Both the position numbers and the translations under genes were made by a program. A stretch of DNA of 64,000 nucleotides from positions 1,482,377-1,546,376 of the forward strand of contig NW_006921540.1 in assembly GCF_000340215.1 (NCBI RefSeq). Direction: 5' to 3'. Under the pieces are notes generated by a model. It saw only the letters and a program-made list of their open reading frames with translations, was not told the DNA's origin and ran no database searches. This document shows positions 1 to 64,000 of the stretch, piece by piece (within the stretch, counting starts at the first letter, position 1; each line of letters opens with the position of its first letter). This stretch comes from Pseudocercospora fijiensis CIRAD86. Taxonomy: Eukaryota > Ascomycota > Dothideomycetes > Mycosphaerellales > Mycosphaerellaceae.

Positions 1-234
1 CCCTAGTAACGGCAAAAGAGCGTAGTAAATGTAATATAGTTACTATTATAGCCGGCAATCGTAGCCGGCAGTCGAATAAGAGTGTCCTTATAGTAAAACT
101 AATATAGTCTCTAGTTTAAACTAGGAATCTATATAGTTCGAAAAAACTAAACTAGAACTAGGGAGCTAGTTTGCCGCTAAGAAACTAAACTATATACGTT
201 TAGTAGTTCGGAAACCGAACTACTACGGGGTCTA
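1..234 (+). mobile_element. Right terminal part of a hAT element
   Basis: The window opens inside the terminal region of a hAT-family element. It ends with ACTACTACGGGGTCTA at 219-234, which matches, with one RIP-type change, the terminal repeat of the complete hAT MITE at 46,484-46,876. The subterminal sequence (GCCGCTAAGAAACTAAACTA, then a paired GTAGCCGGCA motif near 50-75) recurs at 16,900-16,990 and, reverse complemented, at the left end of the hAT relic at 35,590. No coding sequence is visible here. The left part of this copy lies outside the window. Confidence 0.7.
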
Positions 235-2100
235 CGACCGTAGTAGTATATTCTAATAGATCTTACTATAAGCTTACTAAAAGGTTCCGACTTTAAATAG
301 CCTCTAGTTTTGTAATATACTAGTCGTCGTTTGCTGCCTTACTAAACGTAAGGAGGTATTAAACGCCCGTAGCCTAATTGCGAAGAATACGGCTTAGGTC
401 TTCTACTAGGACGTATAGAAAGATATAGGCCTACCTAAATTAATTATGTCTAATCGTAGCCCGAATTCTATTACCTGCTTTTAGAAGCGCCTCTATAAGC
501 GACTTAAAATTTAACTACGCCTTTTAACGGCTTACTACCTATAGACGGACGGGCAAACGGAACGTTCTAACGCTTAGATCGAATAGATTATTAGGTGTTT
601 CTGCAATTACTATTAAAAATAACTAGCAAAGACTAACGCCTTCTATTTAATTTGCTAATAATAATTAGGAATTAGCTACGATTTAAACTACGCCTTTCTA
701 CGCTTCGACTAGTTTTTATCCCTAGACTAGTATAGAACTAGTAGAGATTAACCCGGGACCGCCCGCAAACGACCTAGAAAGAGATACTAATACCTTTACA
801 CTTTAGATAGCTTAGACCTATTAAGAGCTCTAGGACGAAATAAGGTACGCTTAGGAGGTATACGAGCACTACGCTAATTAGCGTAGACGCGTAGCGCTAG
901 ATTACTAAGTCGGAGATTACGTATATATCGAACTTACGGTATACTAAAACTAACCGACTTTTAAAGAAACTTAACTAGAAAAACCTAGGACCTTTCTAGA
1001 TTACGAAGAAAGTCGGTATATACGTATACGAGCTAGATCTCTTCGAAAATCTTAATATTTATCCGGTAAAGCACGTTATTAGCCTAAGAACCGCCGGAGA
1101 AATTACGGATTCCGAAAGCATCCTACCGATTCTAGAAGTTACCGAGGCTACTAATTAGGCTAAGGATAAGCCGGAGTCTACCTTAGGTATAGTACTAGCG
1201 ATTATCGGCTAGAGCTTCGGTAATACGAACTTCGGAAATCTAAACCCTCCTAGACCGTAGGGAGAGGTATAGTAGGAGAGGTACTTAGACGAAGATACTA
1301 TTTAGGAATCTCTACGTTATATTATCTTTGCCTATAAACTAATCGAGGAATTTCTATAAGACTATACCGACTATATAACTATAGAATTAGCCGTCCTAGA
1401 ATACTTCTACTAAGAAGTATACGAATAGAATCTAGAATAAGGTCTACGACCCGAACTAGGGTAAGAATACTAGTACCTATTATATACGGAGCTTCTTTAG
1501 CGTCGTAGGAACTCTATATAAAACGAGGGGGGGCTACTATTATAGTAGCTAACTAGAACATATCGACAAGTCTTATAAACTAGCCGCTATACTATAAAGT
1601 AATATCGGATTTAAGTTGCCTTAGTAGTAGGGGCCCCTAGCGAAGTAGGTCGCCTAGTTAGCTGCCTATTTAGCCGTATAACGTAATATCTTAGATACTC
1701 CCGCGAAGGCCGTACGTAGTAGTTTAATACCGTATACCTAAATATACAAACGACGGAACGGTACCGAACGACGCGTACGCGCGTACGAACGATAGCAAGT
1801 AAGATATATAGAGCTATAGGATAGATCCGAGTAGTAGGAAAGAGCCGGGAGATATAGAAGAGCTAGGAGAAATAAATTTACTTAAGAGCGGTTAAACGAG
1901 ATTGTACGCGCGCTCGCGTATAGCGCGTAGGAAAGGACCTAGAGATAGAGATTTATAAAGAAGAGAGCAAGTAAGATATATATACCTACGCTTATACGAC
2001 GGACGTATCTAGCGCCCGTAAAGCGGGATACTTAGGAAGGGACTCTCCCTCTAAGGCTCCCTTCTTTCTTTTTATCGTAGTTCGTCTTATATAGATAGTA
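235..2100 (+). pseudogene. Ty3/gypsy integrase relic, RIP-mutated
   Basis: Around 420-620 the plus strand encodes a recognisable retroviral-type integrase core. The piece at 545-565 reads TDGQTER, preceded by Ala-Tyr-Tyr-Leu-stop where the family has Ala-Tyr-His-Pro-Gln. His to Tyr, Pro to Leu and Gln to stop are all C-to-T changes, mostly in CA context, as RIP produces. The upstream residues resemble the usual 'livSDrgp.F' stretch. Many in-frame stops make it non-functional. Reverse transcriptase is not in the window. The C-terminal part up to about 2,100 is degraded and I could not confirm a chromodomain. The left edge abuts the hAT end at 234, so the copy is probably truncated. Confidence 0.65.
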
Positions 2101-2579
2101 GCTATATTAATTTAGTGCTTCCTTTAGTTTAGTTTAAAGTTTAGTATATATGCTTACTACTCTGCCTCTAACCCTTATAACTACCTTAGCGCTTTTGGCT
2201 AAGGCTATTTTCTAAAACTCTACATAATGCCCCCGGTATAGTACTATTTCTAGATACTATTAATATATAAAAATCTCGGCCTAACCTACGAGTAAGTAAC
2301 TAAATAACTATACCGACTTACTATTACTTTAGCGAACTGTAATCCTTGCTAGCGATAGCGTTATTCGCCGGTCGGTTCTAGAGGTCTCCTCCGTAGCTGC
2401 TAAAGCTATTAGCGCCGTAATACTACGCCTTATAGAGGGCTTAGTTAGTAAGGGGGTTAGTAGCCTTCTCCTAGATATTCTTTAAGTTCTTCCTTAGTAA
2501 ACTAGAGGATTTGTTTAACTTCGTTCTAAGTAATATAGCTTAACTAAGGAATTCGGCCGACTAAGATATCTAAGATATA

Positions 2580-5030
2580 GCTAAGACCGTCGACTAGAAT
2601 AGCTATAGGGAAAGCGAATAGTACGAAGGAGTTTAATCCTAGGGTAGCCGTTAGGTTGCAATATACTTTAGCAACCTACGAGACTATTAAGTTCTTGTAG
2701 CCCTTAACCTTAGTACTATTAATAACGCGAGAGCAGCTAGGGTCGATTAATATATAGTTGTTCTTAGCCTTTAGATCGCTATATAGGAGGTATAGTATCT
2801 AAATAGAGACTTCGCACTTCTTAAGGGAGGTAAGAATGTACTCTACTTCCTACTCGGCTTGACTATCGAATGTGTGCTTAAGGCTGTAGTCGGTAAGGTA
2901 CTTATTAGCAAGCTTATCGATCTTATTTAGTAGAACTAGGCCGCGGTCCTTAGGCTTCTAAACCTAGTTTGTAAAGACCTCTAGCTTATATATACCTTCG
3001 ACAATAGTAGAGTAGCTAGTCTTATCTTTAGATGTAGGGCTAACCGTAATACGTAGGCAATTAGCACTATCGCTAGCTACGAGCCTTACTATATTTTAAC
3101 CGATACGAGTAGACTCCTTAGGAGAGCAGTTCTCGTAGCCTTCTTCGCCTACCTTATAGTACTTAGTAGGCTTAGGAATAGAGATAAGATCGTAGGTATA
3201 GTTAGGTCGAAGACCAATAGCTGAGAGCTATAAGGCAGGGTACTAACGAGTAATCTAGTTCCTAATACTATAAAGCTAAAGTGCGTTACGACCCTCCTAC
3301 TTCTACTAGTAGGTAGCTTACGTATATACTAGAGGTATATCTAAAAGACTAAAACTCCTTCTATATTAGGTTAATAAGTAGAGGAAGGTAGGCTTCGCGA
3401 GGATCTTATAGCTAGCTAAAGACTCGAAAGAAGGTAGTATTGCTAGTCTAACTAAAAGTAAAAACGATCGAAGGAGGTACCCTAGCTAAGAATACTAGCG
3501 ACTAATTTGCTCTAACGATTAGTAGGCGTAAGGTTACGAGTAATAATACTAGTAGCGTTAAAGGCATAGAGCCCTAGAGAGGTTAGGGTAGTAATAGGAT
3601 GTCTAGGAAACTAATTAGTATAGGCTAGATTAGCCTTAAGGGTAGTAAAGGCATCCTAATTAGCGACTTTACGTCTAATTTTTAAAAGGCGACTAATAAC
3701 GACACTCGTCTTAGTACTAGTATAGAGACTATAGATCTTAGCGGACTTCTTAATATAGTTAGCATATATCGTAAACTATTCTTTACCTAGCTTGCTAAGG
3801 TCGTTATACTATTAGTAGATAGATAACGCGATAGAGGCTTTGCCTATATCTAACCTAGGAACTATATCGATATTAGTAATAAGGTACGCGATCGAGTTAC
3901 CCTTATAAGAACTACAAATGTTCTTAGTTAGTAGAATTAGTAAAAGGCCTCTATATCTACGCTTACTAGCGGAGCCCTCGGACGAGATATCTTCTAGCGG
4001 CGCGTCTAGTATATCTATATCGGAGTCGCCCTACTATTGCTTAGAGCTAGTAGATATAGTAGACTTCTAGGAAGCCTTATAAATACCTAACGGGCCTATA
4101 GAGCTTTCTAGCTCGCTACTTCGGCCTTAGCGCGCTTGTTATAAACTTGTTAAGAGACCTTATAGTTACGAGTCGAGCGACGGTCTTTAGCCTATATTTC
4201 TATAGCGAGCGCTAGACTAGTAGCCGTATCGGCCTCTATCTAAAGGCAAAGAACCTTACGTTCGAGAATATCTATAATAGGTAACTCTTAACCTTCGATA
4301 ATAAAACCTATACTATTAATACGACCGCCCTTCTCTTTTAGTAGATCTTTAGTAGACTAAGCGTTAGGATCTACCTTAGTAATTATATCTATATATCGCT
4401 TCTAGTAGGCTATCGTAAAGTCGTTAACTATAAAGGATAGATTAACCGACTGCTTACCCTACTTCCTACTAGTAGTAGAAACGCGATAGATTATAATATA
4501 TAAAAGCTATTTAGCTCTACCGCGACGGTCTAGGTACTTGTTTACGAAAGAAGCGACCTACTTAGTAGGCTTCTATCCGTCGTAGGCGAAGTTAATAAGG
4601 CTCTTTAGAAGGCTGCTTAGACCTCCCTACTACTCGAGGGCTTAACTAAGGTTCTTAAAGCGAAGACGGATTATAGTACTAGCTTATTTAAGGTTTTAGA
4701 CAATAGGGAAGGCTTACTAAAGATCTATCTCTTAAAGAACGTCGCGCTTAAAGTTACGCTTACTAAAAGACTAGCGTAAGTTGTTTATACTATACGATAC
4801 TAAGATAGCGGCCTTCTTAATATTTCTATCGATAACGCGTAGGAGAGCACGAGCGTTTTAAATCTTCTCTTAGGGGTTATCGATACTAGTTATAATCTAG
4901 ATTAGAACGAGGGCGGCTTAATTCGGGTTAAGGGGTGCCGGTAGCGCGCTACTACTGCTAGTACCTAGCTACTTAGAGACGCCGGAAGATATATAGTTAA
5001 CCGGAGTAGAGATAGAACGAGCTTTGTAAA
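2580..5030 (-). pseudogene. Unidentified coding relic, RIP-mutated
   Basis: The minus strand keeps a long frame with few stops, best between about 3,180 and 2,620 and between 4,450 and 3,950. The conceptual protein contains stretches such as KPKDRGLVLLNKIDKLANKY and NNYILIDPSCSRVINSTKVK. Stops sit where Gln is expected, so this was once a protein of several hundred residues. I do not recognise the family; it is not an obvious reverse transcriptase, integrase or DDE transposase. It could be the transposase or a passenger gene of an element whose ends I could not find. Flanking bases 2,101-2,579 show nothing assignable. Confidence 0.4.
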
Positions 5031-6200
5031 ATATACTTAATGTTTGTTAATAAGGAATAAAGGGTTTAGATAGAGAGGAGGCGGGCGGTAGTAAGAAGGT
5101 TAGTATTCGAGTATAGAAGAAAGAGCTTAGGAGGCTCGCCTTAAATAGGGCACGAAGGTAATATAGTCTATATATCCCGTTCCGATAAAGCAAACGGATA
5201 GCGGCTATATATAAGTCTTAAAAGTAAAGCTATATACGAGACTTCTTTATTATTAGGATAGGCTAAAGTTTAATAATCGATCTAGCTAATTGCTAGCGGC
5301 GGCTACCCGCCTTTATTAACCTTTAGCCTTCGTAGGTTCTCGTATACTCGAAATGTAACTAGTTAGTTCGAGTCCCTAGTAGTAATATATAGCGATAAGG
5401 CTAGCGGGACTAATAATATCCTCGGGGTAGTATTAGCTTTTCTCTAGAGATACTTAGTAATAAGAACAAATTACCTAGGCCTAGCGTAGCTAATTTGTTA
5501 TTATATTAGCCTATAGTACTGTCGTTAGTAAATAGAGCTTTTAAGTTATTTTCTATAGTAGCGAATACGTAAATATACTCCGTACTTATATCTTCTTCTT
5601 CCTTCTAGATACGAAGCTTAATGATAGCCTAAGGTCCTATATTCTTAGAGGCTATAGGCCCGGCTTATTATATCTATCTAAGAACTATAAAGGGAGAGGG
5701 AACCTCCCTTTCTTAGTATCCTACGCAACTAATAGTAATTAGAGCCGGAATAGTCTTCTCTAGCGGAGTATCTTATTATCGTTACTACCTAAGGATCGCT
5801 GCTAGAGACTAGGAAACTAGAGAGTAACTCGGCTAAGAAGGCGCGTAATAGTCCTAGTAGGGTAGGTCGGGTCCGACTAGCTTCCTAATACTATCCCTAG
5901 GGTATTATTAGGAAGTTATACCTCGTATAGTTCTTTCTAAGGAGATATAAAATAAATAAAGTTATAGTAATATTAATCGCAAGATAACAAGCAGTAGCAA
6001 GGTAAAGCAATAAGGTAAAGTAATAATAATAACCGAGAGTATTTATATTAGGAACTAATAATAATAGATAATAGGGCAGTAGGGACTAAAGCTATAAGGC
6101 AGTATACCGTATTAACAGCGCGGAGAATAGTTAACTAAGCAAGAAGGGGATTAGGTATAGAAGCAAGAAATATAGGGTAGGGTAGGACAAGTAATTAATT
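5031..6200. other. RIP-mutated sequence without identifiable gene
   Basis: The stretch has the same TA-rich, CA/TG-poor composition as its neighbours. No reading frame or motif could be assigned on either strand. It may hold the 3' LTR of the minus-strand gypsy relic that follows, but I could not match an LTR pair. Confidence 0.4.
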
Positions 6201-7732
6201 AGTAGTCCCGGGGTCGTCCTATAGTTCTAGGCGCTCTTCGTCGCTAGACTAGTTCGGCTCTTCCTCGGAGTCGGTATTAGATAGCTAGAAGTCTCTTTCT
6301 TTATCCGGTTCGCTATTACAGTTAATATCGGAAATGCTCTATATATAGTTAATTCGTATATAACCCTCCCTTAGTTCTTAAGTTATTCCTAATAGCTTAC
6401 TAAGACGAACCTAAGGATACGTAAAGTTTTCAGGTAGAATAGGATCTATAATAGCGGTAGGATCCTCTTCCCGGTAGGTATCTAAGGTTAGAAGAGGCTC
6501 TATAGAAGCCCTAACTTCCTCTTCTATAGATAGAGGGCAGGTAGGCTATCGTAGCTTACCGATCTTCTTTAGGTTTGCCTAAGGGTACGTATATTTTAAG
6601 GTAGCACTATTAAGTTCTTAAAGGAGGTATATAGAACCGTTAGAAAGGACCTCCTAGACTCTATAAGGACCCTTCTATTTAAAGGCTAGTTTATAGGAGT
6701 AAGTAGTCTCTAGCTTAGACCGGTAGAGAAGAACTATATCGCCGACCTTTAGAGCTTCCTAAGTAATAGTATTATAGTCGTCGAAATACTACTTAGCCTC
6801 TTTACGAAGGCGACGTTACTAAGTAAGACTCTCCTAAGAAGTCGTATTTATCTCTTTAAGAGCTTTCGCCTATAGAGTAAGGAGATCCGCTCTAGTACGA
6901 ATAGACCCCTAGTTATAAATACTATACGTACGATAGGATAGGTCGATTAGAAGAATAGCGTCCCTCCTAATTATTAGTTCCGCTAGTATAAGTCCGGTCG
7001 TATCGATAACTATTATTCGGTCCGCCTAAAGAAGGGATAAGACGTAGGTAGAAATAGGAACTGTCCTATCCCTACCGTTAATTATCTTAGATAGGGCTTT
7101 AATTAAAGAACGATAGCTACGCTTAATAACAGTATTAGACTAGATATAGTACGAGGAGATACGAACATTCTTCGCCCTATACGAAGTGAGTAGCGCCTAG
7201 ACTTCCTAAGCTACATTAGTAGTAGTATTGTCTAAGATAATTTCGTATAGTAAACCCTATCTATAGAATAGGTCCTTAGGTAGGAAGGTAGCAATATTAT
7301 AGGCCCTAGTAGTATAATAGCCCTTATAGAAATAATAGGCCTCTAGCTATCGAGAAAGACCCTCTCGAGTAGTATATAAGCTATCTTACGGCTAAGGTAG
7401 ACTAAGGACGTCGAATATACCCTCTATCGCCTAGTAGCTAAGCTCCTCGTATACTACTAAAGAGGTATATTAATTATAGACTATTGCTAAACGATGCGAC
7501 CCTTAATTAGGAACCTCTAAGATTAGCAAATAATACGTCGGTACTAGCTCTTTAATAGCCTAGGTGCTTTCTTTATATAAGGTAGGAAATAGGCGATATA
7601 ATAGGAGTTATCTAAGTAGACCCTATTAAGAATATTACCCCTATCTTGTCTATCCGCCTTAGTATCGGCCTAGCTATCTTAGTTACTAGTAGTAGAGCCT
7701 TCTTTAGGTTAGTCGTCGAGTTAGTCGTCGGG

Positions 7733-7933
7733 TTAGCCTTTAGAAGTAGGGTCGGCAATCGCTAGTATAGCATTAATATAGAGTTTAGTAAAGAAGGTAT
7801 AGTCGATAATAGCGTCTATATCCTCTTCTTTTATTATCTCGGCGTTATCTGCTTCTATAGTAGGCCTTCTCGAGAGGCAATCTAGTATAGAGTGCTTCTT
7901 CCTAGGAATATAGCAAACGTCGAAGATAAACAA
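7733..7933 (-). pseudogene. Gypsy RNase H-integrase connection fragment
   Basis: This 66-codon open fragment contains HSILDCLSRRP near its start. It matches the conserved connection (H-x-x-x-D-x-L-S-R-R-P) that follows RNase H in Ty3/gypsy polyproteins. It is a surviving open piece of a longer broken frame, not an independent gene. Integrase is expected at lower coordinates (6,900-7,700), where the frame is too damaged to show clear zinc-binding residues. Confidence 0.65.
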
Positions 7934-8449
7934 ATAGATCTAGGCAACCTACCGAGCTATCGTAGAGTTAGGTAGGTCGGGGGCTATAGTGTTAAGTTAA
8001 TAGACTAGCGTTTAAGTATCGACCTTAAGGCGAAAGAATACTCTAAAGAGCTAAGGTCTAAACTTCTTAAGAGCCTTATAGACTCTAAGGCAGTCCCGCT
8101 TACTAGTATTATATCGGGCCTCGATAGGTTTCTATAGGCTAGACTTATACCGTATAGGGAGATTAACGTAAGGATAGCTCCTTATAGTTATACTATATTA
8201 GTATTTCTCTATAGCCTTCCCCGCTCGAGTCGATAGCTACGATTAGTAAGCTAGTACTCTCTAAGTAGTTAATAGATATAAGTATAGAGGCGCTAACGAG
8301 TGCTTTAGTAACCTTATTCTTAGCTATTTAGTATATAGAGGTCTATTCGAACTTAGCATCCTTCTTAAGTAAGGCGTATAAAGGCTTATATACTAGTATA
8401 AAGTTCTTAACCTAGATACAAAAGTAGGAGACTACTCTAAGCTAGATTC

Positions 8450-9150
8450 GGACATCTTTCTAATAGGGAGGGTCTAGCTAGGAAACAATCTTTCGGACCC
8501 GTATACTATTAGGATAGCGGCCGTTTTTATCGGTTACAAACCCGATAATATTTATTCGTTTATATAGGAGCTAAAGCTTCTCTTTATATACCGTTAGGTT
8601 AGCCCGCTCTAAGTCGTAGATTATACTATCGAGGTTCTAGATATATTCTAGAATAAACCTCTAGATACTAGGCTCTACTTCCTTGTTATCGTGCCTAGTC
8701 TTAGGGCCCCTAATACTAATATCGTCGAGAAATAGTATCGCTATATAGGAAATATAGGCGGCGAGGACTTAGTTTATAGTACGAACGAACTAGGCTACTA
8801 AGTTAGTCGCCCCTTAAGGAAGTATAGTCTACCTATATAGACTAAGAGGCGTCTCGGAACTAGTTAGGTCTCTACTATTAGGGTAGAGGGGGATCTAGTT
8901 TTAGCCTAAGAATACATTAACTAGTAAAGCTACTATATAGTTAGCGAAGGCTTCTAAGAACCTATTAGTCTCTAGGGGAAGATTAGTATCTCTAATCGTA
9001 ACTATATTAAACTTCTAAGCCGCGTTAATTAGTTTATACTTCTTAGGTTCCCTAGGAGCCGTCTTCTTCTAGACTAGGAAGTATAGGTTGCGATACGAAC
9101 TTTAGGAAGGCTCTAGAGTGCCTGCCTTTATACGCTATCGTATTATATCT
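8450..9150 (-). pseudogene. Gypsy reverse transcriptase segment
   Basis: The minus strand near 8,850-8,690 encodes a 'LP-stop-GATN' stretch, matching the usual LPQGATNS of gypsy reverse transcriptases with Gln turned into stop. It is followed by FLDDISIRGPKT at about 8,732-8,697, the catalytic (Y/F)xDD box. The two aspartates are intact here, although the flanking frame carries RIP-type stops. The RGP sequence after the box is common in fungal gypsy polymerases. The boundaries are estimates. Confidence 0.7.
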
Positions 9151-10796
9151 TCGACTATACCTCGTAGACTTAGGTTTAGTTTAAATCAACTTTAAAACCT
9201 AGGTAGGCCTAGGGCTTATATTTAATCGTTTAGATCCTCTATAGAGGAGTAGCCTCCGGATTAATACTACCTAGGTAAGTAAAGTCGTATACTAGTATAG
9301 CCTTACGGTTATATAGAAGCTCGTATAGTAGGTCCTACTTAAGGTCCGAAAGTTCTCTACTAGGTTTAATATTTGCAAGCCTCTCCGATATTAGCCTTAA
9401 CCCCCTAGGAATAGTAGAGAACTTTTTAGTAATATATCTCTAGTTATATAGACTATCCCTCGGTAGCAATACTACTTCTCGGTTAAGGCACTTTTGCCGC
9501 TAGTTAGGATTCCCGCTAGGGCTAGAACTATCTATAATATATATACTGCCCTTTATAGGTTTAATCTTGTTAGCTACTCTCTTATATAGGTTATACGTAC
9601 TAATTACTCGTATAATCGGAGCCTTCTCCCTCTAACGCTAGGCCTAGAGATTAGTATAATATAATAGCGTATATACTTTATTAGAGGTATCCTTAAGTCG
9701 GTACGTATATAGCTAGTAATCCTAATTTATAATGCCGGCGAAAAGGTTAGTCTTGTAATAATACCCTAGGGGTAGTATTAGACTCGTACTCTAATTAGTT
9801 AGATCGGTCTTAGGTAGATCGGAGATAGTATCTACCTCTACCGACGACGTATATAATAGTATTATTACCGAGATTAGTAGTAGTCTTTATATCTATATAC
9901 TCGCTATCGCCTCGAGTATTCTTCTTCTTAGTATAGAGCCTAGAAACTTGCCTTAGCGTACGCTTCGGCGCACTTCTAGATATAACCTATTTAACCTATA
10001 CTAATTTTTAGCGTAGATTGTCCGTCTTATAACCGCGCCCTAACGTTTCCCGAAGCTCGCTATAAGGTAGTAAGAATGTCCTCGTAGGTCCTATAGCTAG
10101 TATTGCCGATATAACCCGTAAAAGCAATCCGGTTGCCCTTCTAGTTAGCGCTAGTTCCCTTCTAGGAGCTATTATTATAGTTGCGCTAGACGCCTCGGAC
10201 TATACGAGACTATAGTCGACCTAGAATAATTAGTATATTTAGGTTAGCGGCAATCTAGAAGGTAATAGCAAAGTATATACCGAAGGCATCTACTATAATA
10301 TTATAGTAGGCACCTACTAGTATAAGCTCCCTATTTACTCCCTATATACCGAGGGAGATATCTCTATTTATTAGTAGCTTAAGCTATTTAGCTTAAAGCT
10401 TACTTATAATAAGTAACTCCGAACTATTATTAAGTATTACTAGCTTCTTCTAACTATAGTTCCTAATAGTAACCTTAATATAGATACTAGGAACGAGGGC
10501 GAAGGAACGAGTAAGTACTAAAAGCTCTATATTATTAGGGATAGAGTATAGTTCCTTAGGTCGGGGAGGCGCTACTCGACTAATTTATTAGCTAGTAAAT
10601 CGGATAGCCTTAACTAAAACTCAAACAGGCTCTAAGGCATTATTACCTTAGCTTCTCTCCTCGACCTCCTCTTTGTTAGTATTATCGATATCCTCCTAGT
10701 TTTAAAGGATTACCGATTCCTCTTCTGCTAACTCTATAGTACCTGTAAATTCCGGGAGAAACTGTAGGGAAGAGATATTAATAATAGAGGACGGAA

Positions 10797-10935
<139 letters not shown>

Positions 10936-11400
10936 GCTATAGTATAAGTTACCGAGGGTAGTATAACCTGTTGCAATATAGGTAGCTATACTTAGTATAA
11001 TAGGATAGTAAACCTACCGTTTAGGCTATAGTAATTAGAGCCCTATAGTATAGGTACTAGTAGAGTATAATAGGAATAATATACTATATAAGGTTAATAA
11101 TCTATTTACTCTATAGAAGAAGGGCACTTTTATAGGTTTAGCGCTTAGATAGCCTATCCTCTAAGGGTATAGGGCCGGTTATTAGCTAATAGTATATTAT
11201 ACTATATATATACTTAGAGAGTATTTAGAGCGCGCTATATAGGGGTATATTCTATATATAGAAACGCTTATAGAGGATACTAAGAATATCTGCCGTATCT
11301 ATTACTATCTTAAATAAAGATATTCTAGCCTATAAGAATCTAATCTAGGGTTAAAAATCCTTCTCTATAGTCGTAGCGCGCTTCGTATTAGGTTAGAGAT
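10936..11400. other. RIP-mutated sequence without identifiable gene
   Basis: The stretch is TA-rich with no assignable frame. It might be the 5' LTR region of the minus-strand gypsy relic that ends nearby, but no partner copy was recognised. Confidence 0.35.
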
Positions 11401-11931
11401 CCTATCGATCCTATTAATCGCGAGCGATCCCTAGGACGGGCCGTCCTAAAATCCGAGGAAGTGTAGGGCCTAGGAACGTATAGGACGCGGGACTTAGAGC
11501 CCGACTATTGGAGCCCGACCGTTGGACCCCGACTAATAGAGCCCGACTACTATTACTATACTACTACTACGAGGTATTTAGGGGTATTACGGACTAATAT
11601 ATATGAAATTTAGCGGTTTTGTAGGGTTTTTTTATAAATAAATTCTTTCCGTTAAGGCTTTCTTAAAAGCCGACGCTTAATAAGCAGAACTTTGTAAAAA
11701 AAAAGTATACTCGAGATTCTTTTCTAGACTCTAAGATAATTACTAGGTATTTAGACTTAAAAACTTATAACAGTCTTATTAGTAGGTAGGGCTTTAAGAT
11801 CTATTGTTTAGATTTCTAAAAAGAGCAAAGTATAACTTAGAAAAAGCTAAAATTCTATATTACCTATTTCTTTTTCCTCCCTTTAGTTTCTTAGGATATC
11901 TAGAAATTATATATTTTTTTATAATAAAGTA

Positions 11932-12093
11932 CTAAAAATAGAGTACTTTTCTACTATATTACTAAGCCGTAAACCTACTAGAAAAAAAAACTAGAAGTAG
12001 AATTTCTAGAAAGGGGATTTTTCTTTTCTTTATATCTTTTTGTCTAGAAGGCTTACGGGTTAGTAATATAAGACAAAAATGTTCTATTTTTAG
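11932..12093. mobile_element. Stowaway-like MITE, copy 1
   Basis: This 162-bp element has long inverted arms, starting CTAAAAATAGAG and ending TCTATTTTTAG, with arms of about 50 bases that also share the 'ATTACTAAGCC' block. It is flanked by TA on both sides, as expected for Tc1/mariner-type MITEs. Related copies lie at 12,430 and 34,697. Confidence 0.7.
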
Positions 12094-12429
12094 TAGAGAA
12101 TAAGTTATCATTTTTGAGTTATAGGTTAAGGGAGCCCTAAGCGATCCTAAGCGATCCTAAGCGATCCTAGCGATCCTATCGATCCTAGATAATTATCTAA
12201 AAGTCTTTTATATATTCTTTTTTAAATAGTACAAGAACTAATAGATATAAAGATTTAAAAATCTATAATTATATAATTATACTAGAGAAGACGAGATTTG
12301 ATACTTTATATTTCTAAAAATAGTATACTAGGATTTAGAAAAAGCTAAGAGTGTTCTTTTTGTATTTTACTATTTTAGCTTTTATAAAATAGATAACCTG
12401 TAAAACTTAGACTGTTTTCTAAGACTATA

Positions 12430-12594
12430 CTAGAAATAGAACATGTTTGTCCTATATTACTAAGCCGTAGGCCTTCTAGATAAAAGGATAGATAAAGTTA
12501 AAACTACTAAAAAAAGATCTTTTCTTTCTTAAATATATTTTTATCTAGAAGGTTTATAGCTTAGTAGTATAAGACAATAATGTTCTATTTTTAG
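12430..12594. mobile_element. Stowaway-like MITE, copy 2
   Basis: This 165-bp palindromic element starts CTAGAAATAGAAC and ends GTTCTATTTTTAG, flanked by TA on both sides. The internal arm ATTACTAAGCCG pairs with a RIP-altered counterpart near 12,557. It has the same family and orientation type as the copies at 11,932 and 34,697. Confidence 0.7.
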
Positions 12595-12769
12595 TATAGT
12601 TTTAGACAAAAGTCTAAGTTTTATAGGTTACCTATTTAGAATTCTAGGATCGCTTAGGATCGCTCGCGATCGATAGGATCGATAGGATCGTCGCGATCGT
12701 CGCGATCGTCGCGATTAGGAAAAATGTTTTTATAGTAGAAGGGGATTCCTTAGAAAATAGTATCTAAAA

Positions 12770-13205
12770 ACAAGAAGGCTTTAGATAGATAGGAGAAGGC
12801 TAAAGGGGCTGAAAAAATTAGGCGGACGTAGGCTATTATAAAGAAGAGTTATTCTTTAATAAGCAAAAGGGTAAAAGGTAGGTCTCGACGATAAAGAAGC
12901 GGCGCTTTAAACTAGGTACTATTACCCTTCGCGAGATCCGGCTATTCTAATAGAAAAGAGGGACCGAGCTTTTAATTCCTAAGACTCCCTTCTAGCGACT
13001 CGTCCGAGAAATTATACTAGATTTTAAGTCTCGTATACGATTTACGGCTAAGGCGATTAGTATTCTTTAGAAAGCTACGGAGGCATTTCTCGTAACCGAG
13101 CTTAAGCTTTCTAACTTCCTTACTATCTATACGAAGCGGGTTACTCTTTAAAATAAAGATATATAGCTTCTAGCTAAGATTCGGCGTCGGTTTATAGCGG
13201 ATTAA
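12770..13205 (+). pseudogene. H3a: RIP-mutated histone H3-like relic, copy 1
   Basis: From 12,894 to 13,205 one frame aligns to the whole histone H3 core. It shows LGTITLREIRLF for the alphaN helix, then TELLIPKTPF-stop-RLVREI, DFKS in loop 1, ATEAFLV in helix 2, TKRVTL before helix 3, and KDI-stop-LLAKIRR at the end. Six in-frame stops occur; five sit where H3 has Gln and one lies in a two-residue insertion between alphaN and helix 1. His of 'IHAKRVT' reads Tyr. The REI-to-RF spacing is 8 residues, as in canonical H3 and shorter than typical CENP-A. The upstream frame at 12,770-12,890 is basic and shifted by an indel or intron. No ATG is identifiable. The relic is non-functional. Confidence 0.8.
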
Positions 13206-13579
13206 TTAGAATTCGTATTTAGTCGTTAGATTAATCGCTTACCTAGCAAACGGCTCCTCTTAGAGTATAAGCCCTTCGATACCTTCTCCTTCTCCTTCTC
13301 TATCGACCTTTCTTAATTCTCTATTAATCGTATTACTAGAGAATATCTATACTACGGTAGGCTTCCCTAAATAAGCCGGCTCTTTACTAGGAGGAGGCCT
13401 ATTTTCGTATTATTTAACCGGCTTTAGGTACTAGCTATACTTCTCATTTTATCTCTACGCTATACCTAAATCTAAGGTACGAAGTAGAAACCTAGGGCCT
13501 TATATTTACTCGGTTGTCGCGGAGCGTTTATAAGTAAGGTATAAAGGGTTACGGCTTCCTTATAAGGACTAGAGAAGCG

Positions 13580-14560
13580 GTAAGGACTAGGAAAATAGGC
13601 TATAAGAGCTACTATTATCGACTACCGCGGCTAGCTCGCGGTTTCAAACTACCGCGGCTAGCGAGCGGGTTTAAACTTAAATAAGGATTGCAAACGGTAA
13701 GGTAAAGTATAAGCTCGAGTAAATACTTTACCGCGGCTAGTTAGCCGTTTTAAACCTAGGTAAGGAGGCGGCTAGGACTAGGAAAATAGGCTATAAGAGC
13801 TAGTACTATCGGCCCTCCTAGTATTAGGCGCCCGATCGTATATAACATAGTCTTATAAGCGAAGCATAAGATAATATAGGCTCTTAGTCGTTGAGAGTAA
13901 CGTACTATATATATATCTAGGCGTACTACTCTTATTTACTTATAACCTATATCCTAGGATAATCTTCTCGTACTTTCTTAGACACTTTTCTAGTACCTTG
14001 CCTATAAGCGCTCTACGACGACTAGGTAAATATAAGATACTAGGTTTTTGCTTAGTACCTTAGCCTTCGAGATAGGGCGGAGTTGAATTTAGAGGTATAG
14101 CCGGCACTCGTAGCCGATATACAGATACGGACGTAAGGAGCCTATAATCTTTTATACCCTACCTATAAACCCTTAGCTAAGTTTCGAAATAAAATACAAG
14201 CTCGAGTAAACACTATACCGCGGCTAATTAGCCGGTTGAAACTACTACGGCTAGTTAGCCGTTTTAATTCTAGATAAGGATTCCTAACGGTACGGCAAAG
14301 TATAAGCTCGAGTAAATACTTTACTATAGCTAGTTAGCCGTCTTAAACCCGGATAAGGAAGCGGCTAGGACTAGGAAAACAGGCTATAAGAGCTAGTACT
14401 AGCGGCCTTCCGCGGCTAGCTAGCTATCCTAAACTACCGCGGCTAGTTAGCCGTATTAAGCCTAGATAAGGATTGCTAACGGTAAGGTAAAGTATAAGCG
14501 CGAAGTGCGAGATAATATAGGCTCTTAGTCGTTTAGAGTAACATACTATAAAAATAACTA
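13580..14560. repeat. Imperfect tandem repeats with CCGCGGCTAG words
   Basis: Units of variable length repeat the words TACCGCGGCTAGTTAGCCG, then TTTTAAACCTAGATAAGGA, then GGTAAGGTAAAGTATAAGC, at about 13,620, 13,725, 14,215, 14,320, 14,420 and 14,450. GCGGCTAG and GTTAGCCG form short inverted pairs. The repeats lie between H3a and H3b in cassette copy 1 and are absent from copy 2, so they expanded or were lost in one copy. No coding content is visible. Confidence 0.7.
13850..14130 (+). repeat. Dispersed repeat R1, copy 1
   Basis: This block of about 280 bases starts CTTATAAGCGAAG and runs through AGTAACGTACTATA and GGCGTACTACTCTTATTTAC to a paired GCCGGCACTCGTAGCCGAT motif. Further copies lie at about 14,495-14,770 and 42,330-42,620. 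All lie in the spacer between H3a and H3b. It encodes nothing that I can recognise. Confidence 0.65.
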
Positions 14561-14770
14561 GGCGTACTACTCTTATTTACTTACGACCTATATTCTAGGA
14601 TACTCTCCTCGTACTTTTTTATATACTTTTCTAATACGTTGCCTATAAGCGCTCTACGATAACCGAGTAAATATAAGGTACTAGGTTTCTACTCGGTACC
14701 TTAGCCTTCGAAATAGGGCGGAGTTAAGCCTAGAGGTATAGCCGGCACTCGTAGCTAGTATAGAAAGACG
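14495..14770 (+). repeat. Dispersed repeat R1, copy 2
   Basis: Same block as at 13,850, including GGCGTACTACTCTTATTTAC and the GCCGGCACTCGTAGC motif near 14,742. It forms a direct duplication with copy 1, separated by the CCGCGGCTAG repeats. Confidence 0.65.
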
Positions 14771-14789
14771 GAAGTAAGGCTCTTCCTAC

Positions 14790-15728
14790 TAAATAGCTAG
14801 CTTGTTTAGTATAGCCTACCGTACTATAGATATTTATTATATTTTCCTAGTAATAGGCTTAGGTTGCTTGTTAGATAACTATAGCTAGTACCTCTAGCTA
14901 GGTTCTTATAGACGGTTAGACGGCATATAGTAGCACTATTACTATTATAGTAATAACGGCAGAAGGCATCTAGTTTGCTTAGCTAAGTTCGAAAGCTATT
15001 TACTTTTAGTTACGCGCCTATAACTATAGCGAATATAGCTTTAGAGCACTAACGTATAGAAACTAAACTAGCGAAGTTCGCGAACGCTACGAATATCCTT
15101 TTTACTCTTTATAGCGAGAAACTTATAAGTTAGAAATAGATATCTTTCTTAAGCGAAGCTTCGTTTACTAGATAGAGCGCGACTTAGAGAATCGTATAAT
15201 TGGATTTTTTAGTATTATTATTAATAGTACTATAGTATTACTAGGTAGAATTTCCTAAATTCTCCTTATAAGGCGAGTCGCCGTTTTGCTACCTAGCAGA
15301 TAAGTATTTCGACTTCTAGACAAGGAAGCTAGTTCGTCTAGTTAAACTACTAAAGAATATCTATATTATAGTAGGATACTATTATTACGCTAACTGTTTA
15401 TTAAAAGGAGGCTTTCGTCGTATTACTATACTAGCTATAGGTACCGGCTATATTTTAAAGTTTGCCGTACCTGCCTTTTTTAGCCGTACCTAACTTTTCT
15501 AGCTATATCTACCTTCTTTGCTTACTCTAATATTGCTATAGTATAGGCTTACGCGACGCTTACTCTATTGCCTAGCAATACCGCGATACTACCTCTCTAG
15601 CTATATATAACCTTCGTATCGATACCTATACCTCTACGCTCTATATCTACTACCTTTACTATATCTCCGCTCTATACGTACCTTCTTATATTTTCGTAAC
15701 GCAATCTTTTAATAATTCGACGACTTTT
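14790..15728 (+). other. Spacer and upstream region of H3b
   Basis: The stretch is RIP-mutated. A plus-strand frame around 15,000-15,480 is fairly continuous but does not match any family I know. The part from 15,330 to 15,650 is shared with 42,730-43,013 in cassette copy 2. At 15,645-15,658 it contains the intact site TATCTACTACCTTT, which is the empty site for the DDE element inserted at 43,014. The last part presumably held the H3b promoter; no clear signal survives. Confidence 0.4.
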
Positions 15729-16373
15729 ATAATAGCGAATCTACTCGACTAAGTTACGACGCTTCGTAAGAAGGGACCTGCTACTACTACGGTTTGCAAT
15801 AAGTCTAGACCTACTAGAAAGAGTATAGTATATCTATAGAATAAGGCTGCTACCGCTACCGCTAGTACTCGAAGAAGCGTTACGAGTAAGGCTAGGTATA
15901 AGACGACGACTAGCGCTTCTACTAATAGTAGTAACAATCGTAATAAGCGGCGATAGCGCCTAGGAAGTAAGTTTTGTCTATAGCCGGTAGCGTAGCTAGT
16001 AGCGTAGCTAGTAGTATAGCTAGTATTTTTACTCCTTTTTACTAGTCTTTCTTTAGCCGTAGCCCTTCGTAGGATTCGGGAGTGTTAGAAGGATGCTAGG
16101 CTCCTTATTCCTAGAGCTCCTTTTAGTCGACTTCTTCGCGAAATTACCCTAGGTACTATAATAGACCATCGCTTTTAATACTCCGTAATCTCCGCCCTTT
16201 AGGAGGCTATAGAAGCCTACCTAGTTCGTATCTTCGAATATATATTTCTCTTCTATATCTTTTCGAGCTATATAAATACTATTTTAGCTATCTAACCTAT
16301 AGCTATCTACGCGAAGCGGGTTACGATTATAGATAAGGATTTTAAAACCCTCGATTAGATTCTTAAGGGCTAG
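15729..16373 (+). pseudogene. H3b: intron-containing H3-like relic, copy 1
   Basis: The start is inferred at 15,729-15,734, where two ATA codons likely replace ATG. Exon 1 (to 15,966) gives a tail of roughly 80 residues rich in Thr, Ser, Lys and Arg, including RPTRKS. The intron at 15,967-16,056 begins GTAAGT and ends TTTAG. Across it the frame reads RLG plus TVALRRIREC, the H3 alphaN helix. Next come ARLLIPRAPFSRLLREI, a loop of 8 residues to the Phe of RFQ (Gln now stop), and EAIEAYLVRIFE. A second, decayed intron probably precedes YAKRVTIIDKDF near 16,310; the stop is TAG at 16,371. Stops match expected Gln. The loop length is canonical H3-like and the long tail CENP-A-like. Copy 2 is at 54,609. 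Confidence 0.8.
15967..16056 (+). other. Intron of the H3b relic, copy 1
   Basis: This 90-bp intron has donor GTAAGT, acceptor CTTTAG and a pyrimidine-rich TTTTTACTAG stretch before the acceptor, where copy 2 keeps TTTTTACTAATCC with a branch-like CTAAT. It contains repeats of GTAGCC/GTAGCTAGTA words. Position and phase are identical in copy 2 (54,880-54,958). Splicing restores the Gly-Thr-(Val/Ile)-Ala-Leu alphaN sequence in both. Confidence 0.7.
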
Positions 16374-16639
16374 AATATCTTTATTTAAGATAGTAGTAGG
16401 TAAGGTAGATATTCTTAGTGTCCTCTATAAGCGTTTCTATATATAAAATATACCGCTATTATACGGCGCTATATAGCGCGCTTATATATATATATATATA
16501 GTATAATATACTTTATTAGCCGTACGGAATTAAAGTCTCCGAAAATTTTATTAGTACTAGTCTTTTAAAGGCCTTGCTTTAAGGTACGTATATGTTCTTA
16601 TACTTCTTAGAAACCGATAAATTCCATAGTTCGAACTAG
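16374..16639. other. Short AT-rich spacer after H3b
   Basis: This noncoding, RIP-mutated sequence contains a (TA)n run near 16,480-16,502. Nothing else was identified. The right boundary of the H3 cassette must lie here or in the following hAT ends. Confidence 0.4.
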
Positions 16640-16990
16640 CTACTCCTATAGTCTCTTAGCAAACTAAACTAAACTAACCCGGACTACTACGGGGTCTACC
16701 CTAGTAATAGTAACTACGCTCCGATAACGGCAACTACGACCTAGTAACGGCAATAGCTATTATTAAGTCAACCGCGAGCAGGTTAAATGTAACCTAGTTA
16801 CTATTATAGCTAGCAGTAGTAGTTAGCAGTCGAATAGTAGTATACTTATAATAAAACTAATATAGTCTCTACTTCTAACTAGGAATCTATAGTTTAAAAG
16901 AACTAAACTAGGACTAGGGAGCTAGTTTGCCGCTAAGAAACTAAACTATATACGTTCTATAGTTCGTAAATCGAACTACTACGGGGTCTA
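16640..16990 (+). mobile_element. Two adjacent hAT right ends
   Basis: Two terminal sequences ending ACTACTACGGGGTCTA occur at 16,698 and 16,990. The first is preceded by AACTAAACTAAACTAACCCG, like the right end of the MITE at 46,876. The second is preceded by GCCGCTAAGAAACTAAACTA, like the end at 234. The arrangement suggests one hAT copy inserted beside or into another, followed by deletion. No left ends are visible nearby. Confidence 0.6.
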
Positions 16991-17143
16991 GTAAGCTATT
17001 ACGCGTCTCTAAAATATTCTAGGACCTTAGTAGCTAATGTAATAAGGCTACTTAGCTAGATAAGTAATTTAACTATTATCTACTCGATTACTACTACTAC
17101 GACTTCCGATACTTCCTACGACTTCCGCTAGACTATATACTAC

Positions 17144-17272
17144 AGTTAGAGAGTTAGAGCCCAAGTCATTAACAAAGCAAACTTAGTATACTACGAGAGC
17201 CCTCTTCCGTACTTAGAACTTCTACCTCTCTCCGTATCTATTAAATATATAGTTACTATTATACTTCTGCTA
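17144..17272 (+). repeat. Left LTR of the minisatellite-bearing element
   Basis: About 129 bases, near-identical to 21,043-21,172. The left copy has AAGTCATTAAC where the right has AAGGCATCGAT, and TTAAATATATAG where the right has TCGAATATATAG, which are partly RIP-type differences. Confidence 0.65.
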
Positions 17273-17384
17273 GCGAGTAGCAAAGGGCATAAAAGTGCAA
17301 TATTTATCGGTATAGACTAGCAGATATAGCGGCAGCAATATATTTATATAGATTCAAGGCATAGCGATAGGCGCTTAGTATATA

Positions 17385-18333
17385 TAGTATTAGAATATAG
17401 TATTAGAATATAGTATTAGAATATAGTATTAGAATATAGTATTAGAATATAGTATTAGAATATAGTATTAGAATATAGTATTAGAATATAGTATTAGAAT
17501 ATAGTATTAGAATATAGTATTAGAATATAGTATTAGAATATAGTATTAGAATATAGTATTAGAATATAGTATTAGAATATAGTATTAGAATATAGTATTA
17601 GAATATAGTATTAGGATATAGTATTAGGATATAGTATTAGAATATAGTATTAGAATATAGTATTAGAATATAGTATTAGAATATAGTATTAGAATATAGT
17701 ATTAGAATATAGTATTAGAATATAGTATTAGAATATAGTATTAGAATACAGTATTAGAATATAGTATTAGAATATAGTATTAGGATATAGTATTAGAATA
17801 TAGTATTAGAATATAGTATTAGAATATAGTATTAGAATATAGTATTAGGATATAGTATTAGAATACAGTATTAGAATATAGTATTAGAATATAGTATTAG
17901 AATATAGTATTAGAATATAGTATTAGAATACAGTATTAGAATATAGTATTAGAATACAGTATTAGAATATAGTATTAGAATATAGTATTAGAATATAGTA
18001 TTAGAATACAGTATTAGAATATAGTATTAGAATACAGTATTAGGATATAGTATTAGAATATAGTATTAGAATATAGTATTAGAATACAGTATTAGAATAT
18101 AGTATTAGAATATAGTATTAGAATATAGTATTAGAATATAGTATTAGAATATAGTATTAGGATATAGTATTAGAATATAGTATTAGAATATAGTATTAGA
18201 ATATAGTATTAGGATATAGTATTAGAATATAGTATTAGAATATAGTATTAGAATATAGTATTAGAATATAGTATTAGAATATAGTATTAGAATATAGTAT
18301 TAGAATATAGTATTAGAATATAGTATTAGAATA
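17385..18333. repeat. 13-bp minisatellite, 73 units
   Basis: Tandem units of TAGTATTAGAATA fill the stretch, and its length of 949 bases equals 73 x 13. Two variant positions recur: the first base is C in some units (CAGTATTAG) and the tenth base is G in others (TTAGGATA). The C variants keep a CA that RIP would turn into the common TA form. It lies just inside the left LTR of the element at 17,144-21,172. Confidence 0.92.
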
Positions 18334-18339
18334 TGGCAT

Positions 18340-21042
18340 TTATAGCATTAGTAATAGCATTATTAGCAATATTATAGCAATTGTTATTTAGTATCGGTAT
18401 CCTATAATAAAAGTATCGGCTAGGCGTACGTATCGCCTTATAGTACTATATATAGAAGACTTCGAATCTAGTATTAATAACAAACGTATTTATTAGAACT
18501 TCCCCTATCGAAAGTATAAGATATATAGGAGATCCGAAACCTCCTAACGAGCCTACTCGTATATAGTAGTAATATACTAAAGAGCCTAACGTATTAAGAA
18601 CTACCCGCTCCGATAGGATACTTAGGTAAGCTATATATATCCGAAGAAGGCAAGAATAGGTAGAATAGTATAAAGGGTGTATAGAATGTTACAAGGAAGC
18701 AGCGCGTTAGTTAGGATCTTAAGAGCCCGGAATTAGCTATAAAGATTGCTAACTTTAAGGGATTTTATAGTTAGATAATCCTATAGAAATATTATATCGT
18801 ATAAGTAGTAAGAGAGACTAAAACGAAGAAGATATTAAGCGGACTATCTACCGGCAAAGCCTAGTATTAAAAGTATTAAAGGCATCGAAGATATTAAAGG
18901 CTTTATCTAGAATCTTAATAAGTTCGTTATTACTATAGAGATAGTAGAAACGACTAGATATATAGCTATAACGAGGCTAAGGCAACTCTTAAAGGACTTA
19001 ACCTATATTACCGTTACTATAGAGTAGGGTATATCTAATTCCGAACTACTTACCGGTATCCGATATTGTAATAAGATCTTACGGAGTAGAAATAAAAAGG
19101 AGTAGTAGTAGGGGTTTTAAAGACGATAACGACGAGCGAGGTAGAGGTCCCTCTCGGAAAGTAATATACGGTACCTAAAGAAAGTATTCGGGGAATTCGT
19201 AGGTACTAGAAAATTCCTATTATATTAGTTTTAAGAGTTATAGGGCGAAGGGGGTCGTCCGTAATTGCTACGGTCTTATCCCTCTTCTAGAAGCGGCTTT
19301 CGGCGTTCTTCTAGGTCCTACGCTAATACTAAGATATATACCCCGCCGTATTCGCTACCTAATTTTCCTTAGAAATAAGGTAGATCTTCCCCTTCATTTT
19401 TAAGATTATTAACATTATCGTTACGCTTACTAACACTACTACTAAGAAGCCTACTATATCCTCTACTACTAGTACTAAATATAGCGACCGGCGTAGCTAA
19501 ATTAGAGCTAGTTAGTATATTCGTCGGTAAAGAAGTTAAGGGCAACGTAGAGCGTTAGTAGAATCGCTTTAAGAGACAGTAGAGTTAAGTTAATAGCAGA
19601 GCTAATCTAGTTTAGTAGCATAAGGAGTTTAATATATAGACAAAGGGTAAGGTAGTATTAGCTAGTAACCGGCCCTATACCTATAGGCTAGGTACTAAGC
19701 CTATAAAAAAGGCCTCCTTCTATAGAGTAGACAGATTATTAACCTCGTATAGCATACTATTTATATTACACTTTTCTAGTGCCTATGTTATAGGGCTCTA
19801 GTTACTAGCCTAAGCGACAAGTTTGTTATCCTATCTTGCTAAATATAGCTGCCTATATTGCTATTAGTTATATTACTCTTAGTAACCTATATTATTACTA
19901 CTAGTAGTAGTAGTAGTATTAGCTTCCGTCCTTTATTAGAGCCGAAGGTAGGGCTATCTCTTTATATCTAATAGGTATAGGTATACTAATTATAGACATA
20001 TTAATAGTATTAGATATTTACCTACGGAGATTAAATTAGGCCTCCGAGCGGAAGAGCTTAGCGATAGAGCTAACCTATATCTATTACTAAGGAGGTAGGA
20101 GTTAATTAATACCCTTAAGGGTATTAAAGAAGCGAATACCGCAATAGTTAACTTAACTAATAGTAAACCGGAGATCGAGGCTAGCGCTAATACTACGAGT
20201 TAGTAGCTAAAGGTATTATATACCGGCTTGTTTAATATTCTAGAATACCTTACGACCCGATATCGCGTATACTCGGAAGTGCGCCGCCGTAGTAAGGCAG
20301 TATTAGCTAAGCGTATTAGGCGCCTTTGTCGGTTAATAAACACTTAACCCCTACTTAGGCCTAGGGATCTTATCCTTCTTAGGAATTAGTCGATCCGTTA
20401 AAAGAGTTAGCAACTACTATAGACTAGGCTGTTCTATCTTAAACAATTAAGCGATAGTATAGACAATGCTTTTAAGTTATAGACTACTAATAGGACTAAG
20501 TAACGTTACTATAGGGCCTATACTACTACGAGTATTTATAGAAGTTTGCGCCTAGAAGTAGATACCTAGTAAAACAGTAGATCGATATAGTAGAAGGCCT
20601 CCTATAACCGCGTACGTTATACCTAAAGAAGGTAAAAGAAGATAGAGGTATATTACTAATTCAACCTACGTAATAGTACTTAGCAACTAACAATCGAGCG
20701 ATATCTCCGAAACCTCCGTATTAACCGATAACTACGGGTATTAAAGTATTTACTAAGCCGTGCCCTTTATATATCCCGTAACCTATTATTAACACTCGCT
20801 TACGAAGTATTACTATAAGAGTATAGATACATAGATTAGCCTAAAGCTATAGATAGAGATATAGATTAGACATAGTAACTAGCGTATTACTAGCGTAAGA
20901 GGCTAATTTGCATAATACCTAAGGGACCTATTTAGCGTCTAGATACTTCTTCTTTATATAATAAGCCGTATAGCGGCTAGAATATTATACAAGGCAATAG
21001 CGACACTATATCGCAGGCCCTAAGACTTGTAGAAGGGGGAGT
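18340..21042 (+). other. Degraded internal region of LTR element
   Basis: The plus strand has stretches of fairly open frame between 18,650 and 20,900 with basic and acidic runs. I could not match them to gag, reverse transcriptase, integrase or any other family. No zinc knuckle was seen. RIP composition is strong throughout. Confidence 0.4.
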
Positions 21043-21172
21043 AGTTAGAGAGTTAGAGCCTAAGGCATCGATAAAGCAAACTTAGCATACTAGTAACGAG
21101 AGCCCTCTTCCGTACTTAGAAGTTCTACCTCTCCGTATCTATCGAATATATAGTTGCTATTACACTTCTACT
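21043..21172 (+). repeat. Right LTR of the minisatellite-bearing element
   Basis: Partner of the repeat at 17,144-17,272. It directly abuts the truncated integrase part of the minus-strand copia relic, so this element probably inserted into the copia copy. Confidence 0.65.
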
Positions 21173-21178
21173 ACTACA

Positions 21179-24135
<2,957 letters not shown>

Positions 24136-25574
24136 TTATGCCACTGCAACTACGGCCGTCTCAACAACCGCGTGCTCGCCGACAGTGGTTGTACCTGTCG
24201 GAACATCTCCCAGTAATCTCGCCACTTCCATCTCACTCTCGACTTCCAACCATGTTTCGAACTCCGAGCCACAGACGTTCCTTCTCCTTTGCCGGAAATC
24301 GCGGTACAACCAGTCCCAAGCCTCTCTTTCCTCGCATGAATCCTGACGTCCTTCTCCGCCGCATTCAGGTCTCGCGCTTTTGAGCAATTCGTAGCTCTGC
24401 GCAGCCCACGGTTTGGGGAGCGGGAAGTCACTGAAATGAACATAGTGTGCTTCTTCCAGCGCCATTTCCGTGCTCCACTTGCCCTTGTCCCCTAGGTATG
24501 CGGAATGATTGGATTCTCTGAACTCGCCCGTGAGTAGAATGTACCCTCGATGTGGTAAAATCATCGTTACACTGTCCGAGGAAGACGAATAGAACAGCTT
24601 GTTCACAATCTCCATGTCATAGTCAGAAGCACCACGATTGGCGGTGTGCCATTGCACAGTGTTGAAAGCAGCCTCAGAAGGAGTGAGAAGAATCATGGAA
24701 GAGCATAGTTTAGGTGAGTGTGGCATCATGAACGTATTCGATGATTCCCAATAAGCTCGAGGCATTGCGATTTCGACTTCTGGGGGAAGGAGGAAGAGGT
24801 GGTCGAGATTTTGCAAAATCGTACTGTCGCTGTCAAGGGCAAGGACTCGTCGGTATTGGGTTTGGTTGAAGGCGAGGAGCTTTGCAAAGGAGTTTGCCCA
24901 GGCAGACTCTGCAGGAGGTGGAGAAGCCATCGTCAGTGCAATCGGTTGCAGTTTCGCGCCGTATATACCTGCTTGACGCAGAAGGCGAGCTTCGGTGTTC
25001 TGGCTGCTTGTGTCGGAAACGTTCCAGAGATCGCCGGGGTAGAGCAAGATGCGATCTGGCTTGGCGTGAAGTCGTTGCAGGCTTTCAAACAGCTGCAGCG
25101 AAGAGCAGAGATTTGGCAGGTCAGTGGCGTAGCTGACATCTAAAGCGCGAGGCGTGATCGGTCAGTATTGGCTTCGAGAACAATGTGCTGATAGACTCAA
25201 ATGCGCTTACAGGCAAATGAAGACCAGGTCTCATCGGGGAAGACAAGATTCAGGGCGTCGATGGACGAGTGTTTAGAGAGCCATGGGAGACGAAGATGTG
25301 GATGACCAGCGCTGAGATCGAATTCCTGCAGAAGTCGTCGCCGCATGGAACCTCCAAGTATCCAGAGCCCAGTCAGTATCAGAACGGACAACACGAACCG
25401 CTCATGAGTCCTGCTCCATCTCTTATGCCAAATTCCAGACGGAACATCTGCAGGTTGTCTCATTTTAGCGGACTCCAGTGGCGGCCAAGTTCCATATCGC
25501 CCTTTTTTCACACCTCGCACGGGCGAGGGGAGCCATTCGCGGCCGAGAGCCTTGGTCGTGTAGAAGGCAGTCAT
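24136..25574 (-). CDS. Family 8 glycosyltransferase, type II membrane
   Basis: Two exons, 25,574-25,211 and 25,139-24,136, encode 455 residues. The 71-bp intron (25,210-25,140) starts GTAAGC and ends TTTAG; splicing gives FAYVSYATDLPNLC, a typical GT8 opening. A cytosolic N-terminus is followed by one membrane segment (about residues 60-76), then a lumenal catalytic domain with the metal and nucleotide-sugar binding DxD motif (LDSDS, residues 223-227). It resembles fungal proteins annotated as GNT1-like N-acetylglucosaminyltransferases, so a Golgi role in glycan modification is likely; the substrate is unknown. The start at 25,574 is the first ATG in frame; residue 38 is an alternative. Base use is normal, without RIP stops. 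It is transcribed in the same direction as cdc27, 141 bp downstream of it. Confidence 0.88.
25140..25210 (-). other. Intron of the GT8 gene
   Basis: This 71-bp intron has donor GTAAGC and acceptor CTTTAG, with a branch-like TACTGACC 30-odd bases before the acceptor. The reading frame stops at TGA inside the intron if it is retained. Removal joins T to AT to make the Tyr of the conserved YVSYATD motif. Confidence 0.88.
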
Positions 25575-25715
25575 ATACCTCGTGTGGGAGTGCGAGCATT
25601 GCGATGAAGTCCATATTAAATGTGTGGATAAGATAACGCGACGCGTCTGGGCAAGGGATGTGCGATCACAACGGAATGCTGGTTAATTTCCATGCTTGTG
25701 CGGCATGCTACATGT

Positions 25716-27154
25716 CTACCTTTTGCCGAAGAAAGACGTGATGTTGCCCTGACCTTTCTTTGCAGTCTTTTTCTCGCCAGCTTTCGAACTCGGAGCAGAC
25801 GCTGATACTTTTGCCTTTTTAGGGGCGGGCTCTTCTTCTGAGAACTCTTCCCAAACCGGCTCTTCCTTAGTGACTGTGATGCATTAGCAAAGGCCAGGCA
25901 GAGAAGGGGGTGGCACGTACCCAGGTAGCCCTCCTCATCTTTGACTGTCTTCTTCTTCATGATCCGTCTTCGGCCACGTCTACGACCGTTCTCCACAGTG
26001 ACGGTCTCCTTCGACTCCTCGTCTCTCGCGGCGTTCTTGTCCAAGGCACCATCATCGTGCCGGCTCTTATCTTCAGGTGCTGGCTCGTCGGCGGGCTCTG
26101 GTGCATCATCCATTGATTCGTCTTCCCGGTCCATCATCGCTTCCAGTGCAGCCTTCCTATCTTTCCTCGAAGCTCCCGAGGGCCCTCTAGTCTCCTCTGG
26201 CTCGGCAAGAGTTGCGTCAACATCGTCATCATCGTCGTCTGAGAAGCCAGTCATTGGTGCATCTTCGGCGGGAGGAGAAGGGACCGTTGCACTCTGCTGT
26301 GACTCTGATTTGCTTAACTTCGCAGCGCCTCTTGCAAACGCCTTTCGCAACCCGCCTTCCTTTTTCGATGTTGCTCCCTTCTTGGTCGTGCTTGATGTCG
26401 CAGTCTTTGCTGTCGCACTCGTGACCGGCGTTTTTGAGTCTTGACTATCCTCCCGTGCTGGCTGCTGCGGCACTGTAACTGGTTTTGCTTTCGTCGGCTC
26501 GGGCTTTTTTGCAGTTGCCGCGGGAGGCGGAATTGGCGGTGCATTCTTGCGTGTCCTTCGCTTGACGTTTGCATTCTGTATGACACCATATTGTTTCCAC
26601 TCCGTCAATGGGTCTTCGTTCGCATAGTCGGACAGCAGCCTCCGATTGCAGTCGGTCAACAGCTGGAAGTCGCTCAGACCGTTCGGCTGCAGGCTGTAGA
26701 TGTGGATGCCAGTGATGGTCTCAAATTGGGCCCTCGCTTTTTCTAGCTGCTGCTCCCTCACCAACATCACCGACCTGATCAACGCGACCTCCACCTCCCG
26801 GTTACTGGCACTGGAATTGTGTTCGGCATGTGGCTGATGGAGAGAGCTGCTTGGCATGGGCGGACTGCTGTTCATCGGCACGTCTCCATCTTGGTCATTT
26901 TCATCTTGGTCATGTTTGCCATCCGCATTGGTGTCAGTGCTCGACGCAGTGTGGGAACGCTTCGTGCCGGCGACGAGGTAAGTTGCGTGAACGCTGCCGG
27001 GCTTCTTGCTATGCTGCTTGCGGTGAAATTCGTACAGCATCTGCTTTGCCGTATTGCTGTGCACTTTCAACGCTCGGCTCAAGTTTCGGTATGTGACATA
27101 GTGCTGTTCATTTAACACATTGACGGCCAGATATTCGTTGTAGTCTTGCGACAT
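25716..27154 (-). CDS. cdc27: DNA polymerase delta subunit Cdc27/Pol32 (POLD3)
   Basis: Two exons, 27,154-25,921 and 25,873-25,716, encode 463 residues. The 47-bp intron (25,920-25,874) starts GTACGT and ends CACAG. The N-terminus (DYNEYLAVNVLNEQ, then VTYRNLSRALKVH and KQMLYEFHRKQH) is the conserved winged-helix region that binds the second polymerase delta subunit. The middle is low-complexity and charged. The C-terminus ends in QGNITSFFGKR, a PCNA-interacting peptide (Gln453 to Phe460). Together these identify the non-catalytic subunit that links polymerase delta to the sliding clamp during nuclear DNA replication. The start at 27,154 is chosen because the family begins close to this motif; an upstream GTG extension is unlikely. 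This is a conserved, normally single-copy gene and is not RIP-damaged. Confidence 0.93.
25874..25920 (-). other. Intron of cdc27
   Basis: This 47-bp intron has donor GTACGT and acceptor ATCACAG, with a branch-like TGCTAATGC 7-15 bases before the acceptor. If retained, the frame runs on into basic nonsense and loses the PCNA-binding peptide; if removed, the peptide at the C-terminus is restored. Confidence 0.88.
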
Positions 27155-27948
27155 CTTGCCGACAGTGCGCACGGCGAGTGCTGCTCTCTAAGAGGCCTCG
27201 ACGATAGCCTCTACTTGGGGAAGACGCGTACGCGTAGATTGAGAACGCGAACACGTCAAGCGCCCTAGCGACTAAATTAGAATCTTAGCCCAACAAGTTC
27301 AAATCTCGGTACCAACCGAGAACATAGACAATCGCTACAAACCAACAGACAATCACTTCGGCCTATTGCGTTACTCTTCTCTTGTACTGTATTTGCTTTT
27401 AAGATAGTAGTCTCTAATAACAATGTATAGCTATAGAGAGCCTAATTCTTCTTAAATCTATCTTCGCTATTTTTATGAAATATTCAAAACTAGTATTTCT
27501 AGTACTATTTTTATTAAATCTATTATAATAAATATAAAAAACTAGTTCTACTTTAAATAGTTAAATAGTATATATATTATAATATTAAAGAATAATATTT
27601 TATATAGTTTAGATATTTCTTTATAAATAGCTAGTATACTAAATATAAGTTTTAATATTCTAAAATAATACTAGTAGACTCTATTAGTACCTTATATTTT
27701 AATACTAAGTATTGTTCCTAGTATGGTATATACCTAAGAGTTACAATTGCTACTATTGTATAAGTAATCTACAGAAGCCGAGATTTCAATTTATTAGAAT
27801 GAGATTTCAATTTAGTTGCAGGGATTTCGCCCGCTCCGAAAGCTACTGCCATCTGTTCATAGCAGCTTGTTCAACAGGCCAAGCATGCGTGGGGTGCTTT
27901 GTGCACGAACAACTCGCAAGTCGTCGTCACTTTCACGCATCTCCTACT
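27155..27948. other. Divergent intergenic region between cdc27 and the thioesterase gene
   Basis: The first 260 bases beside cdc27 have genic composition and presumably hold its promoter and leader; a short perfect hairpin CTCGGT-ACCA-ACCGAG lies near 27,315. Bases 27,420-27,820 are very AT-rich and look like a small, heavily mutated repeat remnant. At 27,779-27,813 GAGATTTCAATTTA is present twice in tandem. The 130 bases before the thioesterase ATG are again genic and probably its leader. No TATA or other site can be assigned with confidence. Confidence 0.5.
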
Positions 27949-29108
27949 ATGACCTCAGATGAACGGCTGCAGCAAGGACTGCAGATCGTTGGAGAAGCCA
28001 TCAATATTGAGCCGTATGACTTTCAAGACCACGAAACCTGGAAGTTCCTCGGGCTTGGGGACATGCTTGCCGCCGCGACGGCCTCCGACTTGGTTAATGC
28101 TGGCATCCCAGTACCCGTTGATGTCTTCGCTAGATGCCCGACGGTAGGAGAGTTCAAAGCCTTCCTTGTGGGCGATGTGAAGCGAACAGAGAATGCTGTC
28201 CAAGACACTGCCACCTCTGCACCAGTCGAGCCAGCAGATCCCTGGGAAGGCGTTCCCAAGCCGAAAGTGCCCTTATCGGTAGTGCTTCAAGGCCAACCAG
28301 ACAATGCCAGCACAGTGGCCTTTCTGCTTCCTGACGGGAGCGGAGCAGGCACGTCTTACGGCACTCTACCAACTGTGGGCGGCAACGTCTGCCTGATTGG
28401 CCTCAACTCGCCATTCCTGCGCCAAGCTGAGAACTTCACTTGCTCCATCGAACGGATGGCCAGGTTGTGGATCAACGAGATTCGCAAATATCAGCCCAAA
28501 GACAGGCCATACACGCTTGGTGGCTGGTCTGCTGGTGGCTACTACAGCTTCGAAGTCACGAAGCTTCTCACAGCCGCCGGCGAGAAGGTCGAGAGATTGA
28601 TTTTGATCGACTCTCCTTGTCGACTACGATATGAAGCATTACCTGCGCAAGTGGTCGCAGAACTTACGAAGAAAGGCCTCATGGGTGCTTCCGGGGCCAA
28701 GAAAGCGCCAGAATGGCTCGTGCAACACTTTACTTCAACAGTGCTGTCAGTCGAGAAATACACTCCAGTCCCGCTTCCTCAGAACCAAGTGCCGCCCAAG
28801 GTCAACCTCATCTGGGTGAAAGACGGCTTGGTCAAGAGTGTTCCCGAGTCCGGCCTTGACGTTGATATGAAAGTCAAGGTCACCAGGTTTCTACTTGAGC
28901 CAAGGCCACATCTTCAGAGTGAGGGATGGGAGATATTACTTCCAGGCGCGACCTTTACATTCGACTACATGACCGGTAACCATTTTCAGATCACTCAGCC
29001 GCCTCATGTGAGTAGCTCACGGGCGTCTCGATACTGACTGCCCGATGCTGACTTGGTTCACAGTCTGACAGTCTTGGTCACCTGTTGAGCAGAATCCTTT
29101 CTGAATAG
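27949..29108 (+). CDS. Polyketide-synthase-like thioesterase with degenerate ACP domain
   Basis: Two exons, 27,949-29,007 and 29,064-29,108, encode 367 residues; the 56-bp intron starts GTGAGT and ends TTCACAG. Residues about 1-70 resemble the acyl carrier domain next to the thioesterase of fungal non-reducing polyketide synthases, ending in PTVGEFKAFL. However, the phosphopantetheine serine is replaced: FLGLGDML stands where LGxDSL is expected, with Asp38 at the serine position. Residues about 105-360 form an alpha/beta-hydrolase thioesterase with LLPDGSGAG, the nucleophile elbow GGWSAGG (Ser194), LILIDSP (Asp221) and GNHFQI (His345). The triad is intact, so hydrolysis of an acyl or aryl ester is likely. 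The start is an ATG with A at -3. No synthase lies nearby. It could be a free-standing enzyme or the preserved end of a lost synthase. Confidence 0.82.
29008..29063 (+). other. 3' intron of the thioesterase gene
   Basis: This 56-bp intron has donor GTGAGT and acceptor TTCACAG, with a branch-like TGCTGACTTG before the acceptor. Removal joins QPPH to SDSLGHLLSRILSE and a TAG stop, giving the short C-terminal helix usual in these thioesterases. Confidence 0.8.
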
Positions 29109-29366
29109 CACCGCGTGTATCGCACATGGCCAGCGACCAGAGCCTCTGTGGCTTGATGCGTGGTACATCTCCCGTGTTTGATGTCTGCTTCACCTTCAGA
29201 ACCCTAGCTGCTCGCGTGGTAATCTATCAGCGCTGAAGTGAAGCGCTACATCGAAGTGTGCTTGCGATCCAAAGCGCAGGATGCGAGGTAATTCGAGCAC
29301 ATTTCGCTATTCACGAAAGGATGGAGCAATTTTGCTCTCTAAATACACTCCGCTCCGCCGGCGTCG
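29109..29366. other. 3' flank of the gene island
   Basis: This stretch has genic composition with no convincing gene. It holds the thioesterase 3' untranslated region. It ends at the target site duplication of the MULE, which marks the edge of the island. Confidence 0.6.
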
Positions 29367-29375
29367 GTATTTTTG
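29367..29375. repeat. MULE target site duplication, left
   Basis: GTATTTTTG, identical to 32,639-32,647 on the other side of the element. Confidence 0.9.
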
Positions 29376-32300
29376 CCTGGCTACTAAACCGAGCCCCAGC
29401 TACCCGCCCGAGCCCTAGCATAACCCGAGATTACGAGATCGGCTGTTCTATACATAATCGCGTATAGAAGCGGATAATCGCGTCGATACAGGCCCCGCTA
29501 GCCGGGCAACTACTACAATACTACTACTAGCAATACTACTACTAGCTATAAAGCTAAAGTTTGTTAGCAAATTAGTAGTATAGCAAAATTAAAGGTGTTA
29601 TTAGTTATTAGCTATCTACTTAGGCCTAAGCGGACTACGACCTACCGCCTTATAACTACGCGAGGCTATATATACTAGCTTATACTAGTCTCTTAGTTAC
29701 TAACTAGTATACTCCCTTACTAAGTAAACTAATAGTGCTACTACTAAGCAAACTAATAGTGCTATTACTATAGCACCTAGTAGTAGAGCGGCCTTTCTAC
29801 TAGCTATATAAGCGACTACTAGTACTATTACTAAGCAGCCTATCGTTATTATTGCTTATATAATACCGCTTACTAGCGGCTATAGTCTACTTACTATCTC
29901 GTACGTTGTTCTTCTACCTATAATCGAGCGTTCTTACGTACTCGGAGGTCTTTAATCTCTTAGTAGAGTAAATCTAGCTTAGAAGGAGGCCCTAGTACCT
30001 TTAGAAGTAAAGACTCGACGCGTAGATTATAGTACTTAAAGCCGCTTAGATAGCAAGTAGAGCTATACGCACGATTAGCCTTCTAATAAGAGTATTATTA
30101 AGTGCGGTATTAGCTCTTAACGTACTTATAGTACTTAATAGTCGTCCTTAGCTAAGTAAGTAAGATACTAGGCTCGAGTATAAACTTAGTCGTTCTAGCT
30201 ATCGCTATCTTCTATCGCTTAGCGACTGCTATCTTATTTAGGTCGTCTAATTCGCGAGCTATAGTAGCGCGCTTTGTTATATATAATATAGCTCCGCTAG
30301 TAAGAGGTTTACAGTTACTAAAGATTACCTCTAGCTCTTATAAACAGACTATTCTATAGAAGTCGATAAACTAGTACTCGTAGAAGTAACTTAGTAATAG
30401 AACGGCGCGATTGCCGCTTGTCTTAATAAGCTTTATTAAGTCGTAGATATATAGATAACTATAGGTCTTACGAAGGTAATCGTTATAGCGGTACCGTAGA
30501 TAGCTATACGAGAACGCTAAGTGCTTTACCTCGTTGCCGTTATTGTTAGTTATAGTAAGTAGAAGGTCGTTAGCTCGTAAATATAGTACCTTTACCTCGA
30601 GCAAGCAATAGTCGCTTATTATACGAGATATACTCGCCTAGAATAGTCTAGTTAGTGCCTTATTGCATCTCTTTAGGTTCTTAGTAAGGGCAATACGACG
30701 GCGGTCGTAACCTTCTTACTACTATTATAATAGGCTCTTAAAGAGCGTAAAGATATCGTAGCGGCTACTATAGTTAAGCTACTATTTTTATATATCTATA
30801 TATAGCTTTAACTCGAGAGGTCGTCTTATAACTAAAGTAAAGAACCTTGTTAGTCTAGTAGTCGACAATATAAGCCTTATATCGCTACTAGTTGTTGTGG
30901 GGATAGGTCTTAAATATAGGATATACGTTGTCTAACTTCTTTACGTTCTCGTTAAACTCCTATTTAGTTTAACTATAGATAGTATATATAAAGAGCTATA
31001 GAAACTTACTAGTTTAAGGGTTGTCTATCTAATAACCGTCGCTCTTAACTTAACTAAACTCGCCTCGTTCCTTACGAACTCGAGTTAATATATCTTATTA
31101 TAGATACTAGTTATATACGATATTAGTAGACTCCGGAAATACCTCCTTAATAGTACCTATAAGAGCTTCTATACGGTTAGTACTAATAACCGATAGCATA
31201 GCGCAATCTACTTGTTTAAGGCCCTCCTAGATAGCCTTTAAGAGCGTAACAAAGTCTACCCTATCTAGCTTTAGACGGATAAGACTAACGCCTAATTTAA
31301 TAGTATTATTTATAGGATTAGTACTAATAATGTCTATTAACTTAAGGTTATAGATATTTGTAGAGTATGTCGTGTCTAAGATAAGCGTATATAGCGTATT
31401 CTTAAAGGCCTTTATTAGGCGAGGATAGAGAGCAACTATATACCGAATAGCTCTTTTTCCTAGGTTCTCGATAATATCGTAAAAGATAGTATGGTCGTCT
31501 AGTAACTAAACTATACGTTTAGCCTAGTTTAGGTATTAACGTGCCTTAATATTTCGAGTCTAGGCAACATTATTAATATCCTTTAGCTTTAGGAGAATAC
31601 TACGGCCTCGAAAGTATACTATAATCTTCGAGGTTAGTATTCGGGCTTACTAAAGCCGCTCGAGTTGCTTAAGAAACTATACTATTCTCGACTACCTTCT
31701 ATAGATAGTAAGGGTAATAACGTCGTCCTTCTCGTAGTTATAGAAATAGTACTCTTCTTCCGGAGAATAGCGAATAACCTACTAACCTTCGGGCTAGCTA
31801 GGGTCGATAGTAACTACGTAGAAGTAGAACTTATAACCTATCTTCTTCGAGGTTAACTTCCGCTTTATTACTCCTTCCTTCTAGGTACGCTTATCTAGTA
31901 AGCCGAAGTAACTATATACCTAGCGGTAGCGATATTTAAGATTATTCTTATTCTTCTACGGCTTATACTACTTAAACTCGAATCTAGTCGCCTTTCCGAA
32001 GGTATAGACGTACGACTTAAGAGCTCGATATAACGGAAATTGCGACTTAAGCGGTATTAGACTACGAGCGCGCTTCTTCAGTAAGAATAAGTGCTTCTAA
32101 GGGCGTAGTAATACTAACTAATAATCTAGTAGATTAATACGCTTACGCAGTAGCGATAGTAAGCGTAAGCGGCCTCGAATACGTATCTCTAAGACAAATT
32201 AGACCTCTTTCTATAACTTAACCTCTAGCACCGTCGATCGCGCGCCTTCTATACCTTCTACTAGTATTTCTACCCCTTTCTACGACTTAACTACTACTAC

Positions 32301-32638
32301 CGCCTCCGCCGCCGCCGCCGCTACTACGATACCGCCGCTAGCGATAACTTCTTCGAGAAACTCGTTATACGATAGAGATTTAGCTATTTTCGATAGTTAC
32401 TAGGCAATCTACTATAAAAGAGGGAAGAAATGCGAATTTTAGGTCTACGGTAGAATTCGAGGCGCGATATCCTAGGTAACCCGTAGCGCGCCTATTAATA
32501 ATACTAACTAAGAACGGAAATAGCCTATATTAGGTAGAAAGAGTACGTAATTCTATATAAAGGCGATTCTATAATAGTGCTAGTACTAGGTTATACTAGG
32601 GCTCGGGTAGGTAGCTAGGGCTCGGTTTAGTAGCTAGG
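29376..32638 (-). mobile_element. Complete MULE transposon, RIP-mutated
   Basis: The element is 3,263 bp and is flanked by the 9-bp direct repeat GTATTTTTG at 29,367-29,375 and 32,639-32,647. Its terminal inverted repeats are about 50 bp: the left begins CCTGGCTACTAAACCGAGCC, and the right, reverse complemented, begins CCTAGCTACTAAACCGAGCC. All differences between the arms are RIP-type, with the right arm more mutated. A 9-bp duplication and long inverted repeats are typical of Mutator-like elements. The transposase frame lies on the minus strand. Confidence 0.9.
30371..32060 (-). pseudogene. MULE transposase relic
   Basis: Read on the minus strand, an N-terminal FAR1-like zinc-binding region lies near 31,870-31,830 (KKIGYKFYF, where the family has Cys). 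The MULE catalytic region follows: LILDTTYSTN near 31,395-31,366 (first Asp intact), LKLIDIISTNPINNTIKLGV, and further on NRIEALIGTIKEVFPES before the probable Cys/His site. A 77-codon piece at 30,604-30,371 is an intact C-terminal fragment. Stops and Cys-to-Tyr changes are of RIP type. It is non-functional. Confidence 0.75.
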
Positions 32639-32647
32639 GTATTTTTG
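32639..32647. repeat. MULE target site duplication, right
   Basis: GTATTTTTG, identical to 29,367-29,375 on the other side of the element. Confidence 0.9.
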
Positions 32648-34093
32648 TTTCCTAGTTTGTCTCTCTACTAGCTAGAATAGATACGAGTAGATTAACTAAG
32701 AACGTAAATTATATATACCTCGAGGGTTCTATACAACCCTATAAAGTGCCCTAAAACTACGTAAACTAGTATATAAATCGAGATATTACAAATTACCCCT
32801 ATAAAAGCTAGTTACCTCGGATTTCTACTATTCCGAATAGCTATAATCGCTCGAAAACGACTAAGTCTATAACTATGCCCTAGTAGTACTATTACTACCG
32901 CTTAGAAGCGATAGCTCCTTTTTAGATCCGTCGTTTTAGTAGTCTAGTTAGTATAGGAGATACATTACGAGAGGATTAGTCTATATAGGGCAGTAGGTAT
33001 AGTATATCTATATATAATCTTCTATAGGCGCGTTTCGAAGATATTACTAGCTTACTAGTTAAGGGCTTCTAACAACGACGAGGCTTATAAGAGCTGCCTA
33101 ATAGCTATAGTAGATTAAGTAAAGTGTCTTTAGTAGTATATAGAAGAATAGATAATAAATATAGAGCTATAGATAGTACTATAGATAGTATAAACAGACT
33201 ACTTAGTAAAGGCAAATCGTCTAGTAAGGATAGTAACGACGATTACTACCTTAATACCTCGTCGTTATCGTATTAATTACTTTTACTAGCGCCTTTTAGT
33301 AAAGATAGTAGCAATCGACTAATTAGTATAGATTATAGAAGAAGGTCTATATTTAATAGGCTCTTGAATAGGTTGTCTTTACTATCTACTCTATATAAAG
33401 CGTCGCTATTGCTACTATCGCTTCTATTATCCGACTAAATAAGTAAGTCGCTAATCTCTATAATAGCGTAGTAGCTAGGTAGACTAGAATTATATAGCGT
33501 ATAGACGTTAACTAAGATATAACTTATAAGGCCTAATCGGAGGCTTAGTAAATATTACTTTACTAACTTCTAAATCTTTAGAGTTAGATAGTATTAGTAA
33601 TAGCTTTAACCGAAAGATAGGTTAGCGTAATAGCCTATTATCTATATCTCGCTACTTCTCTTAATAGCCGTTATTAAACTACTATTATATATACGCGTTA
33701 ATTAAGTTATAGCTTATTAAAGCGTAGTTAGTAACCTACTATAGAAGGGCCTTATATTGCTATACGACGGTTAGGTTAGAAGCCTACGAGTCGTAGAACC
33801 GGAAGAAGGCCTACGAGACTAATTCGTATATAGAATAGAAGCAGTCCTTTACTTAGCGCTTCCGTAATACTCCTAGTGCCTTATAGACCTTAATAGTACC
33901 TACTATACTTAACTAATTATCGCCGTCTATAATTAGCTTAGTCTAGTACTATTAAGGATAGATTAGATTACTATCTAGACCTTAGAAGCGATTAATATAG
34001 AGCCGGTAACGTTCTAGTATAAGAATACTCGTTCCCTCGATATAGAAGCGCTAAATATACTTATAAGGTAGGTAATAGCTATACTAGACGTTA
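32648..34093. other. RIP-mutated relic without identified family
   Basis: Bases 32,870-34,090 have partly open frames on the minus strand, one containing LILERYRLYINRF. I do not recognise the family. The sequence continues beyond the MITE at 34,094-34,991 to 35,589, where the hAT element begins, so the MITE sits inside this relic. Confidence 0.4.
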
Positions 34094-34991
34094 CGAAAAC
34101 TTTTTTTCCGATCGCGACGATCCTATCGATAGAATTGCTTAGAATCCTTAGGATCCTTAGAATCCTCGGGATTGTACGTTAAAGATCCTATCGGATAGGA
34201 TCGCAAATTTCGGGACGGGCCGTCCCGAAATTAGGCTAAGGAATATAAAGGACGCGGGACAAGTTAGAGCCCGACTACTACTACTACTACTACTACGAGG
34301 TATTTCGGGGTATTACGCACTTATATAGGTCAAATTTCGCGGTTTCGTAGGTTTTTTTTATAAATAAATTTTTTTCGTTAAGGTTTCGTTAAATGCAGCC
34401 GATATTTCGTTAAGGTTTCTTTTAAAAGCCGACGCTTAATAAGCAGAACTTTGAAAAAAAGTACACTCGAAATACTCGAGATTCTTTTCTAGATTCTAAG
34501 ATAACTACTAGGTATTAAGACTTAAAAATTTTATAATACTCTTATTAGTAGGTAGAACTTTAACTTCTTTTTTTTAGATTTCTAAAAATAGTAAAGTATA
34601 ACTTAGAAAAGCTAAAATACTACATTGCTTATTTCTGTTCCCTAGCTTTAGTTTCGTAGAAAATCTATAAATTTTATATTTTCTTCTAATAATATACTAA
34701 AAATAGAGTACCTTTCTACTATATTACTAAGCTATAAGCCTACTAGAAAAAAGGATAAATTAGAAGCAAAATGTCTAAAAAAGCGATTTTCTTTCCTTTA
34801 TATCTCTTTATCTAGAAGGGTTACGGCTTAGTAATATATAACAAAAATGTTCTATTTTTAGTCTAGTATTAGGCAAAAGTCTAACTTTTATAAGTTACCT
34901 ATTTATCGTTCTAGGATAGCTTAGGATCGCTCGCGATCGCTCGCGATTACTAGGATCGATAGGATCGATAGGATCGGTAAAAAAGTTTTCG
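34094..34991. mobile_element. GATC-rich non-autonomous element with TIRs, copy 2
   Basis: This 898-bp element has terminal inverted repeats that begin CGAAAACTTTTTTTCCGATC on the left and CGAAAACTTTTTTACCGATC on the reverse-complemented right, with one mismatch in 20. TA lies outside each end. It contains the palindrome GGGACGGGCCGTCCC near 34,212 and a Stowaway-like MITE at 34,697. It shares long stretches with 11,400-12,736 in the same orientation. It is noncoding; TA flanks suggest mobilisation by a Tc1/mariner enzyme. Confidence 0.75.
34697..34861. mobile_element. Stowaway-like MITE, copy 3
   Basis: This 165-bp palindromic element starts CTAAAAATAGAGTA and ends TTCTATTTTTAG. It is preceded by TA; the right flank reads TC, probably after mutation. 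Same family as 11,932 and 12,430, and at the equivalent place within the GATC-rich unit, so it was present before that unit duplicated. Confidence 0.7.
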
Positions 34992-35589
34992 TAACGGAAT
35001 TAGTAGAATTATTTACTATAAACGCTATCGTACGGAGCCGGTAGTGCTATCCGCTAGATAGGCTTACAGTTATTAATATCGTTATAGTACTATATAAGCT
35101 AATCCGCTAACTTCTTCTATATTACGAGAGGTAAGCGCCTTAATTCGATAGTCTTACTTTGCCGCTATATTAGAGGCTATCTAATAACCTCCTAACTACG
35201 CTATTTTAACGGACTCGGTCGCGAATATAGCTATTAATCTAAACGACGTATAGAACTATACCTATAATAGTTAGTTATTATTTCTAGAAGAGCTAAGAAG
35301 CTATAGAAGTATAAGAATAATACTAAAAGCCGCCGTACTAAGGAATTTATAGGAATAGGACGAATACGTACCTCGTAAGCTCTATTTACGTATCTAACGC
35401 TTGTCTCGGCGCTTTAAGTATATATAATAGCCCTCGAGTAGGCTAGTAGTACGAACGGCTATTAAAATCGGGTCTCTAAGTCGTAACTAAGTTACCTAGC
35501 GATCGCTTTCGGAAGCCTTCTAGTTTGCCCTTAGACAAGCTAACTCTTCGGCGGCTATAACCGTATTCCTATAGGACTTAAAGGCTACT
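34992..35589. other. Continuation of unidentified relic up to hAT end
   Basis: RIP-mutated sequence continuing the relic interrupted at 34,094. No motif was recognised. It ends at the left terminus of the hAT element. Confidence 0.4.
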
Positions 35590-35814
35590 TAGACCCTATA
35601 GTAGTTCGGTTTCCGAACTACTAAACGTATATAGTTTAGTTTCTTAGCGGCGAACTAGCTCCCTAGTTCCGGTTTGGTTTTTTCGAACTATATAGATTCC
35701 TAGTTTAAACTAGAGACTATATCAGTTTTACTATAAGGACACTCTTATTCGACTGCCGGTCCGGCTACGATTGCTAGCTATAATAGTAACTCTGTTATAT
35801 TTACTACGCTCTTT

Positions 35815-36010
35815 TGCCGTTACTAGGGCGTAGTTGCTATTACTAAGGCGTAGTTTTACTATAAGGACACTCTTATTCGACTACCGGCTACGATTGCCGG
35901 CTATAATAGTTACTAGATTATATTTACTACGCTCTATTGCCGTTACTAGGGCGTAGTTGCCGTTACTAGGGCGTAGTTACCGTTACTAGGGCGTAGTTGC
36001 TATTACTAGG
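35815..36010 (+). repeat. hAT subterminal tandem repeats
   Basis: The word GTTACTAGGGCGTAGTTGCC and RIP variants (ACCGTTACTAGGGCGTAGTT) repeat about six times. Repeated subterminal motifs are typical binding sites for hAT transposases. Reverse-complement forms lie next to the hAT ends at 1-30 and 16,700-16,750. Confidence 0.65.
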
Positions 36011-36599
36011 GCGTAGTTACCGTAGTTACGAAAGCTTACTTATATAACGTTATATAGGCGGTAACAATTAGGGCTTCGTAATATTCTTATACCTTTTAAC
36101 TTCTTCCTCTATATCTATACCGATAATAACTACTATACGCTACGCCCCTATTCCTTTTTCTTATAATAGCAAGAGAGAAGCGCGCCGCGCGCTAAATAGA
36201 AGATAGAACTAAAGACCGCGAGTTTATTTTACCTAAGTATCTAACTAAAAAGCGTAAGACTAAAGAGGAGTACTTTATAAAGAAGAATTCTATACGAGAC
36301 TACGAGAGAAAGGAGAAGATAGATAAGGATAAAAGAGCTAAGAATAAGAGAAGAAAGGCGCGGAATAAGGCATTCTATTAATAGCTAGCGCCTATAGAAA
36401 AAAGTAAAGGTTAGAATAAGAAGACAACCTAAGAGAAGGCTAAGAGGAGGAAAGAATTGCGGCTAGTTTTCGAGCGTAAAGTTCTAGTAGCATAAGTTAA
36501 TCTAGCTAGCGGCCGTAGCTAGCAGCTATAGCCGGCAGCTATAGCCGGCATATTTTTCTTTAAAACGTTAACTAATAGTATTTAGACCTATAGCCGCTA

Positions 36600-39500
36600 C
36601 CTCTATCGATACGACCGATAGTAACGGAGATGTTTAGATAGCCGAGAATAATAATACTAGAGTTTAGGATACCGCGATAGAGCTTAATACTACGAATAAA
36701 GGAACTAAAAAAAGCGAGGAGATACTATACGTCGATCTAGTAATAGGTATAGTCTTAGGGCCTAACGCTATAGACGATAAGCGCTAGGAGCAGATCGAGT
36801 ACAGTTAAAGAGACGACATACTAGTAAAGGGCTAAGGTATAAGTCCTATTAATCTAGAAAATTATAGTTAAAGCTACTACGAAAAGCTAGTAAGGATTAG
36901 AATCGAGACTAGTCGTCTTTATATCCTCGATATAGAGTAGAAGTTTCTTTATTAGTATTAGAGCGAAGCCTTTACGTCTATAAAGGCAAAGTAGCTTACG
37001 ATTAATACGATCGGGGCTAGGTATCTAGGGACGGTAGAAGTGTTACTAAAGGAGGAAGGGGGATAGGTAATTATTCTATACTCGGTATATATAGCCGGCG
37101 TTCGTAGCCGGTAGATACTAATAGTTAAATAGAAAGCGTTTCTCGAGGGTAGAGTGCTACTACTATATAAAATCTTTACTAAGGCAGAGAGGGCTTATAT
37201 CCGGAATCTAAGCTACTAGTAGGATAGGTTAGCGTTAAAATTCTCTAAATCTCTATATAAGCCTCCGAGGGATTACCTATTTTAGCGATACGGCTTTATC
37301 TCGACTACTCCGTAAGTACCCGACGAAGCTCGAACGCTCTTTAAGGTCTTTACTAAGAAGCGGAAGGAGTTCGAGGATTAGGATTAGTTAATAGAGCTAT
37401 TAGTTAGTCTTAGGTTTCGTAGTTAGACTCGGCCTAAGAATTTACTTATCGAGTGTCTTATACTAAAAGAGGATAGATTAAGACTAAAAACGAGCTTAGA
37501 TTCGTTAGGTATAGTAGCTCGGTTCCGTTAGCAGGAGAGAGCCGCCGTATAGAAGGCAAAATTCAGGTAGTTAGGGTAGCTAGGAAAGAATTTCTAGTAG
37601 TTAGGCTAGCTAGGGTAGCTAGGAAAAAAAAATCTAGTAGTTAGGTAGCTAGGAAACAAAAAAAAAGATAGCTAGCTATTTACTACCTAGCTATTCCTAA
37701 CGATACGATACTATAAAAGAAAGGGTGTTTCCCTATAGCTACTAGTATATATCTACTACTCCTAAGTCCTTACCTTACTATACGAAACTTTAAAACATAC
37801 CGACCGATATTATATATATACTAGGCGCTATACTAGGAAGGCTAATAACGAGACGATAGTCGAAACAGTCTAGTATACGAGCGAGATTACGATAACGTCG
37901 AGAGAAGGTTATATACTTACCTTCGAGCCTATTAAGTCCTAGATAACGATTAGGGCTAGATTTATCCTCTCTGAATCCTAGTAGTAGGAATTTATTATAG
38001 GATACTACTACCTAGTCTTTACTTTTATAGAGTCTAAGTAGAAGGTTGTTCGGAGATATAAGAATATCGAGTATTAACCCAGATATCTTCGAAAAGGCTA
38101 GCTAGGCGTATCTTTAGAAACCCGAGTATACCGAGCAGTTTAATTAATAGGTCTATAAGATATAGTTCCCTTTATACTTACGTTCGAAGGAGTATAAACT
38201 CTAGAAATACTCGATATAATAGGGTAGTAAGGAGCGAACGGATATATTGTAGAAGTTCTTTATAGACTAGGTATAACACCGTTATACGACTTCTCGACTT
38301 AAAGGTTAACTAGTAATTGTCTATAACTTCTATAGTTTAATCTTAAAATACCCGGAACTAGGGGATAGTAACTTATCGCCTACGAACTATCTCTATTCTA
38401 AACGATATAGGGAATCTTAAGAAAAGAGGAGGGTTAATATAGATATAGCGTTCTAGAAAGAGGTACGTCTTCTAAAATGCCTAATAAACCGTAGAGATCT
38501 AGCTAATTAATATAGGCTACGCTTAAGGAAGCTCTGGGATTAAAGGCTACCGATTTCTCCCCCGAAGACTTTGGGTAACTAGCAAACGAAATGCTAGCTA
38601 TAAACGGTCCTTCGGAAGACTTCTATAAAAGGGAGTCTATATAGAAGATATATCTATATCTTATAAACTACCCTCCCCTATTTCTCGGCGCGACAACCTA
38701 GCGTATTATATTTAAAAAGAATAAAGAGACTACGTTAGACGATATTCGGGAGATCCTCCGTAATACTCGCCGAGTAGCTATTACTATTAATAGCTAGTTA
38801 AGCCGGACTATAAGAGCCTCCTTCCTCTCGATTATACTATACTTTATTAATTCGGATTAGAAACTCTAGGAACTTATAATCGGATTCCCTAAAATTCTAG
38901 GTTCCTATACTAGTAAGGATATAGCGAAGCTTATCTATACGGCAATAGATAGGGTTAGCGTAATAACGAAACTAATCTCGATTACTACGGATAACGCTAG
39001 TAATAATCGAACATTATATAAGGCGTTATATATATAATTTACTCGCGTATATCTTTAAAATTACTAATCGTATCGATAGGGTCGAGTACGTAAAGGAGAT
39101 TATAAGGTCTACAATCTAGCTTAATCTTCCGAATATTAAGCTCGCTACAATTCCGGATACGTACGATAATACGTACAATAATAACGATAAAGAGGAGCCT
39201 AGTAATAGCTCTAGCCCTATTAAATCGGAGCCGACGTCGATGCTAGTTATATCCCTAGAGAAGTTTCCCTACCTCGCTTATATAGTTTAAATCGCGATCC
39301 GAGCCCTTTTTAAGACGCTTAAAATTATACTATTAAACGACGACTAATAGAAGATCCTAGATAAGGATAAAGCAAAGTCGAAAGTCGAGAAACTCGTTAT
39401 AGTAATAAGACGGGATAAGGTAGAGAGCCTCGCTCTCGTTTTATATAAGGTATAACTTTTGTCCGTAGCCGGTATCCGTAGCCGGCAACCTAGTATAGTT

Positions 39501-40800
39501 CGAACTCTTTTTCTCTAGCTTCGTCGTCTAGTAATATATACGAACTCGAGCTTATAGAGATATAACCGATTCGAGGCTATTTAAAAGAACCTAATCGAGC
39601 GCCCTAAAACTAATGCCTAGAATATCGTATAGAATAAGCGATAGTAAAAGCGGCCTCCTTAGCGCCTACTCCGTTTTACCTAAGACGTTAAGACCCGGTT
39701 CGATTCGACTTTCTATATAGTTACGAGGGGATATGCTTTATATACCGCTCTCGAGATCTATTAGAGTTCCGAGGGTATTAAGTAGCTCGGGCTTATCCCC
39801 GCCGAATAGCGCTAAGTAGAGTATCTCGTCGATATTAGTAAGCATTACGCGAAGGTTACTACTACGATTAGAAGAACCTAAGGACCGACGATCTGCCTTA
39901 TCTTTACGTACTATAACTAGCTCTTTAACGAGCTCGACTAAACCGTAGCTAAGCTAGCTAAGAAGAGCGTTCCCTAGAAAGTAGCTATAACGAAAGCTAT
40001 AGATACCTCCTATACTAAGTTATATAAATATTATAGTGCTACCTTTAAGTCGTTCGGAGATATCTATAGCGTTACGTACTTGCTTAACCTAGTAGAAAAG
40101 GATATATACTAGTAGAGGCTAGAATAGAAGGGCGACGAGGAATAGCCTAAGTATTACTAGACTATTCTAGAAAAGATATTCTACGAGCGTCGGAAAGAAA
40201 CTAGTCTAAATATAGGTTCTATAAAGAAAAAGAAGGTTTAGAAGGCTCCGATATTATACCTGTTTCGTAGGTAGGAAGTAGAGGCAGAAGAGGAAGTAAC
40301 TACTAAAGTAAATAAAGAAGAGTTCGATCTCTATCGGCGCGCGGATACGTACTAAACCTATAGGCTCGGAAAGAGGGCTAATAATCTCTAGATCTTACCG
40401 ATTTTCTAGACGAATTCGGAGACGATATTCTCGCTATATAGTAGCGGTTAGAGCCTAAGTTTCTAACGATAGCGTCGGTCGCTTAGGACGTCCTCGCTAT
40501 ATCGAGCGTAGGTATAGGCTATAAGAGGTCTTTTAGTATCGCTCGTTACTAGGGCCGCTTTAATCGAATATACTCGCCTACTACCTTCGAGTCTATTATA
40601 GTATTCCGATACTATCTCCTCTACTAGAGTCGCTAAGGGAGGATACTAAAGATTATACTAAAAGACTTAATCGAGGAATTAGAAAACCTTAAGATCGAAG
40701 AAACCTAGAAGCGCGAAGAGAATACGAAATTTAGTCTAAGCGAAACCCTAATTAGTAATAACGAAGAGGAGAAGGGCGGAGGTAGAAAGCGATACTAGGT
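36600..40800 (+). pseudogene. hAT transposase relic, RIP-mutated
   Basis: Two diagnostic hAT regions can be read. Near 38,980-39,010 the plus strand gives ITTDNASNNRTL, the conserved second catalytic Asp with DNASNN. Near 40,470-40,640 it gives VLAISSVGIGYKRSFSIARY, followed by GRFNRIYSPTTFES, the C-terminal dimerisation domain, where the family has Cys-Glu-Arg at KR and Asp-Gln after AR. Several frame changes and many stops separate the parts, so no protein can be made. An N-terminal BED finger is expected upstream of 37,000 but not confirmed. Confidence 0.7.
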
Positions 40801-41000
40801 CGAGAAGCGGAAACGTATATAGGCTAAGAGTAGCTTTAAGGAGACGAAGTGTTTACATAGAAGGTAGCGTAGCCGGCGTATATAGCTAGTATATATCTTT
40901 AATATATTCCGAATTCCTAGGACCTAAATAGACTAGTTGCTATAGCAACCTACCCCGCTTACCTATAGACTATTTCTAATTCTCTATTCGCTCTTCCTCT

Positions 41001-41370
41001 CCTTCTTCCCTTTCCCTATATTCTTAAAGATAAATATACCTTAAGGATTCGGCTCTTTAGGCCTTACTAAGTCGGCCGCCTTCCCTTCCTTTAGCGACTA
41101 TCCTAAGTACGAATCTAACGAGGACCTACTAAGACGGTTTAATAGAATACTATTTAATCTAGAAAGTAAGAGGTATAAATGTCTCTTTACAATTATAGGC
41201 TTATTAATTTTCTAGGTCCTAGCGATATACCCTCGTCGCCTGAACGCGTATAAAGATACCTTTAGAGCCTAAAGGGCAAGGGTAAAGCAAGCTAAGTATA
41301 GGAAGACTATAGCGAGAACGAGATATCGGAAGAGTAAGACTATCCGTAGTATATATAAAGGAAGGGGGTT
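41001..41370. other. RIP-mutated spacer between hAT relic and H3 cassette
   Basis: No motif was recognised. Similarity to the left edge of cassette copy 1 begins at 41,371 (GAAGGGGGTTTCCTAGAAAA against GAAGGGGATTCCTTAGAAAA at 12,738). Confidence 0.4.
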
Positions 41371-41394
41371 TCCTAGAAAACAGTACCGAAAAAT

Positions 41395-41815
41395 AAGAAG
41401 GCTTTAGATAGATAGGAGAAGGCTAAAAAGAGTAGATAGACGAAGGCTATCGCGAAGAAAAGTTATCTTTCTATTAAAAAAAAGGGAATAAGGTAGGACT
41501 CGACGATAAAGAAGCGGCGCTTTAAACTAGGTACTATTACCCTTCGCTAGATCTAGCTTTTCTAAAATAAAAGAGGGACCGAGCTTTTAATCCCTAAGAC
41601 TGCCTTCTAGCGACTTATCTAAGAAATTATATTAAATTTTCAGTCTAGTATACGATTTACGGCTAAGGCGATTAGTACTCTTTAGAAAGCTATAGAGGCA
41701 TTTCTCGTAACCGAGCTTAAGCTTTTAAACCTCCTTACTATCTATATAAAGCGGGTTACTCTTTAAAATAAAGATATATAGCTTCTAGATTTAGCGTCGG
41801 TTTATAGCGGATTAG
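41395..41815 (+). pseudogene. H3a: RIP-mutated histone H3-like relic, copy 2
   Basis: Second copy of the relic at 12,770-13,205. The basic N-terminal stretch near 41,440-41,470 reads RQTKAIAKKS, which parallels the H3 tail around Lys4 and Lys9 (TK-x-x-A-(R/K)-K-S). The core from 41,509 reads FKLGTITLR, TELLIPKTAF-stop-RL, then KAIEAFLVTEL and IYIKRVTL-stop-NKDI. More stops occur than in copy 1 (for example Arg to stop in LREI). A 5-bp deletion near 41,795 breaks the last helix. Tail and core are in different frames, so an indel or an intron lies between them. It is non-functional. Confidence 0.78.
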
Positions 41816-43013
41816 TTAGAAATTGTATTAAGTCGTTAGATTAACCTAGGAGGAGGCCTATTTTCGTATCCTTTTACCGGCTATAGGTACCGGCTATATT
41901 TCTAATTTTATTTCCGCGCCGTCCCTAAATCTAAGGTATAAAGTAGAAACCTAGCACTCTATATTTACCGGGCTATTATAGAGACGAGCTATATTTAGAT
42001 TAGTTTCTTCGTATATCGCGACCTAGCGGATAGTAAGCGAAAGGGCGATAGAACGTTAATAATTTATCTCTATTTAGACCTAAAATACAAAGGTCCTAAG
42101 GAGCCCTAGTATTCTAACTATAAGGAGATTCTTTAGTATTAGTACTTTAATCCTCTATACTACGAGGCAGATAGTAAGCCTACGAGAGAGAAACTTTAAC
42201 GAGAGATTCTCTATAATACGTAGCGCTATTATATAGCGATAGATACGTACTAAGTCTAGCAACTCGAAGAAGAATTAAGATAGCGTATTAGCGACTAAGG
42301 AGGAGATCGATAGTATACTAGTAGAGTCGAGGTCTTATAAGCGAAGTACGAGATAATATAGGCTCCTAGTTATTTAGAGTAACGTACTATATAAATAACT
42401 AGGCGTACTACTATTATTTACTTACGACCTATATCCTAGGATACTCTTCTCGTACTTTTTATACTCTTTTCTAATACCTTATCTATAATCGCTCCGCGAT
42501 AACCGAGTAAATATAAGCTATAGGATTTCCGCTTAGTAGCTTAGCCTTCGAGATATAGCGGAGTTGAATTTAGAGCAATAGCCGGTACTCGTAGCCGGTA
42601 TATAGAGACGGTAGTAGGCCTTTTCTACTAAATAACTAGCTTATTTAGTATAGCCTACCTAATATATCTTATATTTCCTAGTAATAGGCCTAGGTTACTT
42701 ATAAGATTACTATAGCTAGTAAGGGAATTACTAAAGAATATCTATACTATAGTAGGATACTATTATTTTGCCGGCTATTTATTAAAAGGAGGCTTTCGCC
42801 TATTACTATACTAGCTATATATACCGGCTATATTTCAAAGTTTGCCGTACCTGCCTTTTTTAGCTGTACCTACCTTCTTTCCTTACTCTAATATTACTAT
42901 AATATAGGCTTACGCGACGCTTACTCTATTGCCTAGCGATACCGCGATACTACCTCTCTCGCTATATTTATCCTTCGTATCGATATCTATACCTTTACGC
43001 TCTATATCTACTA
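41816..43013 (+). other. Cassette spacer between H3a and the DDE insertion
   Basis: Bases 41,816-41,975 match 13,200-13,520 with a deletion. Bases 41,975-42,330 are absent from copy 1 and keep an open-looking plus frame with DLADSKRKGDRTLIIYLYLD and RQ-like stops; the family is unknown. Bases 42,330-42,620 are repeat R1 copy 3. Bases 42,730-43,013 match 15,330-15,655, the region upstream of H3b, and end in TATCTACTA, the left target site of the DDE element. Confidence 0.5.
42330..42620 (+). repeat. Dispersed repeat R1, copy 3
   Basis: Shares TTATAAGCGAAGTACGAGAT, AGTAACGTACTATATAAATA and GGCGTACTACTATTATTTAC with the copies at 13,850 and 14,495, and ends with the paired AGCCGGTACTCGTAGCCGG motif. 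Confidence 0.65.
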
Positions 43014-43559
43014 TTATAGTATTTAGAAGTATATGCTATAGAGTCGGAGAGCCGAGATTTAGCTTTCTACTAGTTTTTACTATAGTTAGTTAGCAACCCG
43101 GTATTCTTAGTACGCGGAGATCTCCGCTAGTATATCTAAATACTATAAAAACTATATTGTCGCATTTTTAATAGTATAGAGCCCTTAGAGGTGTTATTAA
43201 TAGTCCGCCTACTAGACGATTAACTTAATAAGATTAAGCGCCTCTTTAATAAGGGTTATCTCTCGAATAATAGTATCTCTAATTTTCTTAATATTGCTAG
43301 GCAGACTATCGATAAGCTCTATAACAATTATAAGCTCTTCGGTGTGTTCTATATAGTATATCTTATCGCGTAAGGTCGTCTATAGAAGCTATTACTAATC
43401 TATTAAGATATATGTATTTCTAGCTCTTTCTAGGGCCTATAACTAATCTGCCTCTTACTATAGCGTATACTCGAGTTCCTCGCAGATCGACCGATAGTAT
43501 ACTAAGAAGAGGTAATATAGTACCTATACGACGAATTTAGCGTTATCGTAAGCTAGCCG

Positions 43560-44210
43560 ATAGTATCGCGTATCTTAAAGAACCGTAAGTAGACGAGGAA
43601 GAAGGCATTCCGGATCGTATATAAGCGGAATAGCGAGTTACGTAACAACTTTAGGATATAGCAAATAGGTATATCTACGGATAAGATCGTTACTATCGAT
43701 AAAAGTGCCTTAAAAAAGCGCACTAGATAGCGTAAATATAGCTACGGTCTAGTTAACCGTCCTATCTAAGAAGAGGGTAGTACTATACGCTTAAAGAGGT
43801 AGAGTGTTCTACCTATAATCGGTATTAATAGATACCTTTAAGGCACGCTTATTTATTAAGGCTCTATTACCGGAATAATGTTTAAGTACTAGTTAAAGCA
43901 TATAGTCCTTCTATAAATAGAACTAGGCATAGTATTAGTAATAGATAACGCGTTAATCTACCGCACTAAGGGTATTAAGAACGCTTGTCGTAAGGCAGGT
44001 ATCTGCTTAAAGATACTGCCGCCGTACTTACTAGACTTTAATCCTATTAAGTTGTCGTTCTCGTTACTTAAAGCATAGATTAAGAGACATATTAACGAAG
44101 CTAACTACTTCTTAGACTTCGGTTAATTTATTAAGTATACGGTAGATAGGTTAAATACTAGATAGAACGTAGAAGCGTAGTTTTAGAAGGCAGGTTAGAG
44201 ACATTAATTA
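43560..44210 (+). pseudogene. Tc1/mariner DDE transposase relic
   Basis: One plus-strand frame gives VTIDKSALKKRT (first Asp at 43,698), LVIDNALIYRTKGIKNACRK (second Asp at 43,944) and LPPYLLDFNPIKLSFSLLKA. The spacing from the second Asp to the Lys in NPIK is that of a DD34E catalytic triad, so the third residue, Glu, has become Lys. GAG to AAG after a T is a TG-to-TA change, as made by RIP. His of 'SIHRTKG' reads Tyr. Other stops replace Gln or Trp. The N-terminal helix-turn-helix should lie upstream of 43,560 but is unclear. Confidence 0.78.
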
Positions 44211-44922
44211 TATATAGACTCGCTTATACCGACGACTATCTCTAGCTTAGCAATACGGCCTTTTAACTCTTCTATCTCCTATCTTATTTCTTCTATTATA
44301 GCACGCGCAATATTAGCAGCATAGTTATTTATAATCGCTTCTATATGCTATAGATCCGGCAGTACTAGCTATAGCGATAAGCTTCTTAGCTTAGCTAACG
44401 ATAGTAATATAGTAGACGTGTTAATATGCCCTTCTACGCCTCGCGGAGGTTAAATAGGTATAGCAACAATCTCCTTATTATCCTAACTGTCTGTAATCTA
44501 CTCGAGAAATTAGTTAAATCTATCAAGATACCTAATTAGTATACCTCTAATGCGCTATAGGTATCTATTGCGATAGAAGAGCCTAGAATTTAGTAGTTTC
44601 GTAATTATTTTAATCGCTAGCGGTACCTCGAGGCTATTTAAATTAGCGCCGTTAGTATATCGCTATCTTTCTATCGTACTCGACTCGAAATCTAGAGAGT
44701 ACCCGCTTCTAAAGCCCGAATCTGTAACGACCGATAGGGCATTACTATAATATAACTATAATATATCTATATTATCTCTTTAGTAGGAAACAATACTATC
44801 GATGCCGCTAAACAACCTCCTATTATCCGTTTTAAAAAATATATAATAGTTATAAAGATATAGCGCTAATAATATATTAGAAGTTCGCGACTTTCTAGCG
44901 CTTACTCTATACTAAGATAGTG
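44211..44922. other. Remaining left arm of the DDE element
   Basis: Noncoding or undecipherable RIP-mutated sequence between the transposase relic and the chromovirus insertion. It ends in GATAG (44,918-44,922), the target duplication of the chromovirus. Confidence 0.5.
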
Positions 44923-45118
44923 TTAGGACCAAAGAGGTTATACGTGATTAGCATGTGACCGGACTCGAGTAAAGCTAGGGTCTCGATGCCTTAGGCAGGG
45001 CTTGGCGCTTAGTAGTAGGCTAACTTGCCTACCTTCCTCCCTCTCCTCCTAGCTCCTTATCGAATACTACTCGTACCTACTACTACCCTATCTACCTACT
45101 AATATAACCCTTCTTATA
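44923..45118 (+). repeat. 5' LTR of chromovirus copy 1
   Basis: 196 bases, TGTTAGGACC to TTCTTATA. It matches 52,288-52,485 and 62,248-62,445, but is more RIP-mutated than the 3' LTR (AATATAACC against AACATAACC, TTATA against TTACA). Confidence 0.9.
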
Positions 45119-45375
45119 TAGTATTCGATCCACCCTTTAAGGGTAGTAGCTAGATAGTTCTTATTTTAAGCTTTTAGCGGTGTAGCTACGAACAAGACTA
45201 ATCTAACTATATTGCGCCTAAAGAACGGGACCTATACGTACTATTCTATCGAAACAACCGTACTAATCATTAAGCAAGGCCTTCTACACGGCCTATTACA
45301 CTAAGTCAATCGTACTAGACTAATATCTACTAATTCCGCTATATCCGCATCTTAGGGGCTAACAATACATTATTA

Positions 45376-47150
45376 GTGTTACCTCTTACAATAGCCGGTT
45401 CATTACGAAACAACAACCGTACTGCCGCTAGCAGCGCTAGCAACGACAACGCTAGTAGCACAGTGCCTACTAAAGTGCCTACTAAAGCTCCTACTAAAGG
45501 GCCTGCTACTAAGCCTGCTACTAAGCCTTCTAAAGAATCTGTAATTCTAGGTAACGACCTAGAATTGCCTATTAACGACATTCTTAACAACATTGTTAAT
45601 CGACGATATAGCTAACTAGCCTTTAGCCCTTAACTAGTAGGGAGACTTTAAGAAGCCACTTAAAACAGGCTTGCTACCCTACGTTAAGAACAATAGCTAA
45701 AGGATAACCTCCTCGAGATTCGCCGCCTATAGGAAGCCCTAACAACTACTGCTAGACTAGAACTAGTAGCAGGACCTTCTATTTAAAAGAAGGATGCTAA
45801 GCTTAAAGACTATACCGTATTTAATAGCTCTAGCCGCAAGCAGTATAACGATTACATACGTGATTGTAAATTGAACTAGCGGAATGTACTAAGGGCCCTG
45901 CTAGACGACTATTCGCTAGTCGTCTATACTATGCAATACATTAATAGAGACCCAAAGCGTACCTAGGATAACTACTTTGACTCCCTTACTAATTAGACCG
46001 CTGTTTAGTAGCAAACCTATAAAACTATTATGCTAGACACCCTTAGAAACCCTATACTAAGGCAATAACACGCTTAGGACTAGTACCTTCGGGCTAAGCA
46101 AAAGACTAATTAATTAGCTCGTTTATTTAAGGCCTATTTAAAGACCCTCGAGGACGATTTGCTAGCTAAGACCGACTCTATCTAGATTTCCGAAATACGC
46201 CCTAAATTGCGATAGGAATTAGTCCTTAAATTAGACCGCCGTCGTGTATTCGAATAGGCTAACCTAACACGTATTTAATTTATAGTCGAAGTAGAAATAG
46301 CCGAGCGGGCTGTTTAGCTCTAGCAACGACTAGAATCGAGGATCCGACTAGCTAGTACTAACCGCGGCAACCGTAGTGCCCGCGGAGGAAACTAAGGTTC
46401 TACCTAAAACAACAATGCTAATAATAGAAACAGTAATAGCGACCGTAGAAGAGGCCGTAGCCGGCGGCTATATAGAGGAGGCCTAGACCCCGCAGTAGTT
46501 TGGTTTGCGAACTATAGAACGTATATAGTTTGGTTTCTTAGCGGTACCCCTCCGGTTTGGTTCCGGTTTGGTTTTTTACCCCGCTAGTCTAAGCTGGTTT
46601 CCGAGAAAATCCGACTAAACTACGACGATATGCGACGATATGCGACGACCTCGGATTCAGTCCCGGACGCGATAGGGGCCCTATATTGTATACGCTACAC
46701 GATTGCATCTGTGTTTCGGGCTATTTAGACGTGTTTTAGGATAGGTTTTTGTCCGTAGCCGGCACGTAGCCGGCAAACCGGTCCGTGCACCGGTTGCTTA
46801 GCAAACCAAACTAAACTAAACTAGAATTTCGGCTTAGCAAACTAAACCAACCCAACCCGGACTACTGCGGGGTCTAAGGAGGCCGCGATAGGGGCCGTAG
46901 AAGGGGCTCGTATCCCTATAATACTAACCGCTCGACTAATAATAGCAGTAACAATAGCTACGGCAATAATCTCCCGACCGGATTAAAGTGCTTTAACTGT
47001 AATAGCACTAGCTATCTACTAGGCTAATGCGACAAACCTAAGGACTAGGCCCGAATCGACCGTACTACCGCTAAGCACCGAAAGCACCTCTTAGCAGCTA
47101 ACGCTACCCCTATAGGCTAACCTTCGAAAAAAGAGTAAGCGCCGTACTAA
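45376..47150 (+). pseudogene. Chromovirus copy 1 gag relic
   Basis: The 79-codon open piece at 45,376-45,615 is the N-terminal, Thr/Pro/Lys-rich part of gag, with repeated (V/A)PTK words. The frame continues with stops. It is interrupted by the hAT MITE at 46,484-46,876 and resumes with a nucleocapsid zinc knuckle near 46,990-47,035 (CFNCNS, then Tyr in the place of the zinc-binding His, then Cys). It is inactive. Confidence 0.75.
46484..46876. mobile_element. Young hAT MITE with 8-bp target duplication
   Basis: This 393-bp element has perfect 16-bp terminal inverted repeats, TAGACCCCGCAGTAGT. It is flanked by the 8-bp direct repeat AGGAGGCC (46,476-46,483 and 46,877-46,884), the hallmark length for hAT insertions. 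Chromovirus copy 3 has the empty site (one AGGAGGCC near 63,800). The interior retains many CA and TG dinucleotides (for example GATTGCATCTGTGTTTCG), so it escaped most RIP and is the youngest insertion of the nest. It contains a paired GTAGCCGGCA motif near 46,757. It is noncoding, and the hAT at 35,590 belongs to the same family. Confidence 0.92.
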
Positions 47151-47782
47151 CTATTAGCCTCGTACGGCGTAAGACTATCGACATTGTACTAGCTATAATA
47201 CGCTCCTACCTTATATAGGACACGAAGGGCACTAGCTATTAAACTAAGGTTACGCTAGATCTAGGAAATTCAATTAGTGCCCTTATTAGCTATCGCCTAG
47301 CTAAGCAATTAGACCTTCGATAACTGCCGAGGACTAACCTGCCAACCCTTGCTTAGTTTAATAACGCTCGGCACTTAACCTATAGGGCCTACTATATTCC
47401 TATAGCTCTAAAGGACGACCTCGGAAATGAACGCCTACTAGACTTCACTGCCTACGTAGTAGATATAGACAACCTACATAGGGGAGCTACTATTGTTATT
47501 AGCAACCCTATTCTTAAGTACTACGCTGTAGCTATAGACTTAGGCATTTAGAAGTAGCGATTTAGAATCGCTCGGAAAGAGGACATTAAACACATTAATA
47601 TTAGCGAGTGCCCTAACGATATTAGGGTCCTGTTTATTAGCAACCTAATACCGGCCTCCGCCTTAGCTAATCCGACTGCCGACCTGCTCGGTAGTAATAA
47701 CGATAAACCTATGCCTCCTAATAGTATAGACCCTAACTAGCTCGCTCGCATACTAGAGCCTATTCGAGAGACCTATATTAAT

Positions 47783-48184
47783 GTGTTCAAATACTACTTA
47801 GCATCGATATTGCCTATATTTAAAGAGACGGATTATAAGATTAATATTATAGAGGGTAAGGAGGTTCTCTTTAGTCCTCTCTACAACCTTAGTAAACGAG
47901 AGCTTGCTATATTGCGTAAGTATCTAGAGGAAAACCTAGCTAATAGCCGGATACGGTATAGTAACAGCCCTGCTAGCGCCCCTATCCTATTCGTACTAAA
48001 GAAGGATAGTAGCCTACGCCTATATGTCGACTATCGTAGGCTTAATGCTATTACTATTAAAGATCGCTGTCTACTTCCTCTTATTAATAAGACCCTCGAT
48101 CGCCTTTCTAGTACCTACTACTATACTACATTAGACATTAAGGACGCCTATTACCGCATTCGTATTCGTAAGGGCGATGAATAG
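47783..48184 (+). pseudogene. Chromovirus copy 1 reverse transcriptase fragment
   Basis: This 133-codon open piece contains LSKRELAILRKYLEENL, then APILFVLKKDSSLRLYVDYR and YYYTTLDIKDAYYRIRI. These are the fingers and first palm motifs of Ty3/gypsy reverse transcriptase, with the first catalytic Asp in LDIKDAY. A TAG follows where the family has Trp or Gln. The remaining polymerase and RNase H domains continue to about 49,200 with stops; the YxDD box near 48,320 reads YLDN. It is inactive. Confidence 0.85.
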
Positions 48185-49599
48185 AAGACAGCCTTTCGCA
48201 CTCGCTATAGCTATTTTAAGTACTTAGTTATACTATTTAGGCTAGCTAATGCCCCTGCTACATTCTAGTCCTATATTAATCGGGCCCTATTAGGCCTATT
48301 AGATTACCTCTATATAGTTTACCTAGATAACATCCTAGTCTATACACACTTACCTAACATTACGGAACATTAGGCCGCTATACGTAAGGTGCTCGACCGC
48401 CTGCGGGCCTATAGCTTGTATTATAAGCCTTCCAAATGCACCTTTGCTACTAAAAAGGTGTCCTTCCTTAGCTTCCTTGTATCAACTAATAGTATCAAGG
48501 CTAATCCTAATCGGATTAAAACAATCACTAAATAGCCTATTCCTACGTCTATTAAGGAGCTTTAATCGTTCCTCGGCTTCGCTAATTTCTACCGCCGTTT
48601 TATTAAGGGCTATTCGAGGCATGTAATGCTATTAACTAAGCTTACTAAAACCAAGGCCAACCCGACTAGAGAGTTCAAATAGACTAATAGAGTACAAGCC
48701 GCTTTTAACGGTCTAAAGCGACGCTTTACTAAAGTCCCCTTGTTATACTATTTCGTGCTAAACAAGCAGATCCGAATTGAGACTAACGCTTTACAGTTCG
48801 CTATATCGGCTATTATGTCCTAGCAATTAGATAATAACTATTATTAGTATCTGATTGCCTTCTTCTCGAGGAAGATAATTAACGCTAAGCGCCGCTACGA
48901 GACCTATAAGTAAGAGCTCCTAGCTATTATCGAGGCCTTTAAGTACTAGCGCTACTATCTCGATAGTGCATAGTATACTATTCAGGTCTATACGGACTAT
49001 AACAACCTCCGTAGAATTACGAAGGTTACTAGGGTTATAGGTCGACAGGCTAGATAGGCCGTCTACCTCGCTAGGTTCGATTTTAATATATTACATCGGC
49101 TAGGCGTAAGCAACCCTGCTAATAGCCTATCGAGGCGACCTGATTACGACAGCGGGACTTAGTAATCTATCAATTTATTATTTCTAACCCTATAGTATAA
49201 GATTGCTATAGCCCGTATTGTTAATAAGCAAGCGTAGGATAAGCGGCTTACCGGACTCCGCGACGGCTTAAAGCATATTAATGCTCTTACTGTATTAATA
49301 GTGCGTATTAAGGCAAGGGCTAAGGATATAGATAGGAGAAGTTATAATAACTCCCTAGTCGATATCGTAATATATAGTAACAGCGATAGCACTACTATAG
49401 TTAATCCGGCTACTAGTGCTATTAGATACATACAATGCGTACCTCGTTTAATAGCGAGGGTACTATTAAATGACCTTACAAATAGGGATAGTCAATCGTT
49501 TATAGATAAGCTGTTACGGGCTTAGTAGAGGGACGCCTTTGCTGCTAAACGTATAGACAAGCTTATAAGTAGGCGAAAGACTCGATCTAGTAAGAGTAA

Positions 49600-51030
49600 T
49601 TAGTCGATCGATAACAAAGGTTATTTGAAGTTTAAGGGCAGATACTATGTCCCCGCTAAACATTCGATCCGACAAGAACTCCTTAAGCGACACTATAATA
49701 GTAAGCTTGCCGGTTACTATAGTATAGAGAGGTCGCACGAGCTACTATCGCGCATATACTACTAGCTAAATAGTAAGCGGGATATAAAGGACTACGTAAA
49801 CACGTGTACTGTATGTTAACGAGTTAAAGCACCGAAACACTTACCCTTTAGCGAGTTGTCTTCACTCCCTGTTCTAAAGAAGCTATTTGCTAAGCTTATA
49901 ATAGATTTTATTATAGGCCTTCCGCCTACTAAGCGCAGGGGTAGTAAGGATGTATATAATGCTATCCTAGTTATCGTAGACTAGTTTACTAAGGGCGCTC
50001 GTTATATTCCTACCCGAAAGGATTAGACGGCTATTAACCTAGCTAAGTCGCTATAGAATAACATCTTCTGCAGCTATTAGGGGACCCCTAAAGGGATAGT
50101 CTCCGATCGAGGCTCGACATTTACATCTTACTATTAGAGTAAGATTTGCCTATAGCTAAGACTTAAGCATCGCCTGTCTATAGCATTCTATCTACAAACA
50201 GATAGTTAGACCGAAAGGCAGAATACTACGCTATAGCAGTACCTGCGTAGCTACATTAATAAGAACCCTAATAACTAGGTTAATCTCCTACAACTAGCCG
50301 AATTCGTATACAAAAATAGTGTCTACTTATCTACTAAGGTATTACCTTATTTCGCTATAATAGGAAGCAACCCTACGCTACTATAAGACCCCCTATCGCT
50401 CGAGGCCGAGCGTAAGGAAAGGGAAGCGGGTTAACCTAAGACACTAGCGGCTATTAAGAGGGTTTAAAAGATGCGAGAAATTCACGCCAAGATAGCTAAC
50501 AAACTAGCAAAGGCACAGGCCTATTAGAAGACCTATTATAACAAACACTATACGCTAATAACCTTCAAGCAAGGCGACCTAGTTATGTTAAGCACTAAGA
50601 ACCTCCGTATCCGTAAATACCTATCACCTAATAGCAAAACAAGGCCTAAGCTCGTACTAAGATACATTAGCCTATTCCGTATTCGAGAGGCTAAGGGCAT
50701 ATAGGCCTATTAGTTATAGCTTCTACCTTATTACACTATCTATAACACCTTCTATATATCCCTCCTTAAGCCGTACTACCTACGCGAAGGGGATAAAGCA
50801 CCTGCTAAATCCGAAGACATACTAGCTAATAGCGAAGAGCTATAGTCTATAGAACGTATCCTAAAGCATCGGACTAGACAAGGTAAGAAGGAGTACCTCC
50901 TAAGATAGCAAGGCTATCTACCTAAATAGGACTCGTAGGAAGCTAAAGGTTCCTTTAAAGACATAACCGAGTTGTTAGATAAGTATTAGACTAGCGTGAA
51001 GAACAAGAAGAAGGCTAAAAGCTTATAATG
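49600..51030 (+). pseudogene. Chromovirus copy 1 integrase and chromodomain relic
   Basis: The zinc-binding region near 49,650-49,820 ends in DYVNTCTVC, with one His now Tyr. The catalytic core follows to about 50,400. At about 50,840-51,000 the frame reads SIERILKHRTRQGKKEYLLR, then stop-QGY, matching a chromodomain (one aromatic Trp replaced by stop), and ends near DITELLDKY. Chromodomains of this type direct integration to heterochromatin marked by histone H3 lysine 9 methylation. It is inactive. Confidence 0.78.
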
Positions 51031-52287
51031 TTACTATTAAGGCCTAGGACAATGCCACCCCCGGGGTGCTATTAGCTAACTAATTAGAGGCCGGCAAACT
51101 AGGACAATAAGACTACACTAGGCGCGCTACGACGCGTTAATTAATCAATCGCATACTCTTTTAAGGGCTCTATCTCTTTACTAATGCGCCCTATAAGGCC
51201 CTTCTCCTAGTATTTAGGTCCCCCTCTTAATCCTTTATTCTATTAAGGCCTCGAGGCCTAAGCGATCGGCGAGGACGGCGTCGCGCTTGTAACGGCGCGG
51301 CTATATTAGTAACAGTGTTACGGAGTATGTTGCTATTTAAGAAAGGAAGGACATAGCTATGTTAGTAACGGTGTTACCGAGTTATTATTAGTTAAAGAAG
51401 GAAATTAGAAGAAGGTGAAGTTAGCGCTAAGACGACTAGCGCTGCTATTATCAACATTACTTACTATTGTCGCTACGCCTGCAGATACAACCTTACCTAT
51501 ACTATAAGCCTAAGGCACCTTTAATTAAAACTTTAATTAAAAGCTTTAAGCCTGTTAAGGGTTTAATCAAAACTTTAAGGCTAAGTTAAAACTTTGACTA
51601 AGTTAAAAGATTAAGCGACTAATGGACTAACTAAGGGCAAAAACTATAGAGCTAAGCTAGCTAGGGTCGATCTTACGGACAATAGGTTACTCCTCGATCT
51701 ATCTAACCCTTTAAGCGAGGCGAACCTCTACTATTACACTTATAATAGCCTTCACCTATAGAAACTAGAAGAACTAAGTTTTTTGAAAAGATATAATTAG
51801 TTAACACTTAAAGGCTACTAAACCTAACCAATTTAGGCTAGTAAAACTACGATAGTAAATAATAGTCCTCGTAACAATAAGAACAACCCTCGGAAGCGGA
51901 CAAACCCTCGGAGCGGACATTTCTAGGTCTTTTAAGAGTAGACGCAAAGAACTCGGACAACCTTACTTAGAACGGGGGCAGTGCTGCAATACCCCGTATA
52001 CCTACCTATTATAGTAGGGAAGATGCGCTCGTATTATAATTAGTTACTAGCCTTCAATTCACATAGCTATATAACACCTTATTGTTACTATAGTAGCAAT
52101 AATAGCGCAGTTAGAAGTTGGACATTGTGTTAGAAGGTAAGGTTTAACATAGTTATATAATCGGTAGTTGTACGTTCAATTTAGCGTAGACTAAGCGGCT
52201 TATTAGACCTGCTAAGTTAGTAGTAATAGAGGTTGAAACTAGAACAAAGACCGGCTACGAGGGCGCGGCCTTTAGAAGGGAAGCGTG

Positions 52288-52485
52288 TGTTAGGACTAAA
52301 GAGGTTACACGTGATTAGCATGTAACCGGACTCGAGTGAAGCTAGGGTCTCGATGCCTTAGGCAGGGCTTAGCGCTTGGTAGTAGGCCAACTTGCCTACC
52401 TTCCTCCCTCTCCTCCTAGCTCCTTATCGAATACTACTCGTACCCACTACTACCCTATCTACCTGCTAACATAACCCTTCTTACA
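52288..52485 (+). repeat. 3' LTR of chromovirus copy 1
   Basis: 198 bases, TGTTAGGACT to CTTCTTACA, with the canonical TG..CA ends. It keeps several CA and TG dinucleotides lost from the 5' LTR. Confidence 0.9.
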
Positions 52486-52490
52486 GATAG

Positions 52491-54527
52491 CCGAAATTTC
52501 GGCTTCCGCTCGGCGCCGGTTTATTAGCTTAGCGGGTCCGGATTTAAAGAGCTAAACTTAACGACTTTAACTCGATACTGCTACAATACTATAACGCATT
52601 GTTTTTTATTCTTATAAGTATAGAGAGCCGAGACTATATCTATCTAATGCATCTCTAATTTATACTATATAAAAATACGTAGTATTAGTAGAATAACAAG
52701 CGATAACAGTTAAGCCAAAGTTTAGCTATTAAACCGCCGACCTATAACTAGAAACCTCGCTTCTATACTAAAACAGCGCTTCTATAACTAACGATAGAAC
52801 AGGCCGTTAGACGACTTATTAATACGACTAAGACGCTGCTTACGGACTTAAGTGCGAATGTATCGCTTTACTATATTAATAAAGCGATCGTATTAGCCTT
52901 CTTCAAGTCTAGTAGCAACCTAACGGTCTAATTTAACCCTCCTTAGCTGCTTGAATAAGAAGTTACCTTCTTTAGCAAAGACACGCTTAATATTAGCTCT
53001 ATCTACGTATCTCTTACTCTAGCTACTACTTAACTCTTTACGTAACTAGCTAAAGAAGCCTATTAATTCTATGTCCGCTATATACGATTAATAGGAAGCA
53101 ATTAAAGCCGGAAATAGACTTAATGGTGTAGCAATCGTTAGACTAGAAGCCGCTAGCAGACTAGATCTACGCTTGCTACGAGAACGCTTCCGTAGAGCCT
53201 ATCTGTTACTAATATAGTTATAGATTACAATAGGGGTTAAAGAGCTAATAGCGGTTGTTCTAGTAGTCCGTAGTATCTTAAATAGGTTAGTAAGTTGCCT
53301 ACCGCGGTTCTTCTATATCTTCGAAGCTAATACTAAGCCTAGATCGCCTATAGATAGGCGCCCTTCTTTAATACCTTTAATCTAGCGGCTTATAACGTTA
53401 GGGTAGATCTTGTAGTAATCTTTACCTCTATCCGGACCGCTAAACTAACACAACCCGCCCTTATTAAGGCAGTACCTGTTCTTATAAGGCTAGCGCTTTG
53501 CTAACTTATAGCGAGCGTTAGTTGAAGAGCCGATTAAAGCAGTATTATTATCGTCGGCTTTAGCTTCTAAGCTATTAGATTAACCCTTAACTTTAGCTTA
53601 ACTAGCGTATAGAGCGTCTAATTGTTATTAAGTTGCTATATTACGAGGGGTGCCAGTTCTATAGACACGACGACTCTACGAGGCTCTACCTAGGTTACGA
53701 GATAGCTCTTTAATAGATACTATCTTCCGGCGCTTAACCGATAGCTTAAAGTCTAATCTAAGGCCCTTCTTGCCTTACGAATGCTAAGAAGATAGCATAT
53801 TGTACGTACGTTAGAAATTGCCCTTCTTAATACTAGTACTACGAAAGTAGTATTTAGTCTTAATCTTGTCCGCTAAGGCGACAATCTCTAAGCTAGCTAA
53901 CTTATAGTCGTCGTCGTTAGAGCTAGTTATAAGCTAGTTAGTATACTAATCTTAGACCTCTTTGTAGTAGGCCTCGCTATTATAGTTAATCTAACGAGGA
54001 TAGTATTTACTTAGTAGTAGCAACCGTAGATTAGATAGATTAACGATTGTCTACTATATTATATACTCGAAGACCTCTCGCTCTTATTCTATAGCTTTAT
54101 CTTCTTCTTTAGCCGATATATTGTCCTTATCGTCGATATCTAGTTACTAGGTTTGCTAAGTATCCGCTAGTAACTCGTCGTTAGTATTAGGTCCTTTACT
54201 TAACTTGGTGGTCGGCTCTCGCTAGCGCTTCTTAGTAGCTTATTTAGTCGGTTATTATATAGCGAGGGCTTCTTTCTTCTTCGAAAAGGGCTTCTATAGT
54301 CGCTTAGAAGTCCTTAGTATAGCGACAGCTCGTTAATAGCTTCCGAATTAGCCTCATTCTTAACCGAGATTGTTACTAGAGGACCTAAGTAGATAGTAGT
54401 AAGAAAGGCTTTCGTTCTAGTCTAGATTGCTACCTTTTTTATATAAAGAGAGTAGATCTATAGGAAAACTAAGGGTATACGGAAGTTACGAGATCTCTAC
54501 GTATAGCGCGCACTTCTAAATACTATA
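52491..54527 (-). pseudogene. Unidentified coding relic in right arm of DDE element
   Basis: The minus strand keeps a decayed frame with an acidic linker near 54,180-54,060 (LDIDDKDNISAKEEDKAIE) and a later stretch near 53,480-53,350 (GPDRGKDYYKIYPNVISR). I do not recognise the family. It might be a second gene of the DDE element or an older, interrupted insertion. The arm ends in the inverted terminal repeat at 54,512-54,527. Confidence 0.4.
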
Positions 54528-54608
54528 CTACCTCCGTAATACCCTCGCTCTACGCGCGCCTTCGTATACCTTTATAATGCACTTTTTTTCCTTAATTCGA
54601 TAACTTTT

Positions 54609-55150
54609 ATAATACCGAGTTTATTTAATTAAGTTACGACGCCTCGTAAGAAGGGACCTACTACTTCTATAGGTCGTAATAAGACCGGAAATAGTAGAAC
54701 GAGTATAGTATATTAACGTAAGAAGGCTACTACTACTACTACTAGCTCTAGTACTAGAAAGGGCGTCGCGAGTAAGACTCTACGTAAGACGATAGTAGGT
54801 AAGGCTCTACGTAAGACGACGACTAGCGCTTCTACTACTAGTAGTAATAATCGTACGAAGCGTCGATAGCGCCTAGGAAGTAAGTCCTATTTATAGTTAG
54901 TAGCGTAGCTAGTAGCGTAGCCGGTATTTTTACTATCTTTTTACTAATCCTTCTTTAGCTATAGCCCTCTATAAGATTCGGAAGTATTAGAAGAGTTCTA
55001 ATCTCCTACTCTATAAAGCTCCTTTCTAACGACTTGTTCGCGAAATTACCTAGTATTATATACTAGACCTTCGCTTCTAAGCCTCCGCGCTAGGCGCCCT
55101 TTAAGAGGCTATAGAAGCCTACCTAGTTTGTATCTATTAAGATATTAATT
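54609..55150 (+). pseudogene. H3b: intron-containing H3-like relic, copy 2
   Basis: Second copy of the relic at 15,729. The likely start is again two ATA codons (54,609-54,614). Exon 1 (to 54,879) encodes a Thr/Ser/Lys/Arg-rich tail with a small duplication (KTLRKT and KALRKT). The intron (54,880-54,958, 79 bp) has donor GTAAGT, branch-like CTAAT and acceptor TTTAG at the same phase. Exon 2 reads across as GTIALYKIRKY, then KSSNLLLYKAPF-stop-RLVREI, RF-stop-ASALGAL and EAIEAYLV. It breaks off after helix 2, at about 55,140, so helix 3 is missing. Stops match expected Gln. It lies just right of the DDE element, to which cassette copy 2 was host. Confidence 0.8.
54880..54958 (+). other. Intron of the H3b relic, copy 2
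   Basis: This 79-bp intron has donor GTAAGT, acceptor CTTTAG and branch-like TTTTTACTAATCC. It occupies the same position and phase as the intron at 15,967-16,056, and carries GTAGC-type repeats including GTAGCCGGTA. Confidence 0.7.
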
Positions 55151-55159
55151 AAGAAGCTA

Positions 55160-58100
55160 TCTAAATTAATAACAAGTTAAAGAAGAAAGAGAGAAAGGCT
55201 CTCTTGTAGAAGAGGCTTTTATCCGCTCGACGGATGCCTTAGGTTCTAAGTTACGTAACCTTAGGTTACGTAATCTCGAATTTTATATACAAGTTGCTAA
55301 GTTATATATGAGTCGCTAAGATCGTAATAGCACTCCCCCCTTTCGTAGGCAACGTCTACGGCGCTTAATTTACTTATCTTAAGAGTATTACGATTATAGA
55401 GACTAATAGTAGTATACTCGGTTATATTAGTATTATAGAGTTAGTAGTATATAGTAGACGCGGTTTACGTAAGTATCGGCGGTAATAATCTTTAACCGCT
55501 TCTAGCGTATTAGTAACGTTCTTAGCAACTTCCTATATCGGTTTATTATATCTAATCTACTTTACTTTATACTAGATGTTTTTCCCCTTTCCTTTTATAT
55601 CTAGTATTTATTCTATTTTCTATTCTTTATCTCTATTAATAACTAGTAGTAGTAGCGGCTTATACTACTAACTAGGCATACCTGTCCTTAGTACTAGGGT
55701 TAGTAACGAGGTATAAAAGACGTCGTATACTTGTATTAAGTTAGGCAACTTTAATTAGTATATATACGGCGATATAACTTTAACGATCTTATATAGTCTA
55801 GAGTTCTTAATATCGAGCTTAGCGCTTAGTCGATTAGTATATATTCTTTTAAGCGATAAGAAGACCTTATTACTAATATAATAGATAGGAGCGGGTCGGC
55901 AATATTAGTTAGCTAAGTCTTTTATATAAGATTGCTAATACTAGATCTATTTAATAAGATATATTTCGAGGTTTTACAAATAGTCGATCTGGGCTTAAGT
56001 ATCGTAGTGTAGCAGTAGGTCTTCTTCTAGTAGGGTTAAAGGTTCGCTTCCGAGCTAGGGATTGTAACTATAACTAGCTTAAAATAGTAATAATCCGATA
56101 GTCTCGGAAGGAGCGTTATTTATTATAAACTTAGCTATAGGAAGCTAGAGATTCTAGTTATCTTACTTATAGTTTATATATAATTAGAGATACTCTTTAG
56201 TAACTTTATTTAGGCGTTTAGTCTATCTATCGGTTTAAGGATAATAAGCGGTCGATAGGTTACCTTTAATACGTAAACGCTTATATAAGCAGTTCTAGAA
56301 TTTAGAGATAAACTATATACTATAGTCGGAAGTAATAGTATTAGAAAGGCTATAGAGTTTCTAAATATAAGTAAGATAAACGTTAGTAACTACTTAAGCG
56401 TTTAAATATCCTTCCTTATATATAAATAATATAAGGTATTATATCTTAGTTAATCGATCGATAATAATAAGAATCGAGTTATAACTAGAGCTATTAGGTA
56501 GACTAGTAATAAAGTCTATTATTATACTTTTCTATTAGGTAGTTAGTATAAATAGAGGTTAAAGAAGCTCTTACTTAGCTTATTTTAAGGATTTAGTCTA
56601 AAGGTAGGTATAGTAGGTACTAATATATTATTTAATATTCTTATATATTCGTTGCTAGTAGTAACTATAGCTAATAAAGTAGAACGTTTTTATAATACTA
56701 GAATAGCTAGCGGTAGAGTAGTCGTAGTATATATAGATAATATTAGTATAGAGCGACTTATCCGATTCTTAAGCTTCTAGTATATATAAGTAGTTATAGT
56801 AGAATAGGAGGTTATTCTTAATCTTATAATCTAAAAAAAATAATAAGAGATTATTAGAAGAATCTACTCTATTATTAAGGTATCTCTTTACTTACTAAAA
56901 GAGAGTATCTTTAATTAAAGCGTCTCGAATCTACTTAGTAATATTCTTAACGTTAATTAAAGTCTCGGCGCCGAGAGTCTTTATAGCAAATATAACTATA
57001 CTATCGCTCGTAGTATTAATACGGGCTTTCGCAATTTAAGGTTTATCGTAACCCTTACTCTAACTCTAACCCTAAGGGTTACTATCGTAAAAAACGTAAA
57101 AGTCGTAAAATTGTCTATTTCTTCGAGAATTGCATTTATTTACCTTAGGGTTACATAACCCTAACCCTAACCCTAACCCTAACTATAAGGAGAAGATTTT
57201 ATATATAGCGGACTAGAGGTCTATAGCTAGGTTATATAGCTTTAATATAAGCTAATAGTTATATTTAATATATAGGTCTTTAACTAATAAAAATAGGTTA
57301 ATAGAGTAGTATATAAGCGAATTTAGCTTAGCTCTTTACTTACTAGGACGGTATATAATTTTAAAGTTAAACCTACTAAGGAATTTACTCTAGCGAGCTT
57401 AGCGGCGATTAAGTTACTTAGTAGATATATAGAACTATAGATTATAGTAATTAGTAATAACTCGGATAGGTTCTTCGTTTAATCGGTAGCCTTCTAGCTT
57501 AGATCTCTATAATTTAAAAGCTTTAATAATAGCGAGGAGTTCTTTATCGTAGATCTCGTAGTTATATTTAGCTAGGGTTATCTTCTTTAAGAAATAAGTA
57601 ACTAGCTTCTATATACTATTAGTATATAGCTACGATATAATACTAGTAGTAATATAATCGGAGGTATTTATCTCGATTATAATAGGTAGGTTAGGATTAT
57701 AATAGGCTAGTATAGGTACTAAGACGAATACGGCTTTAAGTTATTTAAAATAATCTTAGTAGGCTACTATTTATACAAAGGGCGCGTATTTATATATTAA
57801 TAGGACTATAGGCTTTATAATATATATAAAATCGCGGATAAAGCGATAGTAGAAGTTTATAAAGCTAAGGAAGGACTAGATATCTTTAATATTCGCTAGA
57901 ATAGGCTAGTAGTATATAGCTTCGACTTTCTCTTCGTTTATATAGATACTATTAGTACTAACGATAAGGCCTATATATTTAATAGTTATTACCTTAAGTT
58001 CTAACTTCGATATATCTATATATAAGCTAGCTTTAAAAAGAGCGTCTATTACTTAACAAATATAATAGTAGTATTCCTCTATAGAGTTAGAGTAGATAAG

Positions 58101-58198
58101 TATATTATTTAGATATACGGTATAGAATATATCGAGAAAGGATCGAAGGGCGTCGTTAATATATTACTAAAAGGTTAAGGGCGCGTTATAGAGCCCGA
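55160..58198 (-). mobile_element. Ty3/gypsy relic of a second lineage, minus strand
   Basis: Read from high to low coordinates, reverse transcriptase palm lies near 58,160-58,090 (FYTVYLNNILIYS, where the family has YLDD), then RNase H (TSDYITTSIISQ near 57,650), then the integrase zinc-binding and core regions between about 56,900 and 56,250 (for example IIIDFITSLPNS, then ILIIIDRLTKI). Many stops replace Gln or Trp. The 5' part is cut at 58,198 by chromovirus copy 2; the 3' end near 55,160-55,300 is unclear. A telomere-repeat block lies between RNase H and integrase. Confidence 0.75.
57049..57183. repeat. Interstitial telomeric repeats
   Basis: The right part has four perfect CCCTAA units (57,157-57,183), preceded by TTAGGGTTA near 57,146. 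The left part (57,049-57,081) has degenerate units, ACTCTAACTCTAACCCTAAG, ending in GGGTTA. About 60 bases of TCGTAAAA-rich sequence separate them. The telomere unit of most filamentous fungi is TTAGGG. The unit has no CA or TG and so is invisible to RIP. Confidence 0.85.
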
Positions 58199-61100
58199 TA
58201 TAAGAAGGGTTATATTAGTAGGTAGATAGGGTAGTAGTAGGTTAGTATAGTATTCGATAGAGCTCTAGGAGGAGAAGGAGGAAGGCAGACTAGTTAGCCT
58301 AACGCTAAGCGCTAAGCCCTACCTAAGGCACTAAGACCCTAGCTTTACTCGAGCTAGTTATATACTAATTATATATAGCCTCTAATATACGCTTCCCTTC
58401 TAAAAGCCGCGCCCTTATAGCCTATCTATATTCTAAACTTAACCTCTATTGCCGCTAACTTAGTAGATTAACTAAGCTATCTAGCTGCGCTAAATTAAAC
58501 GCTTAACTACCTAATTATATAACTATATTAAACCTTACCTTCTAAACGTAATATACTACTTAACTCTAACTACGCTATCCTTATATATAATAAAGTAATA
58601 TATATCTATAAGAATTAAGAACTATCGACTAATTACAATATAAGCGCGCCTTCCCTACTATAATAGGTAGGCGTACGAGGTATTATAGTACTACCTCTAT
58701 TCTAAGTAATTTTATTTAAGTTCTTTGCGTCTACTCTTAAAAGACCTAGTAATATTCGCTTCTAAGGGATTGTTCTTATTATTATTTACTATCGTAGTTT
58801 CGCTAGCTCTAATTAGTTAGATTAAGCAGCCTTTAATTATTAATTAATCTTATCTTTTTAAAAACGCAGTTCGTCTAGTTTCTATAAATAAAGGCTATTA
58901 TAAGTATAATAGTTAAGGTTCGCTTCGCTTAAAGAGTCGGAAAGATCGAGAGGTAACCTATTATTTATAAGATCGACCCTAGCTAGCTTAGCTCTGTACT
59001 TTTGCCCCTAGTCAGCCTATTAATCGCTTAACCTTTTTAGTCCCCAAGCCTTTCGAACAGCTTAACCTTTTTAACCTAGTTAGTATAGTACGTTTTAGCC
59101 TTAGGCTATAGTATAGGTAAGGTTATTCTTATAGATATAGTAACGATAACAAGTAAGGTTAATAATAGTAGCGAGCAGGTAACGTTAATAATAGCGGCGC
59201 TAGCCGCTATAGCTCTAACTTTACCTTATTCTTCCTTTTCTTCTTTAACTAGCAATACACTTAGTAATACTATTACTAATGTAGCCGCGCGCCGTTTTCT
59301 AATATATCGCTAGCTCGCGCTATACGCTACTATTATTATCGCAAGCACTATTCGCTACGCGCGCGCTTCGCCGACTATATAGGCCCTAAGGCCTCGATAG
59401 TATATAGGAACAAAAGGAGGTTTAGGTATTAAAAGAAGGGCTTATAGGGTATACTAGTAAAGAGGCGGATTCTTTAAAGGAGCAGGCGAGTAGTTAACGC
59501 GTTATAGCGCGCTTATTAACACTCGGTACGCGTTTACTATAGTAGTATAGTCTTATCTTTTACTAACAATTACTTGCCTCTAATTAGTTAGCTAATAGTA
59601 CCCTAGGGGTAGTATTAATCCTAGGCCTTTCTAGCAACATTATAGGCCCTTAGCCTTCTTCTTGTTCTTTATACTAGTCTAATACTCGTCTAACAACTTA
59701 GCTATATCCTTAAAGGAGCCTTTAGCTTCCTACGAGTTCTATTTAGGTAAATAGCCTTGCTATTTTAATAGGTACTCCTTCTTGCCCTACCTAGTCCGAT
59801 ACTTTAGTATACGCTCTATAGACTATAGCTTTTTACTATCGGCTAAGACTTCTTCTAACTTAGTAGGCGCTTTATCGCCTTCGCGCTAATAGTATAGTTT
59901 AAGGAGGGATATATAGAAGGTATTATAGATAGTATAATAAGGAGGAAGCTACAACTAGTAGGCCTATATACCCTTAGCCTCTTAAATACGGAATAGGCTA
60001 ATATATCTTAGTACGAGCTTAGGCCTTGTTTTACTATTAGGTAACGGGTGTTTACGGATACGGAGGTTCTTTACACTAAGCACAACCATATCGCCTTGCT
60101 TAAAGGCTATTAGTACACAACGCTTATCGTAGTAGGTCTTTTAGTACTCTTAAGCCTTTATTAGCTTCTTAGCTATCTTAGTATAGATTTCTCGTATCTT
60201 CTAGATACGTTCTATTACCGCTAGTATCTCTAGTACTTAACGCGCTTCCCTTTCCTTACGCTCGGCCTTAAGCGAGGTAAATAGACCTTATAGTAAGGCA
60301 GCGTTTTAGCCTATTATAGCTATATATAGTAAAACCTTAGTTAATAAGTATATACTATTATTATATACAAATTCCGTAGGTTATAGGAGGTTAACCTAAT
60401 CCTCGGGGTTCTTATTAATATAGCTGCGTAGGTACTGCTATAGGGTAGCATTCTATCTCTCTATTTAACCGTTAGTCTATAGATAGAAGGCTATTAATAG
60501 CCGATACTTTAGTCTTAGCTATAGGCATATTTCGCTCTAATAGTGCGATATTAGTATCGATCTACGATTAGATACTATCCCCTTAGGGGTTCTCTAATAG
60601 GTATAGAAGATATTGTTCTATAGCGCTTCTGCTATATTAATAGTAGTCTAATCTTTCCGCGCTAGGATATATCGAGCGCCTTTAGTAAATCGATCTACTA
60701 TAATAAGGATAGTATTATATATATCCTTACTACCCCTACGTTTAGTAGGAGGAAGGCCTATAATAAAGTCTATTATAAGCTCTACGAATAGCTTCCTAGG
60801 AACAGGAAGTGAAGATAACTCGCTAAATAGTAAGTGCTTTAGTGCTTTAATACGCTAGTATACTACGTAGGTCTATATATATTCCTTTATATACTGCTTA
60901 CTATTTAGCTAGTAGTATATACGCGATAGTAGCTCGTATAACCTCTCTATACTATAGTAACTAGCAAGCTTACCATTACAGTATCGCTTTAAAAGCTCTT
61001 GTCTAATCTATTGTTTAGCGGGAATATAGTATCTGCCCTTAAACTTTAAGTAACCCTTATTATCGATCGACTAGTTACTCTTACTAAATCGAGTCGTTCG

Positions 61101-62247
61101 CCTACTTATAAGCTTATTAATACGTTTAATAGCAAAGGCGTCCCTCTAATAAGCCTATAATAGCTTATCTATAAACGATTAACTACCCCTATTTATAAGG
61201 TTATTTAATAGCACCCTTACTATCGAACGAGGTACGTATTATATATATCTAATAGTACTAGCAGCTAGAACTACTATAACCTCTTCTATAGTACTATCGC
61301 TATATAGGCTATTACTATAGATAGCGATGTCTTTAATCGAGTTATTATAGCTCGAGCGATCTACGTCCTTTCTAACGTATACTAGAAGAACGACAACTCT
61401 ACTATAGTATTTGTTACTACCGCGGGGTCCGGAAGTCTACTTATCTTACGCTTGCTTATTAATAATACAAGCTATAGCAATCTTATACTATAGGGTTAGA
61501 AACAATATATTAATACACTAAGTCTTACTATTGTAATTAGGTCGCCTCGATAGGCTATCGGTAGGGTTGCTTACGCCTAGCTAGTATAATATATTAAAAT
61601 CGAACCTAGCGAGGTAGACGGCCTATCTAGCCTATCGACCTATAACCCTTATAACCTTAGTAATACTACGTAGGTTGTTATAGTCCGTAAAGACCTGAAT
61701 TGTATACTAAGCACTATCGAGATAGTAGCGCTAATACTTAAAGGCTTCTACGATTGCTAAGAGCTCTTACTCGTAGGTTTCGTATCGACGTTCTATATCG
61801 ATTATCTTTTATAAAAAGAAGGCAATCGAATACTAGTAATTGTTATTATCTAATTGCTATAATATAATAGCCGATATAGCGAACTATAAAGCGTTAGTCT
61901 TAATACGGATCTACTTGCTTAGTATAAAATAGTGCAATAAGGGGACTTTAGTAAAGCGTTACTTTAAACCGTTAAAAGCGGCTTGTATTTTATTAGTCTA
62001 TTTAAACTCCCTAGAAGGGTTTGCCTTAGTCTTAGTAAGCTTAGTTAATAGCATTACATGCCTTAAATAGCCCTTAATAAAGCGGCGGTAAAAGTTAGCA
62101 AAACCTAGGAATAATTAAAGCTCCTTAATACTAGTAGGGGTTGGCTATTTAGTAATTGTTTTAATCCGATCGGGATTAGCCTTAATACTATTAGTCGATA
62201 CGAGGAAGCCGAGGGATAACACCTTCTTAGTAGCAAAGGTATATTTA
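58199..62247 (-). mobile_element. Chromovirus copy 2, minus strand, truncated by copy 3
   Basis: The reverse complement of the chromovirus LTR occupies 58,199 to about 58,394, with an internal deletion near its end. The chromodomain (about 59,840-59,680), integrase (61,400-59,900), RNase H (61,990-61,500) and part of reverse transcriptase (to 62,247) follow on the minus strand and match copy 1. The copy is interrupted at 62,247 by insertion of copy 3, so its 5' half lies outside the window. RIP damage is heavy. Confidence 0.88.
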
Positions 62248-64000
62248 TGTTAGGGCTAAAGAGGTTATACGTAATTAGCATGTAACCGGGCTCGAGTAAA
62301 GCTAGGGTCTTAGTGCCTTAGGCAGGGCTTAGCACTTAGCAATAGGCTAACTTGCCTGCCTTCCTCCCTCTCCTCCTAGTTCCTTATCGAATACTACCTA
62401 TACCTACTACTACCCTATCTACCTACTAACATAACCCTTCTTATATAGTATTCGATCTACCCTTTAAGGGCAGTAGCTAGATAGTCCTTATTTCAAGCTT
62501 TTAGCGGTATAGCTACGAACAAGACTAATCTAACTATATTGCGCCCAAAGAACGGGACCTATACGTACTATTCTATCGAAACAACCGTACTAATTATTAA
62601 GCAAGGCCTTCTATACGGCCTATTATACTAAGTTAAGCATATTAGGCCGATATCTACTAATTCCGCTATATCCGTATCTTAGGGGCCTATAATACATTAT
62701 TAGTATTACCCCTTACAATAGCCGGTTTATTACGAAACAATAACCGCGGCGCCGCTAGCAGCGCTAGTAATAACAACACTAGTAGCACAGTGCCTACCGA
62801 AGTACCTACTAAAGTGCCTGCTAAAGTACCTACTAAAGAGCCTACTACTAGGCCTACCGAAGAACCTATAGTTCTAGGTAACGACCTAGAGTTGCCTATT
62901 AACGACATACTTAATAACATTGTTAATCGACGATATAGCTAACTAGCCTTTGGCCCCTAGCTAGTAGCGAGACTTCAAGAAGCTACCTAAAACAGGCTTA
63001 CTACCCTACGTTAAGAATAGTAGCTAAAGGATAACCTCCTCGAGCTCCGACGCCTTTAGGAAGCCCTAACAACTACTGCTAAACTAATAGCAGGACCTTC
63101 CTTATTATTAGTCTAGAAGAAGGATGCTAAACTTAAGGACTGTACCGTGTTTAATAGCTCTAGTCGGAAGCAATATAACGACTACATTCGTAACTATAAG
63201 CTTAACTAGCGAAACGCACTAAGGGCTCTTCTAGACGACTATTTATTAGTTGTCTACGCTATACAGTATATTAATAGCGACTTAAAGCGTACCTAGGATA
63301 ACTATTTCGATTCCCTCGATAATTAAACCGCTGTTTAGTAGCAAACCTACAAAACTATTATGCTAGACACCCTTAGAAACCCTATACTAAGGCAATAATA
63401 TACTTAGGACCTATATCTTTAAGCTAAACAAAAGACTAATTAATCGGCTCGCTTATTCGAGGCCTACTTAAAAACCCTTAAAGACGACCTTCCGCCTAAG
63501 ACTAATTCTATATAGATCTCCGAGATACGCCTAAAACTTAGGTAGGAACTTATCCTCGAATTGGACCGTCGCCGTATATTCGAACAAGCTAACCTAATAC
63601 GCATTTAATTTATAGTCGAAGTAGAAACAGCCGAACGAGCTATCTAGCTCTAATAACGACTAGAATCGAGGATCCGACTAGCTAGTACTAACCGTAGCAA
63701 CCGTAGCCGCGGAGGAAACTAAGGTTCCTACTATAATAACAATGCTAACAATAGGAACAGTAACGACCGTAGAAGAGGCCGTAGCCGGCGGCTATATAGA
63801 GGAGGCCGCGATAGGGGCCGTAGAAGGGGCTCGTATCCCTATAATACTAACCGCTCTACTAACAATAATAACAGCTACGGCAGTCTACTAACCGGATTAA
63901 AGTGCTTTAATTGTAATAGTACTAGCTATCTACTAGGCTAATGCGACAAACCTAAGGACTAGGCCCGAATTGATCGTGCTTCCGCTAAACACCGAAAGTA
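62248..64000 (+). mobile_element. Chromovirus copy 3, inserted in copy 2, runs off window
   Basis: It begins with LTR TGTTAGGGC at 62,248-62,445 (198 bp), followed by the same leader (GTATTCGATCTACCCTTTAA) and gag as copy 1. The zinc-knuckle region (CFNCNS near 63,910) is visible, after which the window ends. It lacks the hAT MITE found in copy 1. The 5 bases before the LTR, ATTTA (62,243-62,247), should recur beyond the window as its target duplication. Gag frames are broken. Confidence 0.9.

Follow-up and report, generated by a model that had tools for sequence, protein, structure and literature searches.

Histone H3 sequences have already been described in fungal hAT transposons. In Pseudocercospora fijiensis, whose genome is about 74 Mb (PMC13041039), Dhillon et al. 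2019 (PMC6710886) reported an H3-carrying hAT of 9.5–9.9 kb with 20-bp terminal inverted repeats (TIR), 8-bp duplications and hundreds of copies mutated by RIP, which harbors two H3-like pieces, the second one with a 16-residue insertion. In that paper, the H3 pieces are regarded as non-functional remnants of a housekeeping gene, captured as an intron-free transcript (the original H3 being on scaffold 6), and the insertion as a mutation; DUF659 is given in 277 of 471 elements, and no dimerisation domain is reported.

Another hAT, from Pyrenophora tritici-repentis, carries an H3-like gene called H3L (Manning et al. 2013, PMC3538342). As described there, it resembles the element studied here in that its hAT transposase is accompanied by an ORF of unknown function and by a divergent H3, which has insertions in the tail and is neither H3 nor CenH3, but it is shorter (5.6 kb, with a 2.3-kb short form), has one H3 and is mostly intact, with ESTs. 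This likeness is one of description only, and PMC6710886 states that there is no DNA similarity between the Pyrenophora and P. fijiensis H3 elements. Fungal DNA transposons, hAT among them, also encode TET/JBP dioxygenases (Kojima 2025, PMC12730594); this chromatin-related cargo is thought, in what that paper says of it, to counter silencing, but it is an enzyme that acts on DNA methylation, whereas the cargo considered here is a nucleosome subunit.

We analysed a 64,000-nt stretch of the genome of P. fijiensis CIRAD86 (hereafter the window), in which a first-pass annotation had noticed two different H3-like frames, H3a and then H3b, with stops at expected Gln positions. These frames are indeed present in this order, both on the + strand (12738-13205 and 15732-16373), and they belong to a DNA transposon that has inverted ends, is flanked by 8-bp target duplications and measures 9.5–9.94 kb in its full-length copies. 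The repeat TAGACCCCGYAGTRGTTCGG is present at both ends of the element, and its exact matches in the genome number 344 on the + strand and 336 on the - strand (control 0). The target site duplications CCTAAGAA, GTTACGAG and CAAAGTAC were found in the three full-length copies examined (3/3). A search of the genome (73.94 Mb) with the histone profile PF00125 gave 150 scored matches among 772 candidates, 148 of which contain internal stops, almost exclusively TAG and TAA, which fits the loss of Gln codons through RIP; the H3a of copy 1 is the match C9:1495249-1495560. The H3 and TIR matches together show that hundreds of RIP-mutated copies are dispersed in the genome. H3a and H3b lie downstream of a hAT transposase relic, on the same strand. 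The termini, the target duplications, this relic and the gene order show that the H3 cassette is part of a 9.5–9.9-kb hAT.

The idea of a mobile element with two RIP-wrecked H3 genes is therefore borne out, linked transposase and shared termini included, but not the statement that no such fungal element had been described, since one is in print (PMC6710886) and has a relative in PMC3538342. By its published description, we take the present element to be the P. fijiensis H3-hAT of Dhillon et al. 2019, which makes it an already known element; the intact, separate host H3 gene that we find on contig 6 matches the original H3 that they place on scaffold 6.

The annotation had also considered the duplication of a host H3 or CENP-A locus that RIP then mutated, with no mobile element. 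Over the fold, the identity of H3b to host H3 reaches 72%, as this scenario would have it, but the element termini refute it: a duplicated locus accounts neither for hundreds of dispersed H3 copies and hundreds of matching TIR, next to a separate intact host H3, nor for the 8-bp duplications at both ends (3/3) and the transposase relic within the element, and we give it practically no credit. Viral histones exist, for example in some giant viruses, and the weak database matches of H3a include a clam virus histone. That the element is an endogenous virus with its own histones is just as improbable, considering its hAT-type termini, 8-bp duplications and hAT transposase relic, and the Pfam scans of the element, which reveal no viral domain.

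The features of the window are listed in the table. The cassette initially delimited as a 3.6-kb unit is real, but it is only a part of the full-length element, and copy 1 lacks the left half. What had been seen as a second occurrence of the same order does recur (35590-43013, then 54526-55135), as a single element, 92% identical to a full-length copy over 35590-42567, split by an 11.5-kb insertion that has inverted ends at both junctions.

Features of the H3-carrying hAT in the window (positions are those of the 64,000-nt stretch)
Feature	Position	Strand	Basis or remark
Copy 1, H3a through right TIR, left half absent	12738..16698	+	Aligns from 12738 with full-length genomic copies
Right TIR of copy 1	16679..16698	-	1 mismatch; 0 expected in shuffles
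H3a relic of copy 1, intronless	12738..13205	+	Alignment; first codon not conserved in copy 1
H3b exon 1, tail with GKAPRK-like module	15732..15966	+	Frame anchored by intron 1; start inferred
H3b intron 1, 90 nt, GTAAGT...TTTAG	15967..16056	+	Splice ends across 28 copies
H3b exon 2: alphaN, alpha1, loop 1, most of alpha2	16057..16239	+	Fast block at H3 residues 76-82
H3b intron 2, 48 nt	16240..16287	+	Corresponds to the published 16-residue insertion
H3b exon 3 through stop codon	16288..16373	+	Copy alignments; positions from window sequence
Copy 2, left part: TIR, ORF1, transposase, H3a	35590..43013	+	DNA match to full-length copy
Left TIR of copy 2	35590..35609	+	2 mismatches
ORF1 relic region of copy 2	36223..37506	+	Position by mapping; no Pfam match
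hAT transposase relic of copy 2, RNase H-like and dimerisation regions	38516..40720	+	Motifs; Dimer_Tnp_hAT match
Transposase intron, copy 2	40345-40391	+	Placed by mapping
H3a relic of copy 2	41353..41809	+	Alignment and mapping
11.5-kb insertion of other repeats, splitting copy 2	43014..54525	.	Element matches restart at 54526
Copy 2, H3b part, ends within exon 2	54526..55135	+	DNA match
393-bp short derivative, both TIR, 8-bp duplication AGGAGGCC	46484..46876	.	DNA match and TIR search
Left-end fragment of another copy, TIR 16971-16990	16784..16990	-	DNA match and TIR search
Left-end fragment of another copy, TIR 215-234	1..234	-	DNA match and TIR search

The transposase relic was recognised by eye from the motifs ARDVLAIPS.. 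and TADNASNN, with an intron located where the reading frame changes. It matches Dimer_Tnp_hAT (PF05699) with E 0.0076 and 16.5 bits, below the curated 21.4. The 688-residue read-through has no homologue in 5.8 billion proteins (7997 candidates scored), and none of the 47 genome hits of PF05699 or of the 21 hits of DUF659 lies inside the span of the 148 stop-bearing H3 copies. DUF659 has no match in the element frames translated with the RIP mutations left in. We thus have a weak dimerisation match and no DUF659, unlike what is given in PMC6710886; this discrepancy may come from RIP and from the different method, and it does not separate the families. ORF1 has no Pfam match, the Pfam scan of all frames of a full-length copy reveals nothing apart from histones, and the transversion phases between two subfamilies over the whole element give weak coding signals.

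The profile search that had been suggested for the histone fold is positive: when one full-length genomic copy is translated through its stops, PF00125 matches two stretches of one + strand frame with E 2.4e-45, the remaining five + strand and six - strand stretches having no histone match in Pfam. H3a also matches solved H3 structures in the PDB (E 3e-29), and its predicted model, of low confidence (pLDDT 65, pTM 0.38), shows the four helices of H3 in the right order. The predicted products of the H3a and H3b frames are real histone H3.

The H3b frame does encode an H3 core, as first noted, but it is split by introns. Alignments of the copies define three exons and two introns with spliceosomal signals. 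Intron 1 begins with GTAAGT in 26 of 28 copies and ends with AG in 27. Intron 2 follows the pattern GTATGT...CTAAT...AG, in which CTAAT and TTTTAG are seen; it is 48 nt long in 25/28 copies, and its 5' GT is retained in 8 of the 20 copies aligned. Once the introns are taken out, H3b fits host H3 without gaps at TVALREIR and FE..NL. What PMC6710886 interprets as an insertion by mutation is therefore an intron here, one of two. The alignments show that, before RIP, H3b was a predicted spliced gene of three exons and H3a, which is 58–60% identical to host H3, a predicted intronless gene.

These observations bear on the reading stated in PMC6710886, a passive transduplication in which the hAT picked up a host H3 transcript and multiplied it with its own copies, the H3 pieces never serving the element. 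H3a, without introns and H3-like over the fold, is what one expects from such an event, but one of the two H3b introns sits where the host H3 gene has none, which implies that H3b is not a bare processed transcript. The indels also speak against it in H3b. We counted distinct events in 27 diverged H3b copies, and considered as shared those present in two to N-2 copies: all the shared indels of the exons are multiples of three (8/8), against 2/12 in introns and flanks (Fisher p 0.0007). When all events are considered, multiples of three are 9/11 in exon 1, 2/5 in exon 2 and 1/3 in exon 3; frame-breaking indels do occur as single-copy events, which we read as decay after the death of the element. 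The H3b tail contains the H3 module GKAPRK, repeated one to three times depending on the copy, and nine of 28 copies, including the three F1 copies inspected, have a Thr aligned at H3 lysine 9.

Regarding H3a, no shared indel is found in the fold among 23 copies, which is difficult to reconcile with passive transduplication at 58–60% identity to host H3. On the contrary, the frame-breaking shared indels of the H3a tail, where the length is a multiple of three in only 3/8 shared indel intervals, are compatible with it, and H3a is out of frame somewhere in 11 of 23 copies (with a 1-nt frameshift in the tail of copy 1). The codon-position rates also agree with transduplication, in that these counts give no evident purifying selection in H3b exons 2 and 3 (transversions at 36/174 non-degenerate and 5/27 fourfold sites) or in the H3a fold (7/192 and 0/35). 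Nevertheless, the frame-keeping shared indels and tail repeats of H3b, together with the intact H3a fold at such identity, suggest long-term selection on the protein. We consider it well supported that H3b, as a predicted protein, was under constraint rather than a dead passenger; the support is weaker for H3a. Passive transduplication is, in our opinion, unlikely.

One block of H3b exon 2, at H3 residues 76-82 (the end of alpha1 and loop 1), changes fast: transversions affect 10 of its 14 non-degenerate sites, against 20/106 in the rest of the exon, and, of five distance bins, four show it changing about 4 times faster than the sequence outside it and the fifth 2.6 times faster. This block, the frame-keeping indels and the tail repeats do not appear to be described in PMC6710886. 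Close intact relatives were found neither among 86 matches of H3a (the top ones 47–60% identical) nor among 175 matches of H3b (the best one 67% identical over 65% of the query).

We rather favour, as the probable explanation, that the hAT carried beside its own transposase two resident H3 variant genes, which would have been inherited and would have diversified with the transposon subfamilies under protein-level constraint, before RIP mutated the copies to near saturation. The variants would most likely have entered nucleosomes and altered the chromatin or the silencing of the element DNA, which would explain why the histone core is kept while the tails and loop 1 change; perhaps they helped the element resist silencing. 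A stronger version is possible but rather doubtful: the pair would have been selfish, working histones opposed to host chromatin or silencing in an arms race, one of them with a loop 1 diversifying under selection like that of centromeric histones and, in some H3b copies, the Thr aligned at lysine 9, and the situation would recur in two fungal orders (that of the present element and that of the Pyrenophora H3L). If these were working, spliced, fast-evolving genes, the transposon would supply its own nucleosome subunit, a parallel to transposon-borne TET/JBP enzymes, and its natural variants could show which H3 surfaces matter for silencing. The analysis also amends the published explanation for the arrival of H3 in the element.

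In both trees, H3a and H3b fall into distinct clades. A single origin is nevertheless not rejected (p-AU 0.386), and we therefore dropped the hypothesis of two independent H3 captures and do not claim it.

CENP-A is defined by a longer loop 1 than that of H3, and its loop 1 and tail evolve fast. The rapid change of loop 1 and tail is common to CENP-A and the element histones, but in H3a and H3b this loop is as long as in H3, without the CENP-A extension, and no centromere link was seen, which leaves the centromere role imagined in the first-pass annotation unsupported. In the tree, H3a is not grouped with CENP-A, and forcing it with five CENP-A-like rows is not rejected (p-AU 0.236); a CENP-A origin of H3a, which the tree does not support, was dropped. 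The genome search did not find a separate host CENP-A, its list of matches being filled by element copies.

Last, we note that the motifs SNLL and KDM are common to H3a and a CENP-A-like protein of Zymoseptoria.

The two histone H3-like reading frames, H3a and H3b, noticed in the first-pass annotation are real. When one full-length copy from the genome was translated through its stops and scanned with Pfam, the Histone profile matched two stretches (E 2.4e-45), and no other profile was significant on either strand. PF00125 yielded 772 candidates in the genome (73.94 Mb, 30 contigs), and scores were obtained for 150. Internal stops are present in 148 of these 150; nearly all are TAG and TAA, as expected from CAA and CAG turning into stops. 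Of the two stop-free matches, the one on contig 6 (L001) is the host's own, intact H3 gene, and the other lies at G000:C5:606604-606795 and covers profile positions 59-122.

Twenty genomic stretches were fetched, picked among the best-scoring H3 matches: one is the host H3 and 19 are element copies, 16 of family F1, whose members share about 93-97% identity where compared, and three of family F2 (L010, L017 and L023). Three F1 copies, extended outwards, have sharp ends and lengths of roughly 9.5 to 9.94 kb, according to whether they contain one or two units of a 360-bp repeat. They end in inverted repeats, TAGACCCCGYAGTRGTTCGG, and each of the three is flanked by an 8-bp duplication (CCTAAGAA, GTTACGAG, CAAAGTAC). 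Genome-wide, the pattern of these terminal inverted repeats (TIRs) is matched exactly 344 times in forward and 336 times in reverse orientation; a control has no match. A relic that precedes H3a in the same orientation contains hAT transposase motifs spread over three frames, with a 46-nt intron at the point of frame change. The match of the last transposase piece to the hAT dimerisation domain is weak, with an E value of 0.0076 that misses the curated cut-off. In genome searches at E 0.001, this domain has 47 hits and DUF659 has 21, all of them outside the stretches spanned by the 148 H3 copies. ORF1, further upstream in the element, has no match. With its TIRs, 8-bp duplications and its own transposase relic, the element is a hAT-type transposon carrying a pair of H3 genes, and the earlier view of its nature was correct. 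In both copies in the window, RIP is near saturation: TA/AT is 2.08 in copy 1 and 1.86 in copy 2 (0.48-0.93 in a nearby gene island), and (CA+TG)/(AC+GT) is 0.16 and 0.13, respectively (1.20-1.36 in the island).

The first-pass annotation knew of no described fungal element with this content, but one is already published. PMC6710886 describes a hAT of Pseudocercospora fijiensis whose 471 elements contain 784 H3-like copies, with a full length of 9.5-9.9 kb, a 20-bp TIR and an 8-bp target site duplication; each element has one or two H3s, the second with a 16-residue insertion. Because our element agrees with this hAT in its length, its termini, what it carries and where the original H3 lies (scaffold 6), we take the two to be the same. 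A related arrangement, with an H3L that is mostly intact and expressed, is described for Pyrenophora in PMC3538342, and the passages of PMC13041039 consulted only cite the 784 copies; a literature search for transposon-encoded histones or a later treatment of the element found nothing more specific. New here are the introns of H3b and the way in which the H3s have changed; with them, the "captured fragments" become a case, open to testing, of histones owned by the transposon.

Alignments of 20 and then 28 H3b copies (20 of them chosen from the genome hits) contain two introns. Of the 28 copies, 26 have GTAAGT at the start of intron 1 and 27 have AG at its end; removing this intron gives RLG-TVALR.IR (host KPG-TVALREIR), and it lies one codon downstream of the second intron of the host H3, in the same phase. 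Intron 2 is 48 nt long in 25 of 28 copies (GTATGT...GCTAATAC...TTTTAG in L027 and L018), the host gene has no intron at its position, and its removal gives FESVNLIAIYAKR, gap-free against host FEDTNLCAIHAKR. These 48 nt are exactly the 16 residues of the published insertion, which we read differently, as intron 2 of H3b. Having two introns, H3b is no mere copy of a transcript; the transcript argument of PMC6710886 may still apply to H3a, which has no intron.

Indels provide evidence that the H3s were probably working genes. Among 27 H3b copies (the truncated window copy 2 was dropped), and counting distinct events that occur in two or more copies, up to N-2, all eight indels of exon 1 are multiples of three and exons 2 and 3 have none, against 1/6 in intron 1, none shared in intron 2, 0/2 in the 5' flank and 1/4 in the 3' flank (exon versus non-coding, Fisher p 0.0007). 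When single-copy indels are included, multiples of three make up 9/11, 2/5 and 1/3 in exons 1, 2 and 3, and 2/9 in intron 1, 0/3 in intron 2, and 0/2 and 2/10 in the flanks. Frame breaks confined to a single copy are to be expected from decay after death. Exons 2-3 are broken in four of 28 copies. The exon-1 frame encodes one to three copies of the H3 tail module GKAPRK-T (host GGKAPRKQLA). It is well supported that H3b was a spliced gene which kept its frame as it evolved along with the transposon. In a 23-copy alignment of H3a (L061 dropped as truncated), no indel of the fold is shared between copies. The tail of H3a is less clean: only three of its eight shared intervals have a length divisible by three, several are slips of one or two bases in A-runs, and 11 of the 23 copies have lost the frame at some point. 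Between F1, F2 and the window copy, this tail differs by 9, 6 and 21 nt.

Because RIP produces transitions, only transversions were counted. In 24 H3b copies (the four with broken exons 2-3 were dropped), 36/174 non-degenerate, 14/60 twofold or mixed and 5/27 fourfold sites are variable, so that the rates do not by themselves demonstrate purifying selection. Change along H3b is uneven: in the block of H3 residues 76-82, which covers the last part of alpha1 together with loop 1, 10 of 14 non-degenerate sites vary, against 20/106 in the rest of exon 2; the densest seven-codon window has a permutation p of 0.004, and intron 2 varies at 1/48 sites. Over 276 non-independent copy pairs, the rate of the block is roughly fourfold that of the rest in four distance bins (0.034 versus 0.008, 0.137 versus 0.032, 0.257 versus 0.058, 0.341 versus 0.083) and 2.6-fold in the most diverged bin (0.280 versus 0.109). 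H3a, with 7/192 non-degenerate and 0/35 fourfold sites variable in its fold, varies too little for a rate test.

Over the fold, H3a is 58-60% and H3b 56-72% identical to the host H3. They fall into separate clades, but the AU test does not reject a single origin of both (p-AU 0.386). Between alphaN and alpha1, H3a contains two additional residues, and its AlphaFold model, of low confidence (mean pLDDT 65, pTM 0.38), has the four H3 helices. Database searches found no intact close relative of either. Two database proteins, P0003 and P0004, are divergent H3s whose tails have repeated APRKTVAGKAPRKSVAGK modules, much like H3b.

In the most likely mode of action, the H3 variant proteins would have entered nucleosomes and altered the chromatin of the element's DNA, a role that would parallel that of the transposon-borne TET/JBP genes described in PMC12730594. 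The presumed counterpart of H3 lysine 9, read by eye from a motif alignment of the variable tail, is Lys in 18, Thr in nine (including the three F1 copies looked at) and Ser in one of 28 H3b copies; its replacement in some copies hints at such a role.

The features of the window are listed below. The 393-bp element is a short non-autonomous derivative, and TIR pairs about 373 bp apart also occur at, e.g., G000:C1:8853279-8853651 and C2:581713-582085. The insertion that splits copy 2 may be a DNA transposon that targets TA and contains nested repeats.

Element copies and nearby features in the window
Feature	Position	Remark
Copy 1	12738-16698	left half lost
Copy 2	35590-43013 and 54526-55135	order ORF1, transposase relic, H3a retained
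~360-bp direct repeat, between H3a and H3b	13850-14116 and 14493-14890	once or twice per element
Low-GC stretch	~17000-19000	strong GC skew
13-bp tandem array	from 17226	76 register positions of 300-nt reference
Normal-GC island	~24000-30000	GC 0.46-0.54, without RIP signature, amid RIP-mutated sequence
11.5-kb insertion in copy 2	43014-54525	inverted ends TATAGTATTTAGAAGT / ACTTCTAAATACTATA
393-bp element	46484-46876	same TIRs and 8-bp duplication
Long inverted repeat arms	48434-51049 and 59619-62246	80-85% complementary, ~8.6-12.4 kb apart
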